DNA of 61,018 bases from a virus. The DNA is taken from positions 1 through 61,018 of IMG/VR virus record IMGVR_UViG_3300012209_000002; one strand, given 5' to 3'. This document shows, in pieces, positions 1 through 61,018 of this stretch. A program made the position numbers and the translations under genes. Each line of letters starts with the position of its first letter. The first letter of the stretch is position 1. The notes beneath the pieces are model-generated. The model had not been told where the DNA came from. It made no database searches and saw only the letters and a program-made list of their open reading frames with translations.

Positions 1-123
1 ATCGCCAGCCCCTACGGCTGCACCTGGGAAGAGTTGCGCAACGATCTCAAGCTGATGTGGCGTGAAACCACCCGCGCGTCCAACTGGCTCATGACCGAAC
101 TCTACACGCGCGATTGCCGGCGC
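1..123. repeat. Terminal direct repeat, left copy
   Basis: The first 123 bases are identical to the last 123 bases of the window. An exact overlap of this kind is the usual mark of a circular or terminally redundant sequence cut open by an assembler. Joining the ends gives a 60,895-bp circle and restores one open reading frame across the join. Confidence 0.95.
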
Positions 124-1035
124 GCGGGCGAGGAGAAGATGCCCCCGATGCAGCCCATCGACTTCTATACGGAGCTGAAGCGTTTCCCGGCATTGCCCCC
201 GCAGACCCGCGTGTCGCTGGCTCAAAGCTGCACCAAGAAATACAAAGCATTGCGTCGGGACGTGATCTGGACCTGTGCCAAGAGCCTGCCTAGTTTCCGT
301 TACCCCGTCCCTTTCCCCGTTCACAATCAGAGTTGGAGCGTGCGCATCGAAAAGGGACGGGCAATTCTCCGGGTGCGTATCGGCGAGGGCTGGCGCGAAC
401 TCCGTCTCAAGAGCGGCCCGCAATTCCGGCGACAGTACCGCTCCGTGCAACTGATAGCGAGAGGCGAGGCGATTACCGGCGAGGCAGCCATTTACCAGCG
501 TCAGTTCGAGGGGAAGTCCGCGCTCATGGTCAAGATGGTGGCTTGGTTGCCGCGTACTCCAGTCACGGGACTCAAGCCGGATTCGGTGTTACCGGTCTAC
601 ACACGGAAAGACGCGCTCCTGCAAGCGGTCAACACCGAGGACGAAGTACTGTGGACCTACAATGCGGATCACTTGCGGAGGTGGAGCGAGGAACATCGCA
701 AGACTCTTCAGAGATTGGCGGACGACAACAAATTCGAGGCCCGGCCAGTTCCGAGCTTCACGGATCGCCGTACCGCCCTGGTGCGGAAGTATCGCGACCG
801 CATGGACTCGGCCACGCACGAGATCGCCGCGCAACTTGCCTCGTACGCCGCCCGCCGCAAGTTCGCCGTAATGCGCTACGATGACACGGAGCGGGGGTTC
901 TGCGAGAGCCTGCCGTGGTACCGTTTAAAGCTACTGATCGAGCAAAAGTGCGAGGCGCTGGGGATACGATTTGAAGCAGCAGGCCCAAAAGAGTCGGAAA
1001 CGAAAGAATCGGAAGCGAGAGAAAACCAGCAGTGA
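1..1035 (+). CDS. TnpB/Cas12-like RuvC-fold protein, C-terminal part
   Basis: Continuation of the gene starting at 60680. After a helical segment (WRETTRASNWL) comes a beta-rich stretch resembling a WED domain, then SVLPVYTRKDALLQAV. In TnpB/type V-U proteins the RuvC-I aspartate would fall here, but a tyrosine (about residue 272) occupies that place. A later AVMRYDDTERGF and a final WYRLKLLIEQKCEALGI helix match the region before RuvC-III in TnpB. The usual C-terminal zinc finger and RuvC-III are absent; the protein ends in a charged tail. Family assignment is by motif memory. Nuclease activity looks unlikely, RNA or DNA binding more likely. A structured non-coding region follows immediately. 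Confidence 0.65.
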   Translation: MASPYGCTWEELRNDLKLMWRETTRASNWLMTELYTRDCRRAGEEKMPPMQPIDFYTELKRFPALPPQTRVSLAQSCTKKYKALRRDVIWTCAKSLPSFRYPVPFPVHNQSWSVRIEKGRAILRVRIGEGWRELRLKSGPQFRRQYRSVQLIARGEAITGEAAIYQRQFEGKSALMVKMVAWLPRTPVTGLKPDSVLPVYTRKDALLQAVNTEDEVLWTYNADHLRRWSEEHRKTLQRLADDNKFEARPVPSFTDRRTALVRKYRDRMDSATHEIAAQLASYAARRKFAVMRYDDTERGFCESLPWYRLKLLIEQKCEALGIRFEAAGPKESETKESEARENQQ

Positions 1036-1119
1036 CGTGGATTGAAATCGTTGGCATCGTTTACCGCGATATACTGTTTTCGAAGGTCACCGAGGTTAGC
1101 AGACCTAGGGGCAGAAACG

Positions 1120-1141
1120 CTGAGAACGCTTGCCGACTCAG
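1120..1141 (+). repeat. Constant-loop hairpin, copy 1
   Basis: Stem CTGAG/CTCAG with loop AACGCTTGCCGA, extended by a flanking G-T pair. Compared with the other copies the loop is identical and the stem differs by paired changes. Confidence 0.7.
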
Positions 1142-1367
1142 TATGTGATTGCCCAAATACCGTAAAGTGTTTCGGGATATCTCAGCAGTGTAAAAGCGAG
1201 CGGTCCTGGAAAACGGCGAAAGTCCAGAAGGCTTGAGACCTGCCGTTTCGGTGAAGCGAGAGGCCCGGCGGAAGAGAAAGAGCCGAAACCGCTCGCAAGA
1301 TCGGAAAACAATGAGAAAGAATAGCTTTGAGATTACTGTCCTACCGTACAGGACAGTTCCGACGACG

Positions 1368-1389
1368 CCGGGAACGCTTGCCGACCCGG
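1368..1389 (+). repeat. Constant-loop hairpin, copy 2
   Basis: Stem CCGGG/CCCGG with the same 12-base loop and the same flanking G-T pair. It lies within a 28-base stretch (1366-1393) identical to 59274-59301. Confidence 0.7.
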
Positions 1390-1682
1390 TCGCTCGGATA
1401 GATGCTGGTAAGTCTTGGGATATGTGCGGCTTGCCGCGCCAGCCCTGAGAGCGAGCGAAAGCGAAAACGCTCGCTACGGGCCAAGAAATGGTCTTTCCGC
1501 CATCCACGCCAACGGACTGAGAGCGAGCGCAAACGAAAACGCCCGCTGCGGGTACCTGGCGAAAGCGTAAAACGCGCGTCGGATCGGCAGGAAGATCGCT
1601 ACGGGGTGCCAGCATTGGCCGCTCGCCGCGGGATGGAGAATTGAATTTACAGCCCACCGATTAGGGCTAGGCTAGACATACG

Positions 1683-1704
1683 CTGGAAACGCTTGCCGAT
1701 TCAG
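1683..1704 (+). repeat. Constant-loop hairpin, copy 3
   Basis: Stem CTGGA/TTCAG (one G-U pair) with the same loop. The following bases (TGGCGAAGGC) also match those after copy 4. Confidence 0.7.
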
Positions 1705-2055
1705 TAGCTCTGGCGAAGGCTGGTCCCACTCCTCGGGTTAGTTCTCGTTGAGTGGGCGTAAACACTCCAGATACCTCTTGAAGGGAGCAGCCTGGGGAGC
1801 GACCTTTGACATTCCAGAGGCAGTTGCGGGGCACATCGCGGCTTGCGGCAACCTTGGCCGATCGCATCGGGACCGTCTCTATTTTCGAATCCCGGGAATG
1901 TCGCATCGGTTCAGGTCGCGTCGGGAGCCGCTTCGAGGCGCCGGTGCTATCCAACGCCAATCTATCTTTTCCCCGTCTCTTACTCCATACTTGCGGTTTT
2001 AGATCGTTAGGGTCGTTTCGGTCGGTTACGGGTCGCGTCGGGAGAGGTTGCCATC

Positions 2056-2277
2056 GTGTCGGTCAATGCGGATCTCTTGTGTCTATTCACCGAGTTGCGC
2101 CAGGAGATCCGCGATTCCAACCTCGAACGCCGGGAATCGGAGAGGGCCTTGGATCTTCGGTTGCGGCGGCTGGAAATTGCGCTAGTGCGGCATCGGGTGC
2201 GGGCGCGGATGTTAACAGCGGCGTGCGGGGCGGGAGCCAGCGCGGCCACGCACCTATTCGCGAAATATTACCATTAG
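2056..2277 (+). CDS. Small coiled-coil protein with C-terminal membrane segment
   Basis: 73 aa, GTG start preceded by GGAGAGG. Residues about 5-50 are highly charged and helical (RQEIRDSNLERRESERALDL), followed by a short hydrophobic Ala/Gly-rich stretch. This layout resembles small phage haemolysin XhlA-type proteins that act beside a holin. It is followed 50 bases later by a holin-like gene, which supports a lysis role. No family is certain. Confidence 0.6.
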   Translation: MSVNADLLCLFTELRQEIRDSNLERRESERALDLRLRRLEIALVRHRVRARMLTAACGAGASAATHLFAKYYH

Positions 2278-2327
2278 GGTCGCGTCGGGTAAGGTCACTC
2301 TGCGGAGTCGCCGAGGAGCATCTGAAG

Positions 2328-2588
2328 ATGAACATCGTGAATTCGGCAAAAGGCGAACTGGTGCAAACGGTTCTGCGCAAGATTGTCGACGGCAATACCG
2401 GCAGCACTCTGTTAGGCGGTGTGGCCGTGGCAATTCTGGCCTCGGGCGCCAGCTTTCCCGATTTGTTTTCGACGGATCAAAGTAAACTCGCGCATGCCTG
2501 GGGGCTGGCGATCGGCGGGGCGATTCTGGGCGTCTGGGGCTGGAAGATCGGCCGCAAGCCCGTCGCTCCCGCGCCGCCCGCTGTGTAG
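2328..2588 (+). CDS. Putative holin
   Basis: 86 aa, ATG start preceded by GAGGAG. Two hydrophobic segments (about residues 27-47 and 60-78, GLAIGGAILGVWGWKIG) are separated by a short loop, and the tail is basic and proline-rich. Small size, two membrane passes and a plus-strand location after a coiled-coil membrane gene fit a class II holin. The lysozyme is at 56.7 kb on the same strand, so the lysis genes are not adjacent. Confidence 0.6.
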   Translation: MNIVNSAKGELVQTVLRKIVDGNTGSTLLGGVAVAILASGASFPDLFSTDQSKLAHAWGLAIGGAILGVWGWKIGRKPVAPAPPAV

Positions 2589-2877
2589 GTCGCTTCGGGG
2601 TGCGTCTGTCGCCTCGACATCGTCCTGATTTGCAGGTTGCTTCGTGCAAGGGCCGATTGGACGCAAAACTACTGTGATTTGGGCCGCTTCGGAATAAGCG
2701 TGCAGGTAACGTCGCTTCAGGATAATCCTCGCGTGGATTGCCGGTCGCCTCGGAGTATGCTGCCCGCCCCCGGTCGCTTCGGTGCTTTGATCGGCTTGGG
2801 TAGTCGCCTCGGGAACGAGGAATACGGGCCGCGCAGGTCGCTTTGTCTTAATGTACCGGCCATTGGACCGATAGCGG
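2589..2877. other. Non-coding gap holding the densest motif array
   Basis: 289 bases between the plus-strand holin and the end of the minus-strand late region. No credible gene. It contains three strict TCGCNTCGG sites and several variants. No clear bidirectional terminator hairpin was found. Confidence 0.6.
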
Positions 2878-5202
2878 CTATTGAGCGGCGGCCTGCTTCG
2901 GTTCCGGTTGCTGCGATTTTGCCTCTTGTGCCACCCGCGCGGTTAGTGCCGTTGCTGCGGCGGTCCATGCTGGCGTGCGTACGGGCAGTGTCATAGCTTG
3001 AGTCAACAGTTTTGCTCCACCGGGGCTGAATAAGATCCGCGATCCCAACCAAGGCAAGCCGACGGCCCCGGTTATCTCCAATGCCGCTTGTCCCAATGCC
3101 GCTTGCTTAAACCCTCCGGTAATTGCCGTCACCAAAGCGTGCGCAACCGTTCCGTAAGCGCCTAATGCGTACCAACTGGAAGAAGTACCCGAAGGATTCA
3201 TAATCCGGCTGACCCGCTTGGATGCCAGCATGAACTTATCCAAATCCCCGGTGAGCTGCTTGCCGAACAACAGCTCCTTGGTTTCCGGCCCCAGTCTGTT
3301 CCAGTCGGCCGCAATCCCGGCGCTCCGTCCGAATCCGCCTTCTTTCGTGGATTTATCGATCAGCCCTTCCAGAAACGTGCGTCCGGTGGTTTTCAGTTCG
3401 TTTGGAGCGATCTTTCGCAACTCCCGCAAGGTATTCAACGAACGGTCGCCGCCTTGCACCAAGTTGTAGTAAAATTTCGCGGGCTCCTCGCTCATATCCT
3501 GAAACAGCTCATCCACGTTATGATAGGCACGCACCAATCGTCGGCCGGCTTGCAATTTGCCGAGAACGTCCGATCCCGCCCCCTGCACCGCTCGTTGGAA
3601 TTCGGTTTCTCCTTGCGCGATCGTCATCTTGGCGAGACGCTGCGATTGTGTGGAAAGATAAGGGCTGTCGCCATCGCGCGCCAGTGCTTTCACCGCGCTC
3701 AAGGTCCGGTCGAAATCCATGGCATTCATGAATTTCTTGTCCGAAGTCATCAATTCTTCGAGACTGCGCCATGCTGGGGAATTGGCCCGCCGCGCATCCG
3801 GCAAAGCCCGCTTCAGATCGTCGTAAACCGGCGCTAATCCTTGACGAATGGGCGCGAGATCGACGGGAGTTTCCAGAACGCTGTAAACGGGCACCTGGCG
3901 CGGCATTCCAGCGGGTGTCAGCGTGGCCAACGGGTTCGCTCCGGGCACCGTTTTCGTTCCGGTCTGCACGGTTTGTCGGTTAACCGCTGTCGATTGCCGC
4001 ACCTCGTTGTAGAGTCGATCGGCTTTCCCTTTTAACTGCGCGGTCAGACGAATTCGTCGCTGAATCAACGCCTGTCCCGCGCCGTAAGGATCGGTGACTT
4101 GTCCTCCTGCCCGCGCCGCCAGTTGCTTTTCTTTGCCGGCTAACGCTTCTTCGGTCGCCATACGGGCCTTACTGGCGCGGATGCCCGAGCCCGGCAGACT
4201 TTCCATAGTCTGCTCCACCCGCTTCAATCCGGGATGGCCCGTCCGCTGTCCAATGCTCAATGGCACGTCTTTCTCGATGGACTGAACGGCGGCTTCTTCC
4301 ACCGGGTTATAGACATTGCGCACGGCCGGTTCCAAACGGATTCCTTTGGGCAGCAATTTGGCCGCAGACGGCGCCAGCAATTCGAGCGTATGGGCCGCGC
4401 CCGCACCGTAGCGTCCTGCGCGAAAGTCTTCTCCGGCCTGTACCGCACCTGGACCGGCTATCGGCAAATACGATGCAGCGCGATATCCCAAACCGGCAAT
4501 CCCCGGCTCTTTCTTAGACTTCTCGTACATTTCCCGCTGCTGCCCGTACATCGCACGGCCGGCTTGAATCGGATTCTTCGCTGCCTCTCCGATCGCAGCC
4601 GGCAGATTGGAAATGTCCCCCCAGAGCGTACCCCAAAATCCTTTTGGCTGCATCGCTGTGTTTTGCAAGCCCAATTGCACGGCATTGGCTTTTTCCTTAA
4701 GGGGCAATGCTTTAAATGCCGGATCGTAGGCATCCAGCACCTTGATCTTTTCGATTCCAGGCAATTGCCGGAAGTTCGGGTCGGCGAAGATCTTACTCAA
4801 CTCGTCGGCCCCGCTTGACTGTTCGCCAGTTCTTTGCGTTTGATCCACGATTAGTTTGCCCGATTTGTCTACCAGCCGGTCGCCTTCCCAATGCGGCGCT
4901 TCCTCGGTCGCATACCGGGATTCTTTGGAAAAGTATCTGTGATACGGCGTTTTGTAGGTATCGGGGAAGTGTGCGCTGCCACCGCTCTTAACTCGCGTCT
5001 CCCGTTCCGCCATAGCTTTTGTGTCCCGAAAGAATCCGCGCATGTCGTAGTTAGAGGTCGGCGATTCGGTCCATGGGATCTTATTACTCTGCACCCAGAT
5101 TTGGAATTTCTTCTCTTCATCCGGCGGTAGTTTGGTGAGGTACGGTCCGGGTTTGGCAAAAGGAGACGGCGAAGTAAGTTGCTCGCTCAGTTCGTCAGCC
5201 AC
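2878..5202 (-). CDS. Large internal virion / ejection-type protein
   Basis: 774 aa, the last gene of the late minus-strand operon. The N-terminus has FQIWVQSNKIPWTESPTSNY followed by DMRGFF, a motif I associate with phage structural proteins. The middle is helical and rich in Lys/Gln/Ala. Near residues 680-750 there are Gly/Ala-rich hydrophobic stretches (ALGAYGTVAHALVTAITGG) that could cross a membrane, as in podoviral ejection proteins. Four bases separate it from the upstream gene. Assignment to ejection rests on position and composition, not on a firm family match. Confidence 0.6.
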   Translation of the reverse strand: MADELSEQLTSPSPFAKPGPYLTKLPPDEEKKFQIWVQSNKIPWTESPTSNYDMRGFFRDTKAMAERETRVKSGGSAHFPDTYKTPYHRYFSKESRYATEEAPHWEGDRLVDKSGKLIVDQTQRTGEQSSGADELSKIFADPNFRQLPGIEKIKVLDAYDPAFKALPLKEKANAVQLGLQNTAMQPKGFWGTLWGDISNLPAAIGEAAKNPIQAGRAMYGQQREMYEKSKKEPGIAGLGYRAASYLPIAGPGAVQAGEDFRAGRYGAGAAHTLELLAPSAAKLLPKGIRLEPAVRNVYNPVEEAAVQSIEKDVPLSIGQRTGHPGLKRVEQTMESLPGSGIRASKARMATEEALAGKEKQLAARAGGQVTDPYGAGQALIQRRIRLTAQLKGKADRLYNEVRQSTAVNRQTVQTGTKTVPGANPLATLTPAGMPRQVPVYSVLETPVDLAPIRQGLAPVYDDLKRALPDARRANSPAWRSLEELMTSDKKFMNAMDFDRTLSAVKALARDGDSPYLSTQSQRLAKMTIAQGETEFQRAVQGAGSDVLGKLQAGRRLVRAYHNVDELFQDMSEEPAKFYYNLVQGGDRSLNTLRELRKIAPNELKTTGRTFLEGLIDKSTKEGGFGRSAGIAADWNRLGPETKELLFGKQLTGDLDKFMLASKRVSRIMNPSGTSSSWYALGAYGTVAHALVTAITGGFKQAALGQAALEITGAVGLPWLGSRILFSPGGAKLLTQAMTLPVRTPAWTAAATALTARVAQEAKSQQPEPKQAAAQ

Positions 5203-5205
5203 GGT

Positions 5206-6957
5206 TTATTTTCCGATTCCACGCAGACGCAGGTACTCATCGGCGGTTTTGGGAGGTGGTCCCGGAGCACCCGTAGGTCCGCTCGGCCCAGATGGTCCTG
5301 TAGGTCCGCCCGGCCTTGGCCCCGCACCTTGCCCTGTATCTTGCGCCGGTCCCCCAATCTCCACCCCGCCTTCCGTCATCGCCGGACTGTTTCTGATCGA
5401 GTTCAGCCGGTATCCTAGGTTCTTGCGCGTCAAGTTCACCGCGGCCCGCAGCGTCTTGTCGTCCCAATCGCCGCTTAGAATCTTCATGGCCTGCCCGAGA
5501 CTTTTATCGGTAGGAGTGTTTCCTCCCTGATAGACTGTGGCGAGTTCGGATTGCAGATCGGTGATTTGGATATCGAGAAGCCGCGCTGCTTCCGCCGCCG
5601 GTTGCCCGAAAATTCCGCTTTTCGCCGTGTTCAATGCCAGTTTGTTGATAATCGGAAACTTGGTGCGCGGAACGGCATTGCGTAAATCTCCGAGCAAATC
5701 CTTACCCGGTTGTTGAGAATTGTCGATCAGGTCCAGACTTTCCACGGTGAAATCGACGGCTTGCCGCAATCGCACCTGCGTCGGTCCGTTCAAAGTCCGT
5801 ATCCAGATAGTTGTAGCCATCCAGTCTTTCTGGGCTTTGGCGAGATTGTATCCTTCCCTAGCCAGTTCGGCGGTCACGCGTCCCGCCATTCCTGTACGAC
5901 CCAACCCTGTCAGCATGGGCGACAGCAACCCATTTTTAATCCCTTGTGCGATGCTGGGCGCATCTTTCTCTGTCTGTTGCAAGTTGATGATGGACGCGGG
6001 CAGACGGTCGGCCTTGGTAATGGATTCCTGTCGCGCTTTGGCGTATGCCTCTGCAAACGGCATTCCTTTGGCCATGAATGCGTCGGTGCGAAATCTGGTA
6101 ATTGTAGCCATCTGATCGGATGCGTAATATTGGCGCGCCTGTTCTCCTTGTTCTGGAGTCAGCGGTAATTTCAATCCTGCCTTTTGTGCGTAAGCCTGAT
6201 GTAATTCCTCATCCTTCAGTTTGGCTTCGGACGGTACAGCGGGTTTATCGGTGCGAGTCCAGTTTTCCGGCGGTCGGAACGTTTTGCCCGCCATGCGATA
6301 CACATCGGGAGGATCGGTGGATAACTTGTCCAAAATTACGACGGTGCCATCCGGCTTGAGAAAATGCGCTTCCTTCTCGGAACCGGTTTTGGCCTCGACA
6401 TTGTACAGCTTGGCAATGCCGGTATCGTACTGATCCTTGGTAATTTGTCCGGTGCGTAGCGCCTCATCCAGCCGGTCCCGTCCCGTTTCGATTCCCATTT
6501 GCTGGGCAACGAACAAATCTTCGTCCGCCTGCCGCTGTACGATGCTTTTCTTTTGCGCTTCCCGTTGGGCTGTCTGCTGCGCGATTTCGTCGCGTTTGAC
6601 TCGTACCTGTTCCGGAGTAAGGCTGGCTCCCGCGGGCATGGGCGGCACCGCCGGTCCCTTCCCCACCGGGTCCAGTTGCCCTAGCCCCTTTCCCATGGCC
6701 TTTCCCGCGCCTGCCAATGTTCCCAACATGCCGAACAGCTTCCCCGAGTGCTGCTTCATCTGTGGGGGGCCTTCTTTCTGAAACAGCTTTTCGTAGTTCT
6801 GCAGCGCCCAGGCTTTGAGCACGGAAGGATCTTGACCGGCGGACAGCAATTCTTCGTCGGGCGCGGTGAACAGGTGTGTATACATCGCCGACTGGTTCAT
6901 CACGTCGCGTTGCTTGGACTCCTGATGCGTCCGAATCAGATTGGTGATGACACCCAT
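5206..6957 (-). CDS. Internal virion protein with collagen-like C-terminus
   Basis: 583 aa, mostly helical. The C-terminal 50 residues contain collagen-type Gly-X-Y triplets (GPTGPSGPSGPTGAPGPP) and then a short conserved-looking end. It lies between a 65-aa gene and the terminal 774-aa gene, where podoviruses carry internal or ejection proteins. Collagen-like tails in phages usually sit in fibres or act as trimer linkers. The exact role is unknown. Confidence 0.6.
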   Translation of the reverse strand: MGVITNLIRTHQESKQRDVMNQSAMYTHLFTAPDEELLSAGQDPSVLKAWALQNYEKLFQKEGPPQMKQHSGKLFGMLGTLAGAGKAMGKGLGQLDPVGKGPAVPPMPAGASLTPEQVRVKRDEIAQQTAQREAQKKSIVQRQADEDLFVAQQMGIETGRDRLDEALRTGQITKDQYDTGIAKLYNVEAKTGSEKEAHFLKPDGTVVILDKLSTDPPDVYRMAGKTFRPPENWTRTDKPAVPSEAKLKDEELHQAYAQKAGLKLPLTPEQGEQARQYYASDQMATITRFRTDAFMAKGMPFAEAYAKARQESITKADRLPASIINLQQTEKDAPSIAQGIKNGLLSPMLTGLGRTGMAGRVTAELAREGYNLAKAQKDWMATTIWIRTLNGPTQVRLRQAVDFTVESLDLIDNSQQPGKDLLGDLRNAVPRTKFPIINKLALNTAKSGIFGQPAAEAARLLDIQITDLQSELATVYQGGNTPTDKSLGQAMKILSGDWDDKTLRAAVNLTRKNLGYRLNSIRNSPAMTEGGVEIGGPAQDTGQGAGPRPGGPTGPSGPSGPTGAPGPPPKTADEYLRLRGIGK

Positions 6958-6966
6958 GGAACGCTC

Positions 6967-7164
6967 CTAATAGCGCTTGGCGGCTTGCCGTTTGCGGCGG
7001 CCGCTGCTCATATCGTAGGTGTCCCGGTATGCCTCGCCCAGCGGGTCTTCCGATGCCGGTTCCTGCCGCTTCTTGCCGAGTTTGTCCGCGATGCTGATGG
7101 CATCTCCAATGGCACCGCTGTCTTTTGCCTTTCCCATCGTTGCAATATCTCTCAGCGCACCCAT
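6967..7164 (-). CDS. Small basic structural protein
   Basis: 65 aa. The ATG at 7164 is preceded by GGGAG at good spacing, so this start is preferred over a much longer open frame. The sequence is helical at the start and strongly basic at the end (GRRKRQAAKRY). Probably a minor virion protein of the ejection gene cluster. Confidence 0.6.
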   Translation of the reverse strand: MGALRDIATMGKAKDSGAIGDAISIADKLGKKRQEPASEDPLGEAYRDTYDMSSGRRKRQAAKRY

Positions 7165-7175
7165 AGTTGTCTCCC

Positions 7176-7916
7176 TTAAATCAGAGCGTTGATTCCCTGC
7201 GCGACCGTGTTGAAATTGTGCGCGGTCCCACCCTGAATATTGATTCCCATCTTTTCCAGAGCGGCCTGAATGGCGGATTCCAGTGAAGCCAACCCTTGCC
7301 CGGTCTGCTGCGAGCCGATCCCCGCTACGCCCAATCCCAATTGCCCTTGCAACCCGCCCAGTTGTCCCAATCCCTGCGCCGCCGCCGGTTGCAACCCCAG
7401 CACCGCGTTGCCCACCATGCCCGCCTGCGCGAACGGCAGCTCGCTCATGACCTGGCTCCGGTACCCGCCCATCGGCAGATTCGCATCGGCGCCCTGCCCC
7501 GCGCGCTGAAACTGTTGCCCGATCAGGGCCGAGGTCGGAGCCAGTGCCTCGGTCATAGTTTTGGGATCGCCGGAAAGCAGTTTCGTGTAAAAATCCACGC
7601 TGGGCTGCATGGTTTGGAAGCCCTGACCGACTCCGCCAAGTCCCATCGCGGTAGTAGCTCCTCCTTGATTGAGCAGGTTTTCGCCGGTTGTGCCCGTCAA
7701 ATTGGTTAAGGAGCGGAAGAACTGAGTTAGCGAATCTCCACTGACAGGTTGCGTGGCCACGTTGCCCACCATCGGATTGGCGGGAGTTGTGCCGCTTGGG
7801 AAGATTCCGAACGGATTTCGCCACCAGGGAGGACCGTAGTCACTGGGTTGAGAAGAAGGCAGCCCGCTCGATACGGGACTTCCGCCCAGCCCTTGTCCCG
7901 ACAATGGATCGGCCAT
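7176..7916 (-). CDS. Putative internal virion protein, Gly/Gln-rich
   Basis: 246 aa, low-complexity N-terminus rich in Pro/Ser/Gly and a C-terminal half of GLGQLGGLQGQLG-type repeats. Such Ala/Gly/Gln-rich proteins precede the large ejection proteins in many podoviruses. No catalytic motif is visible. Function inferred from order only. Confidence 0.6.
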   Translation of the reverse strand: MADPLSGQGLGGSPVSSGLPSSQPSDYGPPWWRNPFGIFPSGTTPANPMVGNVATQPVSGDSLTQFFRSLTNLTGTTGENLLNQGGATTAMGLGGVGQGFQTMQPSVDFYTKLLSGDPKTMTEALAPTSALIGQQFQRAGQGADANLPMGGYRSQVMSELPFAQAGMVGNAVLGLQPAAAQGLGQLGGLQGQLGLGVAGIGSQQTGQGLASLESAIQAALEKMGINIQGGTAHNFNTVAQGINALI

Positions 7917-7959
7917 CGGACTCCTATCGGGGGAATTCCGATTTTATCCCGTTTTAGCC

Positions 7960-8475
7960 CTAAGTGCTTGATTTCGGCTGGTTCAGGCTGGACAACAGCC
8001 CGCCCCAGTTCGGTGTAGCCGCGGCAATCAGACGCTTGGCCGCCTTTTCGTACTTCTCCCGCAATCCGTCTACAACTGGGGAGTACCGCGCTGGATCGAG
8101 ATTATCCTCCAAATCGGCCAGCTTCACGATCATGGCATCGGGCATCGTGCAAATCAACTCAATGTACATTTCGTAGTTGCAATTATCGGCATTACGACTG
8201 AGACGCAATACCGTGTCTGTAATGCGTTTACTGAAGCCGATCTGCTTCAGAAGTTCATAAGTAACCCAAGTATCTTCAAGGGTGTCGTGCAGAACTCCGC
8301 AAATCTGCAGTTCTAGATCGTAGCCCTTTTCGGCCAAACGGCGCATCACACCGAGCGGATGCAGGATGAAGGGTTTGCCTTGCCCATCGACTTGCCCGGC
8401 ATGAGCAGCAGCAGCAAGTCCAATGGCAGTGCTTAACCAATCGACCGTGGTTCTAGGGGGATTGAAACCAGTCAT
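7960..8475 (-). CDS. HD-domain (p)ppGpp hydrolase-like protein
   Basis: 171 aa. The sequence follows the SpoT/MESH1 hydrolase pattern: HAGQ (H25), FILHPL (H39), VLHDTLEDT (HD 63-64, ED 67-68) and VKLAD (D121), the metal-binding set expected for removing the 3'-pyrophosphate of (p)ppGpp. Length matches stand-alone small alarmone hydrolases, with no synthetase domain. It sits in the late operon, downstream of a phosphatase and a zinc-finger gene. Expression late in infection could relieve the stringent response. Another HD phosphohydrolase substrate is possible. Confidence 0.75.
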   Translation of the reverse strand: MTGFNPPRTTVDWLSTAIGLAAAAHAGQVDGQGKPFILHPLGVMRRLAEKGYDLELQICGVLHDTLEDTWVTYELLKQIGFSKRITDTVLRLSRNADNCNYEMYIELICTMPDAMIVKLADLEDNLDPARYSPVVDGLREKYEKAAKRLIAAATPNWGGLLSSLNQPKSST

Positions 8476-8484
8476 TTTCAGATT

Positions 8485-8748
8485 TTACTGTACCGGCACA
8501 TATCCTCGTGGCCCGCCCCACTCCCGCTCAATGTGCCGTAGTCTTCGCCACTCCGCGTGCAGCCAGTCCTCACCCGGTATCCAGATGGCCTCGTGATCTG
8601 TCACCAGCCCCTTCCGATGCCGGTAAGCCGCTGCGCATCGCTGCCGGTTGAGCGCCGCGAAACAGTCCTCGCATAACCGTCCGATTTGCGCCCGGCGCCG
8701 CTTCGAACAACGGCCGCGCGCTCCGCACACCTTGCAACTTACCATCAC
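8485..8748 (-). CDS. Small zinc-finger protein
   Basis: 87 aa with CKVCGARGRC near the N-terminus and LCEDCF at residues 25-30, giving two CxxC pairs. It overlaps the preceding gene as GTGA, which suggests coupling. A second in-frame ATG at 8745 is also possible. No specific partner recognised. Confidence 0.65.
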   Translation of the reverse strand: MMVSCKVCGARGRCSKRRRAQIGRLCEDCFAALNRQRCAAAYRHRKGLVTDHEAIWIPGEDWLHAEWRRLRHIEREWGGPRGYVPVQ

Positions 8749-9524
8749 GGCAGTATGCAGTTGGCCGACACATCCGAGATCATGGACTTGCCGTCGGTGG
8801 AAAGCCGCCAGGTCGTACCCTGACCGCTACACGCGCTGTCCTTACGCAAGGAACCGACCAGAGGAAGGATCGCCACCATCGCGATGCGCTGCCACTTGGC
8901 ACCCGGCACGCAGTACCACAGCGCTGCGGCGTCCGGCGGAGTCACCGCGTAAAACGTCATTGGCGCGGAGGCCGGGCAGGCGGAAGGAAGCTGCACCGCC
9001 GGACCGCTCAGGAACCAGGCGTCGGCGGGGGGCGGGGGCACGCCGGGCTGCCCCGCGGGCTGCGCTGCCGTAAGTGCAATGGCCGCACATAATGCTGGAC
9101 AGGGAACCGCGGAACAACCGGCGTAGAAGTTGGTGGAAATCGGTGTAAAGGCCACAGCAATGGGACCGGTAGCGGTCACCGGAAAAGTCTTGTCGATAGA
9201 CTTGGACTGTCCTCCGGCCGCCGCGAAAATATCGAAGTTGGCCAGCACTTTGAGCCCGTTCACGGTCACGTCGAACACACGCTGCCCCGCCGCCGTCCGA
9301 TACGGGTCGAGGAAGGTAAGGGTTAAATTGTAGACCCCTGGCGCCGGCACGGGAATCGTGTAGATGAACGTCCCGATGCGCACGCTGGGCGGGCCTGGAA
9401 TGGCCTGCGTCGCCGGCGACGTGGAGTAGCCGCGGTCGCCGGCAGAACCGCAGAGCGTAGACCACACGGGGGCTTGCGCTTGAAGAAGCACAGCGATGAG
9501 CACGACCAAGAGAAGGAGTTTCAC
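8745..9524 (-). CDS. Secreted malectin-like carbohydrate-binding protein
   Basis: 259 aa from a GTG start overlapping the phosphatase stop (GTGA). The N-terminus is a clear signal peptide (KLLLLVVLIAVLLQAQA). Residues about 25-130 match the malectin pattern: LCGSAGDRGYS, then IPVPAPGVYNLTLTFLDPY and AGQRVFDVTVNG. A proline-rich linker and a second cysteine-containing domain follow. A signal peptide on a protein encoded among tail genes suggests surface display on the cell or recruitment from a host secreted protein. The style resembles Acidobacteriota secreted proteins. Confidence 0.7.
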   Translation of the reverse strand: MKLLLLVVLIAVLLQAQAPVWSTLCGSAGDRGYSTSPATQAIPGPPSVRIGTFIYTIPVPAPGVYNLTLTFLDPYRTAAGQRVFDVTVNGLKVLANFDIFAAAGGQSKSIDKTFPVTATGPIAVAFTPISTNFYAGCSAVPCPALCAAIALTAAQPAGQPGVPPPPADAWFLSGPAVQLPSACPASAPMTFYAVTPPDAAALWYCVPGAKWQRIAMVAILPLVGSLRKDSACSGQGTTWRLSTDGKSMISDVSANCILP

Positions 9525-10012
9525 TGGCGCTTCCGTTCGGCAAATTCTGCCACCGCAGCTGCCATCCAGAATTCGTGCATTCCCTGGAGGCCAAGTGCAG
9601 TAAAAGCCTCTTCCATAGCATCTTCGAAATCCCAGCCATCGTGATGGATACGCCAGCAAGCGCATAGCGTGCCCGTGCGGTCGCTGCCGTGCAAGCAGTG
9701 AACGAATACAGGTGCGCCTCGCTGGATTACTTCTCCGCCAGTGCCGTCCATTTGGCCGAGGACAAATTGAACCTGCGCCACGCTGGGGGGAAGTATCCCG
9801 TTCCACTGGACCGCGAGGTAGCCGATACCCGCCGCTGTCGCTAAACCGCACTGACGCTGTGCTTGGTTTCGTGTGCTATTTAGGTCTATCGCCCGTTTGC
9901 AACCGGCAGCTGCCAGCAACGGCCAAGCCGCATCCTCAGGTTGTGCACCGCGCCACACGATGTCATCTACCCGATAGCCGTTGGCGATGCCGAGAATGTT
10001 TAAGGGAATCAT
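9521..10012 (-). CDS. Dual-specificity / tyrosine phosphatase-like protein
   Basis: 163 aa with the active-site loop HCLHGSDRTG (residues 105-114), matching HCxxGxxRT; Cys106 is the predicted nucleophile and Arg112 the phosphate binder. An upstream Asp in IDLNST may serve as part of the fold. Proteins of this type remove phosphate from Tyr/Ser/Thr or from phosphoinositides. It is coupled by 4-base overlaps to the tail gene before and the malectin gene after. The substrate is unknown. Confidence 0.75.
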   Translation of the reverse strand: MIPLNILGIANGYRVDDIVWRGAQPEDAAWPLLAAAGCKRAIDLNSTRNQAQRQCGLATAAGIGYLAVQWNGILPPSVAQVQFVLGQMDGTGGEVIQRGAPVFVHCLHGSDRTGTLCACWRIHHDGWDFEDAMEEAFTALGLQGMHEFWMAAAVAEFAERKRQ

Positions 10013-10350
10013 GTTTTCCGGTACCAGGCCCGGTGCCAGGTCGCCAGCGCGGGCGCCGTCGTGTACACGATATCCGGCCCGGTCAGGGTGTAATCGATGC
10101 CTTGTAACAACAACAATCCGCCCAGAAACAACTGGAGAGAGGCGGGCGGGTTCGGGGCAAAAGCCAGTTGGAAGATTTTATTGGTTCCGTCCACGAGACC
10201 TCGCGGGGTCTCCGCGTCCACAAACGTCATTGCAAGCTGATCGCGCAGATCGTAGATTTTTTGAAAGGCGTTCCGTATACCTGTGCGAAGCTCTGGAGAA
10301 ATACCTGCTTGCTCAAGGGAAGGGAAATACCGGGGAAGGGGAGTGGCCAT
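10009..10350 (-). CDS. Small tail-associated structural protein
   Basis: 113 aa. A helical N-terminus (RTGIRNAFQKIYDLRDQLA) is followed by a beta-rich half with NKIFQLAFAPNPPASLQLFLGG, a pattern common in phage minor tail or fibre-attachment proteins. It overlaps the phosphatase gene by 4 bases. Function by context. Confidence 0.6.
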   Translation of the reverse strand: MATPLPRYFPSLEQAGISPELRTGIRNAFQKIYDLRDQLAMTFVDAETPRGLVDGTNKIFQLAFAPNPPASLQLFLGGLLLLQGIDYTLTGPDIVYTTAPALATWHRAWYRKT

Positions 10351-10353
10351 GGT

Positions 10354-10722
10354 CTATGCCTCGACCAGGAGCATCTCGACGATGACTGCGGCTGTGTGCG
10401 CCTTGGCGTTGGGAGCAGTGCATCCCAACCGGCCCATGAAGAACTCGCCAGGTTGCAGCCGAATGAATGGCACCGCGTCGGTGGAAACAGCGAAAAAGTC
10501 ACAGTAATTCGTGGCGTCGGTGTTGACAACAAAGAACCAGCCCAATGTGCCCACACCGCCCAGATTTACCACCGTCATCGTGGTAGCAATGCTCTGAGTG
10601 CTCTCCGAGAACGCACTCCCCGCTACCGTGAACTTCTTCTGGTTCTGCGGCGGCGCGTTGATCGGCCCAATGCCGCCCTTCAAAAAACTCATTGCTGCCG
10701 ATACTGTGAGTTCTGAGGCCAT
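10354..10722 (-). CDS. Small beta-rich virion protein
   Basis: 122 aa, Ser/Thr/Val-rich with alternating hydrophobic residues typical of a beta-sandwich. No membrane segment or catalytic motif. Lies among fibre genes and is probably structural. Confidence 0.6.
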   Translation of the reverse strand: MASELTVSAAMSFLKGGIGPINAPPQNQKKFTVAGSAFSESTQSIATTMTVVNLGGVGTLGWFFVVNTDATNYCDFFAVSTDAVPFIRLQPGEFFMGRLGCTAPNAKAHTAAVIVEMLLVEA

Positions 10723-10757
10723 TTCAATCCTTCCGGGGGGAAGGGTTATTGTAACCG

Positions 10758-10964
10758 CTAGCCGGTAGCCGTATGGTTTCGCTTTTTAGCCTGCGCCGCC
10801 GCTTTCCGGATTCGCGCCTGGATCGCGAGAGGCCGGCAGTTTGGACAATACTTGCGCTGCCGGTGATACGTGTGAAATTCCTCGCCGCAACGAACGCAGA
10901 ATCTGGTTAGAATCTCGCCAAAAGCATCGTTCGGCGCTTCGTTGAGGAAAGAACTGCCGATCAT
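10758..10964 (-). CDS. Small zinc-finger protein
   Basis: 68 aa. The ATG at 10964 overlaps the previous stop as ATGA, which fixes this start over a longer open frame. FCVRCGEEF and KYCPNC form a CxxC...CxxC zinc knuckle, followed by a basic helix (QARIRKAAAQAKKRN). Possibly nucleic-acid binding. Confidence 0.65.
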   Translation of the reverse strand: MIGSSFLNEAPNDAFGEILTRFCVRCGEEFHTYHRQRKYCPNCRPLAIQARIRKAAAQAKKRNHTATG

Positions 10965-12445
10965 CCCGGCCCACCGATATCCCCGGCCTGACAATCCCCA
11001 ATCGCAATGGAACACGTCACTTGAGCAATCGTGCTGGCCCCATCCACCGCGCGCACGACGAAAGTCCACGATCCATTGGCAATCGGCGTCCCCGCTATCG
11101 TGCCACTCATACTCAGGGTCAGGTTCGGCGGCAGGCTTCCCGACACCAGGCTCACTACGTAGGGTGCCGTGCCCCCGGTAATCGTCAGGGTGTGGGAATA
11201 GGCTGCGCCCACTGTGCCAGCCTGGGGATTGTTGCAGGAGATCGCCAGCGGAATTGCCGCCACTAACAGGTAGACTGACAACGAGGCATACTTTGCTCCC
11301 GGTGTAATGCCGGTGAACAACTGCGGATCGACCGTGCCCTGAATCGCCGCCCACGATGCCGAAGAGACCGCCACCGGGTACGGTGTCAATGCGTCTACGC
11401 CAAGGGTAGTGGTATAGGCCAGCGTAGGAGCAGACCATGCCCCGCACGCCGTCGAGGTCGCGTAGTACAAAAACCCCTGGTCGGTGGCATCGTAGTTCAG
11501 CGGCTTGGATACCACGTAGAAACAGTAAAGAGTGCCGCCCACATCCACCAAACTCGCGTCGTACCAGTCCAGCAGCGTGAAGGGAGAAAGCACGTAATCG
11601 GCGGGCAGGCCGGTTTCGGAAATCACCAACCGATCGGCAAGCGCAAGCGATCCGGAATCGGCGCCGGAACCGCAGATTACATGCAGCTCATCGTGTCCGC
11701 TAATCGTCATTTTGATGGCAAGAGCGACATTGCCGCCCGAGGCCGCGCCGGTTTCCACTTCCGCGAGAAACGGCGGGGCGGTAAAATTGTAGACCGTCTG
11801 CCATGTACCGGGAGTTAGAGTTGTGGCATCGATAGTGAGGCAACCTATTCTGGCTAATGCTGTAAGTACGCCCGTGACGAATAGATAAACCCGGTTGGCG
11901 TCCCAGGTTACCGATTTTAGTTTTGTGCCTGTATAAGGCGAAGCGCTCAGCGAAACCGGCGCATCCCATGTCACGCCATTGAACCGGGACACACTCGCGA
12001 GCGTAAGCAGGAGCGGCGTGCCGTCCGCCAGAATCGCCAGTCCTGCAGGATTGCTGGTAATGGCGCTGGCCGGATAACCGGTGGTAAATGTATCGGCCGC
12101 GGCGGTGTCGAGCGAGTAGATCGCCGTGCCGGGAGTGTGACCGCCGGTGCTGCTGAGATTTACCGTAATCCAGATTTTGGCGCCGGCCAGGGCAGCGGCC
12201 AGCACTTCGTAGCTGAGATATGTTGGCGGCGCGTAGTTCACGATGCGCGTCCAGGTTACCCCGCCGTCCGCCGATTTGAGAATCCAGAGATTGAACGTGG
12301 ATTCGGTAAGCGCATTGGCCCCCACTTCCGCGCCGGTCACATAGTAATAGCTCCCGTTTGGCGCATGAAACAGCAACCGGTTCTGAAGCGGCGTGCTCGG
12401 CTCCATGTACTGCGTGGGCGTGACCGGATGGACGGCGATAGGCAT
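10961..12445 (-). CDS. Tail fibre with Asp-box-like propeller and Ig-like (He_PIG) domain
   Basis: 494 aa. The N-terminal part has ILKSADGGVTWTRI, close to the sialidase Asp-box SxDxGxTW, and the repeated strand pattern suggests a beta-propeller. The C-terminal 90 residues (AGTVGAAYSHTLTITGGTAP, then SLPPNLTLS and GTPIANGSWTF) match the putative-Ig He_PIG repeat. Probably receptor binding or sugar binding on the host surface. An active sialidase is not implied because the catalytic residues were not identified. Confidence 0.65.
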   Translation of the reverse strand: MPIAVHPVTPTQYMEPSTPLQNRLLFHAPNGSYYYVTGAEVGANALTESTFNLWILKSADGGVTWTRIVNYAPPTYLSYEVLAAALAGAKIWITVNLSSTGGHTPGTAIYSLDTAAADTFTTGYPASAITSNPAGLAILADGTPLLLTLASVSRFNGVTWDAPVSLSASPYTGTKLKSVTWDANRVYLFVTGVLTALARIGCLTIDATTLTPGTWQTVYNFTAPPFLAEVETGAASGGNVALAIKMTISGHDELHVICGSGADSGSLALADRLVISETGLPADYVLSPFTLLDWYDASLVDVGGTLYCFYVVSKPLNYDATDQGFLYYATSTACGAWSAPTLAYTTTLGVDALTPYPVAVSSASWAAIQGTVDPQLFTGITPGAKYASLSVYLLVAAIPLAISCNNPQAGTVGAAYSHTLTITGGTAPYVVSLVSGSLPPNLTLSMSGTIAGTPIANGSWTFVVRAVDGASTIAQVTCSIAIGDCQAGDIGGPG

Positions 12446-12448
12446 GAG

Positions 12449-13049
12449 CTAGGCTTCCTGCCGGACGAGGATCATCAGTCCGCGGGAGCGCGTCAGCCCC
12501 AATTCGTGCAGACCGAAGAGGGTGGCGGTTTGACGCACAAAGGTGGCGGCCATGTAGCGCTGCCAGAAATCCTCGGGCGCGGTAGGCAGGAGATCCTCTT
12601 GCTTCATTTCCTGAACTCGCACCACGATTGCGTCTTTCATGGCGTCCACGGATGGCGCGGAGATATTCAGGTCGAGACAGGTGTATGTGCCCGCGCGATC
12701 GAGCAGCAGATGCGCGACCTTCCACTTCCAGAGCGTGCGGTCGGGGAGCAGGCCCAAGGCTCCTTCGAGTGCAGTAGACGGGGGTTCGGGCGTCAGTGGA
12801 AATCTCCAGCAAGCACGATTTCAGCGAAATCCCATTATATCTAAGGCTTGCAAAGAAAGACGATCGGGGCGTCGACGGCTTTTCCACGGGGTTTTCCACT
12901 GCTTCGATCCACGACGTAAATTGCGACAACAGCTCCGTGCGGTACACCCACACAGCCGATTGAAATGTGTCGCACTGCCGGGCTTTGCTCCACGCCTTGT
13001 CCGCAATATAAGCAAGCCGAAGAACCAGTCGCTCGCGCTCCGGGGTCAA
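12449..13049 (-). CDS. Virion-region protein split by a +1 frame change
   Basis: The TTG at 13049 overlaps the previous stop (TTGA) and opens a frame beginning TPERERLVLRLAYIADKAWS that looks coding for about 85 residues. Downstream, coding character moves to the +1 frame (ALGLLPDRTLWKWKVAHLLL to the stop at 12449). The change must occur between 12823 and about 12757. A run of five C on the coding strand (12780-12784) is the best site. If joined, the product is about 200 aa. Without the shift the first frame would run to 11700 through a real fibre gene, which is implausible. Programmed shift, mutation and assembly error are all possible. Confidence 0.5.
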
Positions 13050-16000
13050 ATTCGCGCCCCGCGCTCGAAGTGCAGGTCGCCGTGGACGCGCACGATCTGG
13101 CACCCTTCGCTTGTGCCCCACTCCTTGACCGCCATAGCACAATCTTTTTGGAAGACTCGAAAGGGTTTACAGGCCAACAGCGTGTACTGAGACAACTTCG
13201 CTTTCATCGGCTGGAGCACTTCATAAGGCTTCCTGATTTCACCGCCCGTGGACGGAATGAGATAGGTGTACACGCGTCCGTCGTCCTGTGTCACGATCAG
13301 CTTCACGTCGGAGTAAGACTGCAAGGTCACGAAGCAATCCCGGTGCGAGTGATAGCCCCGAAATCCGTGCGAGGTCGTCTGCGTGATCCAGTATTTGGCA
13401 AGGTCCGGGTGCGGCTCCCAGATCCACTTGATGCGCCATGGGCCGATATAGCGCAGAGGGCCATCCGGGATTATGCGCACCTGATGCGCTACGAAGGGAA
13501 CCGGGAAAGAGTAGGCAAGCTGGAGATTGCCGGCGTGGTTGACTTTTGTGAAAACCCCGCCAACCTGTCCGCCGTCGTATTGCACGGTAAGAGTGCGGTC
13601 TTGCCCGAGAGTATCAGCCCATAGCACAAATCCTTGGAAGAATTTAGCCGCTTGCACTCCATCGTCGGTCCACTCCGAATACAAGGCGGCGAGGTCCGGA
13701 CGCGCATCGCCAATCCAACGCACTTTCCAATCGGCGTGCTGGCGCCACGGAGGATTGGGGAATCCTGGCTGATCGAGTGGAACCAGTTTGACTTCGGTAG
13801 AAGTGAATGCCTCGGCAAAGGAATACGCCTTTTGAACTCTACCGTTATGATTGCAGGTTAGCCGCCGAACCTCAATCCCCTCCGAAATCACCTGCACCGC
13901 AACATCTTGCCCGCCCGTGTCCGCCTCGATGGCCACGCCGCGATAGGCGATGGGGTCGGTGGGCGAGTAGTCGGGAACGAAAGAGGTTAACTCCGGTTGC
14001 AGGGTCCAGAACCACTTCACCGAGTAGAGCTGCCATGCCGATTCGTCGCGCGGGCTGATGCGCATGTGGTGCGTGATCAGGGGGTCCACAAAGTAATAGG
14101 GTTTGGTCTGCTGCCCGTCGTGCTGAATGCTCAGAGTGGCGATGAGCAAATCGCCGTCGCCCAGGATTTCCACCGTGCGCGGTACATTGTACGTGTCGGC
14201 TTCGATCAGACACCCGTACAGATATTTGTTCTGCGCGGTGCCTTCGTCCTCCCAGTCGGTTGCCCGCTTCACCGTGATCTCGGGTTTGGGCACCCAAGAG
14301 GGCTCCCATTCATAAAACAGCGAGGGCAATCCCCCGGAGACATTTTCCGTCCACGCGAAATCGAGCGCGAAGCTGGACGCGGGCCGGCCCAAACCGTCGG
14401 TCAGATCGAGCACCTGCTGTTTGCGTCCCGATCCGGCGCCGCTGCCAATGCCGTTAATGAGAATCGAGCCGATCGCGGCATCCATCTCCGGGGAGAAGCG
14501 CGGCGTCACCCCGATATCCACGCGCGGATCGAGATCGAGGTACGCGTCTCCCCAGATCTTCTGTGCACGCGGATCGCCCGCGTCGAACGCCGCCGTGACC
14601 AACCGGCAGGAGATGGGATTGCCGGCATCGCCCACCGTATATTTGTTGTAGTTGTAGACGATATTGCCCTGGGAGAACTTCAGATTGGATGCGGCGACTT
14701 CGTAGGCACGGCCCAGAGGGCGATTGCTGACGCCGTTGTACACATCGAACGCGATCCAACCGTTAGGCTCCTGCCGGCCTTCGTACACCAGGGTCGAATA
14801 ATGGCCCGTCGTTGCTGCCGGGTAGTCGTAAAACAGCACGCCTTCAAACCAGCACAAGTTGTGATATTGCGTGAAATTGGAGTAAGGACCTTGTTCGGTT
14901 CCGGTAATCGGCGGTCCGCAAACCGTGTCCTCGCCGGTCAGCCACGGATACAGCAGGCTCAACACCACGGGATTCTGGTTGTCATGGCTGAAAAACGGGT
15001 AGAGCGTGGCGTCGGTGAGCGACCGTAGACCGGCCCCCGAATAGTCGTAGATGCCGTCCTTGCTTCTCCAGGTCATGGACTGGTCCGAGATGCCGTTGGA
15101 GTGGACCGAGTGCGCGTAAGGCATCGCGAGGCCCTTGCCGCCGGGGATCTCTTCCACCAGGAATTGCCCCGCGACCGCCAGGCTCGGATACACGCGAAAC
15201 ATACGCTCCGTGCTCCACAGATACGGCGTGCCGTCGTAAATCGCCCCGCCCATTAGCGGCTCCGAAGGCGCGGTCACGATCACCGAATTGGCGGTGTCGG
15301 CGGAATCTGGATCGTTGCCGTTGGTCCAGTAGAGTGTGCCCGCGGTCAGATCGTTGCCGAGCCCGAAAATGTACGATCCACTCTGCCCGGTGCCGTAAAG
15401 CCCGAAGATGCAGCGCATGGGGGCACCCGCGGTCAACACGCCTAACCCGGTATCCCAATCGACAATATCCCCGCTGGCCATCCCCACGTTCGCCAAATTC
15501 TCGGTCAACTCGATGACCGCTCCCGCTCGCCCCGCTTGTCGCACCTGGTAAAGCGTGGTGTACGCCGTGGGATGCACCTTGAAAAACGAGCCCGGTGTCC
15601 AGCCGACATTGAACTCGTCGCCCGATTGCCAGACAATAATCCACACCCCGTTGGGAAGCTGTTCGATGATGCCGGTGCCCTTGCGCGGAATGTCGAGCAC
15701 GGGAAAAGGCTGAAATAAGTTGAACCGCGAGATGCCCGTGTCTGGATCGGTTACGGCGGGCGGTCCCGGCGCCGACAAGAGCGCGGAATCCGGCGTGGTA
15801 TCGACCATATTGCTGCCGGCCGGGGCGCTGCCCACGAATACCCAGCGCGGCAGCACGTCCGAGAAGCGATACACGTCCACCACGATATTGGTGTCCGGCA
15901 AGCCGGTCTGCGGATCGATGGGCGCGGGGGGCAGGTCAATGGAAGCGCTGGCATTATTGATGAAAATTGCAGGCGTGGCCCAGGTCGTGCGCGTGGCCGG

Positions 16001-16627
16001 CGAAGGATTCGAGCGTGCCCCGGTGTAGTACCGGCGATAGGCGAATCGCCATTGATAATTGCCGTTCAGCAGGCCGGGATCGCTACCGATCGCCGGCACG
16101 GTCAAGGAGGGTGGCGCAGGCAGCCCCATCGTAAACGCATGGGCCATTTGCGTGTCCGGATCGTCGAACGGGTAGTAGCCCACTGTCAGCAGAGTTTCGT
16201 GGTCGCCGATGTACTTCCAGCCCGGCGAACCCGAACGCGGCGCCGCGTCCACCATCGTCAGGGGTTTCCCCGAGAGCAAACCAGTCGTGGCACCGAACAG
16301 CGGCAGTTTGAGCGGGTTGAGCGCTGTGTTTTGCAAGTGCGCCTCGTCCACACCCATGTAGATCGAATCGTCCGCGCCTACCAAGTACGTGTGGGTGAGG
16401 TTGAGAGCTGGCGAAAAATTATTCAATCTTGAAATTGAATGAACCCAGGTCTTGCCGGGAATGGTGGCGAAGTGCTCCAAGCCGGATCGCGCGCCGACTA
16501 CGCCCTGCCGGGGACTGCGAATGTTGCGGCCGAACAAGATTTGGCCGTCGGGCAGGGTGTCCAGCGAGCGGTTGAAATTCATCCCGCCATTCGCAAAATT
16601 CATACGTTTGCGTGAGAAGGCAGCCAC
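13046..16627 (-). CDS. Large tail protein
   Basis: 1193 aa, the largest gene. GTG start preceded by AGGAG. The first half looks like a beta-propeller with many WxSxD/GxY strands (PDGQILFGRNIRSPRQGV at the start). The C-terminal third carries three imperfect repeats of about 120 residues, each with an EADT/WADT...QDV/QDR core followed by a proline and WKW/WRIKW segment. The size and place between head-tail and fibre genes fit a podoviral tail hub or stabilisation protein. No peptidase or lyase motif seen. Confidence 0.65.
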   Translation of the reverse strand: MAAFSRKRMNFANGGMNFNRSLDTLPDGQILFGRNIRSPRQGVVGARSGLEHFATIPGKTWVHSISRLNNFSPALNLTHTYLVGADDSIYMGVDEAHLQNTALNPLKLPLFGATTGLLSGKPLTMVDAAPRSGSPGWKYIGDHETLLTVGYYPFDDPDTQMAHAFTMGLPAPPSLTVPAIGSDPGLLNGNYQWRFAYRRYYTGARSNPSPATRTTWATPAIFINNASASIDLPPAPIDPQTGLPDTNIVVDVYRFSDVLPRWVFVGSAPAGSNMVDTTPDSALLSAPGPPAVTDPDTGISRFNLFQPFPVLDIPRKGTGIIEQLPNGVWIIVWQSGDEFNVGWTPGSFFKVHPTAYTTLYQVRQAGRAGAVIELTENLANVGMASGDIVDWDTGLGVLTAGAPMRCIFGLYGTGQSGSYIFGLGNDLTAGTLYWTNGNDPDSADTANSVIVTAPSEPLMGGAIYDGTPYLWSTERMFRVYPSLAVAGQFLVEEIPGGKGLAMPYAHSVHSNGISDQSMTWRSKDGIYDYSGAGLRSLTDATLYPFFSHDNQNPVVLSLLYPWLTGEDTVCGPPITGTEQGPYSNFTQYHNLCWFEGVLFYDYPAATTGHYSTLVYEGRQEPNGWIAFDVYNGVSNRPLGRAYEVAASNLKFSQGNIVYNYNKYTVGDAGNPISCRLVTAAFDAGDPRAQKIWGDAYLDLDPRVDIGVTPRFSPEMDAAIGSILINGIGSGAGSGRKQQVLDLTDGLGRPASSFALDFAWTENVSGGLPSLFYEWEPSWVPKPEITVKRATDWEDEGTAQNKYLYGCLIEADTYNVPRTVEILGDGDLLIATLSIQHDGQQTKPYYFVDPLITHHMRISPRDESAWQLYSVKWFWTLQPELTSFVPDYSPTDPIAYRGVAIEADTGGQDVAVQVISEGIEVRRLTCNHNGRVQKAYSFAEAFTSTEVKLVPLDQPGFPNPPWRQHADWKVRWIGDARPDLAALYSEWTDDGVQAAKFFQGFVLWADTLGQDRTLTVQYDGGQVGGVFTKVNHAGNLQLAYSFPVPFVAHQVRIIPDGPLRYIGPWRIKWIWEPHPDLAKYWITQTTSHGFRGYHSHRDCFVTLQSYSDVKLIVTQDDGRVYTYLIPSTGGEIRKPYEVLQPMKAKLSQYTLLACKPFRVFQKDCAMAVKEWGTSEGCQIVRVHGDLHFERGARI

Positions 16628-16652
16628 TTATAACTCCTGGACGGGCGTCGCG

Positions 16653-16668
16653 AGTTTCACGTGAAACA
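16653..16668. promoter_or_regulatory. Near-consensus bacterial parS site
   Basis: AGTTTCACGTGAAACA matches the bacterial ParB-binding consensus TGTTTCACGTGAAACA at 15 of 16 positions and contains the perfect 14-bp palindrome GTTTCACGTGAAAC. It lies in the gap between two divergent genes, 3 bases upstream of the predicted -35 of the plus-strand gene. No parA or parB was found in the phage, so any binding would be by host ParB. Confidence 0.7.
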
Positions 16669-16671
16669 CTA

Positions 16672-16700
16672 TTGCGCACCACCTCTGAGTCTGATATAGT
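16672..16700 (+). promoter_or_regulatory. Sigma-70-type promoter for the 16.8-kb island
   Basis: TTGCGC (16672-16677), 17-bp spacer, TATAGT (16695-16700). It points into the plus-strand gene at 16769 and gives that gene transcription independent of the minus-strand late operon. Confidence 0.55.
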
Positions 16701-16768
16701 GCGGTGGTCCCCGTGCGGTTCAAGACACACGAGGACCAGCATCCTAGCCTTCTGGGAGGTAGGCCAAG

Positions 16769-17401
16769 ATGCCCAAAACAAAAGGTATCACAATACCACT
16801 GACCATTCTGGCTCCGGTTTCTAACGATGCCCAAGGCATCATCTCTTATGAACATCCGTACACTATTTCGGTAACGATTACCGGAGTTGCACCATTTCTG
16901 TTTCATCGCTGGAACATTGAAGTGGTGGAAGAAAAGAACAAAGCTGCCAGAGGAAGCCGAGCCCGCAAGGAAAACGATCTGGAAAGTTTCGTTCATCGCG
17001 ACGTAAAAGGGAATTTGGCAATACCTACCGAGTATTTGCGTCAAGCAATTATCGGCGCTGCCCGATACAAATCAGATCCACGAAGCCCCAAGAAAACCAT
17101 GATGGATCTAGTCAAGGCCGGAATCGTGGCCGCCGAAGAGTTTTGTAACTTTGGCGTTAAGGATTGGGACTACGTGGACCGGCGAAGAGTTTTGATCCAA
17201 AGAAACGCGATTACCAGGAGCAGGCCGGCAATGCACATCGGTTGGACGGTGACTGCTCTTTTCACCGTGATTACCGCTGAATACATTAGCCCAACCATGT
17301 TCAACGAGTTGATTCAGACAGCCGGAAAACTGATCGGCATCGGAAATTTCAGGCCAAGTTTCGGAAGATTTCAGGTTACGGTTTTCAAACTGTTAACCTA
17401 A
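16769..17401 (+). CDS. Phage GxGxFRP-family protein (possible RAMP-like fold)
   Basis: 210 aa, ATG preceded by GGGAGG. The sequence has ITGVAPFLFHRW near the N-terminus, AIPTEYLRQAIIGAARY in the middle and ends with LIGIGNFRPSFGRFQV. I recall a widespread phage family with this GxG-(D/N)-FRP...GRF ending; the pattern suggests ferredoxin-like/RAMP folds, but that is inference. It is the only plus-strand gene between 2.6 and 30.0 kb, has its own promoter and terminator, and is followed by a TGGC-rich low-complexity stretch. Looks like a moron. Confidence 0.65.
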   Translation: MPKTKGITIPLTILAPVSNDAQGIISYEHPYTISVTITGVAPFLFHRWNIEVVEEKNKAARGSRARKENDLESFVHRDVKGNLAIPTEYLRQAIIGAARYKSDPRSPKKTMMDLVKAGIVAAEEFCNFGVKDWDYVDRRRVLIQRNAITRSRPAMHIGWTVTALFTVITAEYISPTMFNELIQTAGKLIGIGNFRPSFGRFQVTVFKLLT

Positions 17402-17404
17402 CAA

Positions 17405-17545
17405 ATGTGGCTCGCTATGGCTGCACAAGCTAAGGCTTGTCCATACTCGTCGCGACACTGCGGGGCAATGGCAGTGGCATGGTTTGGCCGCACACGGCAC
17501 GCTTCGGCAAAGGCAGTGACATGGTGTAGCGTGGCACGTCATGGA
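17405..17545 (+). repeat. Low-complexity TGGC/GCAC-rich stretch
   Basis: Short imperfect repeats (TGGC, CATGG, GCACG) follow the stop of the island gene. A small open frame here does not look coding. Similar runs accompany this gene family in other phages as far as I recall. Confidence 0.4.
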
Positions 17546-17583
17546 AACCCGGAAGCGTTCGATTGTCGGACGCTTTCCGGGTT
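17546..17583 (+). terminator. Hairpin terminator of the 16.8-kb island
   Basis: AACCCGGAAGCGT pairs with ACGCTTTCCGGGTT (one bulged base) around a 10-base loop. It ends just before the stop of the opposing minus-strand gene, so it probably ends transcription from both sides. The T-run is weak. Confidence 0.6.
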
Positions 17584-17586
17584 CAA

Positions 17587-18900
17587 TTACATTCTGACCG
17601 CTTCTGCTGATTGAAGCCGAGCAGGTTTTTCCAAGGATGGCCGGAAGAAAGCTAAATTGCGAAGTCTTGAGTTTTGTTCAGCGGCGGCGGTCATGAAATT
17701 TGCGCGAAGTCTTGCCGTTGCCGCAAATTCAGATCCGCCCATTCTGAATGATGCAATGTGTTGGGCATAATCCAGTAGTGGATCTATTGCGTCTTTTGTA
17801 ATTTGTAGATAGTCCGAGTCATTTGCTGGCATTATTGCATTTCTTGTTACGTCCATGGTCACCGTGTACGTGCCATCAGCCACCGGCCCCATCGCTACCA
17901 GGTTGCGCCCCGCCATGCCCGCGAAGGACGGCGTGCCCGTAGTCGCTTCCCACGAGGTGCTGAAGGCGTCCAGTTCGAACACGGAACCGCTCCAGACCGG
18001 CGCACTTGCCACTTGAGTCATGAGCACGGTGGGGTTCATGCGAGCCGCCTGCACCGCCTCTGCATACCGGGATTCGGCGTACTGCGCGCGCGGAATGTCC
18101 TTCCCCGGCCCGTCGAGCGCCAACAGGTCGGCGAGCGCGCCCCAGGTCACCGCCCACGCAAAATCGTCGGGGATGCCCAAGATCGCAGAAGTATTATAAA
18201 CTGTGGCCGGGGAACCCCCAACTGTAACCACGGGCGCCACCGCAATCAGTTCCACAGTGCCCGTGGCTAACGGGGGCGGATACATCTCGATGGCGACCGG
18301 GGCCAGATCGAACTGCGCATAGACTACGGGCGTGGTAACCGGAGCAGCGTTGAAGCGAAAACTCTGCGCACCGTACTCGTCGTCACGCCACAAAACCGAT
18401 GCTCCACCGGTTAACCACGCCACGCGCCGGATATCCGTAATCGAGTCCGCCAGCGCGGTGCGGCCCGCCCCTACGCCGGCCTGGGTGATGCGCGTTAAGC
18501 AGACGCCCGAATCGCCCTGAAATCGATTTAAACGCGCCTGGATAGCCCCGGCGATGGCAGCAAAGGTGAACTGCCCGGTGCCGGTCCAGATGGCGGACAG
18601 GGCGGGTTCGAGTAAATGGGCGAGGACGGCGTCCACCGCGTCGCGGTCGGTAACCGTGTACGCAAGCAAAGAGGAAAGGACTGTAGGTAAGTCGTAAAAT
18701 GCCTGGTTGGCGACAGTATTAAACGTGCCACGGTCTTTATAGGACGCTGTGAGCGCCTGCCACGTCCGAAGACTTTCCTGAATCCAGCGATTGGCATTGG
18801 CCGGGGAACCGCCATCGCCAAAATAAACCGCGTTGGGATCTTCCAAACGCTCTAGAAGTTGAGCACGTGCAGAGGCGAGCGTGGTGGTCGAGTACGGCAT
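17587..18900 (-). CDS. Head-tail / tail structural protein
   Basis: 437 aa. The N-terminus (LASARAQLLERLEDPNAVYF, then WIQESLRTWQAL) resembles phage proteins that shape the neck or tail tube of podoviruses. The rest is beta-rich with no enzyme motif. It lies upstream of the 1193-aa tail protein, separated by the plus-strand island. Confidence 0.6.
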   Translation of the reverse strand: MPYSTTTLASARAQLLERLEDPNAVYFGDGGSPANANRWIQESLRTWQALTASYKDRGTFNTVANQAFYDLPTVLSSLLAYTVTDRDAVDAVLAHLLEPALSAIWTGTGQFTFAAIAGAIQARLNRFQGDSGVCLTRITQAGVGAGRTALADSITDIRRVAWLTGGASVLWRDDEYGAQSFRFNAAPVTTPVVYAQFDLAPVAIEMYPPPLATGTVELIAVAPVVTVGGSPATVYNTSAILGIPDDFAWAVTWGALADLLALDGPGKDIPRAQYAESRYAEAVQAARMNPTVLMTQVASAPVWSGSVFELDAFSTSWEATTGTPSFAGMAGRNLVAMGPVADGTYTVTMDVTRNAIMPANDSDYLQITKDAIDPLLDYAQHIASFRMGGSEFAATARLRANFMTAAAEQNSRLRNLAFFRPSLEKPARLQSAEAVRM

Positions 18901-18920
18901 TCCCGCCCCCGCGAGTCAAA

Positions 18921-19124
18921 CTAGCGTCCGTACTTTACGATGTTGCCACCCGACATCGGGGATCTTATCGGGGCCGACTGCTTGGAGATGCCCGAAGTCG
19001 TGGTGTTTGCCGCTATTGAAGGGTGCAAATTGGGCTTCGCGGGCAGGCACCCAGCCATCGGACTCCTGAGCGGACCGTTCATAGTGGCAACACGCCGTCC
19101 CTTGCTGCTGTTTCCGTTGTACAT
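18921..19124 (-). CDS. Small Ser/Pro-rich hypothetical protein
   Basis: 67 aa with a very strong ribosome binding site (GAGGAGG, 4 bases before ATG), which supports translation. Composition is disordered-like (Ser, Pro, Gly, Asn). No domain. Confidence 0.55.
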   Translation of the reverse strand: MYNGNSSKGRRVATMNGPLRSPMAGCLPAKPNLHPSIAANTTTSGISKQSAPIRSPMSGGNIVKYGR

Positions 19125-19138
19125 GTTTCCTCCTCGAA

Positions 19139-19384
19139 CTACTTTACCGCGTGCGAGAGCGCCCCCGCCGCACTTAGGCTCCCCACGACCGCGTCCACCG
19201 CCGCCGAGACCGCCTTCACATGCGCTTCCGGGATTGCCTGTCCGGCGTGTCCTGCGGCTTCGAGCGCGCTCATCAGCACGGTTTTCTTGACAGACCCCGG
19301 CTGGCCCGGCAGCGCGGCTTCAATAGCCTGAACCGCTTGGAGGATGTACGGGAGAATTTGCAAGATAAGAACGACGATGTTCAT
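19139..19384 (-). CDS. Small hydrophobic/Ala-rich protein
   Basis: 81 aa. The ATG at 19384 overlaps the previous stop as ATGA. The N-terminus NIVVLILQILPYILQAVQAI is hydrophobic, followed by GQPGSVKKTVLM and an Ala-rich helix. Small proteins of this form are common in phage tail modules; their role is unknown. Confidence 0.6.
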   Translation of the reverse strand: MNIVVLILQILPYILQAVQAIEAALPGQPGSVKKTVLMSALEAAGHAGQAIPEAHVKAVSAAVDAVVGSLSAAGALSHAVK

Positions 19385-19746
19385 GCCCACAACTCCAAAT
19401 GCAAAGTCGCAGCGGCGCTGGCAAAAATTTGGATAGGACCGATCGGAGCCGAGATGCCACCGCCCGAAGAATTGCGGTAACTCGATCCGCCGGGGACCAG
19501 TTCAAAGCCGTAATTCGTATCGGAAAGTGCCCCGGCAATCTTGGTCGGACAACCGATCTTCACGGACACCGTGTTGGCGCTGTCGGCTTGCAAGTTGAAA
19601 TACAAACCCGCCCCCGGCGTATTGGGTTCTAATTGGGCTATGGCAAGCGCCAGGAGGTTCTGCGGCACACCGATCTGTCCACCGGACACGGTAATCGTAC
19701 CTGCGATGTACTCCGGGGCTTGAAGCGGATTGTATGCGGAACCCAT
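19381..19746 (-). CDS. Small beta-rich virion protein
   Basis: 121 aa, hydrophobic/Gly/Ser-rich with alternating strands (YFNLQADSANTVSVKIG). Probably a minor decoration or fibre-associated protein. Coupled to the following gene by a 4-base overlap. Confidence 0.6.
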   Translation of the reverse strand: MGSAYNPLQAPEYIAGTITVSGGQIGVPQNLLALAIAQLEPNTPGAGLYFNLQADSANTVSVKIGCPTKIAGALSDTNYGFELVPGGSSYRNSSGGGISAPIGPIQIFASAAATLHLELWA

Positions 19747-19764
19747 ACGAATCCTCAGTTTAGC

Positions 19765-19947
19765 CTAGTTTGGGGGAAGTCGGCGCTGTTCCTCGGCGTC
19801 TTTTTTGCGCTGCTTCCGCGCCTGCGCGATGTCCACCGCCATGGCAACCGCGCCCGCTATCAGCAAAAACAACACGACCACACCCACCGCGCTCCAGAGC
19901 AGGATCGTGAAATTCCAGAACCAGTCTTGGGGAGAGGGAGGAGTCAT
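19765..19947 (-). CDS. Small single-pass membrane protein
   Basis: 60 aa with one strong membrane span (SAVGVVVLFLLIAGAVAMAV) and a charged cytoplasmic tail (QARKQRKKDAEEQRR). It follows a secreted-protein gene with a 4-base overlap. It could be a spanin- or holin-like lysis accessory, but this is not shown. Confidence 0.6.
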   Translation of the reverse strand: MTPPSPQDWFWNFTILLWSAVGVVVLFLLIAGAVAMAVDIAQARKQRKKDAEEQRRLPPN

Positions 19948-20285
19948 TTGGATGGCGGCGCAGGAGTTACGGACTTAACCGCGGCAGGTTCCGCTTTAGG
20001 CGCACAGCTCGCCTTCCCCTTTTCGTCCACGGCAAGGTCGTATTTGTCGCCGCAGACCGCGATCAGCTTGTTGCGCACGGCCTCGAAAGCGCGGAGAGCG
20101 CGTTCGGCGGCAAGCGCGGCCGCGGCCTGGTCGCCAAACGCTTTCAGAAACTCGATTTGCTGGTCGGTGGAGATCGTGGGCGTCACGGCGCCGAGAATCG
20201 CGGCGGGCTTACCCGGTGCGTTCGCATTGGCATTGGGGCTTTGCGCCAATAGGGGAAGTGTAAGGAATAAAAGTAGAGTTCTCAT
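19944..20285 (-). CDS. Small secreted or periplasmic protein
   Basis: 113 aa from the ATG at 20285, which overlaps the tail-spike stop as ATGA. The signal peptide RTLLLFLTLPLLAQ is followed by an Ala/Glu helix and a cysteine pair (VCGDKYDL...SCAP). Next to the single-pass membrane gene it could be the outer partner of a spanin-like pair, but no lipobox was seen. Confidence 0.6.
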   Translation of the reverse strand: MRTLLLFLTLPLLAQSPNANANAPGKPAAILGAVTPTISTDQQIEFLKAFGDQAAAALAAERALRAFEAVRNKLIAVCGDKYDLAVDEKGKASCAPKAEPAAVKSVTPAPPSK

Positions 20286-21775
20286 GGTGTTGAATGGGCA
20301 TCGTAACCCAAAGCCTTCCACTGCGCGTAGGTTTTTGTGACGCCATTCACGGTAAATGCCGCCGCACCTGTCCCGAAGTCGTTGTTGTCCGAGACCGCCG
20401 TAAAAGCGCTTCCAAAGTGGTAATACTTGCTCGTAACCCCAGACAGATTCAGCCCGCTCGCGTTCAGAGTAACGCCCGATCGCGTTTGCACCACGCCGGA
20501 TTCTCCAGCCAAAGTTATGCCAATCAGATTCAGAGTCGCATTGTTCACTGCCCCATTGAAAATCGCATTGGAGCCGCTACCGGAAACTGTCACGGAACCA
20601 TTGTTCACCGTGAGAATCAGCGATTGCGGACTGGCTTCGAACGCATCGGCCTGAATGTCGATTCCGCGGCTGGCCCCCGAAGAAAGCGCGATAGACGAAT
20701 CGCCGATCGTCACCGCAGAGCCGCCCAACTCGGAAGACATCTGAATTCCCGGCGTAGTAGCCGTTACTGTCACATTCTGAAGATACGCATTGGCCACTTG
20801 CGAAAACACGATTCCCGCCGGTCCCATGAACTGCGAATCGACGATGGATAGATTTCCCAAGTTGCCGGTGCCGTGCGCCAGCATCGCATCTCCGGCAGTG
20901 GGCATGACCGTGAAATGCGAGTACACGTTGCTCAAAGAGATCGAGTCGCCCGCTCCCCAAGTGTCGTTTAGGACCAACGGGCTAGGCCCTCCCACGGTGC
21001 CCCAGTAACCGTCCAATAACTCAACATGAGTGAGAGCGGCGTTTTTCTTGACATAGCAGGAGTGCTTGCTGCCCTGCGTGACCAAACTATGCGCCAGAGT
21101 GCAATACGAGCCAAGGACCGTGCTGCCATCGGTATGCAGATTGCGCCTGGTCCATGCACCCGAGATCGTCACGCCCGTGACACTCCGGGTTGTAATGCCA
21201 AATGGCCGCGTGGAGACTTCGATCCAGCCATCGGCTTTTGCGGTCGGGTCTGCATCGCCCGTCAGATGCACGTAGAGCGTGATGGTTCCCAAATCGGCAC
21301 TGGGATAATAACTGCCTGCCGTAGACTGACAAGCAACCAGCGAGGCCGCCCGCACCGCCACTGTGCCGTTTTCGTAAGAGGTCACGAATCCGCCGCCGCT
21401 CGATACCGATGGATCGAGAACAACGGCGGCCTGATATACATTCGCCTGCCCGTCTGTTGCCGTCCAGGATGTCGCGGCTACTGCGTCCGAGGCATCGAGC
21501 AGATATTTCAGCCCCGAACCCATCGGGTCCCAGGCATCGATGGTCATGTTGTTGCGCGGTACCGTTACCGCTTCGCGCCACTGCCGCTGCGTGGCCGGAT
21601 GCGCAGCGGACGACACCGCAAAACGCCAACGGCTCTTGTTCGCCCCGGTATCTACCGAAACCAGATGCGCCACGGTCTGAAAAGGCTGATTGTAAGCACC
21701 GGTGTTGCTATTGGAGCCATCCAGCACGTCCACATAATAAGCGTCCACCGTGGGAATAACTGCACCGAAATGCAT
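20282..21775 (-). CDS. Right-handed beta-helix tail spike-like protein
   Basis: 497 aa. The opening DAYYVDVLDGSNSNTGAYNQ and PFQTVAHL is typical of phage beta-helix spikes, followed by repeated short strands and turns (NVTVTATTPGIQM, DSSIALSSGASRGI). It ends TYAQWKALGYDAHSTP, an ending I associate with this spike type. Probably a receptor-binding or polysaccharide-degrading spike; no catalytic pair identified. Confidence 0.7.
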   Translation of the reverse strand: MHFGAVIPTVDAYYVDVLDGSNSNTGAYNQPFQTVAHLVSVDTGANKSRWRFAVSSAAHPATQRQWREAVTVPRNNMTIDAWDPMGSGLKYLLDASDAVAATSWTATDGQANVYQAAVVLDPSVSSGGGFVTSYENGTVAVRAASLVACQSTAGSYYPSADLGTITLYVHLTGDADPTAKADGWIEVSTRPFGITTRSVTGVTISGAWTRRNLHTDGSTVLGSYCTLAHSLVTQGSKHSCYVKKNAALTHVELLDGYWGTVGGPSPLVLNDTWGAGDSISLSNVYSHFTVMPTAGDAMLAHGTGNLGNLSIVDSQFMGPAGIVFSQVANAYLQNVTVTATTPGIQMSSELGGSAVTIGDSSIALSSGASRGIDIQADAFEASPQSLILTVNNGSVTVSGSGSNAIFNGAVNNATLNLIGITLAGESGVVQTRSGVTLNASGLNLSGVTSKYYHFGSAFTAVSDNNDFGTGAAAFTVNGVTKTYAQWKALGYDAHSTP

Positions 21776-23641
21776 TTACGTGCCTACGCACGCGGCTGCG
21801 CTCGATACCAGTTTCCCCGCAGTGTCGATACAAACGTACCGCTGGCCAGTGCTGGCCTTCTGTCCCGTAATCGTTACATCGTAGCTGGCATCGATGTAGG
21901 TCTGTGCCGTGCCGGAATTGTTGTCCACGTGAAATAACTGGGTGGTGCTCTGCGCCTGTCCCGCCACTATGCCGACGGATGCGGTGGTTGCCGAGGTATG
22001 GATGCCCGTAAACGTGCCGCTGCCGTCCTGTCCCACTACAAGCTTAGATGCGCCCGTGCTGGAAGTGCTGTCAATGACGCAGGCCGTACCCGTGCAGGAC
22101 GCGCCGCCGCTGGTGGTTTTGCCGATAAACACGCCCCCGCCTACAATAGCCACCCCGTTGCTGCCATTGTCCCAGTCCATGCGGCCCGATAAGCTACCGA
22201 ACAACCCGGACGCCCCCGTGTCTGGAGCTACCTTGAAATCTACGATCCGGTTGCCGGAACTGAAGGTATTGCGGACTCGAATCTGCACCGCGGAATTGGC
22301 GGCGTTTTCCACCTGCAACGGAGACACGGGGCTTACTGTCCCAATCCCTAGCCTGTGATTGGTAGAGTCCCAGAAGAATTGCCCGCCGGAGGTCTGATCC
22401 TGCTGCAAGGTGCCGGAAACCGAGACGTACGGAATCGCGCCTACCGTGGTAATGTTGCTGCCGCCCGTTACCAACGTGCCTGAGACCGGGAGAGTTACAG
22501 ACGTGGTAGCCGTTTGTGTCAGCGTCAGTGCGAAGTTACCCGCCGTGGTGAAGCTGTTCGCCAGCGTCACTGTCTTGCCGCCGATGGCCCCTACCGTAGT
22601 TGCCAGCGATCCGGCAGAATTGGTCATGTCTCCGGTATGCGCCGGCTCCGCCCCCGCCGTTAGTACCGCTGACAACGACGCCGCGCTCCCCGTGGTGTTC
22701 TGGTTGAGCGTGGGGAAATCGGCCGCCACCGCAATGCTCGGAACCCCCGTGGTCGTCGTGTTTTTAAGAATGCCCGTAGCCAATCCCGAGAGCGCCGTAC
22801 CATTCAATGAAGTGGCGTCGATCGTTCCTGTACCGGAAACGGTCAAGGAACCGCTAGAACCGATTACCAGCGCCGTTGCGTTGGTGCCCGCAGTCACTGT
22901 CGAGAACGCGCTGGAGATCGCCGCGCAAGTCCCGTCGCCCATCAGCACATGGGAGGAGTCGCAGGTACCCGACCACTTCCCGATAATGATGGCCGAAGTC
23001 AGCGCTCCGCCCAGCTCGATATCCACAATGACCGAGGAGTTGTTCTTGCGCTGTAGATGATGCGTCGTCGGATCGAGAAACAGGCTTTGCGTCGTGGCCG
23101 AAGGAACGAACGCAGGCGTGCCTTCGTAAGCCGTAATCGTTCCCGCTACCGCGCTGGTGCCGACCGTGAACCGGGGGCTCTTCACGCCATCCGATCCCAT
23201 GGTGGAGCCTTCCGTGGGGGCGCCGCCGGGAGGAGCCACATAGAACACGCTGGGATTGGCAAGGTTCGCATTAACGCTCGCATCCAACACCAACGGCCCC
23301 AACGCCGCATTGGGGAGGGCAAATGCCGGATTGGGGTAGGTTCCAGCCAGCGCACCGCCCGCCGTGCCTGAGGCTGCCCCGCCCGCCGCCGCCGTCCACA
23401 CGCTCGCCCGGCACGTCGTAATCACGCCCGTAGTGCGATTCACCGTGATATAGGCCGCGCTGCACGCTCCCGTGGGATCGGTCGCGACATAGCGCACCTC
23501 GGGGTTGCGCACCTGCGCTGCCAGATCCGTGCCCCAGATCGCCGCGAGAACTACGCCGATGGAAAGAAGCTGCATCGAAACACCCGTCCGTTTCAGGGGG
23601 AGCTGGGAAAACCGGGAAAGCCTGTAGAGATTGGCGTACAT
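21776..23641 (-). CDS. Tail fibre-like protein with signal-type N-terminus
   Basis: About 621 aa. Ser/Thr/Gly-rich with repeated 'GTYPNPAF', 'LNGTALSGLATGIL' and 'RLGIGTVSP' elements typical of phage fibres and of secreted surface proteins. Start choice is unclear: 23641 gives an extended N-terminus, while 23575 starts directly at a signal peptide (LLSIGVVLAAIWGTDLAAQ). Its C-terminal end (YDVTITGQKASTGQRYVCID) resembles proteins of Acidobacteriota. Probably a fibre shaped by exchange with host genes. Confidence 0.6.
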   Translation of the reverse strand: MYANLYRLSRFSQLPLKRTGVSMQLLSIGVVLAAIWGTDLAAQVRNPEVRYVATDPTGACSAAYITVNRTTGVITTCRASVWTAAAGGAASGTAGGALAGTYPNPAFALPNAALGPLVLDASVNANLANPSVFYVAPPGGAPTEGSTMGSDGVKSPRFTVGTSAVAGTITAYEGTPAFVPSATTQSLFLDPTTHHLQRKNNSSVIVDIELGGALTSAIIIGKWSGTCDSSHVLMGDGTCAAISSAFSTVTAGTNATALVIGSSGSLTVSGTGTIDATSLNGTALSGLATGILKNTTTTGVPSIAVAADFPTLNQNTTGSAASLSAVLTAGAEPAHTGDMTNSAGSLATTVGAIGGKTVTLANSFTTAGNFALTLTQTATTSVTLPVSGTLVTGGSNITTVGAIPYVSVSGTLQQDQTSGGQFFWDSTNHRLGIGTVSPVSPLQVENAANSAVQIRVRNTFSSGNRIVDFKVAPDTGASGLFGSLSGRMDWDNGSNGVAIVGGGVFIGKTTSGGASCTGTACVIDSTSSTGASKLVVGQDGSGTFTGIHTSATTASVGIVAGQAQSTTQLFHVDNNSGTAQTYIDASYDVTITGQKASTGQRYVCIDTAGKLVSSAAACVGT

Positions 23642-23652
23642 GGTAACACCGC

Positions 23653-24411
23653 TCACGAGGGGAGTGGAATCGCTGAACAAAACCGTTTGAGCTTAGCTCC
23701 CCTTGTTTCTTTCCCGCCAGGGTCCATCCAAGGAATACCGTGATAATTCAAGCGGTGTTTTAAGTTCGCCAGCGGGATATCGAAGATCTCCGCGACCTTA
23801 CGGCAGTTGTTCTGAAAGGTTTCCATCGCCGCCACAATGTCTTCCAATGAAGTATGCGCCCGTAGAATGTTGGATTCCGCAGTAGAATTCACTTTGTACC
23901 CGAACCGTTTCGCCTTGATCCACACCGAAGAATAGTCCATACCATGTATTCGGGCGATGTCCGCAATACTTTTGCCGGAAGCCATCAGGTTAAAAAACAC
24001 GTCCCGACGAAGCTTGATCTGGCTGGTGTTGTTTAATCCGTTGAGAGGCTGAAATAGGATGGCGTACCTGCGATAGTCCTCGGCACGTTGCTTTTTGATG
24101 CGCAGATAGGGAAGCATCCCCTCAATGAACAAGCGAATTGACCGTTGTTGGGTAATCCAGAGGTTCCACATCGGTTTGCGCCTGCCGGGATGCTCACGCT
24201 GCTCTTTTCGGTTGTGGTGAGCACAGATGTAAGCAAAGATTCCTTGTGCCGTTAGAAAATCAGCAATCTCTTGAAGAGTTCTCTTCCCAAGATCTTCCGC
24301 CTGCGAGATAGTGGCTCGAAACCTTCCGTTTCCCTCGCCTCCAGCTCCAAGAGCGTGAAGACAACCCTCTCCATCGAAGAAACCAGCGATATACGCCCAT
24401 GTTATTTTCAT
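23653..24411 (-). CDS. LAGLIDADG-type homing endonuclease
   Basis: About 252 aa. YIAGFFDGEGCL at the N-terminus is a LAGLIDADG helix with its acidic residue. A second part has FFNLMASGKSIADIARIHGM, a helix-turn-helix-like segment suited to DNA binding. An upstream start at 24450 is possible; neither has a good ribosome site. It is inserted between two structural genes, not inside an evident intron, so it is a free-standing homing nuclease. Confidence 0.7.
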   Translation of the reverse strand: MKITWAYIAGFFDGEGCLHALGAGGEGNGRFRATISQAEDLGKRTLQEIADFLTAQGIFAYICAHHNRKEQREHPGRRKPMWNLWITQQRSIRLFIEGMLPYLRIKKQRAEDYRRYAILFQPLNGLNNTSQIKLRRDVFFNLMASGKSIADIARIHGMDYSSVWIKAKRFGYKVNSTAESNILRAHTSLEDIVAAMETFQNNCRKVAEIFDIPLANLKHRLNYHGIPWMDPGGKETRGAKLKRFCSAIPLPS

Positions 24412-24461
24412 GAGCCGTATCGTTTCGCATTTCCATTCGGCGGTCAACATGGCAATGTCTT

Positions 24462-25517
24462 TTAGTATGAAGGAAATAGAGACGAAATATCATGACCTTG
24501 AATAAATGCGCCGCCGAGGGGAAAAATAAAACCAGCGCCTTGCGTCAGCATGCCCCACGGCAGAATTTCGTCGTCCATTTTTATCGAGAGTTGCAAGCTC
24601 TCTTTCGCCTCCGCTTTCATCGCGGCCATGTACGCGATCCAGTTGACTGTGCCAAGCTCCTGGAAAGTGGCGACGTTTGCTGTGGCCCACTGCGCCGCGT
24701 ATACCTTCGCCAAATGAATGACGCAGTCCGAAAGCGAGTAGGGCATAACTGGCAAATCTTGCGCGGGCGAGAGATCGGGCCAACGAGTAAGATAAACAGC
24801 ATTGTACACGCAAGATTTCACCGGATTGGGGTACAGCTCAAATATGGGCACCCCTGCCGCACCGCGACTGTAGTTGGCTTGCAGATACACATCGCCTTGA
24901 CCGCCACGCTGTGGATCGAGCGTATTCAACTGCTCTTGACTGCGGTTGAGATTTTTCCCGGAAAAGGCATAACCGTTAAAACGATTGACGATGGAAATAA
25001 ACTTGATGAGACTCCGGTCGCTCGATCCAGCTACGAACGGCAAATTGGGCGCGTTGTAGTAAACCTTCAGAACCTGGTAGAGAGCGTTGCTGGCAGTAGC
25101 TTCCCCATAGGGCTTATCAATGGTAATTGTCCCAATTCCCGCGCTATAGACCCAGCTAAGAATGGTGTAGTATGGCCCGTTGGAACTGTTGACTCCCGAT
25201 GCCGAAGTAACACGGATTTGACGGCCAATGCCCAAGACACCCGCCAGAGGAGGCGTGGCTGCCGCTACGGCATTGAGAGCGGTTCCGGCTGTGGCATCGG
25301 TTGTGATTGCAGTGGAACCGTTGGTGGTGTTGATATGGCCGGCGGAGATTGCATCGGGCACCCAAATCTGCGCATCCGAAATCAGGTTGAAGGACCAGAG
25401 GCGGTAGTCACGAATACGGCCCCAGGCGCGGTTTAAAATCTGCTGGGCATGCAACGCCGAGAGTTTGGGCACGGTCCCAACCAGCTCCGCCACTCCCGAC
25501 ACGAAATCAGCAGCCAC
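24462..25517 (-). CDS. Head completion / neck structural protein
   Basis: 351 aa. The start (LHAQQILNRAWGRIRDYRLW) resembles phage head-to-tail proteins. The rest is beta-rich with many aromatic residues. It is the third gene after the capsid gene, where head completion or decoration genes are expected. Role by position. Confidence 0.6.
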   Translation of the reverse strand: MAADFVSGVAELVGTVPKLSALHAQQILNRAWGRIRDYRLWSFNLISDAQIWVPDAISAGHINTTNGSTAITTDATAGTALNAVAAATPPLAGVLGIGRQIRVTSASGVNSSNGPYYTILSWVYSAGIGTITIDKPYGEATASNALYQVLKVYYNAPNLPFVAGSSDRSLIKFISIVNRFNGYAFSGKNLNRSQEQLNTLDPQRGGQGDVYLQANYSRGAAGVPIFELYPNPVKSCVYNAVYLTRWPDLSPAQDLPVMPYSLSDCVIHLAKVYAAQWATANVATFQELGTVNWIAYMAAMKAEAKESLQLSIKMDDEILPWGMLTQGAGFIFPLGGAFIQGHDISSLFPSY

Positions 25518-25529
25518 ACATGTACCATC

Positions 25530-25901
25530 CTACCGGCCAATCGCCAAGATCCGCACTGTCCGAGAAGATAGATCCGTGGCCGCCGTGACTTCCGCTCCAG
25601 TCGCCGCCACGATCCATTGCAGGATAATCCCTGTGAGCGATCCGGCGCCCGCATTGAACGGAGACAAGATCGGCACCGCGCGATACTGTCCGTTATCGGA
25701 AACCATCGACGTAGTTGCAAAGATCACCGACACGGGCAAGCCCATGGTCGAGCACGAGATGGCTTGGCCACCTGTAGGCGGACTTCCTGTGGTAATAACC
25801 GTGTACGAAGCGGGCCCGGCCACGTCAAACACTGACCACGGACAGTTCCCAGGCACACATGGGAATTGCTCTTGGGTGAGAACCTGTGTCACTCCAGCCA
25901 T
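25530..25901 (-). CDS. Small virion-associated protein
   Basis: 123 aa, beta-rich, three cysteines, no known motif. Between capsid-region genes and separated from them by short gaps. Probably structural. Confidence 0.55.
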   Translation of the reverse strand: MAGVTQVLTQEQFPCVPGNCPWSVFDVAGPASYTVITTGSPPTGGQAISCSTMGLPVSVIFATTSMVSDNGQYRAVPILSPFNAGAGSLTGIILQWIVAATGAEVTAATDLSSRTVRILAIGR

Positions 25902-25910
25902 GTCGCTCCT

Positions 25911-26558
25911 TTAGAAGATCTGTTTCAGTGCCAGCCAAACGGGACTCACGGTGCTCGCTGCCGGTGCCGCCGTCAAAGCCACGCCGATAAATTTTCTGAG
26001 CAGGATCGTGCTCACCGTGCTTCCTTCCATGTCGTCGGCCAGTTGCGGATTGGCATTGGTCCCGACAAAGATGGCGTCGCCGATAGCGGGCGTTGCGGCG
26101 GTAATGGATGCCTGCACCTTGACCTGCGCGATGCCTTGGGTTTGGATGAAGTCATAATTTCCCTTGGTGGTCGCGTTCAACGCCACGCCCGCGCAGGAGT
26201 TGTCCCCCGTCGCGCTGCCGTCCGGCGTGACCACATACAGCGCCGTCGCCACCGTGGGAGTCACCCAGCGCACCAGGCAGCCGCGCGCCGCCGTCGCTGT
26301 CGAGGTCAAGAGAAACCGCACGTACTGGTAGACGCCGCCGTAGAGCGCGCCCGTGGCCGTGTCCGAGAGCACCGTGGCATCGGCCGCGGAAAGCGTCAGC
26401 TTGCCGCCCAGCATCCCCGAATAGGGCTGCACGATGGAGCCGGAGACATTGGCGGTCGAGACCACCACGCCGGGGGCCGGGTCGCCCACGCGCCCCACGG
26501 AGTTGAGCGCCGCGGTGGTCACGCGGGGAGATTGGTTTGCACTTTGAATCGCTGCCAT
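25911..26558 (-). CDS. Capsid decoration or head fibre-like protein
   Basis: 215 aa, rich in Ala/Thr/Val/Gly with a beta-sandwich pattern (GVYQYVRFLLTST, AQVKVQASITAATPAIGDAI). It directly follows the major capsid gene, the common place for decoration proteins. Function by position and composition. Confidence 0.6.
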   Translation of the reverse strand: MAAIQSANQSPRVTTAALNSVGRVGDPAPGVVVSTANVSGSIVQPYSGMLGGKLTLSAADATVLSDTATGALYGGVYQYVRFLLTSTATAARGCLVRWVTPTVATALYVVTPDGSATGDNSCAGVALNATTKGNYDFIQTQGIAQVKVQASITAATPAIGDAIFVGTNANPQLADDMEGSTVSTILLRKFIGVALTAAPAASTVSPVWLALKQIF

Positions 26559-26593
26559 GATATCCTCTTAAATAACTGAAAACAAAAGACTTC

Positions 26594-27736
26594 TCAACTA
26601 TTCCAACCGTACCCCTGCACGTTGGCCCAGGGCGCGGTGCATTCCAGGTTCACGGCGGCCTTGAGCTGACTCGCCACACGGGTCGAGTCGGGCGCCCGGA
26701 TGAAATCGGTGCAATTGAAACCGAACTCCGAATCGTTCGAAACCCGGAACCTCCATCGGCTCGTGTTCAGCATGAGCAGCACTTCGCCGACCGTCAGCGT
26801 CACGTTGCTGGTGGGGAAATTGTTGATCTGGTTCGAGGCCGTGGACACGTAGGCGATGGTGCCCGTGAGGTTGTTCCCCAAGCCCGCATTCGAGGCGTCG
26901 GCGTAGCCGGCCAATGCCGATGGGAAATAATCGTCCATCATGACCATGGCGTTTTTGAAGCGGAAGCCGACCGCGCCGAAATACGGATCGCGCACGCTGG
27001 CCCCGTCCTGCCCGAAGCGCTGCTGCGCCTGAATGCGGTTCTCGACGAAGCTCACGATGGGCTTGTTGCCGACGATCAGATCCGCCTCATCGCCGCCGCG
27101 CTTGCCCAGGTTGTACATCGCGTTGAACGCCGGATAGGTGATCGTGGCGCAGCCGCCGGCCGCGTTGCCGCCCCAATAGACGTTGCCGTTTAGGGTCTTG
27201 CGCACGTTGCCGTTGCGGGCCGCGGTGCCGTAGCTGGTGTAGATGCCGCCGTCCCACGAGGGATTGAGTCCGTCGTTCACCGCCTCCACCCAGCCGTTGA
27301 TGTTGATCGCGCGCGCCCCGGTTACCCCGTTCTGCTGAAGATCGAGCGCCATGATCGCCGAGATGGTCTGGTAGGCGTTCGCCATGTCTGTTTCGAGGAG
27401 ACTGAAAACGGCGAGGTCGCCCGTGTTCAAGACGGAGATGTCTTCCAAGTACTCGATAATCATGACCACGTAGTAGCGCGGATCGAACACCGTCGAGGAG
27501 AGCGTGTTGGGCTTGGTCAGATTGAACCCGCCGATGCCTTTCGGATACGCGCCTCCGTTCAGCGGATTGTATAACTGAAGGTTCCGGCTGAAAGCGCCTC
27601 CCTTGAACGGGACAAGTGCTTTGGCCCGCAAATGAGCTTGAAACACAGAGCCCAAAAAAAATGTGTCCTCGATCGCCGCGTCATTGATTTCCGGGAGAGT
27701 GGTCGAGTTTATCTCGTCAAGTAGTGGGTCGGCCAA
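26594..27736 (-). CDS. Major capsid protein
   Basis: 380 aa. Layout and composition fit an HK97-fold capsid: an N-terminal helical arm (LLDEINSTTLPEINDAAIED), a long middle domain with YYVVMIIEYLEDISVLN, and a C-terminal half with repeated aromatic/Asn strands. It follows a scaffold-like gene (with a homing nuclease between) and is followed by decoration-type genes, the standard order. The scaffold is a separate gene. Confidence 0.75.
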   Translation of the reverse strand: MADPLLDEINSTTLPEINDAAIEDTFFLGSVFQAHLRAKALVPFKGGAFSRNLQLYNPLNGGAYPKGIGGFNLTKPNTLSSTVFDPRYYVVMIIEYLEDISVLNTGDLAVFSLLETDMANAYQTISAIMALDLQQNGVTGARAININGWVEAVNDGLNPSWDGGIYTSYGTAARNGNVRKTLNGNVYWGGNAAGGCATITYPAFNAMYNLGKRGGDEADLIVGNKPIVSFVENRIQAQQRFGQDGASVRDPYFGAVGFRFKNAMVMMDDYFPSALAGYADASNAGLGNNLTGTIAYVSTASNQINNFPTSNVTLTVGEVLLMLNTSRWRFRVSNDSEFGFNCTDFIRAPDSTRVASQLKAAVNLECTAPWANVQGYGWNS

Positions 27737-27760
27737 AGTACTTTACCTCGTAAAGTCCCA

Positions 27761-28255
27761 TCAGTTTAAGACAACGGGACCCGATTTTTCTTTTGTGTAA
27801 TCCATGGGCTTGTTGCGCCTGTTCATGGACTTGGAGGCTTCGTAAAAACCTTCAAGCATCGCTACTGCTTCAGGATCGCGAGCTTCGTAACGAGCCGGTT
27901 GAGACGTCTCCACTAACGTTTGGAACGCTATACCAAGCTGGGCGTTCGCCTTTTTTAAAACCAAATACGGCAACAGCTTTTTGAGAACGATTACCGCTTT
28001 CTTGCCGTGAATCCGATACCACCAGTAGGTCCAGCCGTGAGTTTTTAGCTTCGACAGATGACCGCCGAAAACCTTCACTAGCATGTCCATTGGAAGCCGA
28101 GAGCGCTGGCAAATAACAACTTGCAACTGATATCCCGGATAGCAAGCAATGCTTCCGTCTTTACGCTGTTGGCGAGTGATCGGCTTGGAGATGCTGACGC
28201 AGCCCTCTCCATCGAAGAATCCGGCCGCCCAAACGAGTTGTTCATGTTTCGTCAT
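27761..28255 (-). CDS. LAGLIDADG-type homing endonuclease
   Basis: 164 aa with LVWAAGFFDGEGCVSI, a single LAGLIDADG motif, so it would act as a dimer. The later RLPMDMLVKVFGGHL and YWWYRIHGKKAVIVLKKLL segments match the rest of this fold. It sits between the scaffold and capsid genes, a place where insertion spares both. Confidence 0.75.
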   Translation of the reverse strand: MTKHEQLVWAAGFFDGEGCVSISKPITRQQRKDGSIACYPGYQLQVVICQRSRLPMDMLVKVFGGHLSKLKTHGWTYWWYRIHGKKAVIVLKKLLPYLVLKKANAQLGIAFQTLVETSQPARYEARDPEAVAMLEGFYEASKSMNRRNKPMDYTKEKSGPVVLN

Positions 28256-28264
28256 GGACCGATT

Positions 28265-29299
28265 CTACGCGCTCTTCACCGCGTCGGGCTGCCCCATCTG
28301 GATGCCGTTCGCCCTTCTCTCCAGGAACCGTTTCGCCGCCCGCTCGGCCCCGGTCAATGCCTGTCGCTGCTCCCCGCTGGGCATGGTCCGCACGTGCTCG
28401 CCGGGTTTGACCTCTCCCGGCGTCTGCGGCACGGTCTGCCCCGGATCGACCCCGCGCTCCGCGAACTGCTTCTTCAGCACGGGAGAGAGCCGGAGCCCCG
28501 TCTCGTCCGCGGCGCCCGGCCGTACGCCTTCGAGCGCTTCCTGGGATCGCTTGGCCGTCTGCTCGGCGTCCCATTTGCCCCTGGCCTCTTTCTCCCAGGC
28601 GGCGTATTCCTGCTTCTTGCGGGCATCGGGGATGGCGAACTTCTCCTCCCACACGTCCACCAGCTTCCGGCCCTTCTCGCGCGCTTCCTTGAGAATGGCC
28701 CGCTGGTCGTCGGCGGACAGCCGCTTGCCGGTCAGTTCCCGATGCTCGTCCCGCATGTTGGCCCAGATGATGTCCAGGTCCGTCATGGAGGACAGCTCGG
28801 GAAGCAGGCGCTCGGCAATGGTCTTCTCGAAGTCCTTGCGAAAGGCGTCGAGGCGCGCGTCCAGATCGGCGGTCGAGTCCTGTGGCTTCTCGGTCTTCCG
28901 GGTGGCGATCAGATCGCGCATCGGGGGTATGTCCTCGTCCGAGAGCTGGTAGGTCTCTTTCACGGCTTGGAGTCTGGCCTGGGCCTCGGCCGTGGTGACT
29001 TTGTGCTGCGCCAAGTCCCGCAAAATCTTGGCCTTTTCGGTTTCCGCGGCTTCGAGCGCAGTCCGATACTGTTCCATCTGGCCTTCGATCTTCTTGCGGT
29101 CCTCGGCCAGCCGGTTCCGGTCGTCGGCCAGCGCTTGCGATTTGCGCGTGTAATCGGCGGTGCGCGTGAACCCGCCGGTGAACGAAGCCGCCAGCGAGTC
29201 GTTGGCCGCGAGCTTCTGTTTTAGAAGCGCTGCCAGCTCGGCATCGCCGTGTACGGCCTCCTGGATCGTTTGTTCGAGTAGCTGTGCGTCTACGGGCAT
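28265..29299 (-). CDS. Scaffold protein
   Basis: 344 aa, almost wholly alpha-helical and rich in Glu/Lys/Arg/Gln, with a coiled coil about residues 55-115 (RNRLAEDRKKIEGQMEQYRT). This composition directly upstream of the capsid gene is typical of podoviral scaffolds. No protease motif is visible, so the scaffold probably leaves without cleavage. Confidence 0.65.
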   Translation of the reverse strand: MPVDAQLLEQTIQEAVHGDAELAALLKQKLAANDSLAASFTGGFTRTADYTRKSQALADDRNRLAEDRKKIEGQMEQYRTALEAAETEKAKILRDLAQHKVTTAEAQARLQAVKETYQLSDEDIPPMRDLIATRKTEKPQDSTADLDARLDAFRKDFEKTIAERLLPELSSMTDLDIIWANMRDEHRELTGKRLSADDQRAILKEAREKGRKLVDVWEEKFAIPDARKKQEYAAWEKEARGKWDAEQTAKRSQEALEGVRPGAADETGLRLSPVLKKQFAERGVDPGQTVPQTPGEVKPGEHVRTMPSGEQRQALTGAERAAKRFLERRANGIQMGQPDAVKSA

Positions 29300-29317
29300 T
29301 CTGGATTTGTCCTCGCC

Positions 29318-29629
29318 TTATCCACCGATCGGTGGGGCTGCGGGTTCCGGCTGTCCGGGGTTCGCAATGATCGCGCGCAGTGCTGCGCGAATGTTAGTAG
29401 TCGCCTGCCGCAAGGACGAGGCCGCGGCGGGAAATCGCCCAGCCATCTCCTGCATTTCCATCTCGGCGGAACGGAGTTTTTCGACGGCCTCCTTGAGCGC
29501 CGATCGAGGTCCGCCCGCTTCCTCTCCGCCCGCCTGGGGAGACGGTGGCGAAGAAGGCCCCGCGCCGGCCAGGACGGATGGACCGGCCGGCGGTGCGGGG
29601 CTCGCGGATGGCGATTGGACAGGTGACAC
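29318..29629 (-). CDS. Pro-rich hypothetical protein before the scaffold
   Basis: About 103 aa from a GTG with GGAG upstream. The N-terminal half is Pro/Ser/Gly-rich and disordered. The C-terminal half (ALKEAVEKLRSAEMEMQEMA) is helical and ends NPGQPEPAAPPIGG. An upstream TTG at 29764 would give 148 aa but the extra part looks non-coding. Probably a minor head protein. Confidence 0.5.
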   Translation of the reverse strand: MSPVQSPSASPAPPAGPSVLAGAGPSSPPSPQAGGEEAGGPRSALKEAVEKLRSAEMEMQEMAGRFPAAASSLRQATTNIRAALRAIIANPGQPEPAAPPIGG

Positions 29630-29723
29630 AAAACCACTCCATCGAAACCCCAACCTCCGCTCGGAATGCCGGCGCCGGGCGTTGGGCTTCCCTGGCGCCG
29701 CCTCTGGGGATGAATCGCGCCCC

Positions 29724-29786
29724 TTACCGTTTCTTGTGGCGCCGGCCGCCGCGGCGGTAGGCAACCTGGGTGAGTTCGTTCAGCAT
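29724..29786 (-). CDS. Possible 20-aa basic peptide
   Basis: ATG preceded by AAGGAAG at good spacing; the peptide is MLNELTQVAYRRGGRRHKKR. It lies at the head of the scaffold operon and is too short for routine prediction. Support is only the ribosome site and the strongly basic end. Confidence 0.3.
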   Translation of the reverse strand: MLNELTQVAYRRGGRRHKKR

Positions 29787-30018
29787 GCTATCGGTCTTCC
29801 TTTCTCCGGGGTTTGCCCGGACTACTCGGGTCGCGCTTCCTCTGAAAAAGTGCTTAAAAACGCCAAAAGCCCGCAGTCCACCACCTCCCCCGAGAATGGC
29901 TGGCTACGGGCCTTGTGCGTATCCGCCCGGATTAAGAGCGAAGCACCGTAAAGACGAATCGCGTTCCTGAGAAGCACAGTATCATCAGTACTTGCGGAAA
30001 ACAAGGGGAAAAACGGAC

Positions 30019-30024
30019 TATAAT
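30019..30024 (+). promoter_or_regulatory. -10 element of a plus-strand promoter
   Basis: A perfect TATAAT lies 45 bases before the first gene of the 30.1-32.0 kb plus-strand island, in the divergent gap. The -35 region (GGAAAA at 17 bp) is weak, so activity may need help or an extended element. Confidence 0.4.
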
Positions 30025-30068
30025 CGACGAAGACCCCTATTCACTCCCAAAGGAACGGGCCGGGAAGC

Positions 30069-30347
30069 ATGGAACCGGCCCGTAAGACCCTGCCGATGAA
30101 CCTCAACCAGACGCTGCGTTTGCGCCGGAGAGCGATGCGGCGGGAAAAATCCCCGGTCGCCATCGAGCGCATCGAAGTCCGCGCAAACGGCGTGCTCCTG
30201 CATCTTTCGCACGGGGAGCCGCTGGCGGTGGACGCAGACTGGGTCGTGCGGGAAGAGCCGCGGCCGGGCGGCTACCTGCTGATCGGGCGCGACGGGCAGA
30301 TGCAGTTTCGGGCCAGGGAAGCGCTGCACGATTCGACTGCGATCTAG
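30069..30347 (+). CDS. Small basic hypothetical protein of the 30-kb island
   Basis: 92 aa. The N-terminus is Arg-rich (RLRRRAMRREKSPVAIERIE), then a compact beta-like part (GVLLHLSHGEPLAVDADWVV). It starts a three-gene plus-strand block. An internal ATG at 30096 is an alternative start. Similar small proteins occur in phages but no function is known to me. Confidence 0.55.
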   Translation: MEPARKTLPMNLNQTLRLRRRAMRREKSPVAIERIEVRANGVLLHLSHGEPLAVDADWVVREEPRPGGYLLIGRDGQMQFRAREALHDSTAI

Positions 30348-30359
30348 CTTGGCTTTGCG

Positions 30360-30788
30360 GTGCGCGGCCTGCTAAGATTCGCGGTGTCCCTATTCGGCAA
30401 CTCGTCCATCGTCCTGAAAGCCATCGTGCAATTGCAGGCAATGGTTTTGGACGCGGCGGTAGAGCTGCGCGATGTGCGAACGTTGCTCAAGGGTCTCGTG
30501 GAGAAAGGAAATCGCATGGCAGTGGATCTGGCGCAATTGAAAACGGATTTGGCCGCTTTGGTAGCGTCCGAAAAAGCGGCGGAAGCAGCGGAGAAAGCCG
30601 ATCTGGCTTTGATTTCGGATAACATCGCCGCATTGAAAGCGCAACTGGCGAACGGCGGACCGGTCACCCAAGCCGATCTGGACGCCCTCGATTCTCAAGT
30701 GCAGACGGTGTCTAGCGGATTGCAAACCATCGTGAGCAATCTGGACACGGCGGCGAAACCGGCAGTAGCGCCGACACCGCTGCCCTAA
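30360..30788 (+). CDS. Coiled-coil protein of the 30-kb island
   Basis: Up to 142 aa from a GTG. A better ribosome site (AAGGAAA) precedes an internal ATG at 30516, which would give 90 aa. The sequence is a long amphipathic helix (AVDLAQLKTDLAALVASEKA) followed by VDALDSQVQTV-type heptads and a Pro-rich end. Such coiled coils often serve as fibre or virion accessory proteins. Confidence 0.55.
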   Translation: MRGLLRFAVSLFGNSSIVLKAIVQLQAMVLDAAVELRDVRTLLKGLVEKGNRMAVDLAQLKTDLAALVASEKAAEAAEKADLALISDNIAALKAQLANGGPVTQADLDALDSQVQTVSSGLQTIVSNLDTAAKPAVAPTPLP

Positions 30789-30797
30789 ACGGCACGT

Positions 30798-32021
30798 ATG
30801 GTTCAGGCCGAATTTCTTTTTCTACTGGACCGTTCCCGCGAAGCCCGTCTCAGCGGAAACCCCACAGAAGCCCTGCGATTGGCCTGCTGCGCCAATCGTC
30901 TTTTACCCAACGAACCCGCCGGACACCATACCGTTGCCCTGGCACTCTCCGATTTAGGCAGCCACGATCGTGCGTTTTTCGCATGGGAAAGGGCCATGCG
31001 TCCTCTTCAAGATCCTGTCCCCGACAACCTCTTAGACAGCTACCAGAAAATTGTTTTCGCCTTTGCCTGGGCATTGCTGCGACGCGGCGAATGGCGACGC
31101 GCCTGGCCTTACTGGGAAGCCGGACGCATTTTGGCTGCTTGGAGTCCCTTTCCCGGCACTGAGCCCTGGAATGGCGAATCCGATGGCAACTTGCTGATTT
31201 TGCCCGAGGGCGGCTACGGCGATCTCTTCTGCTTCTCCCGTTTTCTCCGCACCTTGCACCGTTCCCCGATCCGTCCTCCTCAAATCGGACTCTGCGTGCC
31301 TCCGGCTATGCAATGCGCGCGCAACTGGCAAGACCTGGGGGTCGATGCAGTGTACGAAATCGGCGGTGCAGTGCCCATGGGCCAATACCGCTATTCGATT
31401 TCTTTACTCAGCCTGCCGGGATTGCTGGGAATCGGCTCCCCGGTCGATATGCCTATGGATTGCCAATGGCCGGATACCTTGCATATACGACGACGGCGGC
31501 CATGGTTCGCTGCGGCACCGCGGCCCCGGCGTATCGGATTCTGCTGGCGGGCCGAAGAAGCGGGAGAATCCGGCGGGCGCAAAGTGCGGTCCCTGCCGCC
31601 TCCAACTGCCGGAGAGATCGTCGCCAAGCTATCGAAACTATCCAGCGTTTTCGATCTTTGCCCCCACGCGGAAGGACAACCCGTTTCCTGGGGGTTCATT
31701 CACGAGGAAGACTGCATGAAGACCTGGACGGACACTGCAGATTATCTAACCACAATGAACCTGATCCTCACCGTGGACACCGCCGTGGCGCATCTAGCCG
31801 GATTGTTGGGACTCGATACGCTGTGTCTGCTGCCGGTCAACTCGGATTGGAAATGGCTGCTCGACCGCGAGGATACAGTATGGTATCCGGGCAATTTCAA
31901 GTTATTTCGCAATGCGACGACGGCGTGGGAAGCGGAGCCGATTGTGGAAGCGGCCATCGCTACCCTTTCTTCGAGGTGCGCCACTCGACTTCCCCGGCCA
32001 CACTGCCATTCAAAAAGCTGA
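30798..32021 (+). CDS. TPR plus glycosyltransferase family 9-like protein
   Basis: 407 aa. Residues about 10-110 form tetratricopeptide-like helices (EALRLACCANRLLPNEPAGH, ALSDLGSHDRAFFAWERAM). The C-terminal domain contains LPEGGYGDLFCFSRFL and ILTVDTAVAHLAGLLGLDTL followed by NSDWKWLLDREDTVWYP, the pattern of TPR/ADP-heptose-transferase-like (GT9) proteins. The likely role is sugar transfer onto a surface glycan or a virion protein. Its end overlaps an opposing minus-strand gene by 62 bases. Plus orientation inside the late region marks it as a moron. Confidence 0.65.
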   Translation: MVQAEFLFLLDRSREARLSGNPTEALRLACCANRLLPNEPAGHHTVALALSDLGSHDRAFFAWERAMRPLQDPVPDNLLDSYQKIVFAFAWALLRRGEWRRAWPYWEAGRILAAWSPFPGTEPWNGESDGNLLILPEGGYGDLFCFSRFLRTLHRSPIRPPQIGLCVPPAMQCARNWQDLGVDAVYEIGGAVPMGQYRYSISLLSLPGLLGIGSPVDMPMDCQWPDTLHIRRRRPWFAAAPRPRRIGFCWRAEEAGESGGRKVRSLPPPTAGEIVAKLSKLSSVFDLCPHAEGQPVSWGFIHEEDCMKTWTDTADYLTTMNLILTVDTAVAHLAGLLGLDTLCLLPVNSDWKWLLDREDTVWYPGNFKLFRNATTAWEAEPIVEAAIATLSSRCATRLPRPHCHSKS

Positions 32022-32193
32022 GAGAGAGCGAGCCGGTCGAGCCCAGGCTCTTGATGGTGCGCAGAACTTCGTCCAGATTGCGAGCGTTGAACGAGACCGA
32101 TTCCACGGTCTTCACGCGGGCGCCGGCCAGAGATGCCAGGGAAGCGCGGGTGCGTTCCGCGCCATTACTCGTGCCATTGCTACCGTTTTCCAC
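31960..32193 (-). CDS. Small hypothetical protein after the portal
   Basis: 77 aa, GTG start overlapping the preceding small gene by 14 bases. Ser/Gly/Asn-rich start, then a helix-strand pattern (NARNLDEVLRTIKSLGSTGS). Its 3' end overlaps the convergent TPR gene. Confidence 0.5.
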   Translation of the reverse strand: MENGSNGTSNGAERTRASLASLAGARVKTVESVSFNARNLDEVLRTIKSLGSTGSLSLSFLNGSVAGEVEWRTSKKG

Positions 32194-32323
32194 AGCCTTC
32201 CTTGCGGTGTTCCGACATAAGGATCGCTAATGCCTGGCGATGAGAGCGCACCTTGGGGCCGCCCTTAGACCCACTGCGCAGCGTCCCCTTCGAGAACTCG
32301 CTCATGACTCGATCGGATGGCAT
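32180..32323 (-). CDS. DUF6496-like small basic protein
   Basis: 47 aa, found by reading the gap. The sequence runs from PSDRVMSEFSKGTLRSGSKG through GPKVRSHRQALAI. I recall this pattern (VMxEFKxGxLxSGSK...VKSRKQAIAI) as DUF6496, a family of small proteins near phage head genes. AGGGAG precedes the ATG. Function unknown. Confidence 0.6.
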   Translation of the reverse strand: MPSDRVMSEFSKGTLRSGSKGGPKVRSHRQALAILMSEHRKEGCGKR

Positions 32324-32324
32324 T

Positions 32325-32420
32325 CTATTCTCCCTCTCGCATGACCGACAGCAAAATCAACAGCATGAGAACCCCGAAGGCCAACAACGCGCCGACAATG
32401 GCGCAAATCACGCAAGACAT
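32325..32420 (-). CDS. 31-aa membrane peptide
   Basis: ATG 3 bases after the portal stop; the peptide is one hydrophobic span (CVICAIVGALLAFGVLMLLI) with a short charged end, and the next gene starts one base after its stop. Tight spacing on both sides supports a real gene. Confidence 0.5.
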   Translation of the reverse strand: MSCVICAIVGALLAFGVLMLLILLSVMREGE

Positions 32421-32423
32421 GGC

Positions 32424-34589
32424 TTATCCCGGTCTATGTTTGGATTCACGAATAATCGATGCTCCACCCGGTCGTGCTTCTAATGTCGGAGGCTGTTGAG
32501 CGGTTCCCGGCCTGCCCGCTCCCGGCCTTTGCCCCCCCGCACCCATCGCGCCCTGCATGGCTTGCGCCACCGCAGCTTGCACACGTGTCCAAACTTGCCA
32601 TCTTTCAAATCCGGTACGGGGCTCCCGCCACTCACCTGTTTCTGGATCTTGAATACGGGGCGGATCGCCGAAGTTGCGGTCGTCGAAGAGTTCCGCCTCG
32701 GTCCACGGATCGAGCGGGAACCCGGCCTTCTTGCGCTGCATCCAGATCAAACGCCGGGTGATCGAGTTCATCTCGTGCAGGGAATACGGGGTTACCGAGA
32801 ACTGAAAAGTGTCTTTGTGCCAGCGCGCCCGCTCGAACTGCGGGATCACGCTCGATGCGCCCTGGTCGAACGGAGCGAACATATCCCAGGTGTCGGGAGT
32901 CTTCTCGCGCTCGCGCATTTGCAGGAGCCGGGGATCGGACGATGCGGGAATCAGCGTGCCTGGATCGTAATCGAAATCTTCGTCAGCCAGTCCCTCAAAA
33001 CCCTGAATCTCCAGGCGTCGTGCAGCCGTGATGAACTGGAAGAAGTTGGATTTCCAGAACTCCCCAAGCCAGCGGATGGACTGCTCCATATTGCGGGATT
33101 GGTCTTTGATTAAGGGCCCGAGCGATTCCATCAGCTTCTCCTGCGAGTCGCCGGAGGGGAGCTGGCGGGCGCGGGCGAGAGCCGCCACATCGGCGGTGCC
33201 CATCTGATCTTTCACCATGCTTTTCAGTTGGTCTTGCGCTTGCAGATAGTGCGGCGGGTAGTCGTACCACTGGAACGGGAGTAAGGGTTTCGGTAAAGCA
33301 GCATCGCCAAGCATTCCCAGATCCAGACCGACATATTGATTAGGAATGCGAGTATTGATAGCGGCAGCAAGACCACCCGAAGTATTTGTTCGATCATAAG
33401 CTCGGGGCGGCGACAGGCGGCAGTTCATCGCGTCCACCATTCCCCGCCACATCTCAATGCTGGCCTTCTCCAAACTCTGTCCGTAGCGCGTCAGCGGGAA
33501 CCCCAGGAAGTTCCAAGCCCAGTCGTCGGCGCGAAACTGGATCGCCGGGACGCGCGCGTGCCAATAAGGGCTGGCCTGGCACTCAGGATCGGGATTGACA
33601 ATGGTATCGGCGGCGAAAATCAGCAGACGGCGATTCGGGTACAACAGGCAATCGGCGCGATTGGCTTTGCGCACGATGGGGTTGCCGTTCTTCTTGCCTA
33701 CCTGGATTTCTTGCCCAATAAAAGGTACGCGATAAGCCCAAGAAGTGCCATACTGACCATCTGGCCCACGCATTTCGACGGGGACTCCGGTATCGTTGAC
33801 AGAATCGTCGTCAATGTAGATGTAATAAACATCGACCATCTCCCACGGAACCGCTTCGCGCTCGTGCCGCGTGCCTTGGCCGAACCGCTTGAGCGCCGCC
33901 GTGGCGAACTTCACAGCCTGGGCGATGACCGTGCCCCGACCCATCGTTTGCGAGCGCTCCGGGGCGATCTTGTCCACGTAATCGGGGAAAAGCCGCCAGG
34001 CTTCGTGCAGCGGCGTCTCCACGCGCATCGCCACCGCGTAGGCTTTCTGCAAGTCGTGCTGGCGGCCCATGCCGAGCGGTAGCACATCGAGCGGCCCATA
34101 GGCATCCAGCACGATATCGCCGTGACCCTTGTAGTAATAGTTGGGGTCGTAGCGGACGCCGAGATAGCCCGTGCCTGCCGCGACCGCATATTGCCATGTC
34201 TTGCGAATGGAGCGGTCGGCGAAGGTCATGCCCTGCCACGCCATAAACCCCTTATTGAGAATCTGGGTCTGGTGGCGGAATTCGGGGATGTCCGATTTGA
34301 ACGCGGGGATGATCCGGATGTTCGTTTGCGCGGCGACGATTTCCTTTACATTGCGGACAGTTTGTTCGGTGCGAACGCTGGAGAGGGTTTGGATATGGGC
34401 AGGCGCCCAATCGCCGTTGACTATGTCAATGCCATCGCTTATATAGCGGTAGGCTGGCTGGAGACGCAAGTAGCTTTTGCCGTCCGCGATGCAATCGCGC
34501 GCCCAGGCAGCGAGCGAGTCCGGGGTGCAGATGGCGTCAGGAGTGGCGCCGAAGGGCAGGGGCGCGAGATAACCGCGGTCACGGGGCAT
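32424..34589 (-). CDS. Portal protein
   Basis: 721 aa. Start at the ATG 34589 because it overlaps the preceding stop as TAATG. Length and pattern fit a podoviral portal: helical N-terminus, VRNVKEIVAAQTNIRI, VRYDPNYYYKGHGDIVLDAY in the stem-adjacent part, LLYPNRRLLIF, and a disordered Pro/Gly-rich end. It lies between terminase and scaffold genes, as expected. The portal forms the twelve-subunit ring through which DNA is packaged. Confidence 0.75.
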   Translation of the reverse strand: MPRDRGYLAPLPFGATPDAICTPDSLAAWARDCIADGKSYLRLQPAYRYISDGIDIVNGDWAPAHIQTLSSVRTEQTVRNVKEIVAAQTNIRIIPAFKSDIPEFRHQTQILNKGFMAWQGMTFADRSIRKTWQYAVAAGTGYLGVRYDPNYYYKGHGDIVLDAYGPLDVLPLGMGRQHDLQKAYAVAMRVETPLHEAWRLFPDYVDKIAPERSQTMGRGTVIAQAVKFATAALKRFGQGTRHEREAVPWEMVDVYYIYIDDDSVNDTGVPVEMRGPDGQYGTSWAYRVPFIGQEIQVGKKNGNPIVRKANRADCLLYPNRRLLIFAADTIVNPDPECQASPYWHARVPAIQFRADDWAWNFLGFPLTRYGQSLEKASIEMWRGMVDAMNCRLSPPRAYDRTNTSGGLAAAINTRIPNQYVGLDLGMLGDAALPKPLLPFQWYDYPPHYLQAQDQLKSMVKDQMGTADVAALARARQLPSGDSQEKLMESLGPLIKDQSRNMEQSIRWLGEFWKSNFFQFITAARRLEIQGFEGLADEDFDYDPGTLIPASSDPRLLQMREREKTPDTWDMFAPFDQGASSVIPQFERARWHKDTFQFSVTPYSLHEMNSITRRLIWMQRKKAGFPLDPWTEAELFDDRNFGDPPRIQDPETGEWREPRTGFERWQVWTRVQAAVAQAMQGAMGAGGQRPGAGRPGTAQQPPTLEARPGGASIIRESKHRPG

Positions 34590-34741
34590 TAGAACCACCA
34601 CCCGTTCATCACAAATTCGTGAATGCCAGAAAGCTTACCGCAATTGTCACAGCGAAACCCAACCATGAGAAGGTGTTGCGGCTCGACCCACCATGTTTCC
34701 ACTTGTCGGGGCTGTAGCTCATTGCCGGTCTTTTTCTTCAA
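34589..34741 (-). CDS. Tiny zinc-knuckle protein coupled to the portal
   Basis: 50 aa from a TTG at 34741 (GGAATGG upstream), stopping in a TAATG overlap with the portal start. It reads ELQPRQVETWWVEPQHLLM, then GFRCDNCGKLSG and a short end NGWWF. The CxxC and dense Trp content argue against chance. Missed by length cut-offs. Translation here would directly feed portal translation. Confidence 0.55.
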   Translation of the reverse strand: MKKKTGNELQPRQVETWWVEPQHLLMVGFRCDNCGKLSGIHEFVMNGWWF

Positions 34742-34976
34742 GAATCCATTCCGTGGCCATACGCAACGCCACGGAAACCGCTTGCGCTTGTTTAATCGTC
34801 ATCGAAGTGGCGCGGGCTTGAATCCGATACATAGGAACCTTTGGCCAAGTCCATGCCTGGCAACACATCCACGGTACTGAATCATAATAAATCAGAAACT
34901 CGGCTTCGGCCCCATCCTTTCCCCGGCGCACCACCCGCTCAATCTTTAATTCGACAGTGGTAATGCTAACACTCAT
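34719..34976 (-). CDS. Hypothetical protein in the terminase-portal gap
   Basis: 85 aa, compact, with strand-rich EFLIYYDSVPWMCCQAWTW and a final helix (IKQAQAVSVALRMATEWIL). Overlaps the tiny zinc gene by 23 bases. No family recognised. Confidence 0.55.
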   Translation of the reverse strand: MSVSITTVELKIERVVRRGKDGAEAEFLIYYDSVPWMCCQAWTWPKVPMYRIQARATSMTIKQAQAVSVALRMATEWILEEKDRQ

Positions 34977-34982
34977 CGACTC

Positions 34983-35522
34983 TTAGGCTTTCCGATCTTT
35001 CCACCCGGTCTCCCGCGAGGAGTATCCCTGCCGATTGCCCGCGTCGAACTCCAGCGGTTGCAAATGGAAATTGGGCTCGATCTTCTGTCCGTACTTCCGC
35101 TCCCGCTTGGCATCCCGGTACCGCGCTATGGCTTCCATCAGGGCCAACGCCTGCGGGTTGTGCCCCAATCTCGCGCGGCGATCGGAGCGAGATTGCTTAA
35201 TGCGATCGTCCCAGTAGGCTTTTTCCATGGCCCGTTCGCCGCTCAGCCGCTCCCGCTCCTGCGCATTGAACTCGCGCGTGAAGCGCTCAGCTTTGCTTAA
35301 AGTGTCCAGCACCACGGGCCGGTAACCGGCAGGACAGGGTTCAGAGGAGGAGCCAGGAAAAGAATATTGACCCGGATTAGAGACGGATTGCCAGACCACT
35401 GCCGGGTCGAAAGAGAGGGCGTCCTTGGCGTAAACGGAAGCATGGCCTCCGGGTGCGGAGCAAAAAGGATACGAGCCGATTTCCAGTTCCTCGCCGCACT
35501 CGGGGCAAATCGTCGCGCTCAT
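34983..35522 (-). CDS. Zinc-ribbon structural-region protein
   Basis: 179 aa from the ATG that overlaps the preceding stop (ATGA). CPECGEELEIGSYPFC near the N-terminus is a CxxC with a further Cys and a following His, probably a zinc site. The rest is charged and helical (FNAQERERLSGERAMEKAYW). Proteins like this often precede phage portals; the role is unknown. Confidence 0.6.
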   Translation of the reverse strand: MSATICPECGEELEIGSYPFCSAPGGHASVYAKDALSFDPAVVWQSVSNPGQYSFPGSSSEPCPAGYRPVVLDTLSKAERFTREFNAQERERLSGERAMEKAYWDDRIKQSRSDRRARLGHNPQALALMEAIARYRDAKRERKYGQKIEPNFHLQPLEFDAGNRQGYSSRETGWKDRKA

Positions 35523-36040
35523 CTCCTCTCCGGCACCGTCCAATTCCCGATGTACTGCCAGCTCATGATCAGCTCGCCGTCGGCGGCATAAGCGAAGATA
35601 TTCCGCACGCCGCTATAAGTTTCCCGGAACGATACGTCCAAAGTCAATTCCAGGACGTCGCGCGAGATGCGCCTGGCTCGCGAACGCAACATGTGAAACG
35701 CGCATTGCCGGTTGGCGACATCCGGCAGTTTGCCGAGATTGCCCATGATCCACTGCTCTCCGGCATCGTCTTGCACGAACACATTGGCCGGGGCATTGTA
35801 CTCCGCGCGGCAGTTGCCCGGCCCCGCCACCCGCGAGCCGAAACAGATATCCAGCTCCTGCACGCGGGCGGCGCCCTGCGAGCTGGACACATAGAAGCGG
35901 AACGTTTGCGACCAGCCCGCGCCGCTTCGAGGCTCCACGCGAACGGTCAGGGAAGGCAGAACCGCGCGAACGGCGAAATACATGGTAAGCGGAGCCAGCA
36001 AGATGACCAGGCTGGCCAGGATAGTCTCGCGAAGAGTCAC
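35519..36040 (-). CDS. Membrane-anchored hypothetical protein
   Basis: 173 aa, GTG start overlapping the previous stop. One N-terminal membrane span (ETILASLVILLAPLTMYFAV) then a beta-rich domain with three cysteines outside the membrane. Could be a signal-anchored protein acting in the envelope. No family recognised. Confidence 0.55.
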   Translation of the reverse strand: MTLRETILASLVILLAPLTMYFAVRAVLPSLTVRVEPRSGAGWSQTFRFYVSSSQGAARVQELDICFGSRVAGPGNCRAEYNAPANVFVQDDAGEQWIMGNLGKLPDVANRQCAFHMLRSRARRISRDVLELTLDVSFRETYSGVRNIFAYAADGELIMSWQYIGNWTVPERR

Positions 36041-36258
36041 CGGCCCCGGCTTCCCATCGCGGGCTTACGAATATCCGTCCGGTCCGCCGCCATCAGCTGG
36101 TCCGTATTCGCATAGCACTCCCTGCATTCGCGATTCTCATCCAGGCGAACGCGCCAGTCCGTCCGGCTCAACCCTTGCCCGAACGCAACCAGCGTTCCCT
36201 CGCATCCCGCGTACTGGTGCTTCCGGTCGGCGATGAACACGCGATCTCCCGGCTTCAT
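36037..36258 (-). CDS. Small hypothetical protein
   Basis: 73 aa, start fixed by the ATGA overlap at 36255-36258. MKPGDRVFIADRKHQYAGCE and GTLVAFGQGLSRTDWRVRLD look like a small SH3/KOW-like barrel, followed by NRECRECYANTDQL. Function unknown. Confidence 0.55.
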   Translation of the reverse strand: MKPGDRVFIADRKHQYAGCEGTLVAFGQGLSRTDWRVRLDENRECRECYANTDQLMAADRTDIRKPAMGSRGR

Positions 36259-36497
36259 CGGCCTCGGCTCCGCATCGCGGGTAGCACCCGCGAGCCCTTG
36301 CCGAACGCCGGAATAATGTAAGCGTGCAAGTGCGTGCCCTTGGAGCCCGCCTGCGCGAACCGGTCGTACTCCGCCTGGGGCACTCCCGCGTAACTGTAAA
36401 CGGACCCGTTGACGAACTCTACCGTGAGCGTGCTCGATTCCGGGTCGTACGAAAAATGCTGGATATGGCTGGATTGGGCCACCGGCATAGTTTTCAT
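36255..36497 (-). CDS. KTSC-domain protein
   Basis: 80 aa, ATGA overlap with the HNH gene. SSHIQHFSYDPESSTLTVEF, then VYSYAGVPQAEYDRF match the KTSC family (small proteins with a beta sheet and short helices often encoded by phages and beside lysyl-tRNA synthetase C-termini). Function unknown. Confidence 0.7.
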   Translation of the reverse strand: MKTMPVAQSSHIQHFSYDPESSTLTVEFVNGSVYSYAGVPQAEYDRFAQAGSKGTHLHAYIIPAFGKGSRVLPAMRSRGR

Positions 36498-37027
36498 GAT
36501 AGCGCAAGACATTTCCAGCATCTGCCCCTAACGATATTGGCAATGTGCCCCGCGCTAACGTTCAGAGACTTTGCAATAGAGATCTGAAGTTCACCATCCC
36601 GCACCCTTCGAATAACTTCACGAACCTCATGCTCATGGAGTTTAGCGGCATAATGCTGTTCGCCGGAACAGGCTTTGCCAATTTTCTTCCGGCCCTTTTG
36701 AATCATGTCCGTCGTGTTATCTTGTTTTGTGCCGAGAAACAAATGGTATGGTTTAACGCAATCGCGTTGATCGCATTTATGTAGCACACACAAACCTTTT
36801 GGAATTTTCCCAAACACTAAATACCAAGCAACCCGATGGGCCGCTACTGGTCTTCCCTTCAAATGAACGCTGCCGTATCCAGCTTGTGGATGTTTGTACG
36901 CTGTCCAAATCCAGCATCTCCCCAATTCCGGACAGTGTTTCGGTGTGGGACCATTCAATCGAACTTTGGTCCAAAACCGATCCTCGACGGAACCGTCAAT
37001 GCGCGGGCTATACTGACGTTTGGACAT
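36494..37027 (-). CDS. HNH homing endonuclease
   Basis: 177 aa. GYGSVHLKGRPVAAHRVAWY and CVLHKCDQRDCVKPYHLFLG form the HNH_3-type core: the His pair, CxxxxC metal site and YHLFLGT, followed by NTTDMIQKGR. A C-terminal helix-turn-helix (LQISIAKSLNVSAGHIANIV) provides DNA recognition. Located right after the terminase gene as a free-standing gene, probably spreading itself between related phages. Confidence 0.8.
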   Translation of the reverse strand: MSKRQYSPRIDGSVEDRFWTKVRLNGPTPKHCPELGRCWIWTAYKHPQAGYGSVHLKGRPVAAHRVAWYLVFGKIPKGLCVLHKCDQRDCVKPYHLFLGTKQDNTTDMIQKGRKKIGKACSGEQHYAAKLHEHEVREVIRRVRDGELQISIAKSLNVSAGHIANIVRGRCWKCLALS

Positions 37028-37092
37028 TGCGAGACTCCCGTTCTCGTAGTGTTCGTGGAGCGATTGTGTCTAGCAGTCGCTCCACAAAAATT

Positions 37093-39324
37093 CTATCGGG
37101 GTTCGACGATTTTTGGAGTAGCCCCGCTGAATTCCTGCGCTCCGTAACGCCAAGTTGCGTATTGTTTGATCCGCGCGGGTTTATTGACCGGCGAACGGCC
37201 AGAATAGGCGGCGATCTTGGCGGAACGGTAATTTTCAGCATCGAATTTGAGGAGGGATACCAAAATGAAGCCCAGCGCAAGCACCCTGTCATCGTGTCCG
37301 CCGTAAGCCGCCCGCAAACTTTGCACAGCCTCTTGCCCCTCAAGCGACGCCATTTCCTGGACAAACCAAGGGGAACAAATCTCGACCTCCGCATCCCGCA
37401 GCATTTTCACAAGAAGCGAGATCATGCCGTCTCGGAACCATCCCGCCGCTGTATAGATTCCGATCTTATTGTACTTGCTAAGATTCGGTATTCTTGCATC
37501 CAACTGTTTATCGACCCAGGGATGGAAGTTGCTCCACCCGCACATTCTGATGATGTTCTGCGGTAGATCCCCCTGGCCCTTGCACTCGATGGCCATTCTG
37601 GGTTGTTGGATTTGCCCTCGATCGTCGGGGACGGAGTACAGCGTACCCAGTGCCAGCAGGAAGGGCCAGCTATCGAGCGCGCTGCACTTGCCCGACGCAT
37701 ATTCGGCGATTTGCTTGTTCGGCCCGTCGATCGAGTACTTCCTCAATCCCTCGATGACGGTGCGGTCCTTGTCGATGCCGTCGGCGGTGTCCATGCCGAA
37801 GCCGTAGGTTTCGCCCTCCACGGGCATTTCGTAGATGTAGATTTTGTCGAGCCCGTCGTCCAAGGCCACCGGACGCAGCGGGACGAGATCGAACTGGATG
37901 GGGTAGCCGGTGGAGTTGGCGGCGTTGACGGTAAGCGCGGGCTTGTTGGGATCGCGGGCGAGGCGGTCCGGTTGGAGGCGGGGATTGACGATTTCAGGGG
38001 GACCGACTAAGCCATAGATGCCCACGGTATTTTGGGCCGCAGCGTTATCGCGGTAGTAGGTGATGGTTTCCGTGCTGAATACTGAGATGTTCGTACTTTG
38101 GAAGGCTTCGTCATCGGTGCAGGGCATCTCCTGGAGAAAGCGATTCAGCCGGTTTTCGTTGATGGCCTCTTCGCGTTCGCACTCGTAGTACCAGATTTGC
38201 CAGAGAGACATTTCCCAGTTCGAGCCCAGGCGCTTTTGCAAATAGTCGGTCTTTTCCACGTAGCTTTTGGCCATGCGGGCGTGAGTCTCGGCCCATGGCG
38301 CCATGCCGGTCGAGTAATCGGCGGGGATCGGGTGCGCCGTTTTCCATCCGGGATCGGGGTAGAGCTCGCCCACAAACCAGGGAAGAAACAGAGGACGCAA
38401 ACGCGAGCGACCGGCCCTCCATCCGTCTTTGGAGCTTACCCACTTTTTGTTCCACCAGTTGTTCATGCCCTTGGCCGTGCCTTCGAGCGCGAGAAAGTTG
38501 GTGGGCGCATTGTGCATGGCTTTGAGAAGAGAGGAGTCGATCAGATCTGAGACTCGGCCTTCATCGAATTCGGCCAGCTCCGAGATATGGGCTTTGGTAG
38601 GAGAAGTGCCGCGAGCGATGCCGGTCGCCTGTTGTCCATGCTGCAAGGTCACGGCGGAATCATTGCCGAATTCCAGAAATTTGTTCTCGCGGCGATGAGT
38701 TTCTTCGGGGCGCATCCAATAAGGCAGCCGCTCCAGAGAGAAATCGTAAAGATCCCAAAGCAGATTGGTTTTGTCTTCGGTGCAGGAGGCAACGAAAGAA
38801 TTGATATGCGGCTGAAACACGATTTCGTGCAGGATGATGAGGGAGATTTCACGGGAGAGGCCGAGTTGGCGGGCCTTCAGCAAAATCAGAAGAATGGCAA
38901 TGTTCAATTCTTGCGACTCGGCGCAGATGTCCAGGAAGATTTTCTGGCTATCCCACGGCGACATACGAACCACGCGATCGTCGGGATTCTTAATATAGCA
39001 ATAACGGGTCTGCCAGTAGTCGAAATCGAAGCGGCACATCGCGCGCTCATTGCGAATCCATTGCGCCTCCTCGGCGGTAAGCGTCTTTTTCCAATGCTTG
39101 GTGAAATCGCGCCGGGAAATCCAGTCCTGGCGATCCCCGTTCTTTCCGTAGATCGTGAAAATCGTCAGACCCGGTATGCGGGTGCCGTCCCAGGGCTCGA
39201 TCAATCCCTGCAAGTGCCGCTGCATCGAGTCGCACTGGACAATGGAATGAGGCTCGGGGATGAAAGAGCCCGCCAGAGTGGCAAAGGACTCCAGGGATTG
39301 AGAGATTATTTTTGGGCTGAACAT
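37093..39324 (-). CDS. terL: Terminase large subunit
   Basis: 743 aa from ATG 39324. ATPase part: the Walker A-like ARQLGLS at residues 151-157 (deviant, as usual in TerL), Walker B-like AHISELAEFDE, coupling motif LALEGTAKG. Nuclease part: GFGMDTADGIDKDRTVIEG with an RNase H-fold acid and YGGHDDRVLALGF with another. It pumps DNA into the procapsid and cuts it. The gene order, with TerS upstream and portal downstream, agrees. Confidence 0.85.
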   Translation of the reverse strand: MFSPKIISQSLESFATLAGSFIPEPHSIVQCDSMQRHLQGLIEPWDGTRIPGLTIFTIYGKNGDRQDWISRRDFTKHWKKTLTAEEAQWIRNERAMCRFDFDYWQTRYCYIKNPDDRVVRMSPWDSQKIFLDICAESQELNIAILLILLKARQLGLSREISLIILHEIVFQPHINSFVASCTEDKTNLLWDLYDFSLERLPYWMRPEETHRRENKFLEFGNDSAVTLQHGQQATGIARGTSPTKAHISELAEFDEGRVSDLIDSSLLKAMHNAPTNFLALEGTAKGMNNWWNKKWVSSKDGWRAGRSRLRPLFLPWFVGELYPDPGWKTAHPIPADYSTGMAPWAETHARMAKSYVEKTDYLQKRLGSNWEMSLWQIWYYECEREEAINENRLNRFLQEMPCTDDEAFQSTNISVFSTETITYYRDNAAAQNTVGIYGLVGPPEIVNPRLQPDRLARDPNKPALTVNAANSTGYPIQFDLVPLRPVALDDGLDKIYIYEMPVEGETYGFGMDTADGIDKDRTVIEGLRKYSIDGPNKQIAEYASGKCSALDSWPFLLALGTLYSVPDDRGQIQQPRMAIECKGQGDLPQNIIRMCGWSNFHPWVDKQLDARIPNLSKYNKIGIYTAAGWFRDGMISLLVKMLRDAEVEICSPWFVQEMASLEGQEAVQSLRAAYGGHDDRVLALGFILVSLLKFDAENYRSAKIAAYSGRSPVNKPARIKQYATWRYGAQEFSGATPKIVEPR

Positions 39325-39584
39325 GATGCTGGCGCGATTCCGTAAGGCAGCGTCAGGTTCGTCCAGCCGAACCTGGTAACACTCAAGCTGGAGCCGTGCC
39401 CGTAAGCGCCGATAATGAGCATAACGCCATCGTTGACCTCTTCCATCCATCCGCTCATTGCGGCGATACGAGGCTCCAGACGCAATTTCGGAATCGAGAT
39501 CGACTTGCGCCCCGGCTCCCACAGCAAACGCTCGGGGTCCAGAATAGCGCCAGCCAACAGTGACAAGAACGCGCGACGATCCAT
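39306..39584 (-). CDS. Small hypothetical protein overlapping terL
   Basis: 92 aa from ATG 39584 (a TTG at 39602 gives 98). Begins MDRRAFLSLLAGAILDPERL, then LWEPGRKSISIP. The hydrophobic N-terminus preceded by RR resembles a Tat-like or membrane anchor, and I recall the DPERLLW(V/E)PG signature in other phages. Overlaps terL by 19 bases. Confidence 0.55.
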   Translation of the reverse strand: MDRRAFLSLLAGAILDPERLLWEPGRKSISIPKLRLEPRIAAMSGWMEEVNDGVMLIIGAYGHGSSLSVTRFGWTNLTLPYGIAPASCSAQK

Positions 39585-39637
39585 CTCAGATAGTATAGAC
39601 AATGGATCTGCGAAAGGCCGAATTGCAGATGCGCTGG

Positions 39638-40345
39638 CTAATCGCCGTCCTCTGCCTCGTCTTCGTTTTCCTCGCCGTTATTTGGCTCCTCGGTTTCTGG
39701 TTCGGGTACTGGGGCGGCGGCAACCTCGATCGCGGCGGCAGGAGATAGACGTCTCGCCAAGCTCACCGATTCTTCGTCGAAGCTTTCGAGTTCTCCGGAA
39801 AATGTGGGCAGGTTCGGCATGGGCGTGCTTCCCAGATTGATGTTGACCGAGGGCATCACACTGTTTCCTTTCCGGTCCGGCAGGCTTCCACTGAGACGGA
39901 AAAAGAGTTCCCGGTCCTTGAAATTCGCCTCCTTATGCGCCAGCTTCACGGTGCGCTCGATCAGGTTGGGATGCGACATGGCGGAAATCATCTTGGATTC
40001 GCCGCTGCCGGTTTCCCACATGCCTTTGGACACCGCCGCCATCAGATCGCCAGGAGTCATCTGAGCCATATCGCAGAGTTGCTCGGGCTTGTGCTCGAAG
40101 CGCTGCTTGTTCGTGAGAGACGCGAAGATTTTCACGAAGCGGTCGCAGTCCTTGTCGCCGTTGCGCGCACAGTAATCCACGAAGTCGATGTAGTTTCTCC
40201 AGGAAGGTTTGATGTGGCGGAAAGCAATCACCATGGGGGTATCGTTGTTTTTGCGGGTAAGGAGCGGGTGGCCGAGCGGGCCGGTGAGCGGACGCGGGGG
40301 CAGGACTGGGGGCGGGTTCTCGGTAAACGGCTTATTGGTTGACAT
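39638..40345 (-). CDS. terS: Putative terminase small subunit
   Basis: 235 aa from ATG 40345. The centre is helical with NKQRFEHKPEQLCDMAQMTP and GDLMAAVSKGMWETGSGESK, plausible as a DNA-recognition helix-turn-helix. The C-terminal 40 residues are very acidic (PETEEPNNGEENEDEAEDGD). Position before terL is the main argument for TerS. Confidence 0.6.
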   Translation of the reverse strand: MSTNKPFTENPPPVLPPRPLTGPLGHPLLTRKNNDTPMVIAFRHIKPSWRNYIDFVDYCARNGDKDCDRFVKIFASLTNKQRFEHKPEQLCDMAQMTPGDLMAAVSKGMWETGSGESKMISAMSHPNLIERTVKLAHKEANFKDRELFFRLSGSLPDRKGNSVMPSVNINLGSTPMPNLPTFSGELESFDEESVSLARRLSPAAAIEVAAAPVPEPETEEPNNGEENEDEAEDGD

Positions 40346-40505
40346 GGGGCTTACGGGCAACGGCGCCGGCGAACGATTGGGCGACCAACTCCGTTATCAG
40401 CTTTTTTAGGCCATCGATTTGAGCCTGCATCCGATAGCACCAGAAAATCAAACCCAAAAAACTACCCGTTAGCATTAAAAAAGCGGCTATCGTATCGGGA
40501 CTCAT
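40332..40505 (-). CDS. 57-aa single-pass membrane protein
   Basis: Start fixed by an ATGA overlap. SPDTIAAFLMLTGSFLGLIF is the membrane span, followed by an amphipathic helix (MQAQIDGLKKLITELVAQSF). Possible holin-like or membrane-tether role; unproven. Confidence 0.55.
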   Translation of the reverse strand: MSPDTIAAFLMLTGSFLGLIFWCYRMQAQIDGLKKLITELVAQSFAGAVARKPHVNQ

Positions 40506-40879
40506 AGTTTCCTGGCGGCAACGAATGCCTCGAAGGTGGCAGCATTGACTTGAGCGAACGCCTCGTCCCAATTCACCGTTCCCGCGTCTCCATGCAATCG
40601 TCGCATTTCCGCCTCGTATTCCCGAAGCGCGGCCTCGAACGCGGGCGAGTCCGGGACGACGCCGAAGCGCGCGGCCAGCTCCCGCCGCTGCTCCTTCTCC
40701 CGCTCCTGTGCCTCGGAATCGATCGTGCGCAGGTCTTCGAGCGTGGCCTGGCGAATCTCGGGGGCGTCGGCGAGGGGCGGAAGGAGACGTTCGGCCACTT
40801 CCACGAGACGTTCCACTGCATCCGCGAGACGGGTAACCTGGCCAACGAGACGGGCAAGGTCAATGGGAAAATCGAGCAT
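40502..40879 (-). CDS. Coiled-coil hypothetical protein
   Basis: 125 aa, nearly all helix with heptads (LARLVGQVTRLADAVERLVE). Acidic and basic residues alternate (EAQEREKEQRRELAARF). Three bases after the upstream gene. Function unknown. Confidence 0.55.
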   Translation of the reverse strand: MLDFPIDLARLVGQVTRLADAVERLVEVAERLLPPLADAPEIRQATLEDLRTIDSEAQEREKEQRRELAARFGVVPDSPAFEAALREYEAEMRRLHGDAGTVNWDEAFAQVNAATFEAFVAARKL

Positions 40880-40882
40880 GGG

Positions 40883-41371
40883 CTAGTCCTTGGAATCGAG
40901 CGGGGGCGGAATCGAGCCGCCCATCGCCGCGCGGGCGCGCTGGGGATGCTTGCGCACGGGTAAGAAAGATTCGTCCTCCGGCAACTTCGGCGCTTGTGTA
41001 GGAGTCATGTCCCAATAGAGCGGATCGGTGCCGGTTTTCTCTAACTCCGATAGTCGGACAGCGGGAGATAAACGCTCCACAATCTGAAGTAGCGCATCGA
41101 TCTCCCGTTGCATGCGAGCGACGGTTTGGATCAGCCGTTCGATCTCGCCGGGCCGGTACAGCACCTGCCATTGAGCGGCGGTCGCGGCGAGCACAATCTG
41201 CTGAAACTGGCCCTCGAAGTGGAGCACGAACAGTTTAATGGCTTCGTCGGAGAACTGGCCGAGCACCACGGCGGGAACCGGGTGGGGCTCGCCGTCGTCG
41301 CCGTGCCAGGAACTGAAGCGAGTGCCGGGGACGGGGTAAGCGAGAATCGTGCCGATGGGGAAATCGGGCAT
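40883..41371 (-). CDS. Hypothetical protein
   Basis: 162 aa. A beta-rich N-terminal half (GTILAYPVPGTRFSSWHGDD, VVLGQFSDEAIKLFVLHFEG) and a helical segment around RLIQTVARMQREIDALLQIV. One-base overlap with the upstream gene. No family recognised. Confidence 0.55.
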   Translation of the reverse strand: MPDFPIGTILAYPVPGTRFSSWHGDDGEPHPVPAVVLGQFSDEAIKLFVLHFEGQFQQIVLAATAAQWQVLYRPGEIERLIQTVARMQREIDALLQIVERLSPAVRLSELEKTGTDPLYWDMTPTQAPKLPEDESFLPVRKHPQRARAAMGGSIPPPLDSKD

Positions 41372-42150
41372 CAGCGCGACCTCACGTTCTTAAAGATACC
41401 CAAAGACGCGCGCTCTCCGCCCTGGCGCAAGCCCGCCGGCCCTTGGTCCATGTCCACCACGGTCGCATTCTGCATTTTTGCGATTCCCGCGCCGGTGAGG
41501 CCGCCCGAGCCGGTGCGGTCGATGGAAAGGCCGGGGACGGCTTCCACCACGCGGTTCTCCAGCGGATCGGGGGCAATGGGTTCGCCAGTAAAACGCTCAC
41601 CCCCGCCAAATACACGAACATGCGCCTCGAAAGGATTCGGGGCGGAAGCAGCGGGTCTGGAGGTGGCCCCGCCGCTCCCTGCCGGCCGCGCTTCCGACAT
41701 CGCGGCCGGATTCGGAGAAGATGGAACTCCTTCACTATACTCCATCCTCCTGGCGCCATAGTACACCGGAACGATATCGACCGCAGCCGGTACACGTGCC
41801 GCCCCGAAGATAAACGGATGTGCGCCGATCTTCTTGTCCCCATGGTGCGGGGCGGGGATCGCGAGCCCGTGCTCGTCGCGCACCCGGTCGGGCGGGTGAC
41901 CGTCGGGGGTGGGGGCGGCCGAGATGCGGTTTTCGAGAGTCACCGAATCCACGATTTCCAGACGCTCGGGGGTCTGCTGGTCGGCCCATTGGTCCAGATG
42001 CACGGTGAGATGCATGGAAACGCGAGGAAGGGTGAGATGGGGCTGAAGGAAGGGGACTTGGTCCAGGATCTGCGCAAACCGTTGCTTCAAAACAGCTTTG
42101 ATCTCCTCACCGTTGAGATCGTTGTACACCAGGCTGGAAGGGAGCTGCAT
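41371..42150 (-). CDS. Hypothetical protein at the head of the terminase operon
   Basis: 259 aa from ATG 42150, chosen because AAGGATAG lies 8 bases upstream; a TTG at 42183 is less likely. Beta-rich first part (SMHLTVHLDQWADQQTPERL), then a Pro/Ser/Gly linker. Only 27 bases separate it from the divergent gene at 42178. Confidence 0.55.
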   Translation of the reverse strand: MQLPSSLVYNDLNGEEIKAVLKQRFAQILDQVPFLQPHLTLPRVSMHLTVHLDQWADQQTPERLEIVDSVTLENRISAAPTPDGHPPDRVRDEHGLAIPAPHHGDKKIGAHPFIFGAARVPAAVDIVPVYYGARRMEYSEGVPSSPNPAAMSEARPAGSGGATSRPAASAPNPFEAHVRVFGGGERFTGEPIAPDPLENRVVEAVPGLSIDRTGSGGLTGAGIAKMQNATVVDMDQGPAGLRQGGERASLGIFKNVRSR

Positions 42151-42177
42151 AAACTCTATCCTTATATGATAAGGGTC

Positions 42178-43275
42178 ATGCAAGCAACCCCCGATCTCGA
42201 ATCTTTAGAGCGCCCCGGCCCCTATTCCCGCCCCATCCGCGAGCTTCTGGATTTTCTGGCCGTGGAGTTCGGAATCGCCGAAGAGGCTCCCGTGCGCGTG
42301 CTTCTCGGCGCGCTTTTGCCCCTGGACGGGTTTCGCCCCCCGCGCCTCACCCTGGAAACCGACTGGTTATCCCGCTATTTCGATACTAGCGCGTGGTTTA
42401 CCTTGGGCGGTCTGGTGCATCCCTACTCGCTCGGCATGGTGCGGGCGCCGGGGATATGGCGGCGGGCGCAGCATGTGCTGGCCGAGGCCAACGACCGCGA
42501 GCGGGCCACGGGGATCGCCAGCGTGTTCGTGGAGCCGGACTGGCACGAGCCGGTGCGCTGGCAAGCGCACGCCAAGCAATACGCGGAGAACTATCTGGCC
42601 GAGAGCTTACGGGTGCGGGTGCACCAGCCGAAGAGAGTGGAGACCCTGGACCGGCAGAAGCAGGAAGCGCGGACGGCGCAGATGCAATTCCTGGTCAAGA
42701 ACGTGTTACAGCTGGGATTGCGAAGCTGGAAAGCGCCCGAGGCTCGGTTTCCCCCCAATTACGCATATTGGTGCGAGCTGGCGCTGAAGCTCGTGCCGCC
42801 TTGGCCCCCCATAGCCTGGCAATGGCTAAGCGCCGCGATCGCGGAAACGGCTGTGAGAAGCGCGGCTCTGGAGGGGCGGGCCAGGGCCAACGAGCGAGAT
42901 TGGAGTCTGGCGGGGAAGGCGCTGTCCTGGCAAGTGCCGGCGTGGACCGCGGGGCTTCTCCAGACGCTCGGGGAAGGGCATACGCAAAAGCGCGGGGCGA
43001 CCTCGATCGACCGGAAGCAGCTTAGCGAACGAATAGGGACCGCCGAATCCCAAAGAACGCGGGAACGCAAGCGCGCGGAAGCGCGGGCGGAGGCCAAACG
43101 TTTGGAGCGAGAGGGCGCGCTCAAATACCGGCCCGCGGGGAAAGAGTGGCGTCTGGCCAATCCTCCTACGTGCTGCCATGTCTTGCGGGTGCTGGAGGGA
43201 AGGGCGTTCGACGGAGACAGCCAGGAGGCCGTGGGGCCGCACCAGCGGGGCTGGAACCCGAGCGGAAAGGATTAG
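42178..43275 (+). CDS. Hypothetical Arg-rich helical protein
   Basis: 365 aa. ATG 42178 or 42166; neither has a well-spaced ribosome site. Trp-rich helical middle (WRRAQHVLAEANDRERATGI, NVLQLGLRSWKAPEARF) and a basic region (RTRERKRAEARAEAKRLE). A longer open frame from 41443 is rejected because it overlaps the opposing gene. Unusual as a plus-strand gene left of the early region. Function unknown. Confidence 0.55.
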   Translation: MQATPDLESLERPGPYSRPIRELLDFLAVEFGIAEEAPVRVLLGALLPLDGFRPPRLTLETDWLSRYFDTSAWFTLGGLVHPYSLGMVRAPGIWRRAQHVLAEANDRERATGIASVFVEPDWHEPVRWQAHAKQYAENYLAESLRVRVHQPKRVETLDRQKQEARTAQMQFLVKNVLQLGLRSWKAPEARFPPNYAYWCELALKLVPPWPPIAWQWLSAAIAETAVRSAALEGRARANERDWSLAGKALSWQVPAWTAGLLQTLGEGHTQKRGATSIDRKQLSERIGTAESQRTRERKRAEARAEAKRLEREGALKYRPAGKEWRLANPPTCCHVLRVLEGRAFDGDSQEAVGPHQRGWNPSGKD

Positions 43276-43472
43276 CGGCGCAGATTCTTTTTCAGAGACT
43301 CGAAACAATCGGGGCACTCCCCGGAACGATACAGGAAACTGGCGGGCACTCCGCAAATCCGGCACACGCCTTCTTCCATGGGCACGGAAAATCGGTTAGG
43401 CGCCTCTTCGATACTGGCAGCATGTTCCTGTTCGATGGACTCCTGCCATGACTCAATCTCGAACTCTTCCAT
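43272..43472 (-). CDS. Small zinc-finger protein
   Basis: 66 aa from ATG 43472 with GGGAG upstream. CRICGVPASFLYRSGECPDC gives two CxxC pairs near the C-terminus. The N-terminus is acidic. Convergent with the gene ending at 43275 and first minus-strand gene left of the divergent region. Confidence 0.6.
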   Translation of the reverse strand: MEEFEIESWQESIEQEHAASIEEAPNRFSVPMEEGVCRICGVPASFLYRSGECPDCFESLKKNLRR

Positions 43473-43590
43473 GCGGATAGTTTCTCCCGAATTCCTGCGC
43501 GGCTCCGGGCTCAAGCGCACGGTTCCAACTTGCATCGGCAGGAGCAATGCAATTACACGTGGGGGGTGGCGGGCGGGCGTGGCCTCTTTA

Positions 43591-43602
43591 GCTACTAGTA
43601 GC
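43591..43602. promoter_or_regulatory. 12-bp perfect palindrome
   Basis: GCTACTAGTAGC, in the large divergent non-coding region, about 120 bases upstream of the minus-strand gene start. Possible operator. Confidence 0.35.
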
Positions 43603-43631
43603 AGTTACTGCCGGGGGTAAGTGTCTGAGCA

Positions 43632-43664
43632 GAAGATAACGCGCGCACGGCGCGCTTTATCTTC
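43632..43664. terminator. Very strong hairpin
   Basis: GAAGATAA, then GCGCGC, pair with GCGCGC, then TTATCTTC around an ACG loop with one mismatch: 14 paired bases in 33. It could be a factor-independent terminator for leftward or rightward reads, or an RNA structural element. Confidence 0.45.
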
Positions 43665-44388
43665 GCAGCTCCAACGAGAGCGCGCAGCGCGAACGGGGGA
43701 GCGGGCTCCAGGACCGGCGCTCCGGGCACCCCCGCACTCGCTCCCGCACCGACACCGAACCCGCAATCCGCCGGAGGCCCGGACTCGCTTCTCCGCTTTG
43801 CCCCTTGCAGGGTCAAATGCTCGAATGCTCGCCCTCCCCTGCCCCTGCGCCGATTTCCAACGGAATTCCCTGAATTTGAAAATTCGATTTTTCCCTTTTC
43901 CCAAAAATGGAGACGCGGAGTCAGCCCGGGCCCCCCGCGCCCCACCCCTGCCACAACCTGCGCCGGCGCCGACCGCACGCAGGGCATGGGGGCAGCACCG
44001 GGCTGCGGTGTACGGCGCCGGCATGGGCCCAGGGAGCGAGTACGGGTGGGAGTCGGGATACCGGAGATCCAGATGTGCCACGGAAGCGAGGCGAAGGCGG
44101 GGTTACATATACACCGATTATCGGAAGCAGGGCGCAGCACTGGTGCATGGGTGCACAGGCAGACGCGCATTGCGAGGAGCTGGTGACGCGTACCCGAAAG
44201 GGTACGAGGCCCAGGTCCGAGCCTAAGACGCACGCGCGAAAGCGTTGGTAGCAGGGCGTGCGCGCGCGTTGTCGCAGCATGTGCAGGGGTGCAGGGGGGG
44301 GAGATGGCGGATCGGGGAGTAAGGCGAGAGCGGGGAGTGGGAAGGGCCCCCTACCCCCGGGAGGCAGGAAGGGGAACCCAGGGGCGAG
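43665..44388. other. GC-rich non-coding region with hairpins
   Basis: About 720 bases without a convincing gene; the open frames are overlapping GC-rich chance frames. It contains the hairpin CGTACCC-GAAA-GGGTACG (44189-44206) flanked by CTGG/CCAG pairing, followed by CCTAAG (44222-44227), half of the classical GNRA-tetraloop receptor. An AT-rich patch lies at about 43873-43905. It may hold a structured RNA or regulatory DNA between the two divergent halves of the genome. Confidence 0.4.
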
Positions 44389-44418
44389 CGTAGCACGAAT
44401 GCGAGAAATCGTGCTACG
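44389..44418. terminator. 10-bp stem hairpin before the early promoter
   Basis: CGTAGCACGA pairs perfectly with TCGTGCTACG around a 10-base loop. It lies 35 bases before the early promoter, so it could shield the promoter from upstream reads or serve as an operator. Confidence 0.45.
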
Positions 44419-44452
44419 AGTGCGTTGGGAAACGCGGGAGGGAAAATAACGT

Positions 44453-44481
44453 TTGACGTGTGTCGGTGCAGCGGCTACGAT
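44453..44481 (+). promoter_or_regulatory. Early promoter
   Basis: TTGACG (44453-44458), 17-bp spacer, TACGAT (44476-44481). It faces the first early gene at 44535 and is the best sigma-70-type promoter in the divergent region. Confidence 0.6.
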
Positions 44482-44534
44482 GGGATTGCTGGCTGAGGCT
44501 GGCGCCGCTCCGACAAGCGGCGATGGAGGAAACG

Positions 44535-44840
44535 ATGGAACGAGCGCAAACACAGACCTGGTGGGACGCCCACCGGGAACCCGTAGAGCTGGACTCGCCG
44601 AGAGACTTACGCGAAGCCGGCGCCAGGCTCCAGCCGGCGGCCAAGCCCGCGCGCCGGATCCGCTTGTCGCTTGCCCGTGTCATGGACGCGGCCGAGTCCG
44701 GCGAGTACCTGGGCTTTTGCCTGGCTTGTGGGGCCGAGGCTAGTGGAGTGGAGCCCGATGCCCATGAGTATCCGTGCGAGTGCTGTGGGGAGGCTCGCGT
44801 GTACGGAGCCGAGGAGATTCTCGTCATGGGGCTGGGGTAG
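44535..44840 (+). CDS. Phage zinc-ribbon protein
   Basis: 101 aa; ATG 44535 follows GGAGG. FCLACGAEASGVEPDAHEYP and CECCGEARVYGAEEILV form a two-CxxC zinc ribbon common in temperate and metagenomic phages. The N-terminal half is Arg/Glu-rich. First gene of the early operon. Function unknown; DNA or RNA binding is plausible. Confidence 0.7.
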   Translation: MERAQTQTWWDAHREPVELDSPRDLREAGARLQPAAKPARRIRLSLARVMDAAESGEYLGFCLACGAEASGVEPDAHEYPCECCGEARVYGAEEILVMGLG

Positions 44841-44926
44841 CTCGCAATTCCGCGGGGGCCGTGACAGGCTCCCCCAAACCCTGAACCTGCACTGAACCTC
44901 AAATGCCTATGGGCAGGAGAAAGACA

Positions 44927-45233
44927 ATGGCACGATATCGCATGGAAGACGGCTGTGTCCTGGACACGGCCAACGCTACCGCTGAGTGGGAAGAGGACAC
45001 CTATTTCGATGGACATAACCGAATCGGCGTGGCCACGGGCTCCCAGTGGAACCACGAGACCCTGTATCGCTCGCGGAAGGGCCGATACTTACATCGAGCG
45101 CACCGGCCAGTGGCAGGGCAGCGCGAATTATGCCGCGTGGATCGGCAAGCGCGCGGCCGTAGCGTGGCTGCTGGCCAATAACCGGGAGCTGCCGGAGGAC
45201 CTGGCGGAGCTCGAAGCGGAGATCTCGGAGTAA
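44927..45233 (+). CDS. Conserved phage protein with a +1 frame change
   Basis: The ATG follows AGGAGA. Frame 1 reads ARYRMEDGCVLDTANATAEW ... TLYRSRKGRY to about 45088. The expected continuation (YIERTGQWQGSANYAAWIGK ... LPEDLAELEAEISE) is in the +1 frame. Removing one T at 45089/45090 joins them into about 101 aa (RKGRY-YIER), which matches the form I recall for this family. So there is one extra base, or a programmed +1 shift on TAC-TTA. Unshifted, the first frame stops at 45181. Confidence 0.6.
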
Positions 45234-45245
45234 CTCCCCTGACGA

Positions 45246-45287
45246 GCCCGTGAGAAGCGGGCGAAACTCACGGCTTATCCCGTGAGT
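45246..45287 (+). promoter_or_regulatory. Competing hairpins before the clamp operon
   Basis: CTCACGG (45267-45273) can pair with CCGTGAG on its left (45248-45254) or with CCGTGAG on its right (45280-45286). The two hairpins exclude each other. The right one ends just before the ribosome site of the gene at 45303. The arrangement looks like an attenuator or RNA switch. Confidence 0.5.
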
Positions 45288-45302
45288 CGGGAGGTAGTCG
45301 CA

Positions 45303-45428
45303 ATGACGAACGCACTACGCACTGCAACCGCATTGACGAACGAACGGATTTTCCGGCCGAATCGAGCGCTGTGGACGCTGACCGCGCGCATGGCCGAGCT
45401 GGTTTCGGGGGTGTCCCATGCTGCTTAA
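45303..45428 (+). CDS. 41-aa leader protein of the clamp gene
   Basis: ATG preceded by GGGAGG; the sequence TNALRTATALTNERIFRPNR is followed by ALWTLTARMAEL. Its stop lies 11 bases inside the clamp-like gene, so translation may be coupled. Downstream of competing hairpins it could act as a leader peptide. Confidence 0.5.
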   Translation: MTNALRTATALTNERIFRPNRALWTLTARMAELVSGVSHAA

Positions 45429-46107
45429 CCGGCATAACCTGAACATTGCCGCGCTGTGCTCCAAAGAGGCTTCGCGGTTTAGCCTGCAAGCGCTATACGT
45501 GACTCCGCAAGCCACGGTCGAAACGGACGGACACCAATTGGTGTCCGTTACCCTGGCGCCGGGATTGCAAGCGGAATCGTTTCCCGAACCCCCCAACACG
45601 CCGAAAGCGGTAGACGAGTGGAAGCCGTTTCTGCTGCCCGCGTCCGAAGCGCTGGCCATTGCCAAGGCGCTTCCCAAAAAGTCTAAGATTCCCGCATTGG
45701 AATGCGCGGCCGTGACGGACGAAACCGATGGCCACGGGCATTCCGCCATTTCCGTGACGGATCTGGAGTTCGCCCGTGTGTTCCGCACTCGCAAGCCCGA
45801 AGGGAATTTCCCGGATTACGAACGCATTATGCCCAAACTGAAGAACGCCACGTTCCAGGTGGCCTTCGATGCCGCGCTGTTGGTCCGCGTGCTGAACCGG
45901 ATTGTCGCGTTCCAGCAAGGGCAGGGCAACGCCAAAGGCGGCAATCCCGCTACCGTCACATTCTCGTTTACGGATAAAAACCATGCGGTGAGGCTGGATG
46001 CCAAGGGGGGTGAGGACCAGCAGCTCACTGCGGTCGTGATGCCGTGCAGTCTGCCGAAAGACAGCAAAGGCAAGAGTGCCGCAGACGGTGCAGGGGGTGC
46101 CCAATGA
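45418..46107 (+). CDS. DNA sliding clamp-like protein (DnaN-related)
   Basis: 229 aa. The pattern FSLQALYVTPQATVETDGHQ, then FLLPASEALAIAKALPKKSK, LEFARVFRTRKPEGNFPDYE and KLKNATFQVAFDAALLVRVL matches a phage family related to the DNA polymerase III beta subunit. It is shorter than bacterial DnaN (about 370 aa). It may recruit the host replicase, since no polymerase is encoded. ATGA overlap with the next gene. Confidence 0.65.
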   Translation: MLLNRHNLNIAALCSKEASRFSLQALYVTPQATVETDGHQLVSVTLAPGLQAESFPEPPNTPKAVDEWKPFLLPASEALAIAKALPKKSKIPALECAAVTDETDGHGHSAISVTDLEFARVFRTRKPEGNFPDYERIMPKLKNATFQVAFDAALLVRVLNRIVAFQQGQGNAKGGNPATVTFSFTDKNHAVRLDAKGGEDQQLTAVVMPCSLPKDSKGKSAADGAGGAQ

Positions 46108-46538
46108 GCACCCGCTCTACTACTCACTTCATGGACTCGGGGCACTCTCAAGGAGGGTGCCCCATCGTCTACCGCCACACCGACGGTTACCCGGAAGGCG
46201 CGGGTAAAGATCTAATCCGCTTCCTGGAAATCTGCCGCTCGCTGAACGATTCGCGCCTCGAAGATCCCGAATACCTGGCGGCGCGCTATGTCGTGTTTCT
46301 CGCCGGAATCTACACGCACGGTTCCGAGCGGCTGGATTTCCTTTCCGTAGGCGTAGTGTCCGAAGATCCCGGCGATATCGAGTACCGCGATGTCGTGGAT
46401 TGCAGGGAAATCGGTAAGAACGGACTGCCGGAAGTGACGTGCTGGCACATCGAACGCACAAACCGCAGAGAACATTTACAGATGGCGGCAATTCCCGGCT
46501 ACCGCGCAAACGGGAAGGGGAAAGGGGGCGCCCCATGA
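46104..46538 (+). CDS. Conserved early phage protein
   Basis: 144 aa from the ATGA overlap. IVYRHTDGYPEGAGKDLIRF is a signature I recall in a widespread phage family (YRHxDGYPEGxGxDL...LAARYV). EYLAARYVVFLAGIYTHGSE follows. Possibly interacts with host factors; function unknown. Confidence 0.65.
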   Translation: MSTRSTTHFMDSGHSQGGCPIVYRHTDGYPEGAGKDLIRFLEICRSLNDSRLEDPEYLAARYVVFLAGIYTHGSERLDFLSVGVVSEDPGDIEYRDVVDCREIGKNGLPEVTCWHIERTNRREHLQMAAIPGYRANGKGKGGAP

Positions 46539-46789
46539 GCACCTCGATCTCCGTCACCGCCGAGGATATCGCCAATGGACGGCCGAAGCATCTGAGTCGA
46601 TGTCCGGTGGCGCTGGCCTTGGCACGCACGTTCTACACCGAAACCGTGCGGGTCTATGAAGACTACTATGCGCTGAACGATTACCCGCGAAATTGGCCCG
46701 TGAGCGTGACCGTGTGGATCGAGCGGTTCGACAAGGGAAAGCCCGTGAAGCCGTTCGCGTTCGATCTGGAAGTGGAGATAGACGCATGA
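46535..46789 (+). CDS. Conserved early phage protein
   Basis: 84 aa, ATGA overlap. ISVTAEDIANGRPKHLSRCP and VALALARTFYTE follow a pattern common in phage early regions (V-x-x-x-DI-x-x-G...CPVALAL). Unknown function. Confidence 0.6.
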   Translation: MSTSISVTAEDIANGRPKHLSRCPVALALARTFYTETVRVYEDYYALNDYPRNWPVSVTVWIERFDKGKPVKPFAFDLEVEIDA

Positions 46790-47010
46790 GCGCACAATCG
46801 CACTACGACTTGGTCATCGAGAACCCCGGCTTATCGGGGTTCTTCATCGTCTCCGCGCAATCGGCGCGGGGCAAACGCTGGCTCGCGCGCAACGTGCAAG
46901 ACGCAAAGCACGGCACGGCTTACTCGGACGATCGCAAGTGCGCCTGGAACATCTACCGAGGCGCGATTGCAGACGGGCTCAAAGTGGACGCGAGCAATCG
47001 GGAAGGGTAA
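46786..47010 (+). CDS. Small early hypothetical protein
   Basis: 74 aa, ATGA overlap. ENPGLSGFFIVSAQSARGKR and WLARNVQDAKHGTAYSDDRK look like a compact globular protein. Last gene of this coupled run. No family recognised. Confidence 0.6.
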   Translation: MSAQSHYDLVIENPGLSGFFIVSAQSARGKRWLARNVQDAKHGTAYSDDRKCAWNIYRGAIADGLKVDASNREG

Positions 47011-47049
47011 GCTGACGGTGCCCCCTTCCAGGCATTCGAACCCGTGTGG

Positions 47050-47418
47050 CTACCGAGCGGTGGGAGATTCGGTAGCACCCTCTCCTGCCGTCCACTCCCC
47101 GCGCCGCTTCTCCAGCTCTCCCCGATACCCCGCTAGCGCCCGCATTTCCCCCGCGAACGCTTCCCGCAGATCGGAGAACCCATCGGGCGCGGGAAGGCCG
47201 TGCGCGCGATCCTGGGCCTCCAGACGCGCAATCCGGGCCTGTCTGTAGAGTTCGTAGGCAAGGTTGAGTCCGGTGAGCGTGCGCTCGATGCGGACGCGGT
47301 CCTCGGCGAGGGCAACGAGACACGGATTGGCGGTCAGGGAAATTCCCAATTTCGCAGTAAATCTGACTTCTGAGTCCGAAACTCTGCTTCCAGTATGGGC
47401 GCCGGGGAGAGATCGCAC
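47050..47418 (-). CDS. Possible minus-strand helical protein
   Basis: Up to 122 aa; GTG start, no clear ribosome site. The sequence (RVRIERTLTGLNLAYELYRQ, ARIARLEAQDRAHGL) is charged and helical and better than chance. It would be a lone minus-strand gene, divergent from the genes at 47454 and convergent with the gene ending at 47010. A repressor-like place, but no DNA-binding motif was seen. Confidence 0.4.
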   Translation of the reverse strand: MRSLPGAHTGSRVSDSEVRFTAKLGISLTANPCLVALAEDRVRIERTLTGLNLAYELYRQARIARLEAQDRAHGLPAPDGFSDLREAFAGEMRALAGYRGELEKRRGEWTAGEGATESPTAR

Positions 47419-47625
47419 AATCGGACATTTGCGCGAGGGGATGGAAGCACACTATGGATTCGCACAATCGGCGCACAACGAGCAAAACGCCTTGGGGGCT
47501 GCGCAATCCGCACAAATGCCCGTTGACAGAGCGGGAGTGCGGGCCGCACAATGCCCGGCTGGAGGTGGAACCATGACCGATGAAGAACCCCAGACACTGG
47601 AAGATGACCGCACAATCGACTGTTA
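47409..47625. repeat. Repeated CGCACAAT motif
   Basis: CGCACAAT occurs at about 47414, 47461, 47545 and 47610, with variants (CGCACAAC, GCGCAATCC, CGCACAAA) in between. Copies fall both in the divergent gap and inside the two small genes that follow. Could be operator sites; base composition alone does not explain the spacing. Confidence 0.4.
47454..47576 (+). CDS. 40-aa basic protein
   Basis: ATG with GGAAG upstream; stop overlaps the next start as ATGA. Sequence DSHNRRTTSKTPWGLRNPHK then CPLTERECGPHNARL; a small Cys/His-containing peptide. Found below the usual length cut-off. Confidence 0.5.
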   Translation: MDSHNRRTTSKTPWGLRNPHKCPLTERECGPHNARLEVEP

Positions 47626-48058
47626 CGACCGCAAAACCGGCTGGAGCCGGGTGCCCGATCCGTTTACCGCGGAAGGCGAGGAATACGAGGTCAAAAGAGC
47701 GGCTGGTTTTTACTGATTTGGAAATATTGGCGGAGAAGCCGGTTTCGAGATCCAAATTTGGACTGGTCCCTATGCCCAACAATACAACGTATTATTGAGC
47801 GCTTCTTTTCAGGGTCACGATATTTCGGTGGCCGATTTTCCGTCTCTGGTCGAGTTGATGGAAAAACTGGCTCCCACGATTGCCGCATCGGAGTTGAGTT
47901 GGATTCGGGAGATCGCGTCCGATTTGAAAGAGTTGCTCACCGATCGGGAAGGGCCGCTGGCCGAAGCGGCATCGCTGCGGCGGCGCATCGAGAAACAGGA
48001 ATATGAGGCTACTGTGAAACGTCAAGCGGCCAGGGTTAAGACTCAGGGAAATCCCTGA
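47573..48058 (+). CDS. Conserved phage protein with an in-frame TGA
   Basis: ATG 47573 (GGAGG upstream) opens TDEEPQTLEDDRTIDCYDRK ... AAGFY and meets TGA at 47714-47716. The same frame continues FGNIGGEAGFEIQIWTGPYA, NVLLSASFQGHDISVADFPS, LVELMEKLAP to 48058. The part after TGA has no ATG/GTG/TTG for 26 codons yet looks strongly coding; I recall a family with the order 'GWY-FGNI...WxGPFA..NV...DFPSLVELL'. A single nonsense change, TGA read-through, or an internal TTG start at 47795 are the options. Confidence 0.6.
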
Positions 48059-48114
48059 GAAAACTGTGTCGGGAAAACAGTAGCTGGAAACCAAGTTATT
48101 TGTTTGCAACAAAA

Positions 48115-48386
48115 GGTGTAGGGTGGGTGTAGGGGTGGGTGTAGGGGGCTACACCCTTTTTCCACAGCCTATCGCCATGATTAAAATAGACTTACAAAAA
48201 GGTGTAGGGTGGTGTAGACTTAACCCCAACATATATTGACGCGCGCGCATATGCGCACATAAGAGAAAAGGTGGGCGAAAAAGCTACACCACCCTACACC
48301 CGATAGATAAACGATTGAGGAATAATGACTTAAGTGGGTGTAGGGGTCTACACCCGCTCTACACCGACCCTACACCACCCTACACC
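48115..48386. other. Putative replication origin with GGTGTAG iterons
   Basis: Thirteen copies of GGTGTAG or its complement CTACACC lie in 272 bases: forward at 48115, 48126, 48138, 48201, 48211, 48337; reverse at 48149, 48284, 48294, 48348, 48359, 48370, 48380. Neighbouring copies are often 10-12 bases apart, one DNA turn. An AT-rich patch (about 48170-48200) and CATATATTGACGCGCGCGCATATG (one base-run split at 48230-48252) lie between the two halves. It abuts the stop of the D5-type helicase gene. This is the classic form of an iteron origin. Confidence 0.7.
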
Positions 48387-49877
48387 TCATGCCTCGACAA
48401 TGGGCGGGCGATTGGCGCAAACGCCCTGATAATTCAGACACTTCTTGCTGCGGGTTTGTTCGTATCCCTTCTTGCGCATGGCTTCCTTGAAAGCGGACTC
48501 GTTCATGATCCGGTCGCGGGCTGCCTCCGCCCACTCGATATAGTTCAGGAATAAATCGTGTGCCGGATGCTTGAAGCCCGGCGCAATGCGACAGCGTTGT
48601 TCCACGAAATGCTGAATGATGTCGCTATCGGATCGCCATTGTGCACGAGCGGTCTCCACGATTTCCGGTCGGTCCAGTCCTTGCAGGTACCAGCGCACAG
48701 CCCCCAGTGCGGCCCATGCGAAAATCCCTTCTGCCTCTTCCGCCAGTTTGTGCGGTAGATCCCTGTCGATCTCTTCTTTTGTCAGGCTTCGGTTGAATGG
48801 CACGAGATGTAGTCGATTCCAGATCGCATTGTCGGTTCCCCGCACAATCGGCTTGTGATTGCCGTCGATCCAGAGCTTGTGCGTTTCGTAAAACTGAATC
48901 GGATTCTCATATTTGCGGACAGCCTTGATTTTGCCCATGCCCTGTGTAATGCGCTTGAGGCGGCTTTCCGCCAACTCCCGGTTTTCCTCTGTCTCGCTGG
49001 TCATGACGAATCGGACGCCGCGCAAGTCCGCAAGATCGGCTTGGCTATTGTTGTTCTCCTGCTTGGTGAGCAGGCTTTCGATTTGGATAACGATGGCGTA
49101 GTCGTCGCCCAGCAACTCGCGCACGGTGGAAAGCAGAGTAGTTTTGCCGTTGTCGCCCGTGCCATGGCAAACGAACACCGCCTTCTGAATCGTCTCGCCG
49201 GTCAAGCTGTAACCGATCGCGGTTTGCATATGTTTTTCCAGCCCCGGCAGGATCTCCGCCAGAAATTGCAGGAATCGCGGGCACTCGGCATCCAGCCGGA
49301 ACTCGTGCTTCACCGATTTCGTGATGAAGTCCGCGGGCGAGTGCGGCCGCAATTCCAGCGTCCGCAGATTTAACGTGCCGTTCCGAAAATTTAACAAATG
49401 TTTCGCGGTGTCGAGCTGGTCGGGATGAATGGTGAGGTGCGGTTGCGCTTCCCGGAGCAGGTTCGTGATGCGCCCGGTATTCTGGAAGGTTGCCATCAGT
49501 TTGGCGCTTTTGTCCCCTGTACAATTGGCCTGCCGTAAGCATTCCGTGACCGTGGCTTGCGCCAGCTCGCGCGCGAGGTCTGCCCTATCCGCCAGCCATT
49601 GCACGCCGTCCCAGACCATCCAGGACTCCAACAAATGGCAATAGCGGGCCTCCTGGCCATGCGCGGCAACGAACCGCTGCGCGTTACCCAGATCGTTAAG
49701 AGGGTAATTGAGAAGATTGATACAGTCGAGTCCAATCCGCGGTTCAACGATTGTACCGTCAATTACTATTGCATGCCCATTGACCTTCTGTTCCGTCTTG
49801 GTTGTTCCGGAAATCACTTTATCCGCAACAGCCTCTTTATCACTGTGAATATGTGCTGTATTCTTGTTTGTAGACAT
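48387..49877 (-). CDS. D5/SF3-type primase-helicase
   Basis: 496 aa, AAGGA upstream of ATG. The D5_N-like region (LLNFRNGTLNLRTLELRPHS, FLAEILPGLEKHMQTAIGYS) precedes an SF3 ATPase with Walker A GTGDNGKT (239-246), Walker B-like RGVRFVMTSETEE and sensor HKLWIDGNHKPIV. The C-terminus is helical (DIIQHFVEQRCRI). It probably opens the adjacent iteron origin. The primase active site was not identified, so it may be helicase only. Only minus-strand replication gene. Confidence 0.8.
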   Translation of the reverse strand: MSTNKNTAHIHSDKEAVADKVISGTTKTEQKVNGHAIVIDGTIVEPRIGLDCINLLNYPLNDLGNAQRFVAAHGQEARYCHLLESWMVWDGVQWLADRADLARELAQATVTECLRQANCTGDKSAKLMATFQNTGRITNLLREAQPHLTIHPDQLDTAKHLLNFRNGTLNLRTLELRPHSPADFITKSVKHEFRLDAECPRFLQFLAEILPGLEKHMQTAIGYSLTGETIQKAVFVCHGTGDNGKTTLLSTVRELLGDDYAIVIQIESLLTKQENNNSQADLADLRGVRFVMTSETEENRELAESRLKRITQGMGKIKAVRKYENPIQFYETHKLWIDGNHKPIVRGTDNAIWNRLHLVPFNRSLTKEEIDRDLPHKLAEEAEGIFAWAALGAVRWYLQGLDRPEIVETARAQWRSDSDIIQHFVEQRCRIAPGFKHPAHDLFLNYIEWAEAARDRIMNESAFKEAMRKKGYEQTRSKKCLNYQGVCANRPPIVEA

Positions 49878-50000
49878 CCAGGATTCCTTTCCAAAAAGAC
49901 TTCAAGCCCTTGGGATCGTGCGTCTTGGATGGCTTCCGGCTCTCCCGAGGCTGGGTTTATCCCCCGCGGCTTCGGCAGGCTCCGGCTCTCTCTCAGGTAA

Positions 50001-50045
50001 GAGACCTCACGGGTCTGGCACGCAAATGTCAGGCCCGTCTCGGTT
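50001..50045. terminator. Hairpin in the divergent helicase-RHH gap
   Basis: ACGGGTCTG pairs with CAGGCCCGT, one G-U pair, with outer GAGAC/GTCTC as an alternative; GGTTTTC follows on the plus strand. Within the 290-base gap between the helicase and the RHH gene. Could be an operator or terminator. Confidence 0.4.
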
Positions 50046-50129
50046 TTCTCACCCGCTTGTCATCGAAGGCACACGCGCTGTAGTCTAACACCGGGCATGC
50101 GTGTCTTACGGTGTTTTTCCGCCCGCCTC

Positions 50130-50158
50130 TTGACACCAATCGATACACTCTGTAAGAT
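50130..50158 (+). promoter_or_regulatory. Strong sigma-70-type promoter
   Basis: Perfect TTGACA (50130-50135), 17-bp spacer, TAAGAT (50153-50158), 9 bases before the ATG of the RHH gene. The very short leader means the message is nearly leaderless. Confidence 0.7.
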
Positions 50159-50167
50159 AGACAGCGT

Positions 50168-50446
50168 ATGAGTAGATCGGCTCAACCGGTACGCCAGAGA
50201 AAGCCGAGCAAGTGGCATCACATCACGCTCCGATGCCCGTTGGATCTGGATCGGGCGCTTGAGATCCGCTGCACCGCGCTGGATATCACCAAGGCAACGG
50301 CATGTCAGCAGGCTTTGCGGCGCTGGCTGGGTAAGCACGCGCCGCCCCCCTCGCCCGATCCCCCGGTGCCGGACCGGCGCGTACCCACGGACGAGGAGCT
50401 GGACCGGCGGGCCCTGGAGCTGGAGTTGGGCGAGCCCGTGGCGTAA
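50168..50446 (+). CDS. Ribbon-helix-helix-like DNA-binding protein
   Basis: 92 aa. KWHHITLRCPLDLDRALEIR, then LDITKATACQQALRRWL has the strand-helix-helix order of CopG/Arc proteins. A Pro-rich linker and acidic tail follow. First gene of the second early operon behind a strong promoter, so a repressor of this promoter or of the divergent helicase is likely. Confidence 0.6.
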   Translation: MSRSAQPVRQRKPSKWHHITLRCPLDLDRALEIRCTALDITKATACQQALRRWLGKHAPPPSPDPPVPDRRVPTDEELDRRALELELGEPVA

Positions 50447-50487
50447 AACGATCTCAAGGAAACGGATAAAACGAAAGCGAGAGGTGT

Positions 50488-50760
50488 ATGCCCATCGAGT
50501 CGGACCCCGAAATCGTCGCCATCGCCCAGCGAATCCTGGAGGAGCGCGGCTATCTGATTATCGGACGCCGCTACCGCGAATTCTCCCTTGGCGAAATCCT
50601 GCCTCATGCGGACCGGGGTGACCTTCCCGGTCCGCTGGTCGTGGTGGGATTTACCGATTACCGGGAATTCCGACAGCAATATCGCGATTACGCGCTGCCT
50701 GGAATGAAAATACCCGATTCCAGGGAATGCGTGGGGTTCGCGAAAGTGGTGGCCGAATGA
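50488..50760 (+). CDS. Early hypothetical protein
   Basis: 90 aa, GAGAGG upstream. EIVAIAQRILEERGYLIIGR suggests a helix followed by a strand; the rest has PLVVVGFTDYREFRQQYRDY. No family recognised. ATGA overlap with the next gene. Confidence 0.6.
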   Translation: MPIESDPEIVAIAQRILEERGYLIIGRRYREFSLGEILPHADRGDLPGPLVVVGFTDYREFRQQYRDYALPGMKIPDSRECVGFAKVVAE

Positions 50761-50930
50761 GTGAGACCCTGAAATCCATAGCCGCCGCCATCGCCGTTGG
50801 ATTGGTAGCGAATGCCGACTATTTCAACAGCCATAGCGAAGACCAACTCGTACAATGCGCGCTCCGCTTAGCCGTTGCCGTAAACGACGAAGCGGACGCG
50901 TGCGGGTTGGGCGAATTGGGCGAAAAATGA
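50757..50930 (+). CDS. 57-aa early hypothetical protein
   Basis: Start set by ATGA overlaps at both ends. SETLKSIAAAIAVGLVANAD and QLVQCALRLAVAVNDEAD form two helices. Unknown function. Confidence 0.55.
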   Translation: MSETLKSIAAAIAVGLVANADYFNSHSEDQLVQCALRLAVAVNDEADACGLGELGEK

Positions 50931-52474
50931 CCGCCGCCAAAATCCTCACTCCCGCCTCCCTCGGCTTGCCCCCGCACTTCTCCGCGTTTCGCCCGCACCA
51001 GCTCTCCGCGATCGACTATGTTCTCGCTTCCTCCAAGCGCTTTCAGGGACTCTCGCTCCCGACCGGCAGCGGCAAGACACTGATCGCCATGGCCGTCGCC
51101 CGCGCGCTCGGCGTCAAAACCGTCTATCTCACCTACACCAAGGCCCTGCAGCGGCAAATCGTGGATGAGTTCGGCTGCATCGGGGCGGTGTCGGTCGAAG
51201 GCCGCGCCAATTACTCTTGCCGAACGCTGCTCGCCGGCTCTTGCGAAGAAGGCGCCCAAGCCAATTGCCCCCTACTTGCCTCCAGCCCCGAGTGCCCGTA
51301 CCGCGCCGCCGTTCTCGCCGCCCAGCGCTCCCGTCTCATTGTCGCCAACTATGCCTATTGGTTGCGCGTGCGAGCCGATCGGAGCGATGCGCTGGAGTCG
51401 GGGGAAAAGGTGGGCCGCTTAATCTGCGACGAAGCTGGGGAGGCCCCCAAGGCCCTCTGCGGGCATCTTTCGCTGGAGTTTGCCATGGATCGCTCCGGCT
51501 CGGGCTCTGGACACATGCCCAATCCGGTCTGGTTCGAGTGGGGGAACCGGGAAGCGTTGCGCACGATCCGGGAACGGGCGAACGTGGCGCAAGGTACCCC
51601 CCAGTACTACCGGCTGACCCGCACGCTCGAAGACCTGGCCCAGATCCCGGCAATGGACTCGAACTGGATCTGGGAGCAGGACCGACACGCGGTGCGTTTC
51701 GACGCCATTTGGCCCGCATCCTACGCCGAGTCCCTATGGTCGAACGTGCCTCGCGTGCTCATCCTCTCCGCGGCCTTGCGCCCGTACACCCTCCAACTCC
51801 TGGGACTGGAGCCTGCTTCCTACGATTTTCGCGAGTGGCCCGCCGTCTTCGCCCCGCACCTCGGCCCGGTTTACTACCACCCGCCGTCTCCGCCCGTTCG
51901 CATGACCGCCAAAACCAAGCCCGCCGACCGCGAGCGCGTCTGGAGCCTCATGGACGACTGGCTGGAAGCCCGCCGCGACCGTAAAGCTTTGATTCAAACG
52001 AATTCCTACGACAGAATGCGCGAGCTGGCCGCGTATTCCCGCCATGCCGGCCGCATGATCTTCAACGACTGCGCCGGCGAGAGCGGTCCCGCCGCCGAGT
52101 ATTTTCGCTCGGCCTCTCCCGGTACGATCCTGGTCTCCCCCTCGTTCGGCACCGGATGGGATTTCCCCGGCAGCCAATGCGAGCTGATCCTCATTCCCAA
52201 AATTCCTTACGCCTCGAAATCGTCCGCCGTGGAAGCCGAGCGTCTGCGCTCTTCCGAATACCTGCAAAACGCCGCCGTCCAAACGCTTGTGCAGCAGGCC
52301 GGCCGCGCCCGCCGTCACGAGCGAGACCGGTCGGAGACGGTGATCTTCGACTCGATGCTGAAGTGGGCCATGGGCAGCCCCAGAGAGCCGTGGCGGGGGC
52401 ACGCGCCTCGTTGGTTCCGGGTGCATGAGATCGCGGAGATTCCCCCCGCGCCGCCCAGACTGGAGACCGTGTGA
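50927..52474 (+). CDS. DinG/XPD-type superfamily 2 helicase
   Basis: 515 aa. Walker A PTGSGKT (45-51), a four-cysteine set at about residues 98, 106, 114 and 123 for an iron-sulphur cluster, DEAG box (168-171), motif III-like LILSAALRP, motif V FGTGWDFPG and motif VI QQAGRARRH. This set is typical of DinG helicases, which unwind 5'-tailed DNA and R-loops. Coupled at both ends by 4-base overlaps. It probably serves replication or recombination. Confidence 0.85.
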   Translation: MTAAKILTPASLGLPPHFSAFRPHQLSAIDYVLASSKRFQGLSLPTGSGKTLIAMAVARALGVKTVYLTYTKALQRQIVDEFGCIGAVSVEGRANYSCRTLLAGSCEEGAQANCPLLASSPECPYRAAVLAAQRSRLIVANYAYWLRVRADRSDALESGEKVGRLICDEAGEAPKALCGHLSLEFAMDRSGSGSGHMPNPVWFEWGNREALRTIRERANVAQGTPQYYRLTRTLEDLAQIPAMDSNWIWEQDRHAVRFDAIWPASYAESLWSNVPRVLILSAALRPYTLQLLGLEPASYDFREWPAVFAPHLGPVYYHPPSPPVRMTAKTKPADRERVWSLMDDWLEARRDRKALIQTNSYDRMRELAAYSRHAGRMIFNDCAGESGPAAEYFRSASPGTILVSPSFGTGWDFPGSQCELILIPKIPYASKSSAVEAERLRSSEYLQNAAVQTLVQQAGRARRHERDRSETVIFDSMLKWAMGSPREPWRGHAPRWFRVHEIAEIPPAPPRLETV

Positions 52475-52638
52475 CCGTATACATAGAGTGCGCCGATTGC
52501 CAGAAGCGTTATCCGGTTTTCCTCGACGGCAGCTTGCCTAGCGAGTTGATCTTGCAATGGAAATGCGATTGTGGGTTTCGCGGCGAATATACCGTGCGAA
52601 CCGCTTCCCCGGTTTCGCCGGGACTGGAGCGCGCATGA
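52471..52638 (+). CDS. 55-aa zinc-knuckle protein
   Basis: GTG start in a GTGA overlap. TVYIECADCQKRYPVFLDGS, then WKCDCGFRGEYTV: CxxC and CxC make a small zinc ribbon. Below the usual length cut-off. Stop overlaps the next ATG. Confidence 0.6.
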   Translation: MTVYIECADCQKRYPVFLDGSLPSELILQWKCDCGFRGEYTVRTASPVSPGLERA

Positions 52639-52985
52639 GCGTCGTGCTTCTGTTCCACGAACTGGCCGCGACCGGCGAGCGCACCGAGTATACCGACCGC
52701 TATCTGGTCTCCTACGATCCCTCGCACCACTGGGCCAACGGCGATTACGACGGCGGCCTGCCGGTCACTACTCCCGATCCCCGCGACGCCATACAATTCG
52801 CCGATGCCGGAGCGGCCATGGAGATGTGGAAACGAGGGCCGTCTTGTCGTTGCCATCGTCTGCGTCCGGACGGAGAGCCCAACCGCCCCTTAACCGCGTA
52901 TACGGTGAGCGTCGAACCTGTGTCCGCCGTCAATCGAGGCACGTCCGGGGAAACAGTTGAGAAAAAGAGAGGAGAACCGAAGTAA
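52635..52985 (+). CDS. Early hypothetical protein
   Basis: 116 aa, ATGA overlap. Beta-rich start with YLVSYDPSHHWANGDYDGGL, a Cys-x-Cys-His (CRCH) in the middle and a disordered tail. No family recognised. Confidence 0.55.
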   Translation: MSVVLLFHELAATGERTEYTDRYLVSYDPSHHWANGDYDGGLPVTTPDPRDAIQFADAGAAMEMWKRGPSCRCHRLRPDGEPNRPLTAYTVSVEPVSAVNRGTSGETVEKKRGEPK

Positions 52986-54017
52986 ATGAGTAAAGTCAGT
53001 TTCGCCCCCGAAGACTTTTATCAGCCCCAATCCCTCGGTTTTGTCGAGATTGTGGGCTCCCCGCGCTTAGGCGAAGTCGTAGACATTGTCGCCCGCTATC
53101 ATCAATGGCAGCCCAGCAAATCGACCGGCGAGCAGCAGCCCCCGCTCACCGGCGTGTTTCTGAGTATTCTGCCGGTCGACGAGCACGGCAATGCGCTCGG
53201 CGTGGACGCCGTGGACCAAGAACTCGTGGCCCAGTGGGGCGACTGGCAGAAGCCCCTGCCCGCGATCCGCCCCGGCCGCATGGAAACGCGCGAAAGCGAT
53301 CCTCAGGACACGGCTGTGGGAGGCACACTGGTGCTGGGCGCAGAAGGCAACAGCCTGTATGCCGATGACAACACCCTGTTAAGCGGCATTGCCCCCTGGG
53401 GCGTGTTGCTCAAGTCCCTGGAAAATTGCGGGTTCTCCGTAGAAGTCCTGCGCGCGGGATATCTGCCGGATTTCGTGGGCCTGCGCGCGAGATTCGACCT
53501 GAAGCCGCGCGAGTACATAGACCGGCGCACGAGCCAGAAGAAGGCCGCAACCGATTTCGTGTGCGTGGAGATCGCGCGCTTGCCCTACGCCACGCGATTC
53601 ACGGAAACTCCGAAAGCGCCTTCCGCCCCGCCGTTGCCCACTCCTATCAAGGGCCGGGGGAGAACGACATCCGCGGACCGCGAGAAACCAACCGTTTCCC
53701 CGGCGGATGTGGGCACCGTGCCTGCTTCGGCGCTCAACGGCCCGCCCGTTATGCCCGGCGCGGACGCCATCGTGGAAGCCGCCGCGCTCGACGCGCTTTC
53801 CAGGGTCGCCACAACCTGCGCCGGCCAGCGCCTCAATGTCAAGCAACTGTTCGTGTACGCGCTCCAGTTCGCCATGCAGCGGGACAATGCCTCGGCGCTC
53901 TACGATCCGTTGGTGGCTCTGTTAAACGGCAAGGGCGCGCAGACATGGCTTACGGCCCATGCGCCCGATTTCCACGCGGCCCCGGTGCCCAATGGCGGCT
54001 TTTTAATGGTGGGGTAA
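52986..54017 (+). CDS. Replication-region protein, possibly ssDNA-binding
   Basis: 343 aa. The N-terminal 200 residues are beta-rich (GFVEIVGSPRLGEVVDIVAR, LKPREYIDRRTSQKKAATDF), compatible with an OB fold. A Pro-rich linker joins a helical C-terminal domain (LFVYALQFAMQRDNASALYD). It lies between DinG and the nuclease/Bet genes, where a ssDNA-binding protein would be expected; no SSB motif proves it. Confidence 0.5.
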   Translation: MSKVSFAPEDFYQPQSLGFVEIVGSPRLGEVVDIVARYHQWQPSKSTGEQQPPLTGVFLSILPVDEHGNALGVDAVDQELVAQWGDWQKPLPAIRPGRMETRESDPQDTAVGGTLVLGAEGNSLYADDNTLLSGIAPWGVLLKSLENCGFSVEVLRAGYLPDFVGLRARFDLKPREYIDRRTSQKKAATDFVCVEIARLPYATRFTETPKAPSAPPLPTPIKGRGRTTSADREKPTVSPADVGTVPASALNGPPVMPGADAIVEAAALDALSRVATTCAGQRLNVKQLFVYALQFAMQRDNASALYDPLVALLNGKGAQTWLTAHAPDFHAAPVPNGGFLMVG

Positions 54018-54023
54018 GGGGCC

Positions 54024-54251
54024 ATGAGCCCGGAAACCAAGGATCTTCTTCCGCGCGAACGGGCGAAAGAGTTAGTGCTGGCGGCCATCGGGCGCATCGA
54101 AACCAGCCGCGCCCAATATCTGAAGATGAACGCGGATGCAAGAATCGGTCCGGTAGATCTGCAAAAACAGAAAGCGCAAATCCGACAGTTCGAGAACGAG
54201 TTTGGCTGGCAGTGGCAGAACGTGAAGCGGCTGCTGACGGAAATGGACTAA
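54024..54251 (+). CDS. Small helical early protein
   Basis: 75 aa, all helix (RERAKELVLAAIGRIETSRA, QKAQIRQFENEFGWQWQNVK). Between the putative ssDNA-binding gene and the nuclease gene. Unknown function. Confidence 0.6.
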   Translation: MSPETKDLLPRERAKELVLAAIGRIETSRAQYLKMNADARIGPVDLQKQKAQIRQFENEFGWQWQNVKRLLTEMD

Positions 54252-54258
54252 GTGCAAA

Positions 54259-54885
54259 GTGCAAATCTTGGAAGATGTCACCGTAAATCTCGATCGCCTG
54301 GACCTGGCCGGCCGCACTTCCCCGATCCGGTGCATGTCGGCCCCGCGTTCCCCAGGCCCGCACTTATCCGGCGTATTGCGTTACATCCTGCGTACCGCGC
54401 GCCTGCCGGGATGGGAGCGCTACGACGAGGAGATCGATGCGGATTCGGTCCCGCTCCTCTGGTGTATGGGAATCATGTGGGAGGAGTTCGTCCTGAGCCT
54501 CTACCCCGGTCTGATCTGGCAGCCGGGCGAGCGTTGTCTGAGCGGTGTGTTTATGACGTGCGATGCGCTGAACTGGTTGGACGGCGAAAACGAAATGATT
54601 CTCGAAGAGGCCAAGTACACTTCCGCCAAACCGCGCACCGGGGAAGAGTTCTGTCAGGACTGGCTGAAGCAGATGCAGGGGCGGGGCTATTGCGCGGGCT
54701 ACCAATTGCGCGTGTGTCGCTGGCACGTGCTGTACAACTACAACCCGCGCGAGCCCGTGTACAAACGGTTCGCGATCCGGTACTCGGACCGGGAAATCGC
54801 GGACACCGAACGCACGGTGCTGGCGAACCGGGACGCAGCGGTAAAGGCGGGATACGCGGAGGGAGTGACGGCATGTTCAGCGTAA
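54259..54885 (+). CDS. PD-(D/E)XK nuclease (RecB/Cas4-like)
   Basis: 208 aa, GTG start. MWEEFVLSL supplies the early Glu (75/76), FMTCDALNWL the Asp (102) and ILEEAKYT the ExK (117/119); WLKQMQGRGYCAGYQLRVCR is the following QxxxY-like helix. The order E-D-ExK-Q fits RecB-type exonucleases. With the Bet annealase 0.5 kb downstream, it is the likely 5'-3' exonuclease of a two-part recombination system. No iron-sulphur cysteines of Cas4 seen. Confidence 0.7.
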   Translation: MQILEDVTVNLDRLDLAGRTSPIRCMSAPRSPGPHLSGVLRYILRTARLPGWERYDEEIDADSVPLLWCMGIMWEEFVLSLYPGLIWQPGERCLSGVFMTCDALNWLDGENEMILEEAKYTSAKPRTGEEFCQDWLKQMQGRGYCAGYQLRVCRWHVLYNYNPREPVYKRFAIRYSDREIADTERTVLANRDAAVKAGYAEGVTACSA

Positions 54886-55100
54886 GCCAGAAGCGCGAGA
54901 TCGCGGAAAAGGTTCAGCGAATCCTGCGCGCAACCGATCGCCCGGAACTGCCGGAAGGCGAGATCCGGTTTGTCTTGCATGTGGAAGGCGCGGAATCCTG
55001 GAGCTGGGCGGACATCCGCAATAACGGGAGTGTCGATTTCCCTTCCATCAATCCCTGGAACGAGCGGCAAGATGGCGCGCAAAAACAGGAGAAATCGTGA
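54873..55100 (+). CDS. Conserved small phage protein
   Basis: 75 aa overlapping the nuclease gene by 13 bases. KREIAEKVQRILRATDRPEL, then FVLHVEGAESWSWADIRNNG; I recall this family ('ELPEGEIxFxLHVxGAExWSWADI') in many phages. Unknown function. Confidence 0.65.
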   Translation: MFSVSQKREIAEKVQRILRATDRPELPEGEIRFVLHVEGAESWSWADIRNNGSVDFPSINPWNERQDGAQKQEKS

Positions 55101-55215
55101 AAACCGCGCGACGGAGGCGGAGATCGCGGCCCACGGCTTTAAAGGGGAAAGGTTGACATTGTGCCGCGGCTGGGATTCCGGAAACGGAATCGGGAACGTA
55201 ACCGAAACGCTATGA
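55072..55215 (+). CDS. 47-aa basic protein
   Basis: ATG inside the previous gene, stop overlapping the next start as ATGA. ARKNRRNRENRATEAEIAAH is strongly basic and helical. Small nucleic-acid-binding protein is possible. Confidence 0.45.
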   Translation: MARKNRRNRENRATEAEIAAHGFKGERLTLCRGWDSGNGIGNVTETL

Positions 55216-55430
55216 CCGTCCAAGAGTACGCCCGCGAACGCTTCCGGAAATGGATCGAGAAAATAGACGCCGAAAACGCGCTGCCTCTGTTTGTGTACGC
55301 AACCGATGCGGGCGGAAGACCGCTGCTGCTGGGAGACGGCAACATGTCCATGGAAGAACTCCGCGCGCTGGTGCGGGATCTGGCGCAGATTATCGAGCAC
55401 GCGCAGTTCGTGAAAGGAATCGTGCAATGA
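55212..55430 (+). CDS. Small early hypothetical protein
   Basis: 72 aa, ATGA overlaps at both ends. TVQEYARERFRKWIEKIDAE and SMEELRALVRDLAQIIEHAQ are helices around a short strand region. Directly before the Bet gene. Unknown function. Confidence 0.6.
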   Translation: MTVQEYARERFRKWIEKIDAENALPLFVYATDAGGRPLLLGDGNMSMEELRALVRDLAQIIEHAQFVKGIVQ

Positions 55431-56299
55431 AGACAGTCCAGCAATCCGAGCCGGTCGAGATCCAGTCCGCCCCCGCGCTGGACGGCCCCGGGGAAACTTT
55501 CCCTGCCGTCCAGCAATTCAAGCAGGAGTTAGACAGATACGACCGCGCCGAGATCCTGAGTACGATCCGCCAGACCGTCTGCCGCGGAGCCTCGGACCCG
55601 CAGTTTCGCATGTTCATCGAGGTCTGCAAAAGCACCGGGCTCGATCCGTTTCTCAAAGAGATCTGGTTCGTACCCGGCGTTGGCATCATGGCCGGCCGCG
55701 ACGGTTACCTGCGCGTGGCCAACCGGCACCCCCAATTCGACGGCATGAAAACGGTGGTCGAGCGGGATGCCAAGAACGTGCCCATTAAGGCCGTGTGCGA
55801 GGTCTGGAGAAAAGACAGGGCGCACTCGGTCTCGTGCGAAGCGTATTTCAACGAGTACGTAAAACCGACACCCTCCTGGAAGCAGTATCCGAGCGCGATG
55901 ATCGGCAAAGTCGCGGAGGTCATGGCCCTGAAGCGGAGTTTCAGCATCAACGGGGTGGTGACCGAGGAGGAGATCGGCAGAAACCCGCCCGCGCCCGTGG
56001 GAGTGCCCGTGGAGATCGAGGCTGCGCCGGAGCCACCCGTGCAAATACCGTCCGATTGGACTGTCGGTCGCGAACCGGCTTACACAGTCGCTTCAGAGAA
56101 ATCGGAAGAACCGCGCTCTCAATGGGGCAACCGTGGCGCCATGCGAAAAGCGTTCGCCGCCGAACAGACGCGCGTGGGCGAGGAAGTCTACCGCGCCGCG
56201 CTCGACAAATGGCGCGCGCGCGATCTGCTCTGGCCGAACGCCCAAGCCGCGGAAGAGTGCTATCGCTGGCTGAGGGAGCAACCGGAGAAATCTGCATGA
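55427..56299 (+). CDS. bet: RecT/Bet-family single-strand annealing protein
   Basis: 290 aa. FIEVCKSTGLDPFLKEIWFV, MAGRDGYLRVANRHPQFDGM, AYFNEYVKPTPSWKQYPSAM and EVMALKRSFSINGVVTEEEI form the RecT/Bet core. A variable Pro-rich linker and a C-terminal helical tail (YRAALDKWRARDLLWPNAQA) follow. It anneals complementary single strands during replication-linked recombination. It pairs with the PD-(D/E)XK nuclease upstream. Confidence 0.85.
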   Translation: MKTVQQSEPVEIQSAPALDGPGETFPAVQQFKQELDRYDRAEILSTIRQTVCRGASDPQFRMFIEVCKSTGLDPFLKEIWFVPGVGIMAGRDGYLRVANRHPQFDGMKTVVERDAKNVPIKAVCEVWRKDRAHSVSCEAYFNEYVKPTPSWKQYPSAMIGKVAEVMALKRSFSINGVVTEEEIGRNPPAPVGVPVEIEAAPEPPVQIPSDWTVGREPAYTVASEKSEEPRSQWGNRGAMRKAFAAEQTRVGEEVYRAALDKWRARDLLWPNAQAAEECYRWLREQPEKSA

Positions 56300-56718
56300 A
56301 CCGGCATCAGAAGATTGCGCTGGAAAATCATTGCCGCCTAGCGGTGGAGTGCCTGCACCCGCGTTTTCACTGGATACGCAGCGGATTTTCCGTCATTCTT
56401 ACCGTTAACTCGGGTTACGAATGACAAGAAGCGGGTTTTGGCGGGCCGGTCTGGCACGTCTCGGTAAGAGGTTATGGGGACTTGCGAAAACAAGCGTTTT
56501 TAACGCTGGAAGGCGTTGGCGACGAGCAAAAGGGACAATGGGAAGAACATGGACAAGATTTGAAAGCTTATCACCTGCGCCGGCGGTTGTCCGATGCGGA
56601 GCAAAAACTGGCGGGCGGGCTCGTGGACGTGGATATTCGGAATTCGCCGGAATACGGAATCCGCCGCGCCGCCATGCAGCCTTATCTTCCCCCGCAATAT
56701 GCGGATTGGCAGGAGTGA
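56296..56718 (+). CDS. Conserved phage protein with an in-frame TGA
   Basis: ATG 56296 overlaps the Bet stop. NRHQKIALENHCRLAVECLH ... SGYE reaches TGA at 56422-56424. The same frame continues QEAGFGGPVWHVSVRGYGDL, then LEGVGDEQKGQWEEHG and YHLRRRLSDAEQ to 56718. AGFGGPVWHVSV...LEGVGD...FHLRRRLS is a family signature I recall, and it begins before the first possible internal start (TTG 56482), so the stop lies within the conserved gene. Nonsense change, read-through or assembly error. UGA-C is a leaky context. Confidence 0.6.
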
Positions 56719-56733
56719 TGCCGGAATAACGTT

Positions 56734-57216
56734 ATGACAATTGCATTGCTGGCTGCCAAATTGATACAGAGCTTCGAGGGGGTCAAGCTGCGTTCGTATT
56801 TCGATAAAACCGGGAAAGTATGGACCGTGGGCTGGGGTCATACGGGTTTCGATGTCGAGCCGGGCATGGAAATCACTTTAGAGGAAGCAACAGGATATTG
56901 GATGGATGACAGCGCTCCCCTGATTGCGTTAGTCGAAGACCGCCCCTTGATCGAGGCCGCGGCTTTAGTCAGCTTTGGCTATAACTGCGGGATCGGAGCC
57001 TTGAAGCGCGTGCTCTCGGGCGAGATCGAGGTCACCCACGAGGAGTTCACGGTGCGCGACTCGCGGGCGCCCTATGGCGAGTTGTCGGGCGGGGTGAAAC
57101 TGGCGGGGTTGTACGCGCGGCGGCAACTGGAGGCGGCCTTGATCGAGGCGAGCCGGGAAATGCTGAGCCAGGAACCGATCCGCGAAATGCTACGGGGCGG
57201 GAAGGGGCCGACATGA
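56734..57216 (+). CDS. GH24 phage lysozyme (endolysin)
   Basis: 160 aa. AAKLIQSFEGVKLRSYFDKT, then VWTVGWGHTG is the muramidase core: Glu in SFEG, followed by the GWGHT motif, as in T4/P21 lysozymes. LVSFGYNCGIGALKRVL is the usual following helix. It cleaves the glycan of peptidoglycan. No signal peptide, so it needs the holin. ATGA overlap with the next gene. Confidence 0.85.
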   Translation: MTIALLAAKLIQSFEGVKLRSYFDKTGKVWTVGWGHTGFDVEPGMEITLEEATGYWMDDSAPLIALVEDRPLIEAAALVSFGYNCGIGALKRVLSGEIEVTHEEFTVRDSRAPYGELSGGVKLAGLYARRQLEAALIEASREMLSQEPIREMLRGGKGPT

Positions 57217-57635
57217 TCCGCCCATTGACCCGCGCCGAAATCCGCCGCATGAAAAAGCTCTGGGCCAAAGTGCCGCCGATTACCGGCTGTAAGGGCCTCT
57301 GTTGGGAATCCTGCGCCAACGCTCCCATGCATCCCGTCGAAGCGCGGTATCTGGGAGCGAAGTATCCACGGCAAACTGGAGGCGTGGAACGGCTGTTGGA
57401 ACTGCCGATTTTGGGGCCGCGCGCCGAGACGCTGGAACCGGCCGACTGTCCGTTTCTCGTGAACCGGCGATGCTCGATCTACGAAGATCGCCCGCTAGTG
57501 TGCCGATTGTTCGGCCAGCCTTTATTGGGTCACTTGCGATGTCCATACGGCTGCGACACGACGCATAAGCTAACCGCACAGCAAGGCGCGGATTTGATGA
57601 CAGCGATGGCGCAAGCGGGAAACGAGGTTTCGTAA
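57213..57635 (+). CDS. YkgJ-type cysteine-cluster protein
   Basis: 140 aa. CKGLCWESCANAP, DCPFLVNRRCSIYEDRPLVC and GHLRCPYGCDT supply about nine cysteines in the order of the YkgJ/CxxCxxCC family, thought to bind iron-sulphur or zinc. RPLVCRLFG is its hallmark. Known in phages without a clear function. Possible role in RNA or protein modification. Confidence 0.7.
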   Translation: MIRPLTRAEIRRMKKLWAKVPPITGCKGLCWESCANAPMHPVEARYLGAKYPRQTGGVERLLELPILGPRAETLEPADCPFLVNRRCSIYEDRPLVCRLFGQPLLGHLRCPYGCDTTHKLTAQQGADLMTAMAQAGNEVS

Positions 57636-57664
57636 CAATGCCTGGATATACGCGGGGAGGGTCG

Positions 57665-57859
57665 ATGAGCACCTGGGAATCCTCCTGCGAGCTGGAGCCC
57701 GGCACGCCTCTGCCCCCGCCCTTCGAGCTGCTGAAGATCGGCGAGCTGCTGGGACGCACACCCGCAGGCAACTATCTCTACCGGGTGGGAATTGAGGGAG
57801 AGCCGGTTGCGGACAACGAAATGGAGTTTAGCAGAGAGGCGAAAGAGGTGCAGGAGTGA
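57665..57859 (+). CDS. Small early hypothetical protein
   Basis: 64 aa from ATG 57665, with GGAGGG upstream; an ATG at 57638 is possible. GRTPAGNYLYRVGIEGEPVA is beta-rich. GTGA overlap with the next gene. Unknown function. Confidence 0.55.
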   Translation: MSTWESSCELEPGTPLPPPFELLKIGELLGRTPAGNYLYRVGIEGEPVADNEMEFSREAKEVQE

Positions 57860-58098
57860 AAATCGCCGTCTGGATTCACCGTCAAGGCCGCCACGAAACC
57901 CAATGGGGCACCTTGCGCGCCTGGATCCTGCAGGATGGCAGGCGTGGCGTAAATCTGCTGGCCGAGCATAAGCCGACCGATCTGGAAAACGCCAAACGGC
58001 AGATCCGGCACGCGCTGGAGCAAAAGCTGGGAAGCGTGGAAATCGAGTGGATGGGCGAGGGAGCGGAATCGCCAGTAACGAAGGAGGCGCATGAGTGA
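57856..58098 (+). CDS. Small early hypothetical protein
   Basis: 80 aa, GTG start in a GTGA overlap. Strand-helix-strand pattern (KIAVWIHRQGRHETQWGTLR, ENAKRQIRHALEQKLGSVEI). Unknown function. Confidence 0.55.
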   Translation: MKIAVWIHRQGRHETQWGTLRAWILQDGRRGVNLLAEHKPTDLENAKRQIRHALEQKLGSVEIEWMGEGAESPVTKEAHE

Positions 58099-58330
58099 TC
58101 CTCATCGACCGGAGATTTCATTAGTTGCCGATGAAGGCAGAGCATTTAGTTATATGGCAATTGAGTTGGACATGGGCGATCTCGATCGGTTATGCGCTCT
58201 CGGTTCGGTGGGATGGCATTGCATTGCCATCGACAAAGATTATGCCTTGTTGGAACGGGAAATACCGAAGCATCGGATTCAAGCAGTGAGACAGTATTAC
58301 GAAGAACGAAAAACAGAGGTAGGTCAATGA
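58091..58330 (+). CDS. Small early hypothetical protein
   Basis: 79 aa overlapping the previous gene by 8 bases. MAIELDMGDLDRLCALGSVG and WHCIAIDKDYALLEREIP fit the small 'WxxVA...ALLER' proteins known from phages. Unknown function. Confidence 0.6.
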   Translation: MSDPHRPEISLVADEGRAFSYMAIELDMGDLDRLCALGSVGWHCIAIDKDYALLEREIPKHRIQAVRQYYEERKTEVGQ

Positions 58331-59110
58331 ATGATCCTCATCGACCGCCGCGAAGACGAGCAATTGACCCGCGAACTGGCTCGCTTCCACTTGCCCTTCG
58401 CCTGCGTCGAGTTGCCCTGGGGCGATTGCTCGTTCGCGGGCAAAGGGCCGGACGGTCCGCTCCTGATCGGCTTCGAACGCAAGCGCCTGCCCGATCTGAT
58501 CCATTCCATGCAGGACCGCCGCCTTGCCGGTTCCCAGCTCGTGGGCATGCGCCAGCTCTATGCCCGTGTCGGCCTGGTGGTGGAAGGACTGTGGCGCCCC
58601 GGCCAGGAAGGCACGATCGAGGTGCAGGATGGGCATGGAGAATGGGTCGAGTATTATCATCGGAAAAAGCAGGGGATTGCCTGGCGCCAGATCGACTCGT
58701 TCCTGCAATCGCTGGTGGAGCTGTGCGGGGTGGAGGTATGGCGCACGGCCACCGTGCGGGAGACGGCGCACTTGTACTGTTCCCGGTACCGCTGGTGGCA
58801 GAAAGACTATGCGCTACATCGCAGCCACCGGCAGATCCACGCGCTCGATCCACTGGCGGCGCGCGGGGGAAGAGTGGAATTCGGGCGCGAACCCAATGCG
58901 ATCGTGCGAGTCGCGGCGCAGATCCCCGGCATCGACCGGAAGGCGTGGTCAATTGGGGAACAGTTTGGGTCGGTGTGGGAAATGACCGATGCTTCGATAG
59001 AGCGCTGGGAAAGCGTGTGGTGGGACGACGGCAAAGGGAAGCGCAAACAGTTCTCGCGGGAGAGCGCGAGAAAGATCGTAGCGTGGTTGCGGGGATTGGA
59101 AGTCGCATGA
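58331..59110 (+). CDS. ERCC4-type (XPF/Mus81-like) nuclease
   Basis: 259 aa. ILIDRREDEQL (D5), LPWGDCSF (GD 31-32) and GFERKRLPDLIHSMQDRRLA (ERKxxxD, 49-55) form the ERCC4 active site. The C-terminal part has AAQIPGIDRKAWSIGEQFGS, a helix-hairpin-helix-like DNA-binding segment. Such nucleases cut branched or flapped DNA. Last firmly coding gene before the second RNA-like region. Confidence 0.8.
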   Translation: MILIDRREDEQLTRELARFHLPFACVELPWGDCSFAGKGPDGPLLIGFERKRLPDLIHSMQDRRLAGSQLVGMRQLYARVGLVVEGLWRPGQEGTIEVQDGHGEWVEYYHRKKQGIAWRQIDSFLQSLVELCGVEVWRTATVRETAHLYCSRYRWWQKDYALHRSHRQIHALDPLAARGGRVEFGREPNAIVRVAAQIPGIDRKAWSIGEQFGSVWEMTDASIERWESVWWDDGKGKRKQFSRESARKIVAWLRGLEVA

Positions 59111-59470
59111 GATCGGTCGCGTTGGTGTATCGAGCCGTGGACGGAGCAGAAGTCGCGTCGGAAAGTTCTCGGATGGAATTTGGTTGCGTCGGGTTGATCG
59201 AGGAACGGATTTCGGGGAGCGAAGCAAGGATATTTACGGACTACGGGCTACCGAACAAGCCCAGGCCGACTAACGCCGGGAACGCTTGCCGACCCGGTCG
59301 CGTTGGCGAAGGCGGTTCTCCGGAAAACCGGGGATGAAACGCTTGGGATAACCCGGCTGGAACCAACGCCGGGTCCGCCCCAGGAGTGACTGACTACCTC
59401 GCGGGAGGATTCGGCAGTGAACTCGGGTTGGAGTGTGGTATCGAAGAACGAGTTGAGTCGGGACCAGTAA
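59111..59470 (+). ncRNA. Second candidate structured RNA region
   Basis: About 360 bases between the ERCC4 gene and the next ribosome site. It holds constant-loop hairpin copy 4 (59276-59297), GGGCT/AGCCC (59245/59258), CCGG-AAAA-CCGG (59320-59331) and an AACGCTTG variant at 59338 between CCGGG and CCCGG. Three TCGCNTCGG-like motifs lie at 59117, 59153 and 59184. A 76-aa open frame overlaps it but ignores this structure. Related in sequence to the region at 1.09-1.76 kb. Confidence 0.5.
59276..59297 (+). repeat. Constant-loop hairpin, copy 4
   Basis: Stem CCGGG/CCCGG with loop AACGCTTGCCGA, within 28 bases identical to 1366-1393. The only copy upstream of the TnpB-like gene. Confidence 0.7.
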
Positions 59471-59528
59471 CGAGTCGCTAAGATTTAGTTACTTCGGAAT
59501 GTTCGTTCAAGTGCAAAAAGGAGAGCGC

Positions 59529-59921
59529 ATGGCATCGCCATCGAAAGACAGATTGAGACGCGCGAACGCGAGCAAACTGACTCCTGTCGAGTCCATGGAG
59601 AATCTGGAGACGCGCAAGCGCCTGGAGTCCCTGTTGCGGGAAGCGCTTGTCCTCAAGGTCCGTATGTCCGCCGACGAGGAGGATTTGGAGCGCATCAAGA
59701 CCGAGCTGGGCGGTCTCGTGCAAGCGCTCAATCTGGCTGGGGTGCGCTCGGGCCTGGTCGGGTTCGAGTGCTCGGGATGGCAGCGGCGCAGCAATCTGCA
59801 AAAGTCTCTGCTGGTGGATCTGCTCTCGCGTTATGGAGCCCCGCTGGAGGAGCTGGAGCGGTGCTACACGACCGGGGAGCCGTATCTGATGACCAGATTG
59901 CATGTGTTCGATGCGGAGTAG
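59529..59921 (+). CDS. Early helical hypothetical protein
   Basis: 130 aa from ATG 59529 (AAGGAG upstream). ENLETRKRLESLLREALVLK, DEEDLERIKTELGGLVQALN are helices, then LVGFECSGWQRRSNLQKSLL. Ends HVFDAE, the same ending as the next gene because of a 22-bp repeat. Unknown function. Confidence 0.6.
   Translation: MASPSKDRLRRANASKLTPVESMENLETRKRLESLLREALVLKVRMSADEEDLERIKTELGGLVQALNLAGVRSGLVGFECSGWQRRSNLQKSLLVDLLSRYGAPLEELERCYTTGEPYLMTRLHVFDAE
59899..59920 (+). repeat. 22-bp direct repeat, copy 1
   Basis: TGCATGTGTTCGATGCGGAG followed by TA, encoding the HVFDAE end of the gene at 59529. The second copy is 263 bases downstream. Confidence 0.8.
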
Positions 59922-59925
59922 AAAA

Positions 59926-60183
59926 ATGAACATTGAAAACATAAAACCTGGCGAGAAACCCGATTGTGTGATTGCGTTAAATAAAGACGATCCGTGTTAT
60001 CGGCCATCCGAGGGCGTAATCGACAATAAGTGCTTGCTATGCGAAGCCACTGTAGCACTGGATCGGGCTAGCCAAGCATTGATGCCTTTGCCGGTTTATT
60101 GTTTGACATGTTTCATGCAATTCAGAAACGCCAATGTTGTGATTAGAAGAGCAGCACCCGTGCATGTGTTCGATGCGGAGTAA
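59926..60183 (+). CDS. Small zinc-knuckle protein
   Basis: 85 aa. KCLLCEATVALDRASQALMP and VYCLTCFMQF give two CxxC pairs. Ends with the repeated HVFDAE. It lies exactly between the two 22-bp repeats, so it may be an inserted cassette. AT-richer than its neighbours. Confidence 0.6.
   Translation: MNIENIKPGEKPDCVIALNKDDPCYRPSEGVIDNKCLLCEATVALDRASQALMPLPVYCLTCFMQFRNANVVIRRAAPVHVFDAE
60162..60183 (+). repeat. 22-bp direct repeat, copy 2
   Basis: Identical to 59899-59920. It ends the 85-aa zinc gene and is followed by the motif TCGCTTCGG at 60187. Confidence 0.8.
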
Positions 60184-60241
60184 CAGTCGCTTCGGTAAAA
60201 ACGATGTGGAGTAGGACAGTCATTTCGGAACCGGAAAGTAA

Positions 60242-60511
60242 GTGAACGATATGCCCATGAAATCCCCCGCTGAAGATCAAGAAGAAGCTGCTCGGCTGAT
60301 TGGTTACGGGGCAATCTGGCTACGGCGCGTGGACAATTATGCCGTTGTGGAGATCGAACATGGCGGAGAATGGCATGAAATCGTTCGAGTAGCGATTGAC
60401 GAGAATTTCTCGCATTCGATTTATCCGGTTGGCATAATCTCGGTACTGGCGCGTAAGGGAGTATTGGAAACTAAGTTAGGCCAGCGATTGTGCAAGGCGG
60501 GACTGTTGTGA
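60242..60511 (+). CDS. Early hypothetical protein
   Basis: 89 aa from GTG 60242 (GGAAAG upstream); ATGs at 60251 and 60257 are possible. DQEEAARLIGYGAIWLRRVD, AVVEIEHGGEWHEIVRVAID suggest a helix and beta strands. Preceded by two TCGCTTCGG-like motifs. Unknown function. Confidence 0.55.
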   Translation: MNDMPMKSPAEDQEEAARLIGYGAIWLRRVDNYAVVEIEHGGEWHEIVRVAIDENFSHSIYPVGIISVLARKGVLETKLGQRLCKAGLL

Positions 60512-60678
60512 TGCGGTTGAAGCGTTTATGGAACCGCCGGTTAGAGAATGTCCGGCTGCGTTTCAAACGAATCGCGGTCTGCCGCTGGAAAGGGCACCGC
60601 TGGATTCAGACTTACCGGCATCTGGAAGATTTGGAGCCTTTGTTCGTGTGTACCCGCTGTTACGAAGAGATGGATTGA
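60511..60678 (+). CDS. 55-aa basic zinc-type protein
   Basis: ATG overlaps the previous stop (TGATG). MRLKRLWNRRLENVRLRFKR is strongly basic; VCRWKGHRWI and VCTRCYEEMD carry Cys/His ligands. Immediately precedes the TnpB-like gene by one base. Confidence 0.55.
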   Translation: MRLKRLWNRRLENVRLRFKRIAVCRWKGHRWIQTYRHLEDLEPLFVCTRCYEEMD

Positions 60679-60679
60679 T

Positions 60680-61018
60680 ATGTCCGTGAAATCCCCCGAA
60701 TCCCCCGAGCCCGATGTCGTCGCAGTCGAAGTCGTCTGCTGCGATTGCCGGAAGCGCCGCAAGACCAAACTCACCCCGGCCGGCAATCCGCGCACGCCCA
60801 TGGGCTGGCACAAGCACGACAAGGACGCCGAATCCGTGGTCTATTGCCCCGACTGCTGGGCCAAGCGCTATCTGCTCCGCGCCGTCGCCATGCCCATCGC
60901 CAGCCCCTACGGCTGCACCTGGGAAGAGTTGCGCAACGATCTCAAGCTGATGTGGCGTGAAACCACCCGCGCGTCCAACTGGCTCATGACCGAACTCTAC
61001 ACGCGCGATTGCCGGCGC
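60680..61018 (+). CDS. TnpB/Cas12-like protein, N-terminal part (continues at position 1)
   Basis: This is the 5' part of a gene that crosses the circle join: 72 codons before the repeat, then in frame through 1-1035, giving about 416 aa. The ATG follows the TGA of the preceding gene by one base. The N-terminus carries two CxxC pairs (about residues 20/23 and 56/59), which look like a zinc-binding module added in front of a helical TnpB-like region. Gene prediction on the linear window would split this protein into two fragments. Confidence 0.8.
   Translation, partial: MSVKSPESPEPDVVAVEVVCCDCRKRRKTKLTPAGNPRTPMGWHKHDKDAESVVYCPDCWAKRYLLRAVAMPIASPYGCTWEELRNDLKLMWRETTRASNWLMTELYTRDCRR
60896..61018. 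repeat. Terminal direct repeat, right copy
   Basis: Identical to positions 1-123. The repeat lies inside the TnpB-like gene, so it is more likely an assembly overlap than a biological terminal repeat. Confidence 0.95.

What the first reader, a model, noticed from the sequence alone, without database searches (positions are those of the whole stretch)
1120..1704. Hairpin family with an invariant 12-nt loop and covarying stems flanking a TnpB-like gene
Seen directly: four copies (1120, 1368, 1683, 59276) share the loop AACGCTTGCCGA exactly, while stems are CTGAG/CTCAG, CCGGG/CCCGG, CTGGA/TTCAG and CCGGG/CCCGG. The stem differences are compensatory or wobble changes, and each copy adds a G-T closing pair. 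Covariation with a fixed loop indicates selection on RNA structure. On the circle, three copies follow and one precedes the TnpB-like gene. I know no RNA family with this loop. The role may be a guide scaffold, a packaging or replication signal, or a large phage RNA.
Basis: partly seen in the sequence, partly recalled or inferred. Interest (0 to 1): 0.88.

Follow-up and report, generated by a model that had tools for sequence, protein, structure and literature searches.

The report
Phage CRISPR guide scaffold, dead Cas12f
The four repeated hairpins are copies of a guide-RNA scaffold that a bacterial virus carries beside a small CRISPR protein of the Cas12f family that appears unable to cut DNA, together with guide arrays whose repeats have shrunk to about ten letters, so the virus probably uses RNA guides to find and silence DNA rather than destroy it.

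Summary
The hairpins are real: four exact loops, compensatory stems. Each copy is part of a larger element: a first hairpin (loop [A/T]CCGNN), the reported hairpin, then a GGGATA-like element. The neighbouring 'TnpB-like' protein is a Cas12f homologue by profile (PADLOC, PDB) and predicted fold. It lacks the C-terminal zinc ribbon and RuvC-III, and RuvC-I/II residues are altered, so it is almost certainly nuclease-dead. Six more viral contigs (five distinct sequences) encode relatives (33-50% identity). Three of the five have ordinary CRISPR arrays after the gene, and a covariance model built from the window and one relative finds the element, untrained, between gene and array in another. The element behaves as a tracrRNA: loop 1 is complementary to the last five bases of the repeat, and the bases before GGATA to the repeat's 5' end, with compensatory change between genomes. 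The window carries two 36-nt repeats plus about 15 ten-to-twelve-nt repeats resembling the repeat's 3' end; one relative has about 37, and another grades from full to shortened. No cas1. No targets found. Best reading: a phage-borne dead-Cas12f CRISPR silencer with multiple tracr copies. Short-repeat arrays as working guides are unproven.

The parts
60680..61018 (+). dCas12f-like gene, 5' part (416 aa in all; continues at window position 1 across the circle junction; 60896-61018 repeats 1-123). Includes a Cys4 zinc-finger-like N-terminus
   Evidence: ORF on the circle; Cas12f by PADLOC (1.6e-6), PDB profile and fold
1..1035 (+). dCas12f-like gene, 3' part; ends without zinc ribbon or RuvC-III
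1084..1180 (+). Scaffold copy u1: HP1 1084-1106 (loop ACCGAG...), HP2 1119-1142 (reported hairpin), GGGATA element 1170-1180
1336..1424 (+). Scaffold copy u2: HP1 1336-1356 (loop ACCGTAC), HP2 1367-1390, TCTTGGGATA anti-repeat element ending near 1424
1445..1480 (+). 36-nt CRISPR-like repeat CTGAGAGCGAGCGAAAGCGAAAACGCTCGCTACGGG (hairpin plus tag TACGG)
   Evidence: (family D3, 72-nt period)
1481..1516 (+). 36-nt spacer; no target found
1517..1552 (+). Second 36-nt repeat (89% identical, tag TGCGG)
1593..1632 (+). Degenerate repeats keeping only the 3' end: TCGCTACGG (ends about 1604) and TCGCCGCGG (ends about 1631)
1651..1741 (+). Scaffold copy u3: HP1 1651-1668 (loop ACCGATT), HP2 1682-1705; GGGATA element degenerate (CTCGGGTTAG)
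1860..2814 (+). Short-repeat array: 15 sites of about GGTCGCNTCGGG, + strand only, often about 30 nt apart, interrupted by two possible small genes
59115..59193 (+). Three further short repeats just upstream of scaffold u4
59245..59352 (+). Scaffold copy u4: HP1 59245-59262 (loop ACCGAACA), HP2 59275-59298, GGGATA element 59342-59352

Best explanation
The hairpin family is the tracrRNA-like guide scaffold of a phage-borne CRISPR system derived from type V-F. The effector is a 416-aa nuclease-dead Cas12f homologue encoded just upstream of three of the copies. A scaffold RNA holds a CRISPR repeat by two contacts: the loop of hairpin 1 (CCGNN) pairs with the 3' 'tag' of the repeat (N'N'CGG) next to the guide, and the bases before GGATA pair with the repeat's 5' end. 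Hairpin 2 (invariant apical loop CUUGC) is probably a protein-binding or architectural part. The ribonucleoprotein then binds DNA matching the guide without cutting it, most likely blocking transcription or replication of a competing phage or plasmid, or of a host gene. Shown by sequence: structure, Cas12f homology, loss of catalytic parts, linkage to CRISPR arrays in relatives, repeat/anti-repeat covariation. Inferred: expression, complex formation, silencing, and that the ten-letter repeats also make guides. My separate estimates: Cas12f-family guide scaffold 0.9; effector nuclease-dead 0.9; silencing as the mode of action 0.6; short repeats functional 0.5.
For: Covariation of both hairpins. 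Cas12f by PADLOC (relative L016 1.9e-13, window 1.6e-6), by PDB profile (OsCas12f 1.9e-8) and by fold (AsCas12f 1e-12, dCas12f-gRNA 4e-11). Relatives of the protein carry CRISPR arrays downstream: L018/L019 8 x 37-nt repeats, G005 = L020 35-nt repeats with two scaffold copies, L050 8 x 36-nt repeats. Model R1 finds the scaffold, untrained, in L018/L019 between gene and array (E 0.01 in 328 kb) and a truncated copy at the contig end in L016 (E 0.26). Loop:tag pairing holds in six loci, 10 of 12 variable positions, permutation 12/720; within the window the tags after u2 differ from the others as its loop predicts (Fisher p 0.002). Anti-repeat:repeat-5'-end pairing is best for the true partners among all 24 assignments.
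Against: No transcript or protein data. No protospacer found in phages, plasmids or own genomes, bar one 18/20 match. Few independent relatives, so the permutation tests are small and ignore phylogeny; the loop:tag and anti-repeat pairings were noticed on the same data and then tested. L018 loop:tag is only 4/5. RNA duplex energies alone did not separate cognate from non-cognate pairs. The HP2 loop is not evident in L050.
Confidence: 0.8

Rival explanations
1. TnpB/TldR-type omega-RNA: each hairpin copy is a single-guide RNA with its own guide downstream, used by a TnpB-derived repressor, without any array.
For: Four scaffold copies dispersed round the gene; nuclease-dead TnpB-like repressors of phages are known (PMC13418256); TnpB appears among fold hits, weaker than Cas12f.
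Against: Three of five distinct relatives have regular CRISPR arrays after the gene; Cas12f scores better than TnpB in profile and fold; scaffolds covary with the repeats of the arrays.
Confidence: 0.08
2. The arrays and extra scaffold copies are decaying remnants of a once active CRISPR locus and do nothing now.
For: Degenerate repeats in the window and at the distal end of G005; catalytic parts lost; no cas1.
Against: Stem pairing is preserved by compensatory changes; the reading frame is intact with conserved residues in all relatives; about 37 near-uniform short repeats in L017 are not what decay gives.
Confidence: 0.1
3. The ten-letter repeats are DNA sites (operators, iterons, partition sites) for some other protein and are unrelated to the guide RNA. 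(This competes only with the short-repeat part of the best explanation.)
For: Irregular spacing; L017 lies near ORFs that look like ParA and a replication initiator; two possible small genes sit among the repeats in the window.
Against: Strand bias 15:0 in the window and 37:1 in L017 (18:1 for a looser pattern); the repeats resemble the 3' end of the long CRISPR repeat in the window; G005 grades from full to shortened repeats; tags match scaffold loops.
Confidence: 0.3
4. The RNAs are decoys (RNA anti-CRISPRs) that occupy host Cas12f or other Cas12 proteins.
For: Phage-borne single repeats proposed to act as dominant-negative crRNA mimics are described in a review (PMC11656645).
Against: The phage encodes its own effector next to the scaffolds and the spacers are diverse.
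Confidence: 0.04

Closest known systems
Type V-F CRISPR-Cas (Cas12f, formerly Cas14 / V-U3)
   Same: Effector family and size, CRISPR arrays of 35-37-nt repeats in relatives, tracrRNA-like element between gene and array.
   Different: RuvC-III and C-terminal zinc ribbon missing, RuvC-I/II residues altered; several scaffold copies per genome; arrays with about 10-nt repeats; no cas1 in any record.
dCas12f-gRNA systems (PDB 9n9c, 9n9m; from general knowledge, sigma-factor-coupled RNA-guided transcription)
   Same: Nuclease-dead Cas12f; among the best fold matches.
   Different: No sigma-factor partner was noticed here (not searched systematically); here multi-spacer CRISPR arrays in phages.
TldR (TnpB-like nuclease-dead repressors) of temperate phages
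   Same: Works like: phage-borne dead RNA-guided DNA binder (PMC13418256).
   Different: TldR uses a gRNA cassette without an array and derives from TnpB; here CRISPR arrays and a Cas12f-like effector.
Type V-M (Cas12m)
   Same: Works like: inactive RuvC, silences by binding (reviewed in PMC11656645).
   Different: Different Cas12 lineage, weak fold match (E 1.4e-4).
Cyanophage CL131 type V-U2 locus
   Same: Phage-encoded small TnpB-like effector beside an array of 36-nt repeats (PMC6293099).
   Different: RuvC-like nuclease domain reported; regular repeats; no multi-copy scaffold reported in the passages read.

Membership tests
Type V-F CRISPR-Cas (Cas12f) | Cas12f-like effector by sequence profile and fold | tested here: met
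   (L020 and L050 proteins do not reach PADLOC Cas12f on their own)
Type V-F CRISPR-Cas (Cas12f) | Complete RuvC active site (Asp, Glu, Asp) | tested here: not met
   RuvC-III absent in all; RuvC-I Asp not at the aligned position (a neighbouring Asp in most members, none in L016 or L018); RuvC-II Glu to Asp or lost
Type V-F CRISPR-Cas (Cas12f) | C-terminal target-nucleic-acid-binding zinc ribbon | tested here: not met
   Window protein ends at about profile position 345 of 399; no Cys pairs in the tail
Type V-F CRISPR-Cas (Cas12f) | CRISPR array beside the effector gene | tested here: met
   Clear in L018/L019, G005, L050; in the window two 36-nt repeats plus shortened ones
Type V-F CRISPR-Cas (Cas12f) | tracrRNA pairing with the repeat | tested here: met
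   Covariation at two contacts, small data set; expression not testable here
TldR | Nuclease-dead TnpB-like protein | tested here: met
   though nearer Cas12f than TnpB
TldR | gRNA cassette without CRISPR array | tested here: not met
   Arrays in relatives
dCas12f with sigma factor | Adjacent sigma-factor gene | not tested
   Neighbouring ORFs were listed, but no sigma-factor profile search was run
TIGR-Tas | Nop-domain effector | tested here: not met
   Fold search gives Cas12f; no Nop protein among the listed hits
IS200/IS605 TnpB | TnpA partner and element ends | not tested
   No search for TnpA or for element ends was run

The most novel reading that the evidence does not exclude
The roughly ten-letter repeats are fully working minimal CRISPR repeats: a five-base tag that docks into the scaffold's hairpin-1 loop replaces the usual 35-37-nt repeat, the phage carries dozens of short guides, and several scaffold copies with different loops each serve their own tag subset, giving an addressed tracr-guide code for a non-cutting Cas12f.
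Probability: 0.35. Interest if true: 0.92.

Novelty: new variant of a known kind. Interest (0 to 1): 0.76.

Why it matters
CRISPR repeats are normally recognised as units of a few tens of bases, and array finders rely on that length. A lineage in which repeats shrink to a ten-letter tag, with a scaffold loop that covaries with it, would be missed by such tools, would show how much of a repeat is really needed, and would link dead-Cas12f regulators, TldRs and phage-phage competition. The loop-tag rule is directly testable by swapping a few bases.

Tried and rejected
Rfam at gathering and relaxed thresholds: nothing useful. Exact loop scan of IMG/VR: seven hits, six judged chance because they lack the hairpin-1 context, one (L011) the true relative. 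Protein relatives in GTDB species genomes (two scans), INPHARED phages and PLSDB plasmids: none; the genome scans rest on short exact peptides and can miss relatives. Short-repeat pattern scan: five further contigs, all judged unrelated GC-rich sequence; no effector gene found in them, and only weak model hits. Repeat-scaffold duplex energies: inconclusive. Spacer targets: none in own genomes above chance except one G005 case, none in phages, only E=4 noise in plasmids. First MAFFT alignment of all scaffolds misplaced HP2 of L018 and L020 and was not used for counts. Rejected: packaging or replication signal (the element follows gene and arrays between otherwise different genomes) and a free-standing large ornate RNA.

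Full report
Observation. The loop AACGCTTGCCGA occurs exactly four times, + strand only; stems pair completely with compensatory and wobble changes. The record closes with a 123-nt terminal repeat, so the protein gene crosses the junction and is 416 aa. No Rfam family matches and there is no tRNA.

Every copy has a first hairpin upstream: stems AGGTC/GACCT, GTCCT/AGGAC, AGCCC/GGGCT, GGGCT/AGCCC in the window, all with loops beginning ACCG. On the four copies plus the relative L017, 95% of cells pair, 8 of 13 pairs change on both sides, and the covariation score (0.55) exceeds all 500 shuffles and all slid versions. About 30-60 nt after the reported hairpin, copies 1, 2 and 4 share a GGGATA element that also occurs in relatives.

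The protein. A pattern scan for the loop with its flanks gave one meaningful hit, L011, where the same two-hairpin element lies about 15-50 nt after the end of a gene 50% identical to the window protein. Alignment-based scans added L016, L018 = L019 and L020, and later L050. All four proteins scanned match PADLOC Cas12f; the best single score is L016 (1.9e-13) and the window gives 1.6e-6; L020 and L050 alone do not score. A profile of five finds OsCas12f (1.9e-8) and Cas12f1. The AlphaFold model of the L017 protein (pLDDT 76) matches AsCas12f (1e-12) and dCas12f-gRNA (4e-11) ahead of TnpB (2e-7); TM-scores are about 0.4 over the whole chain, so domain arrangement is uncertain. The proteins stop before the zinc ribbon and RuvC-III; the RuvC-I Asp is not at its aligned position (an Asp lies one or two residues away in most members, none in L016 and L018), and the RuvC-II Glu is Asp or absent. 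I infer loss of cleavage.

CRISPR arrays. L018 and L019 carry eight identical 37-nt repeats with 37-41-nt spacers straight after gene and scaffold. G005 (the L020 contig, circular) has 35-nt repeats, then a second scaffold copy, then more repeats, which at the far end shrink to their 3' end (TTCACTGGTGCGG, TTCATTGGTGCGG, GGTGCGG). L050 has eight 36-nt repeats, after the effector gene and one further ORF. The window has two 36-nt repeats with a 72-nt period and fifteen sites like GGTCGCNTCGGG in 1860-2814, against none on the other strand and 0.8 expected; L017 has 37 sites like GATCGGTCGGG against one reverse and 0.8 expected. The last ten bases of the window's long repeat (TCGCTACGGG) and its short repeat (TCGCTTCGGG) differ at one position. 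No cas1 in any record.

The element as tracrRNA. The covariance model from the window and L017 finds the element, untrained, in L018/L019 between gene and array (E 0.01 in 328 kb) and, cut off by the contig end, in L016 (E 0.26, but exactly downstream of the gene). The hairpin-1 loop is complementary to the repeat's 3' tag: L050 and G005 CCGCA with TGCGG; L017 CCGAC with GTCGG (17 of 32 tags, the rest TTCGG); window u2 CCGTA with TACGG in repeats that follow it, while the tags after u3 all have T at the second position as loops with CCGA require; L018 CCGCC with TGCGG, four of five. Over six loci 10 of 12 variable positions pair, reached by 12 of 720 permutations. The bases before GGATA pair with the repeat's 5' end: CCTGG:CCAGG, GCCGG:CTGGC, TGAGAG:CTCTCA, TCTTGG:CTGAGA; the true assignment is the best of 24. 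These tests are small, ignore relatedness, and were made on the data that suggested them, so I call the contacts well supported, not proven.

Function. No target was found. One G005 spacer matches its own effector gene at 18 of 20 seed positions, above the shuffled maximum of 16, a possible self-regulation signal. Two L050 spacers are 28/36 identical and differ mostly at third-codon positions of one reading frame (RSAFETPRVHSF and RSALETPRVESF), as if taken from the same site of two related genes. With a dead effector, binding and silencing is the likely mode, as for Cas12m and TldR. Whether targets are rival phages, plasmids or host genes is open.

Comparison. By effector and arrays it belongs near type V-F, but two defining features (complete RuvC site, C-terminal zinc ribbon) were tested and not met, so I file it as a V-F-derived, nuclease-dead variant rather than a regular member. 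A landfill virome paper reports many virus-encoded V-F/V-U-like proteins beside arrays (PMC12607003), so compact phage systems as such are known. I found no report of ten-letter repeats or of a scaffold-loop/tag code; those searches covered open-access papers only.

Noticed in passing
L036 (contig G005) 561-580 against contig position 46588-46607: A G005 spacer matches its own dCas12f gene at 18 of 20 seed positions; null maximum was 16 in 100 shuffles. Possible autoregulation.
   Followed up: partly
L050 spacers 1 and 4 (about 2883-2918 and 3105-3141): Two spacers differ mostly at third-codon positions of one frame, suggesting they target the same site in two related genes.
   Followed up: partly
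L011/L017 contig (85 kb), L011 about 2850-5870: ORFs that look like a replication initiator and ParA lie near the array (by eye, no profile search): the element may be a phage-plasmid or plasmid.
   Followed up: no
window 50855-59110: Replication module: helicase (phrog_2488) and RecT/Bet-like annealing protein (phrog_252); an ORF at 58331-59107 that looks like an ERCC4-type nuclease by eye, no PHROG match.
   Followed up: partly
window 26594-49877 (- strand): Structural and primase genes: major head protein phrog_9953, terminase phrog_5989, primase phrog_6088; a tailed-phage genome of a divergent lineage.
   Followed up: partly
window 59899-59920 and 60161-60182: Exact 22-nt direct repeat at the ends of two small genes, TGCATGTGTTCGATGCGGAGTA, each containing a TGCGG tag-like stretch.
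   Followed up: no
window 2056-2588: Two possible small genes, one with hydrophobic stretches (2328-2588), lie between groups of short repeats; no PHROG match.
   Followed up: partly
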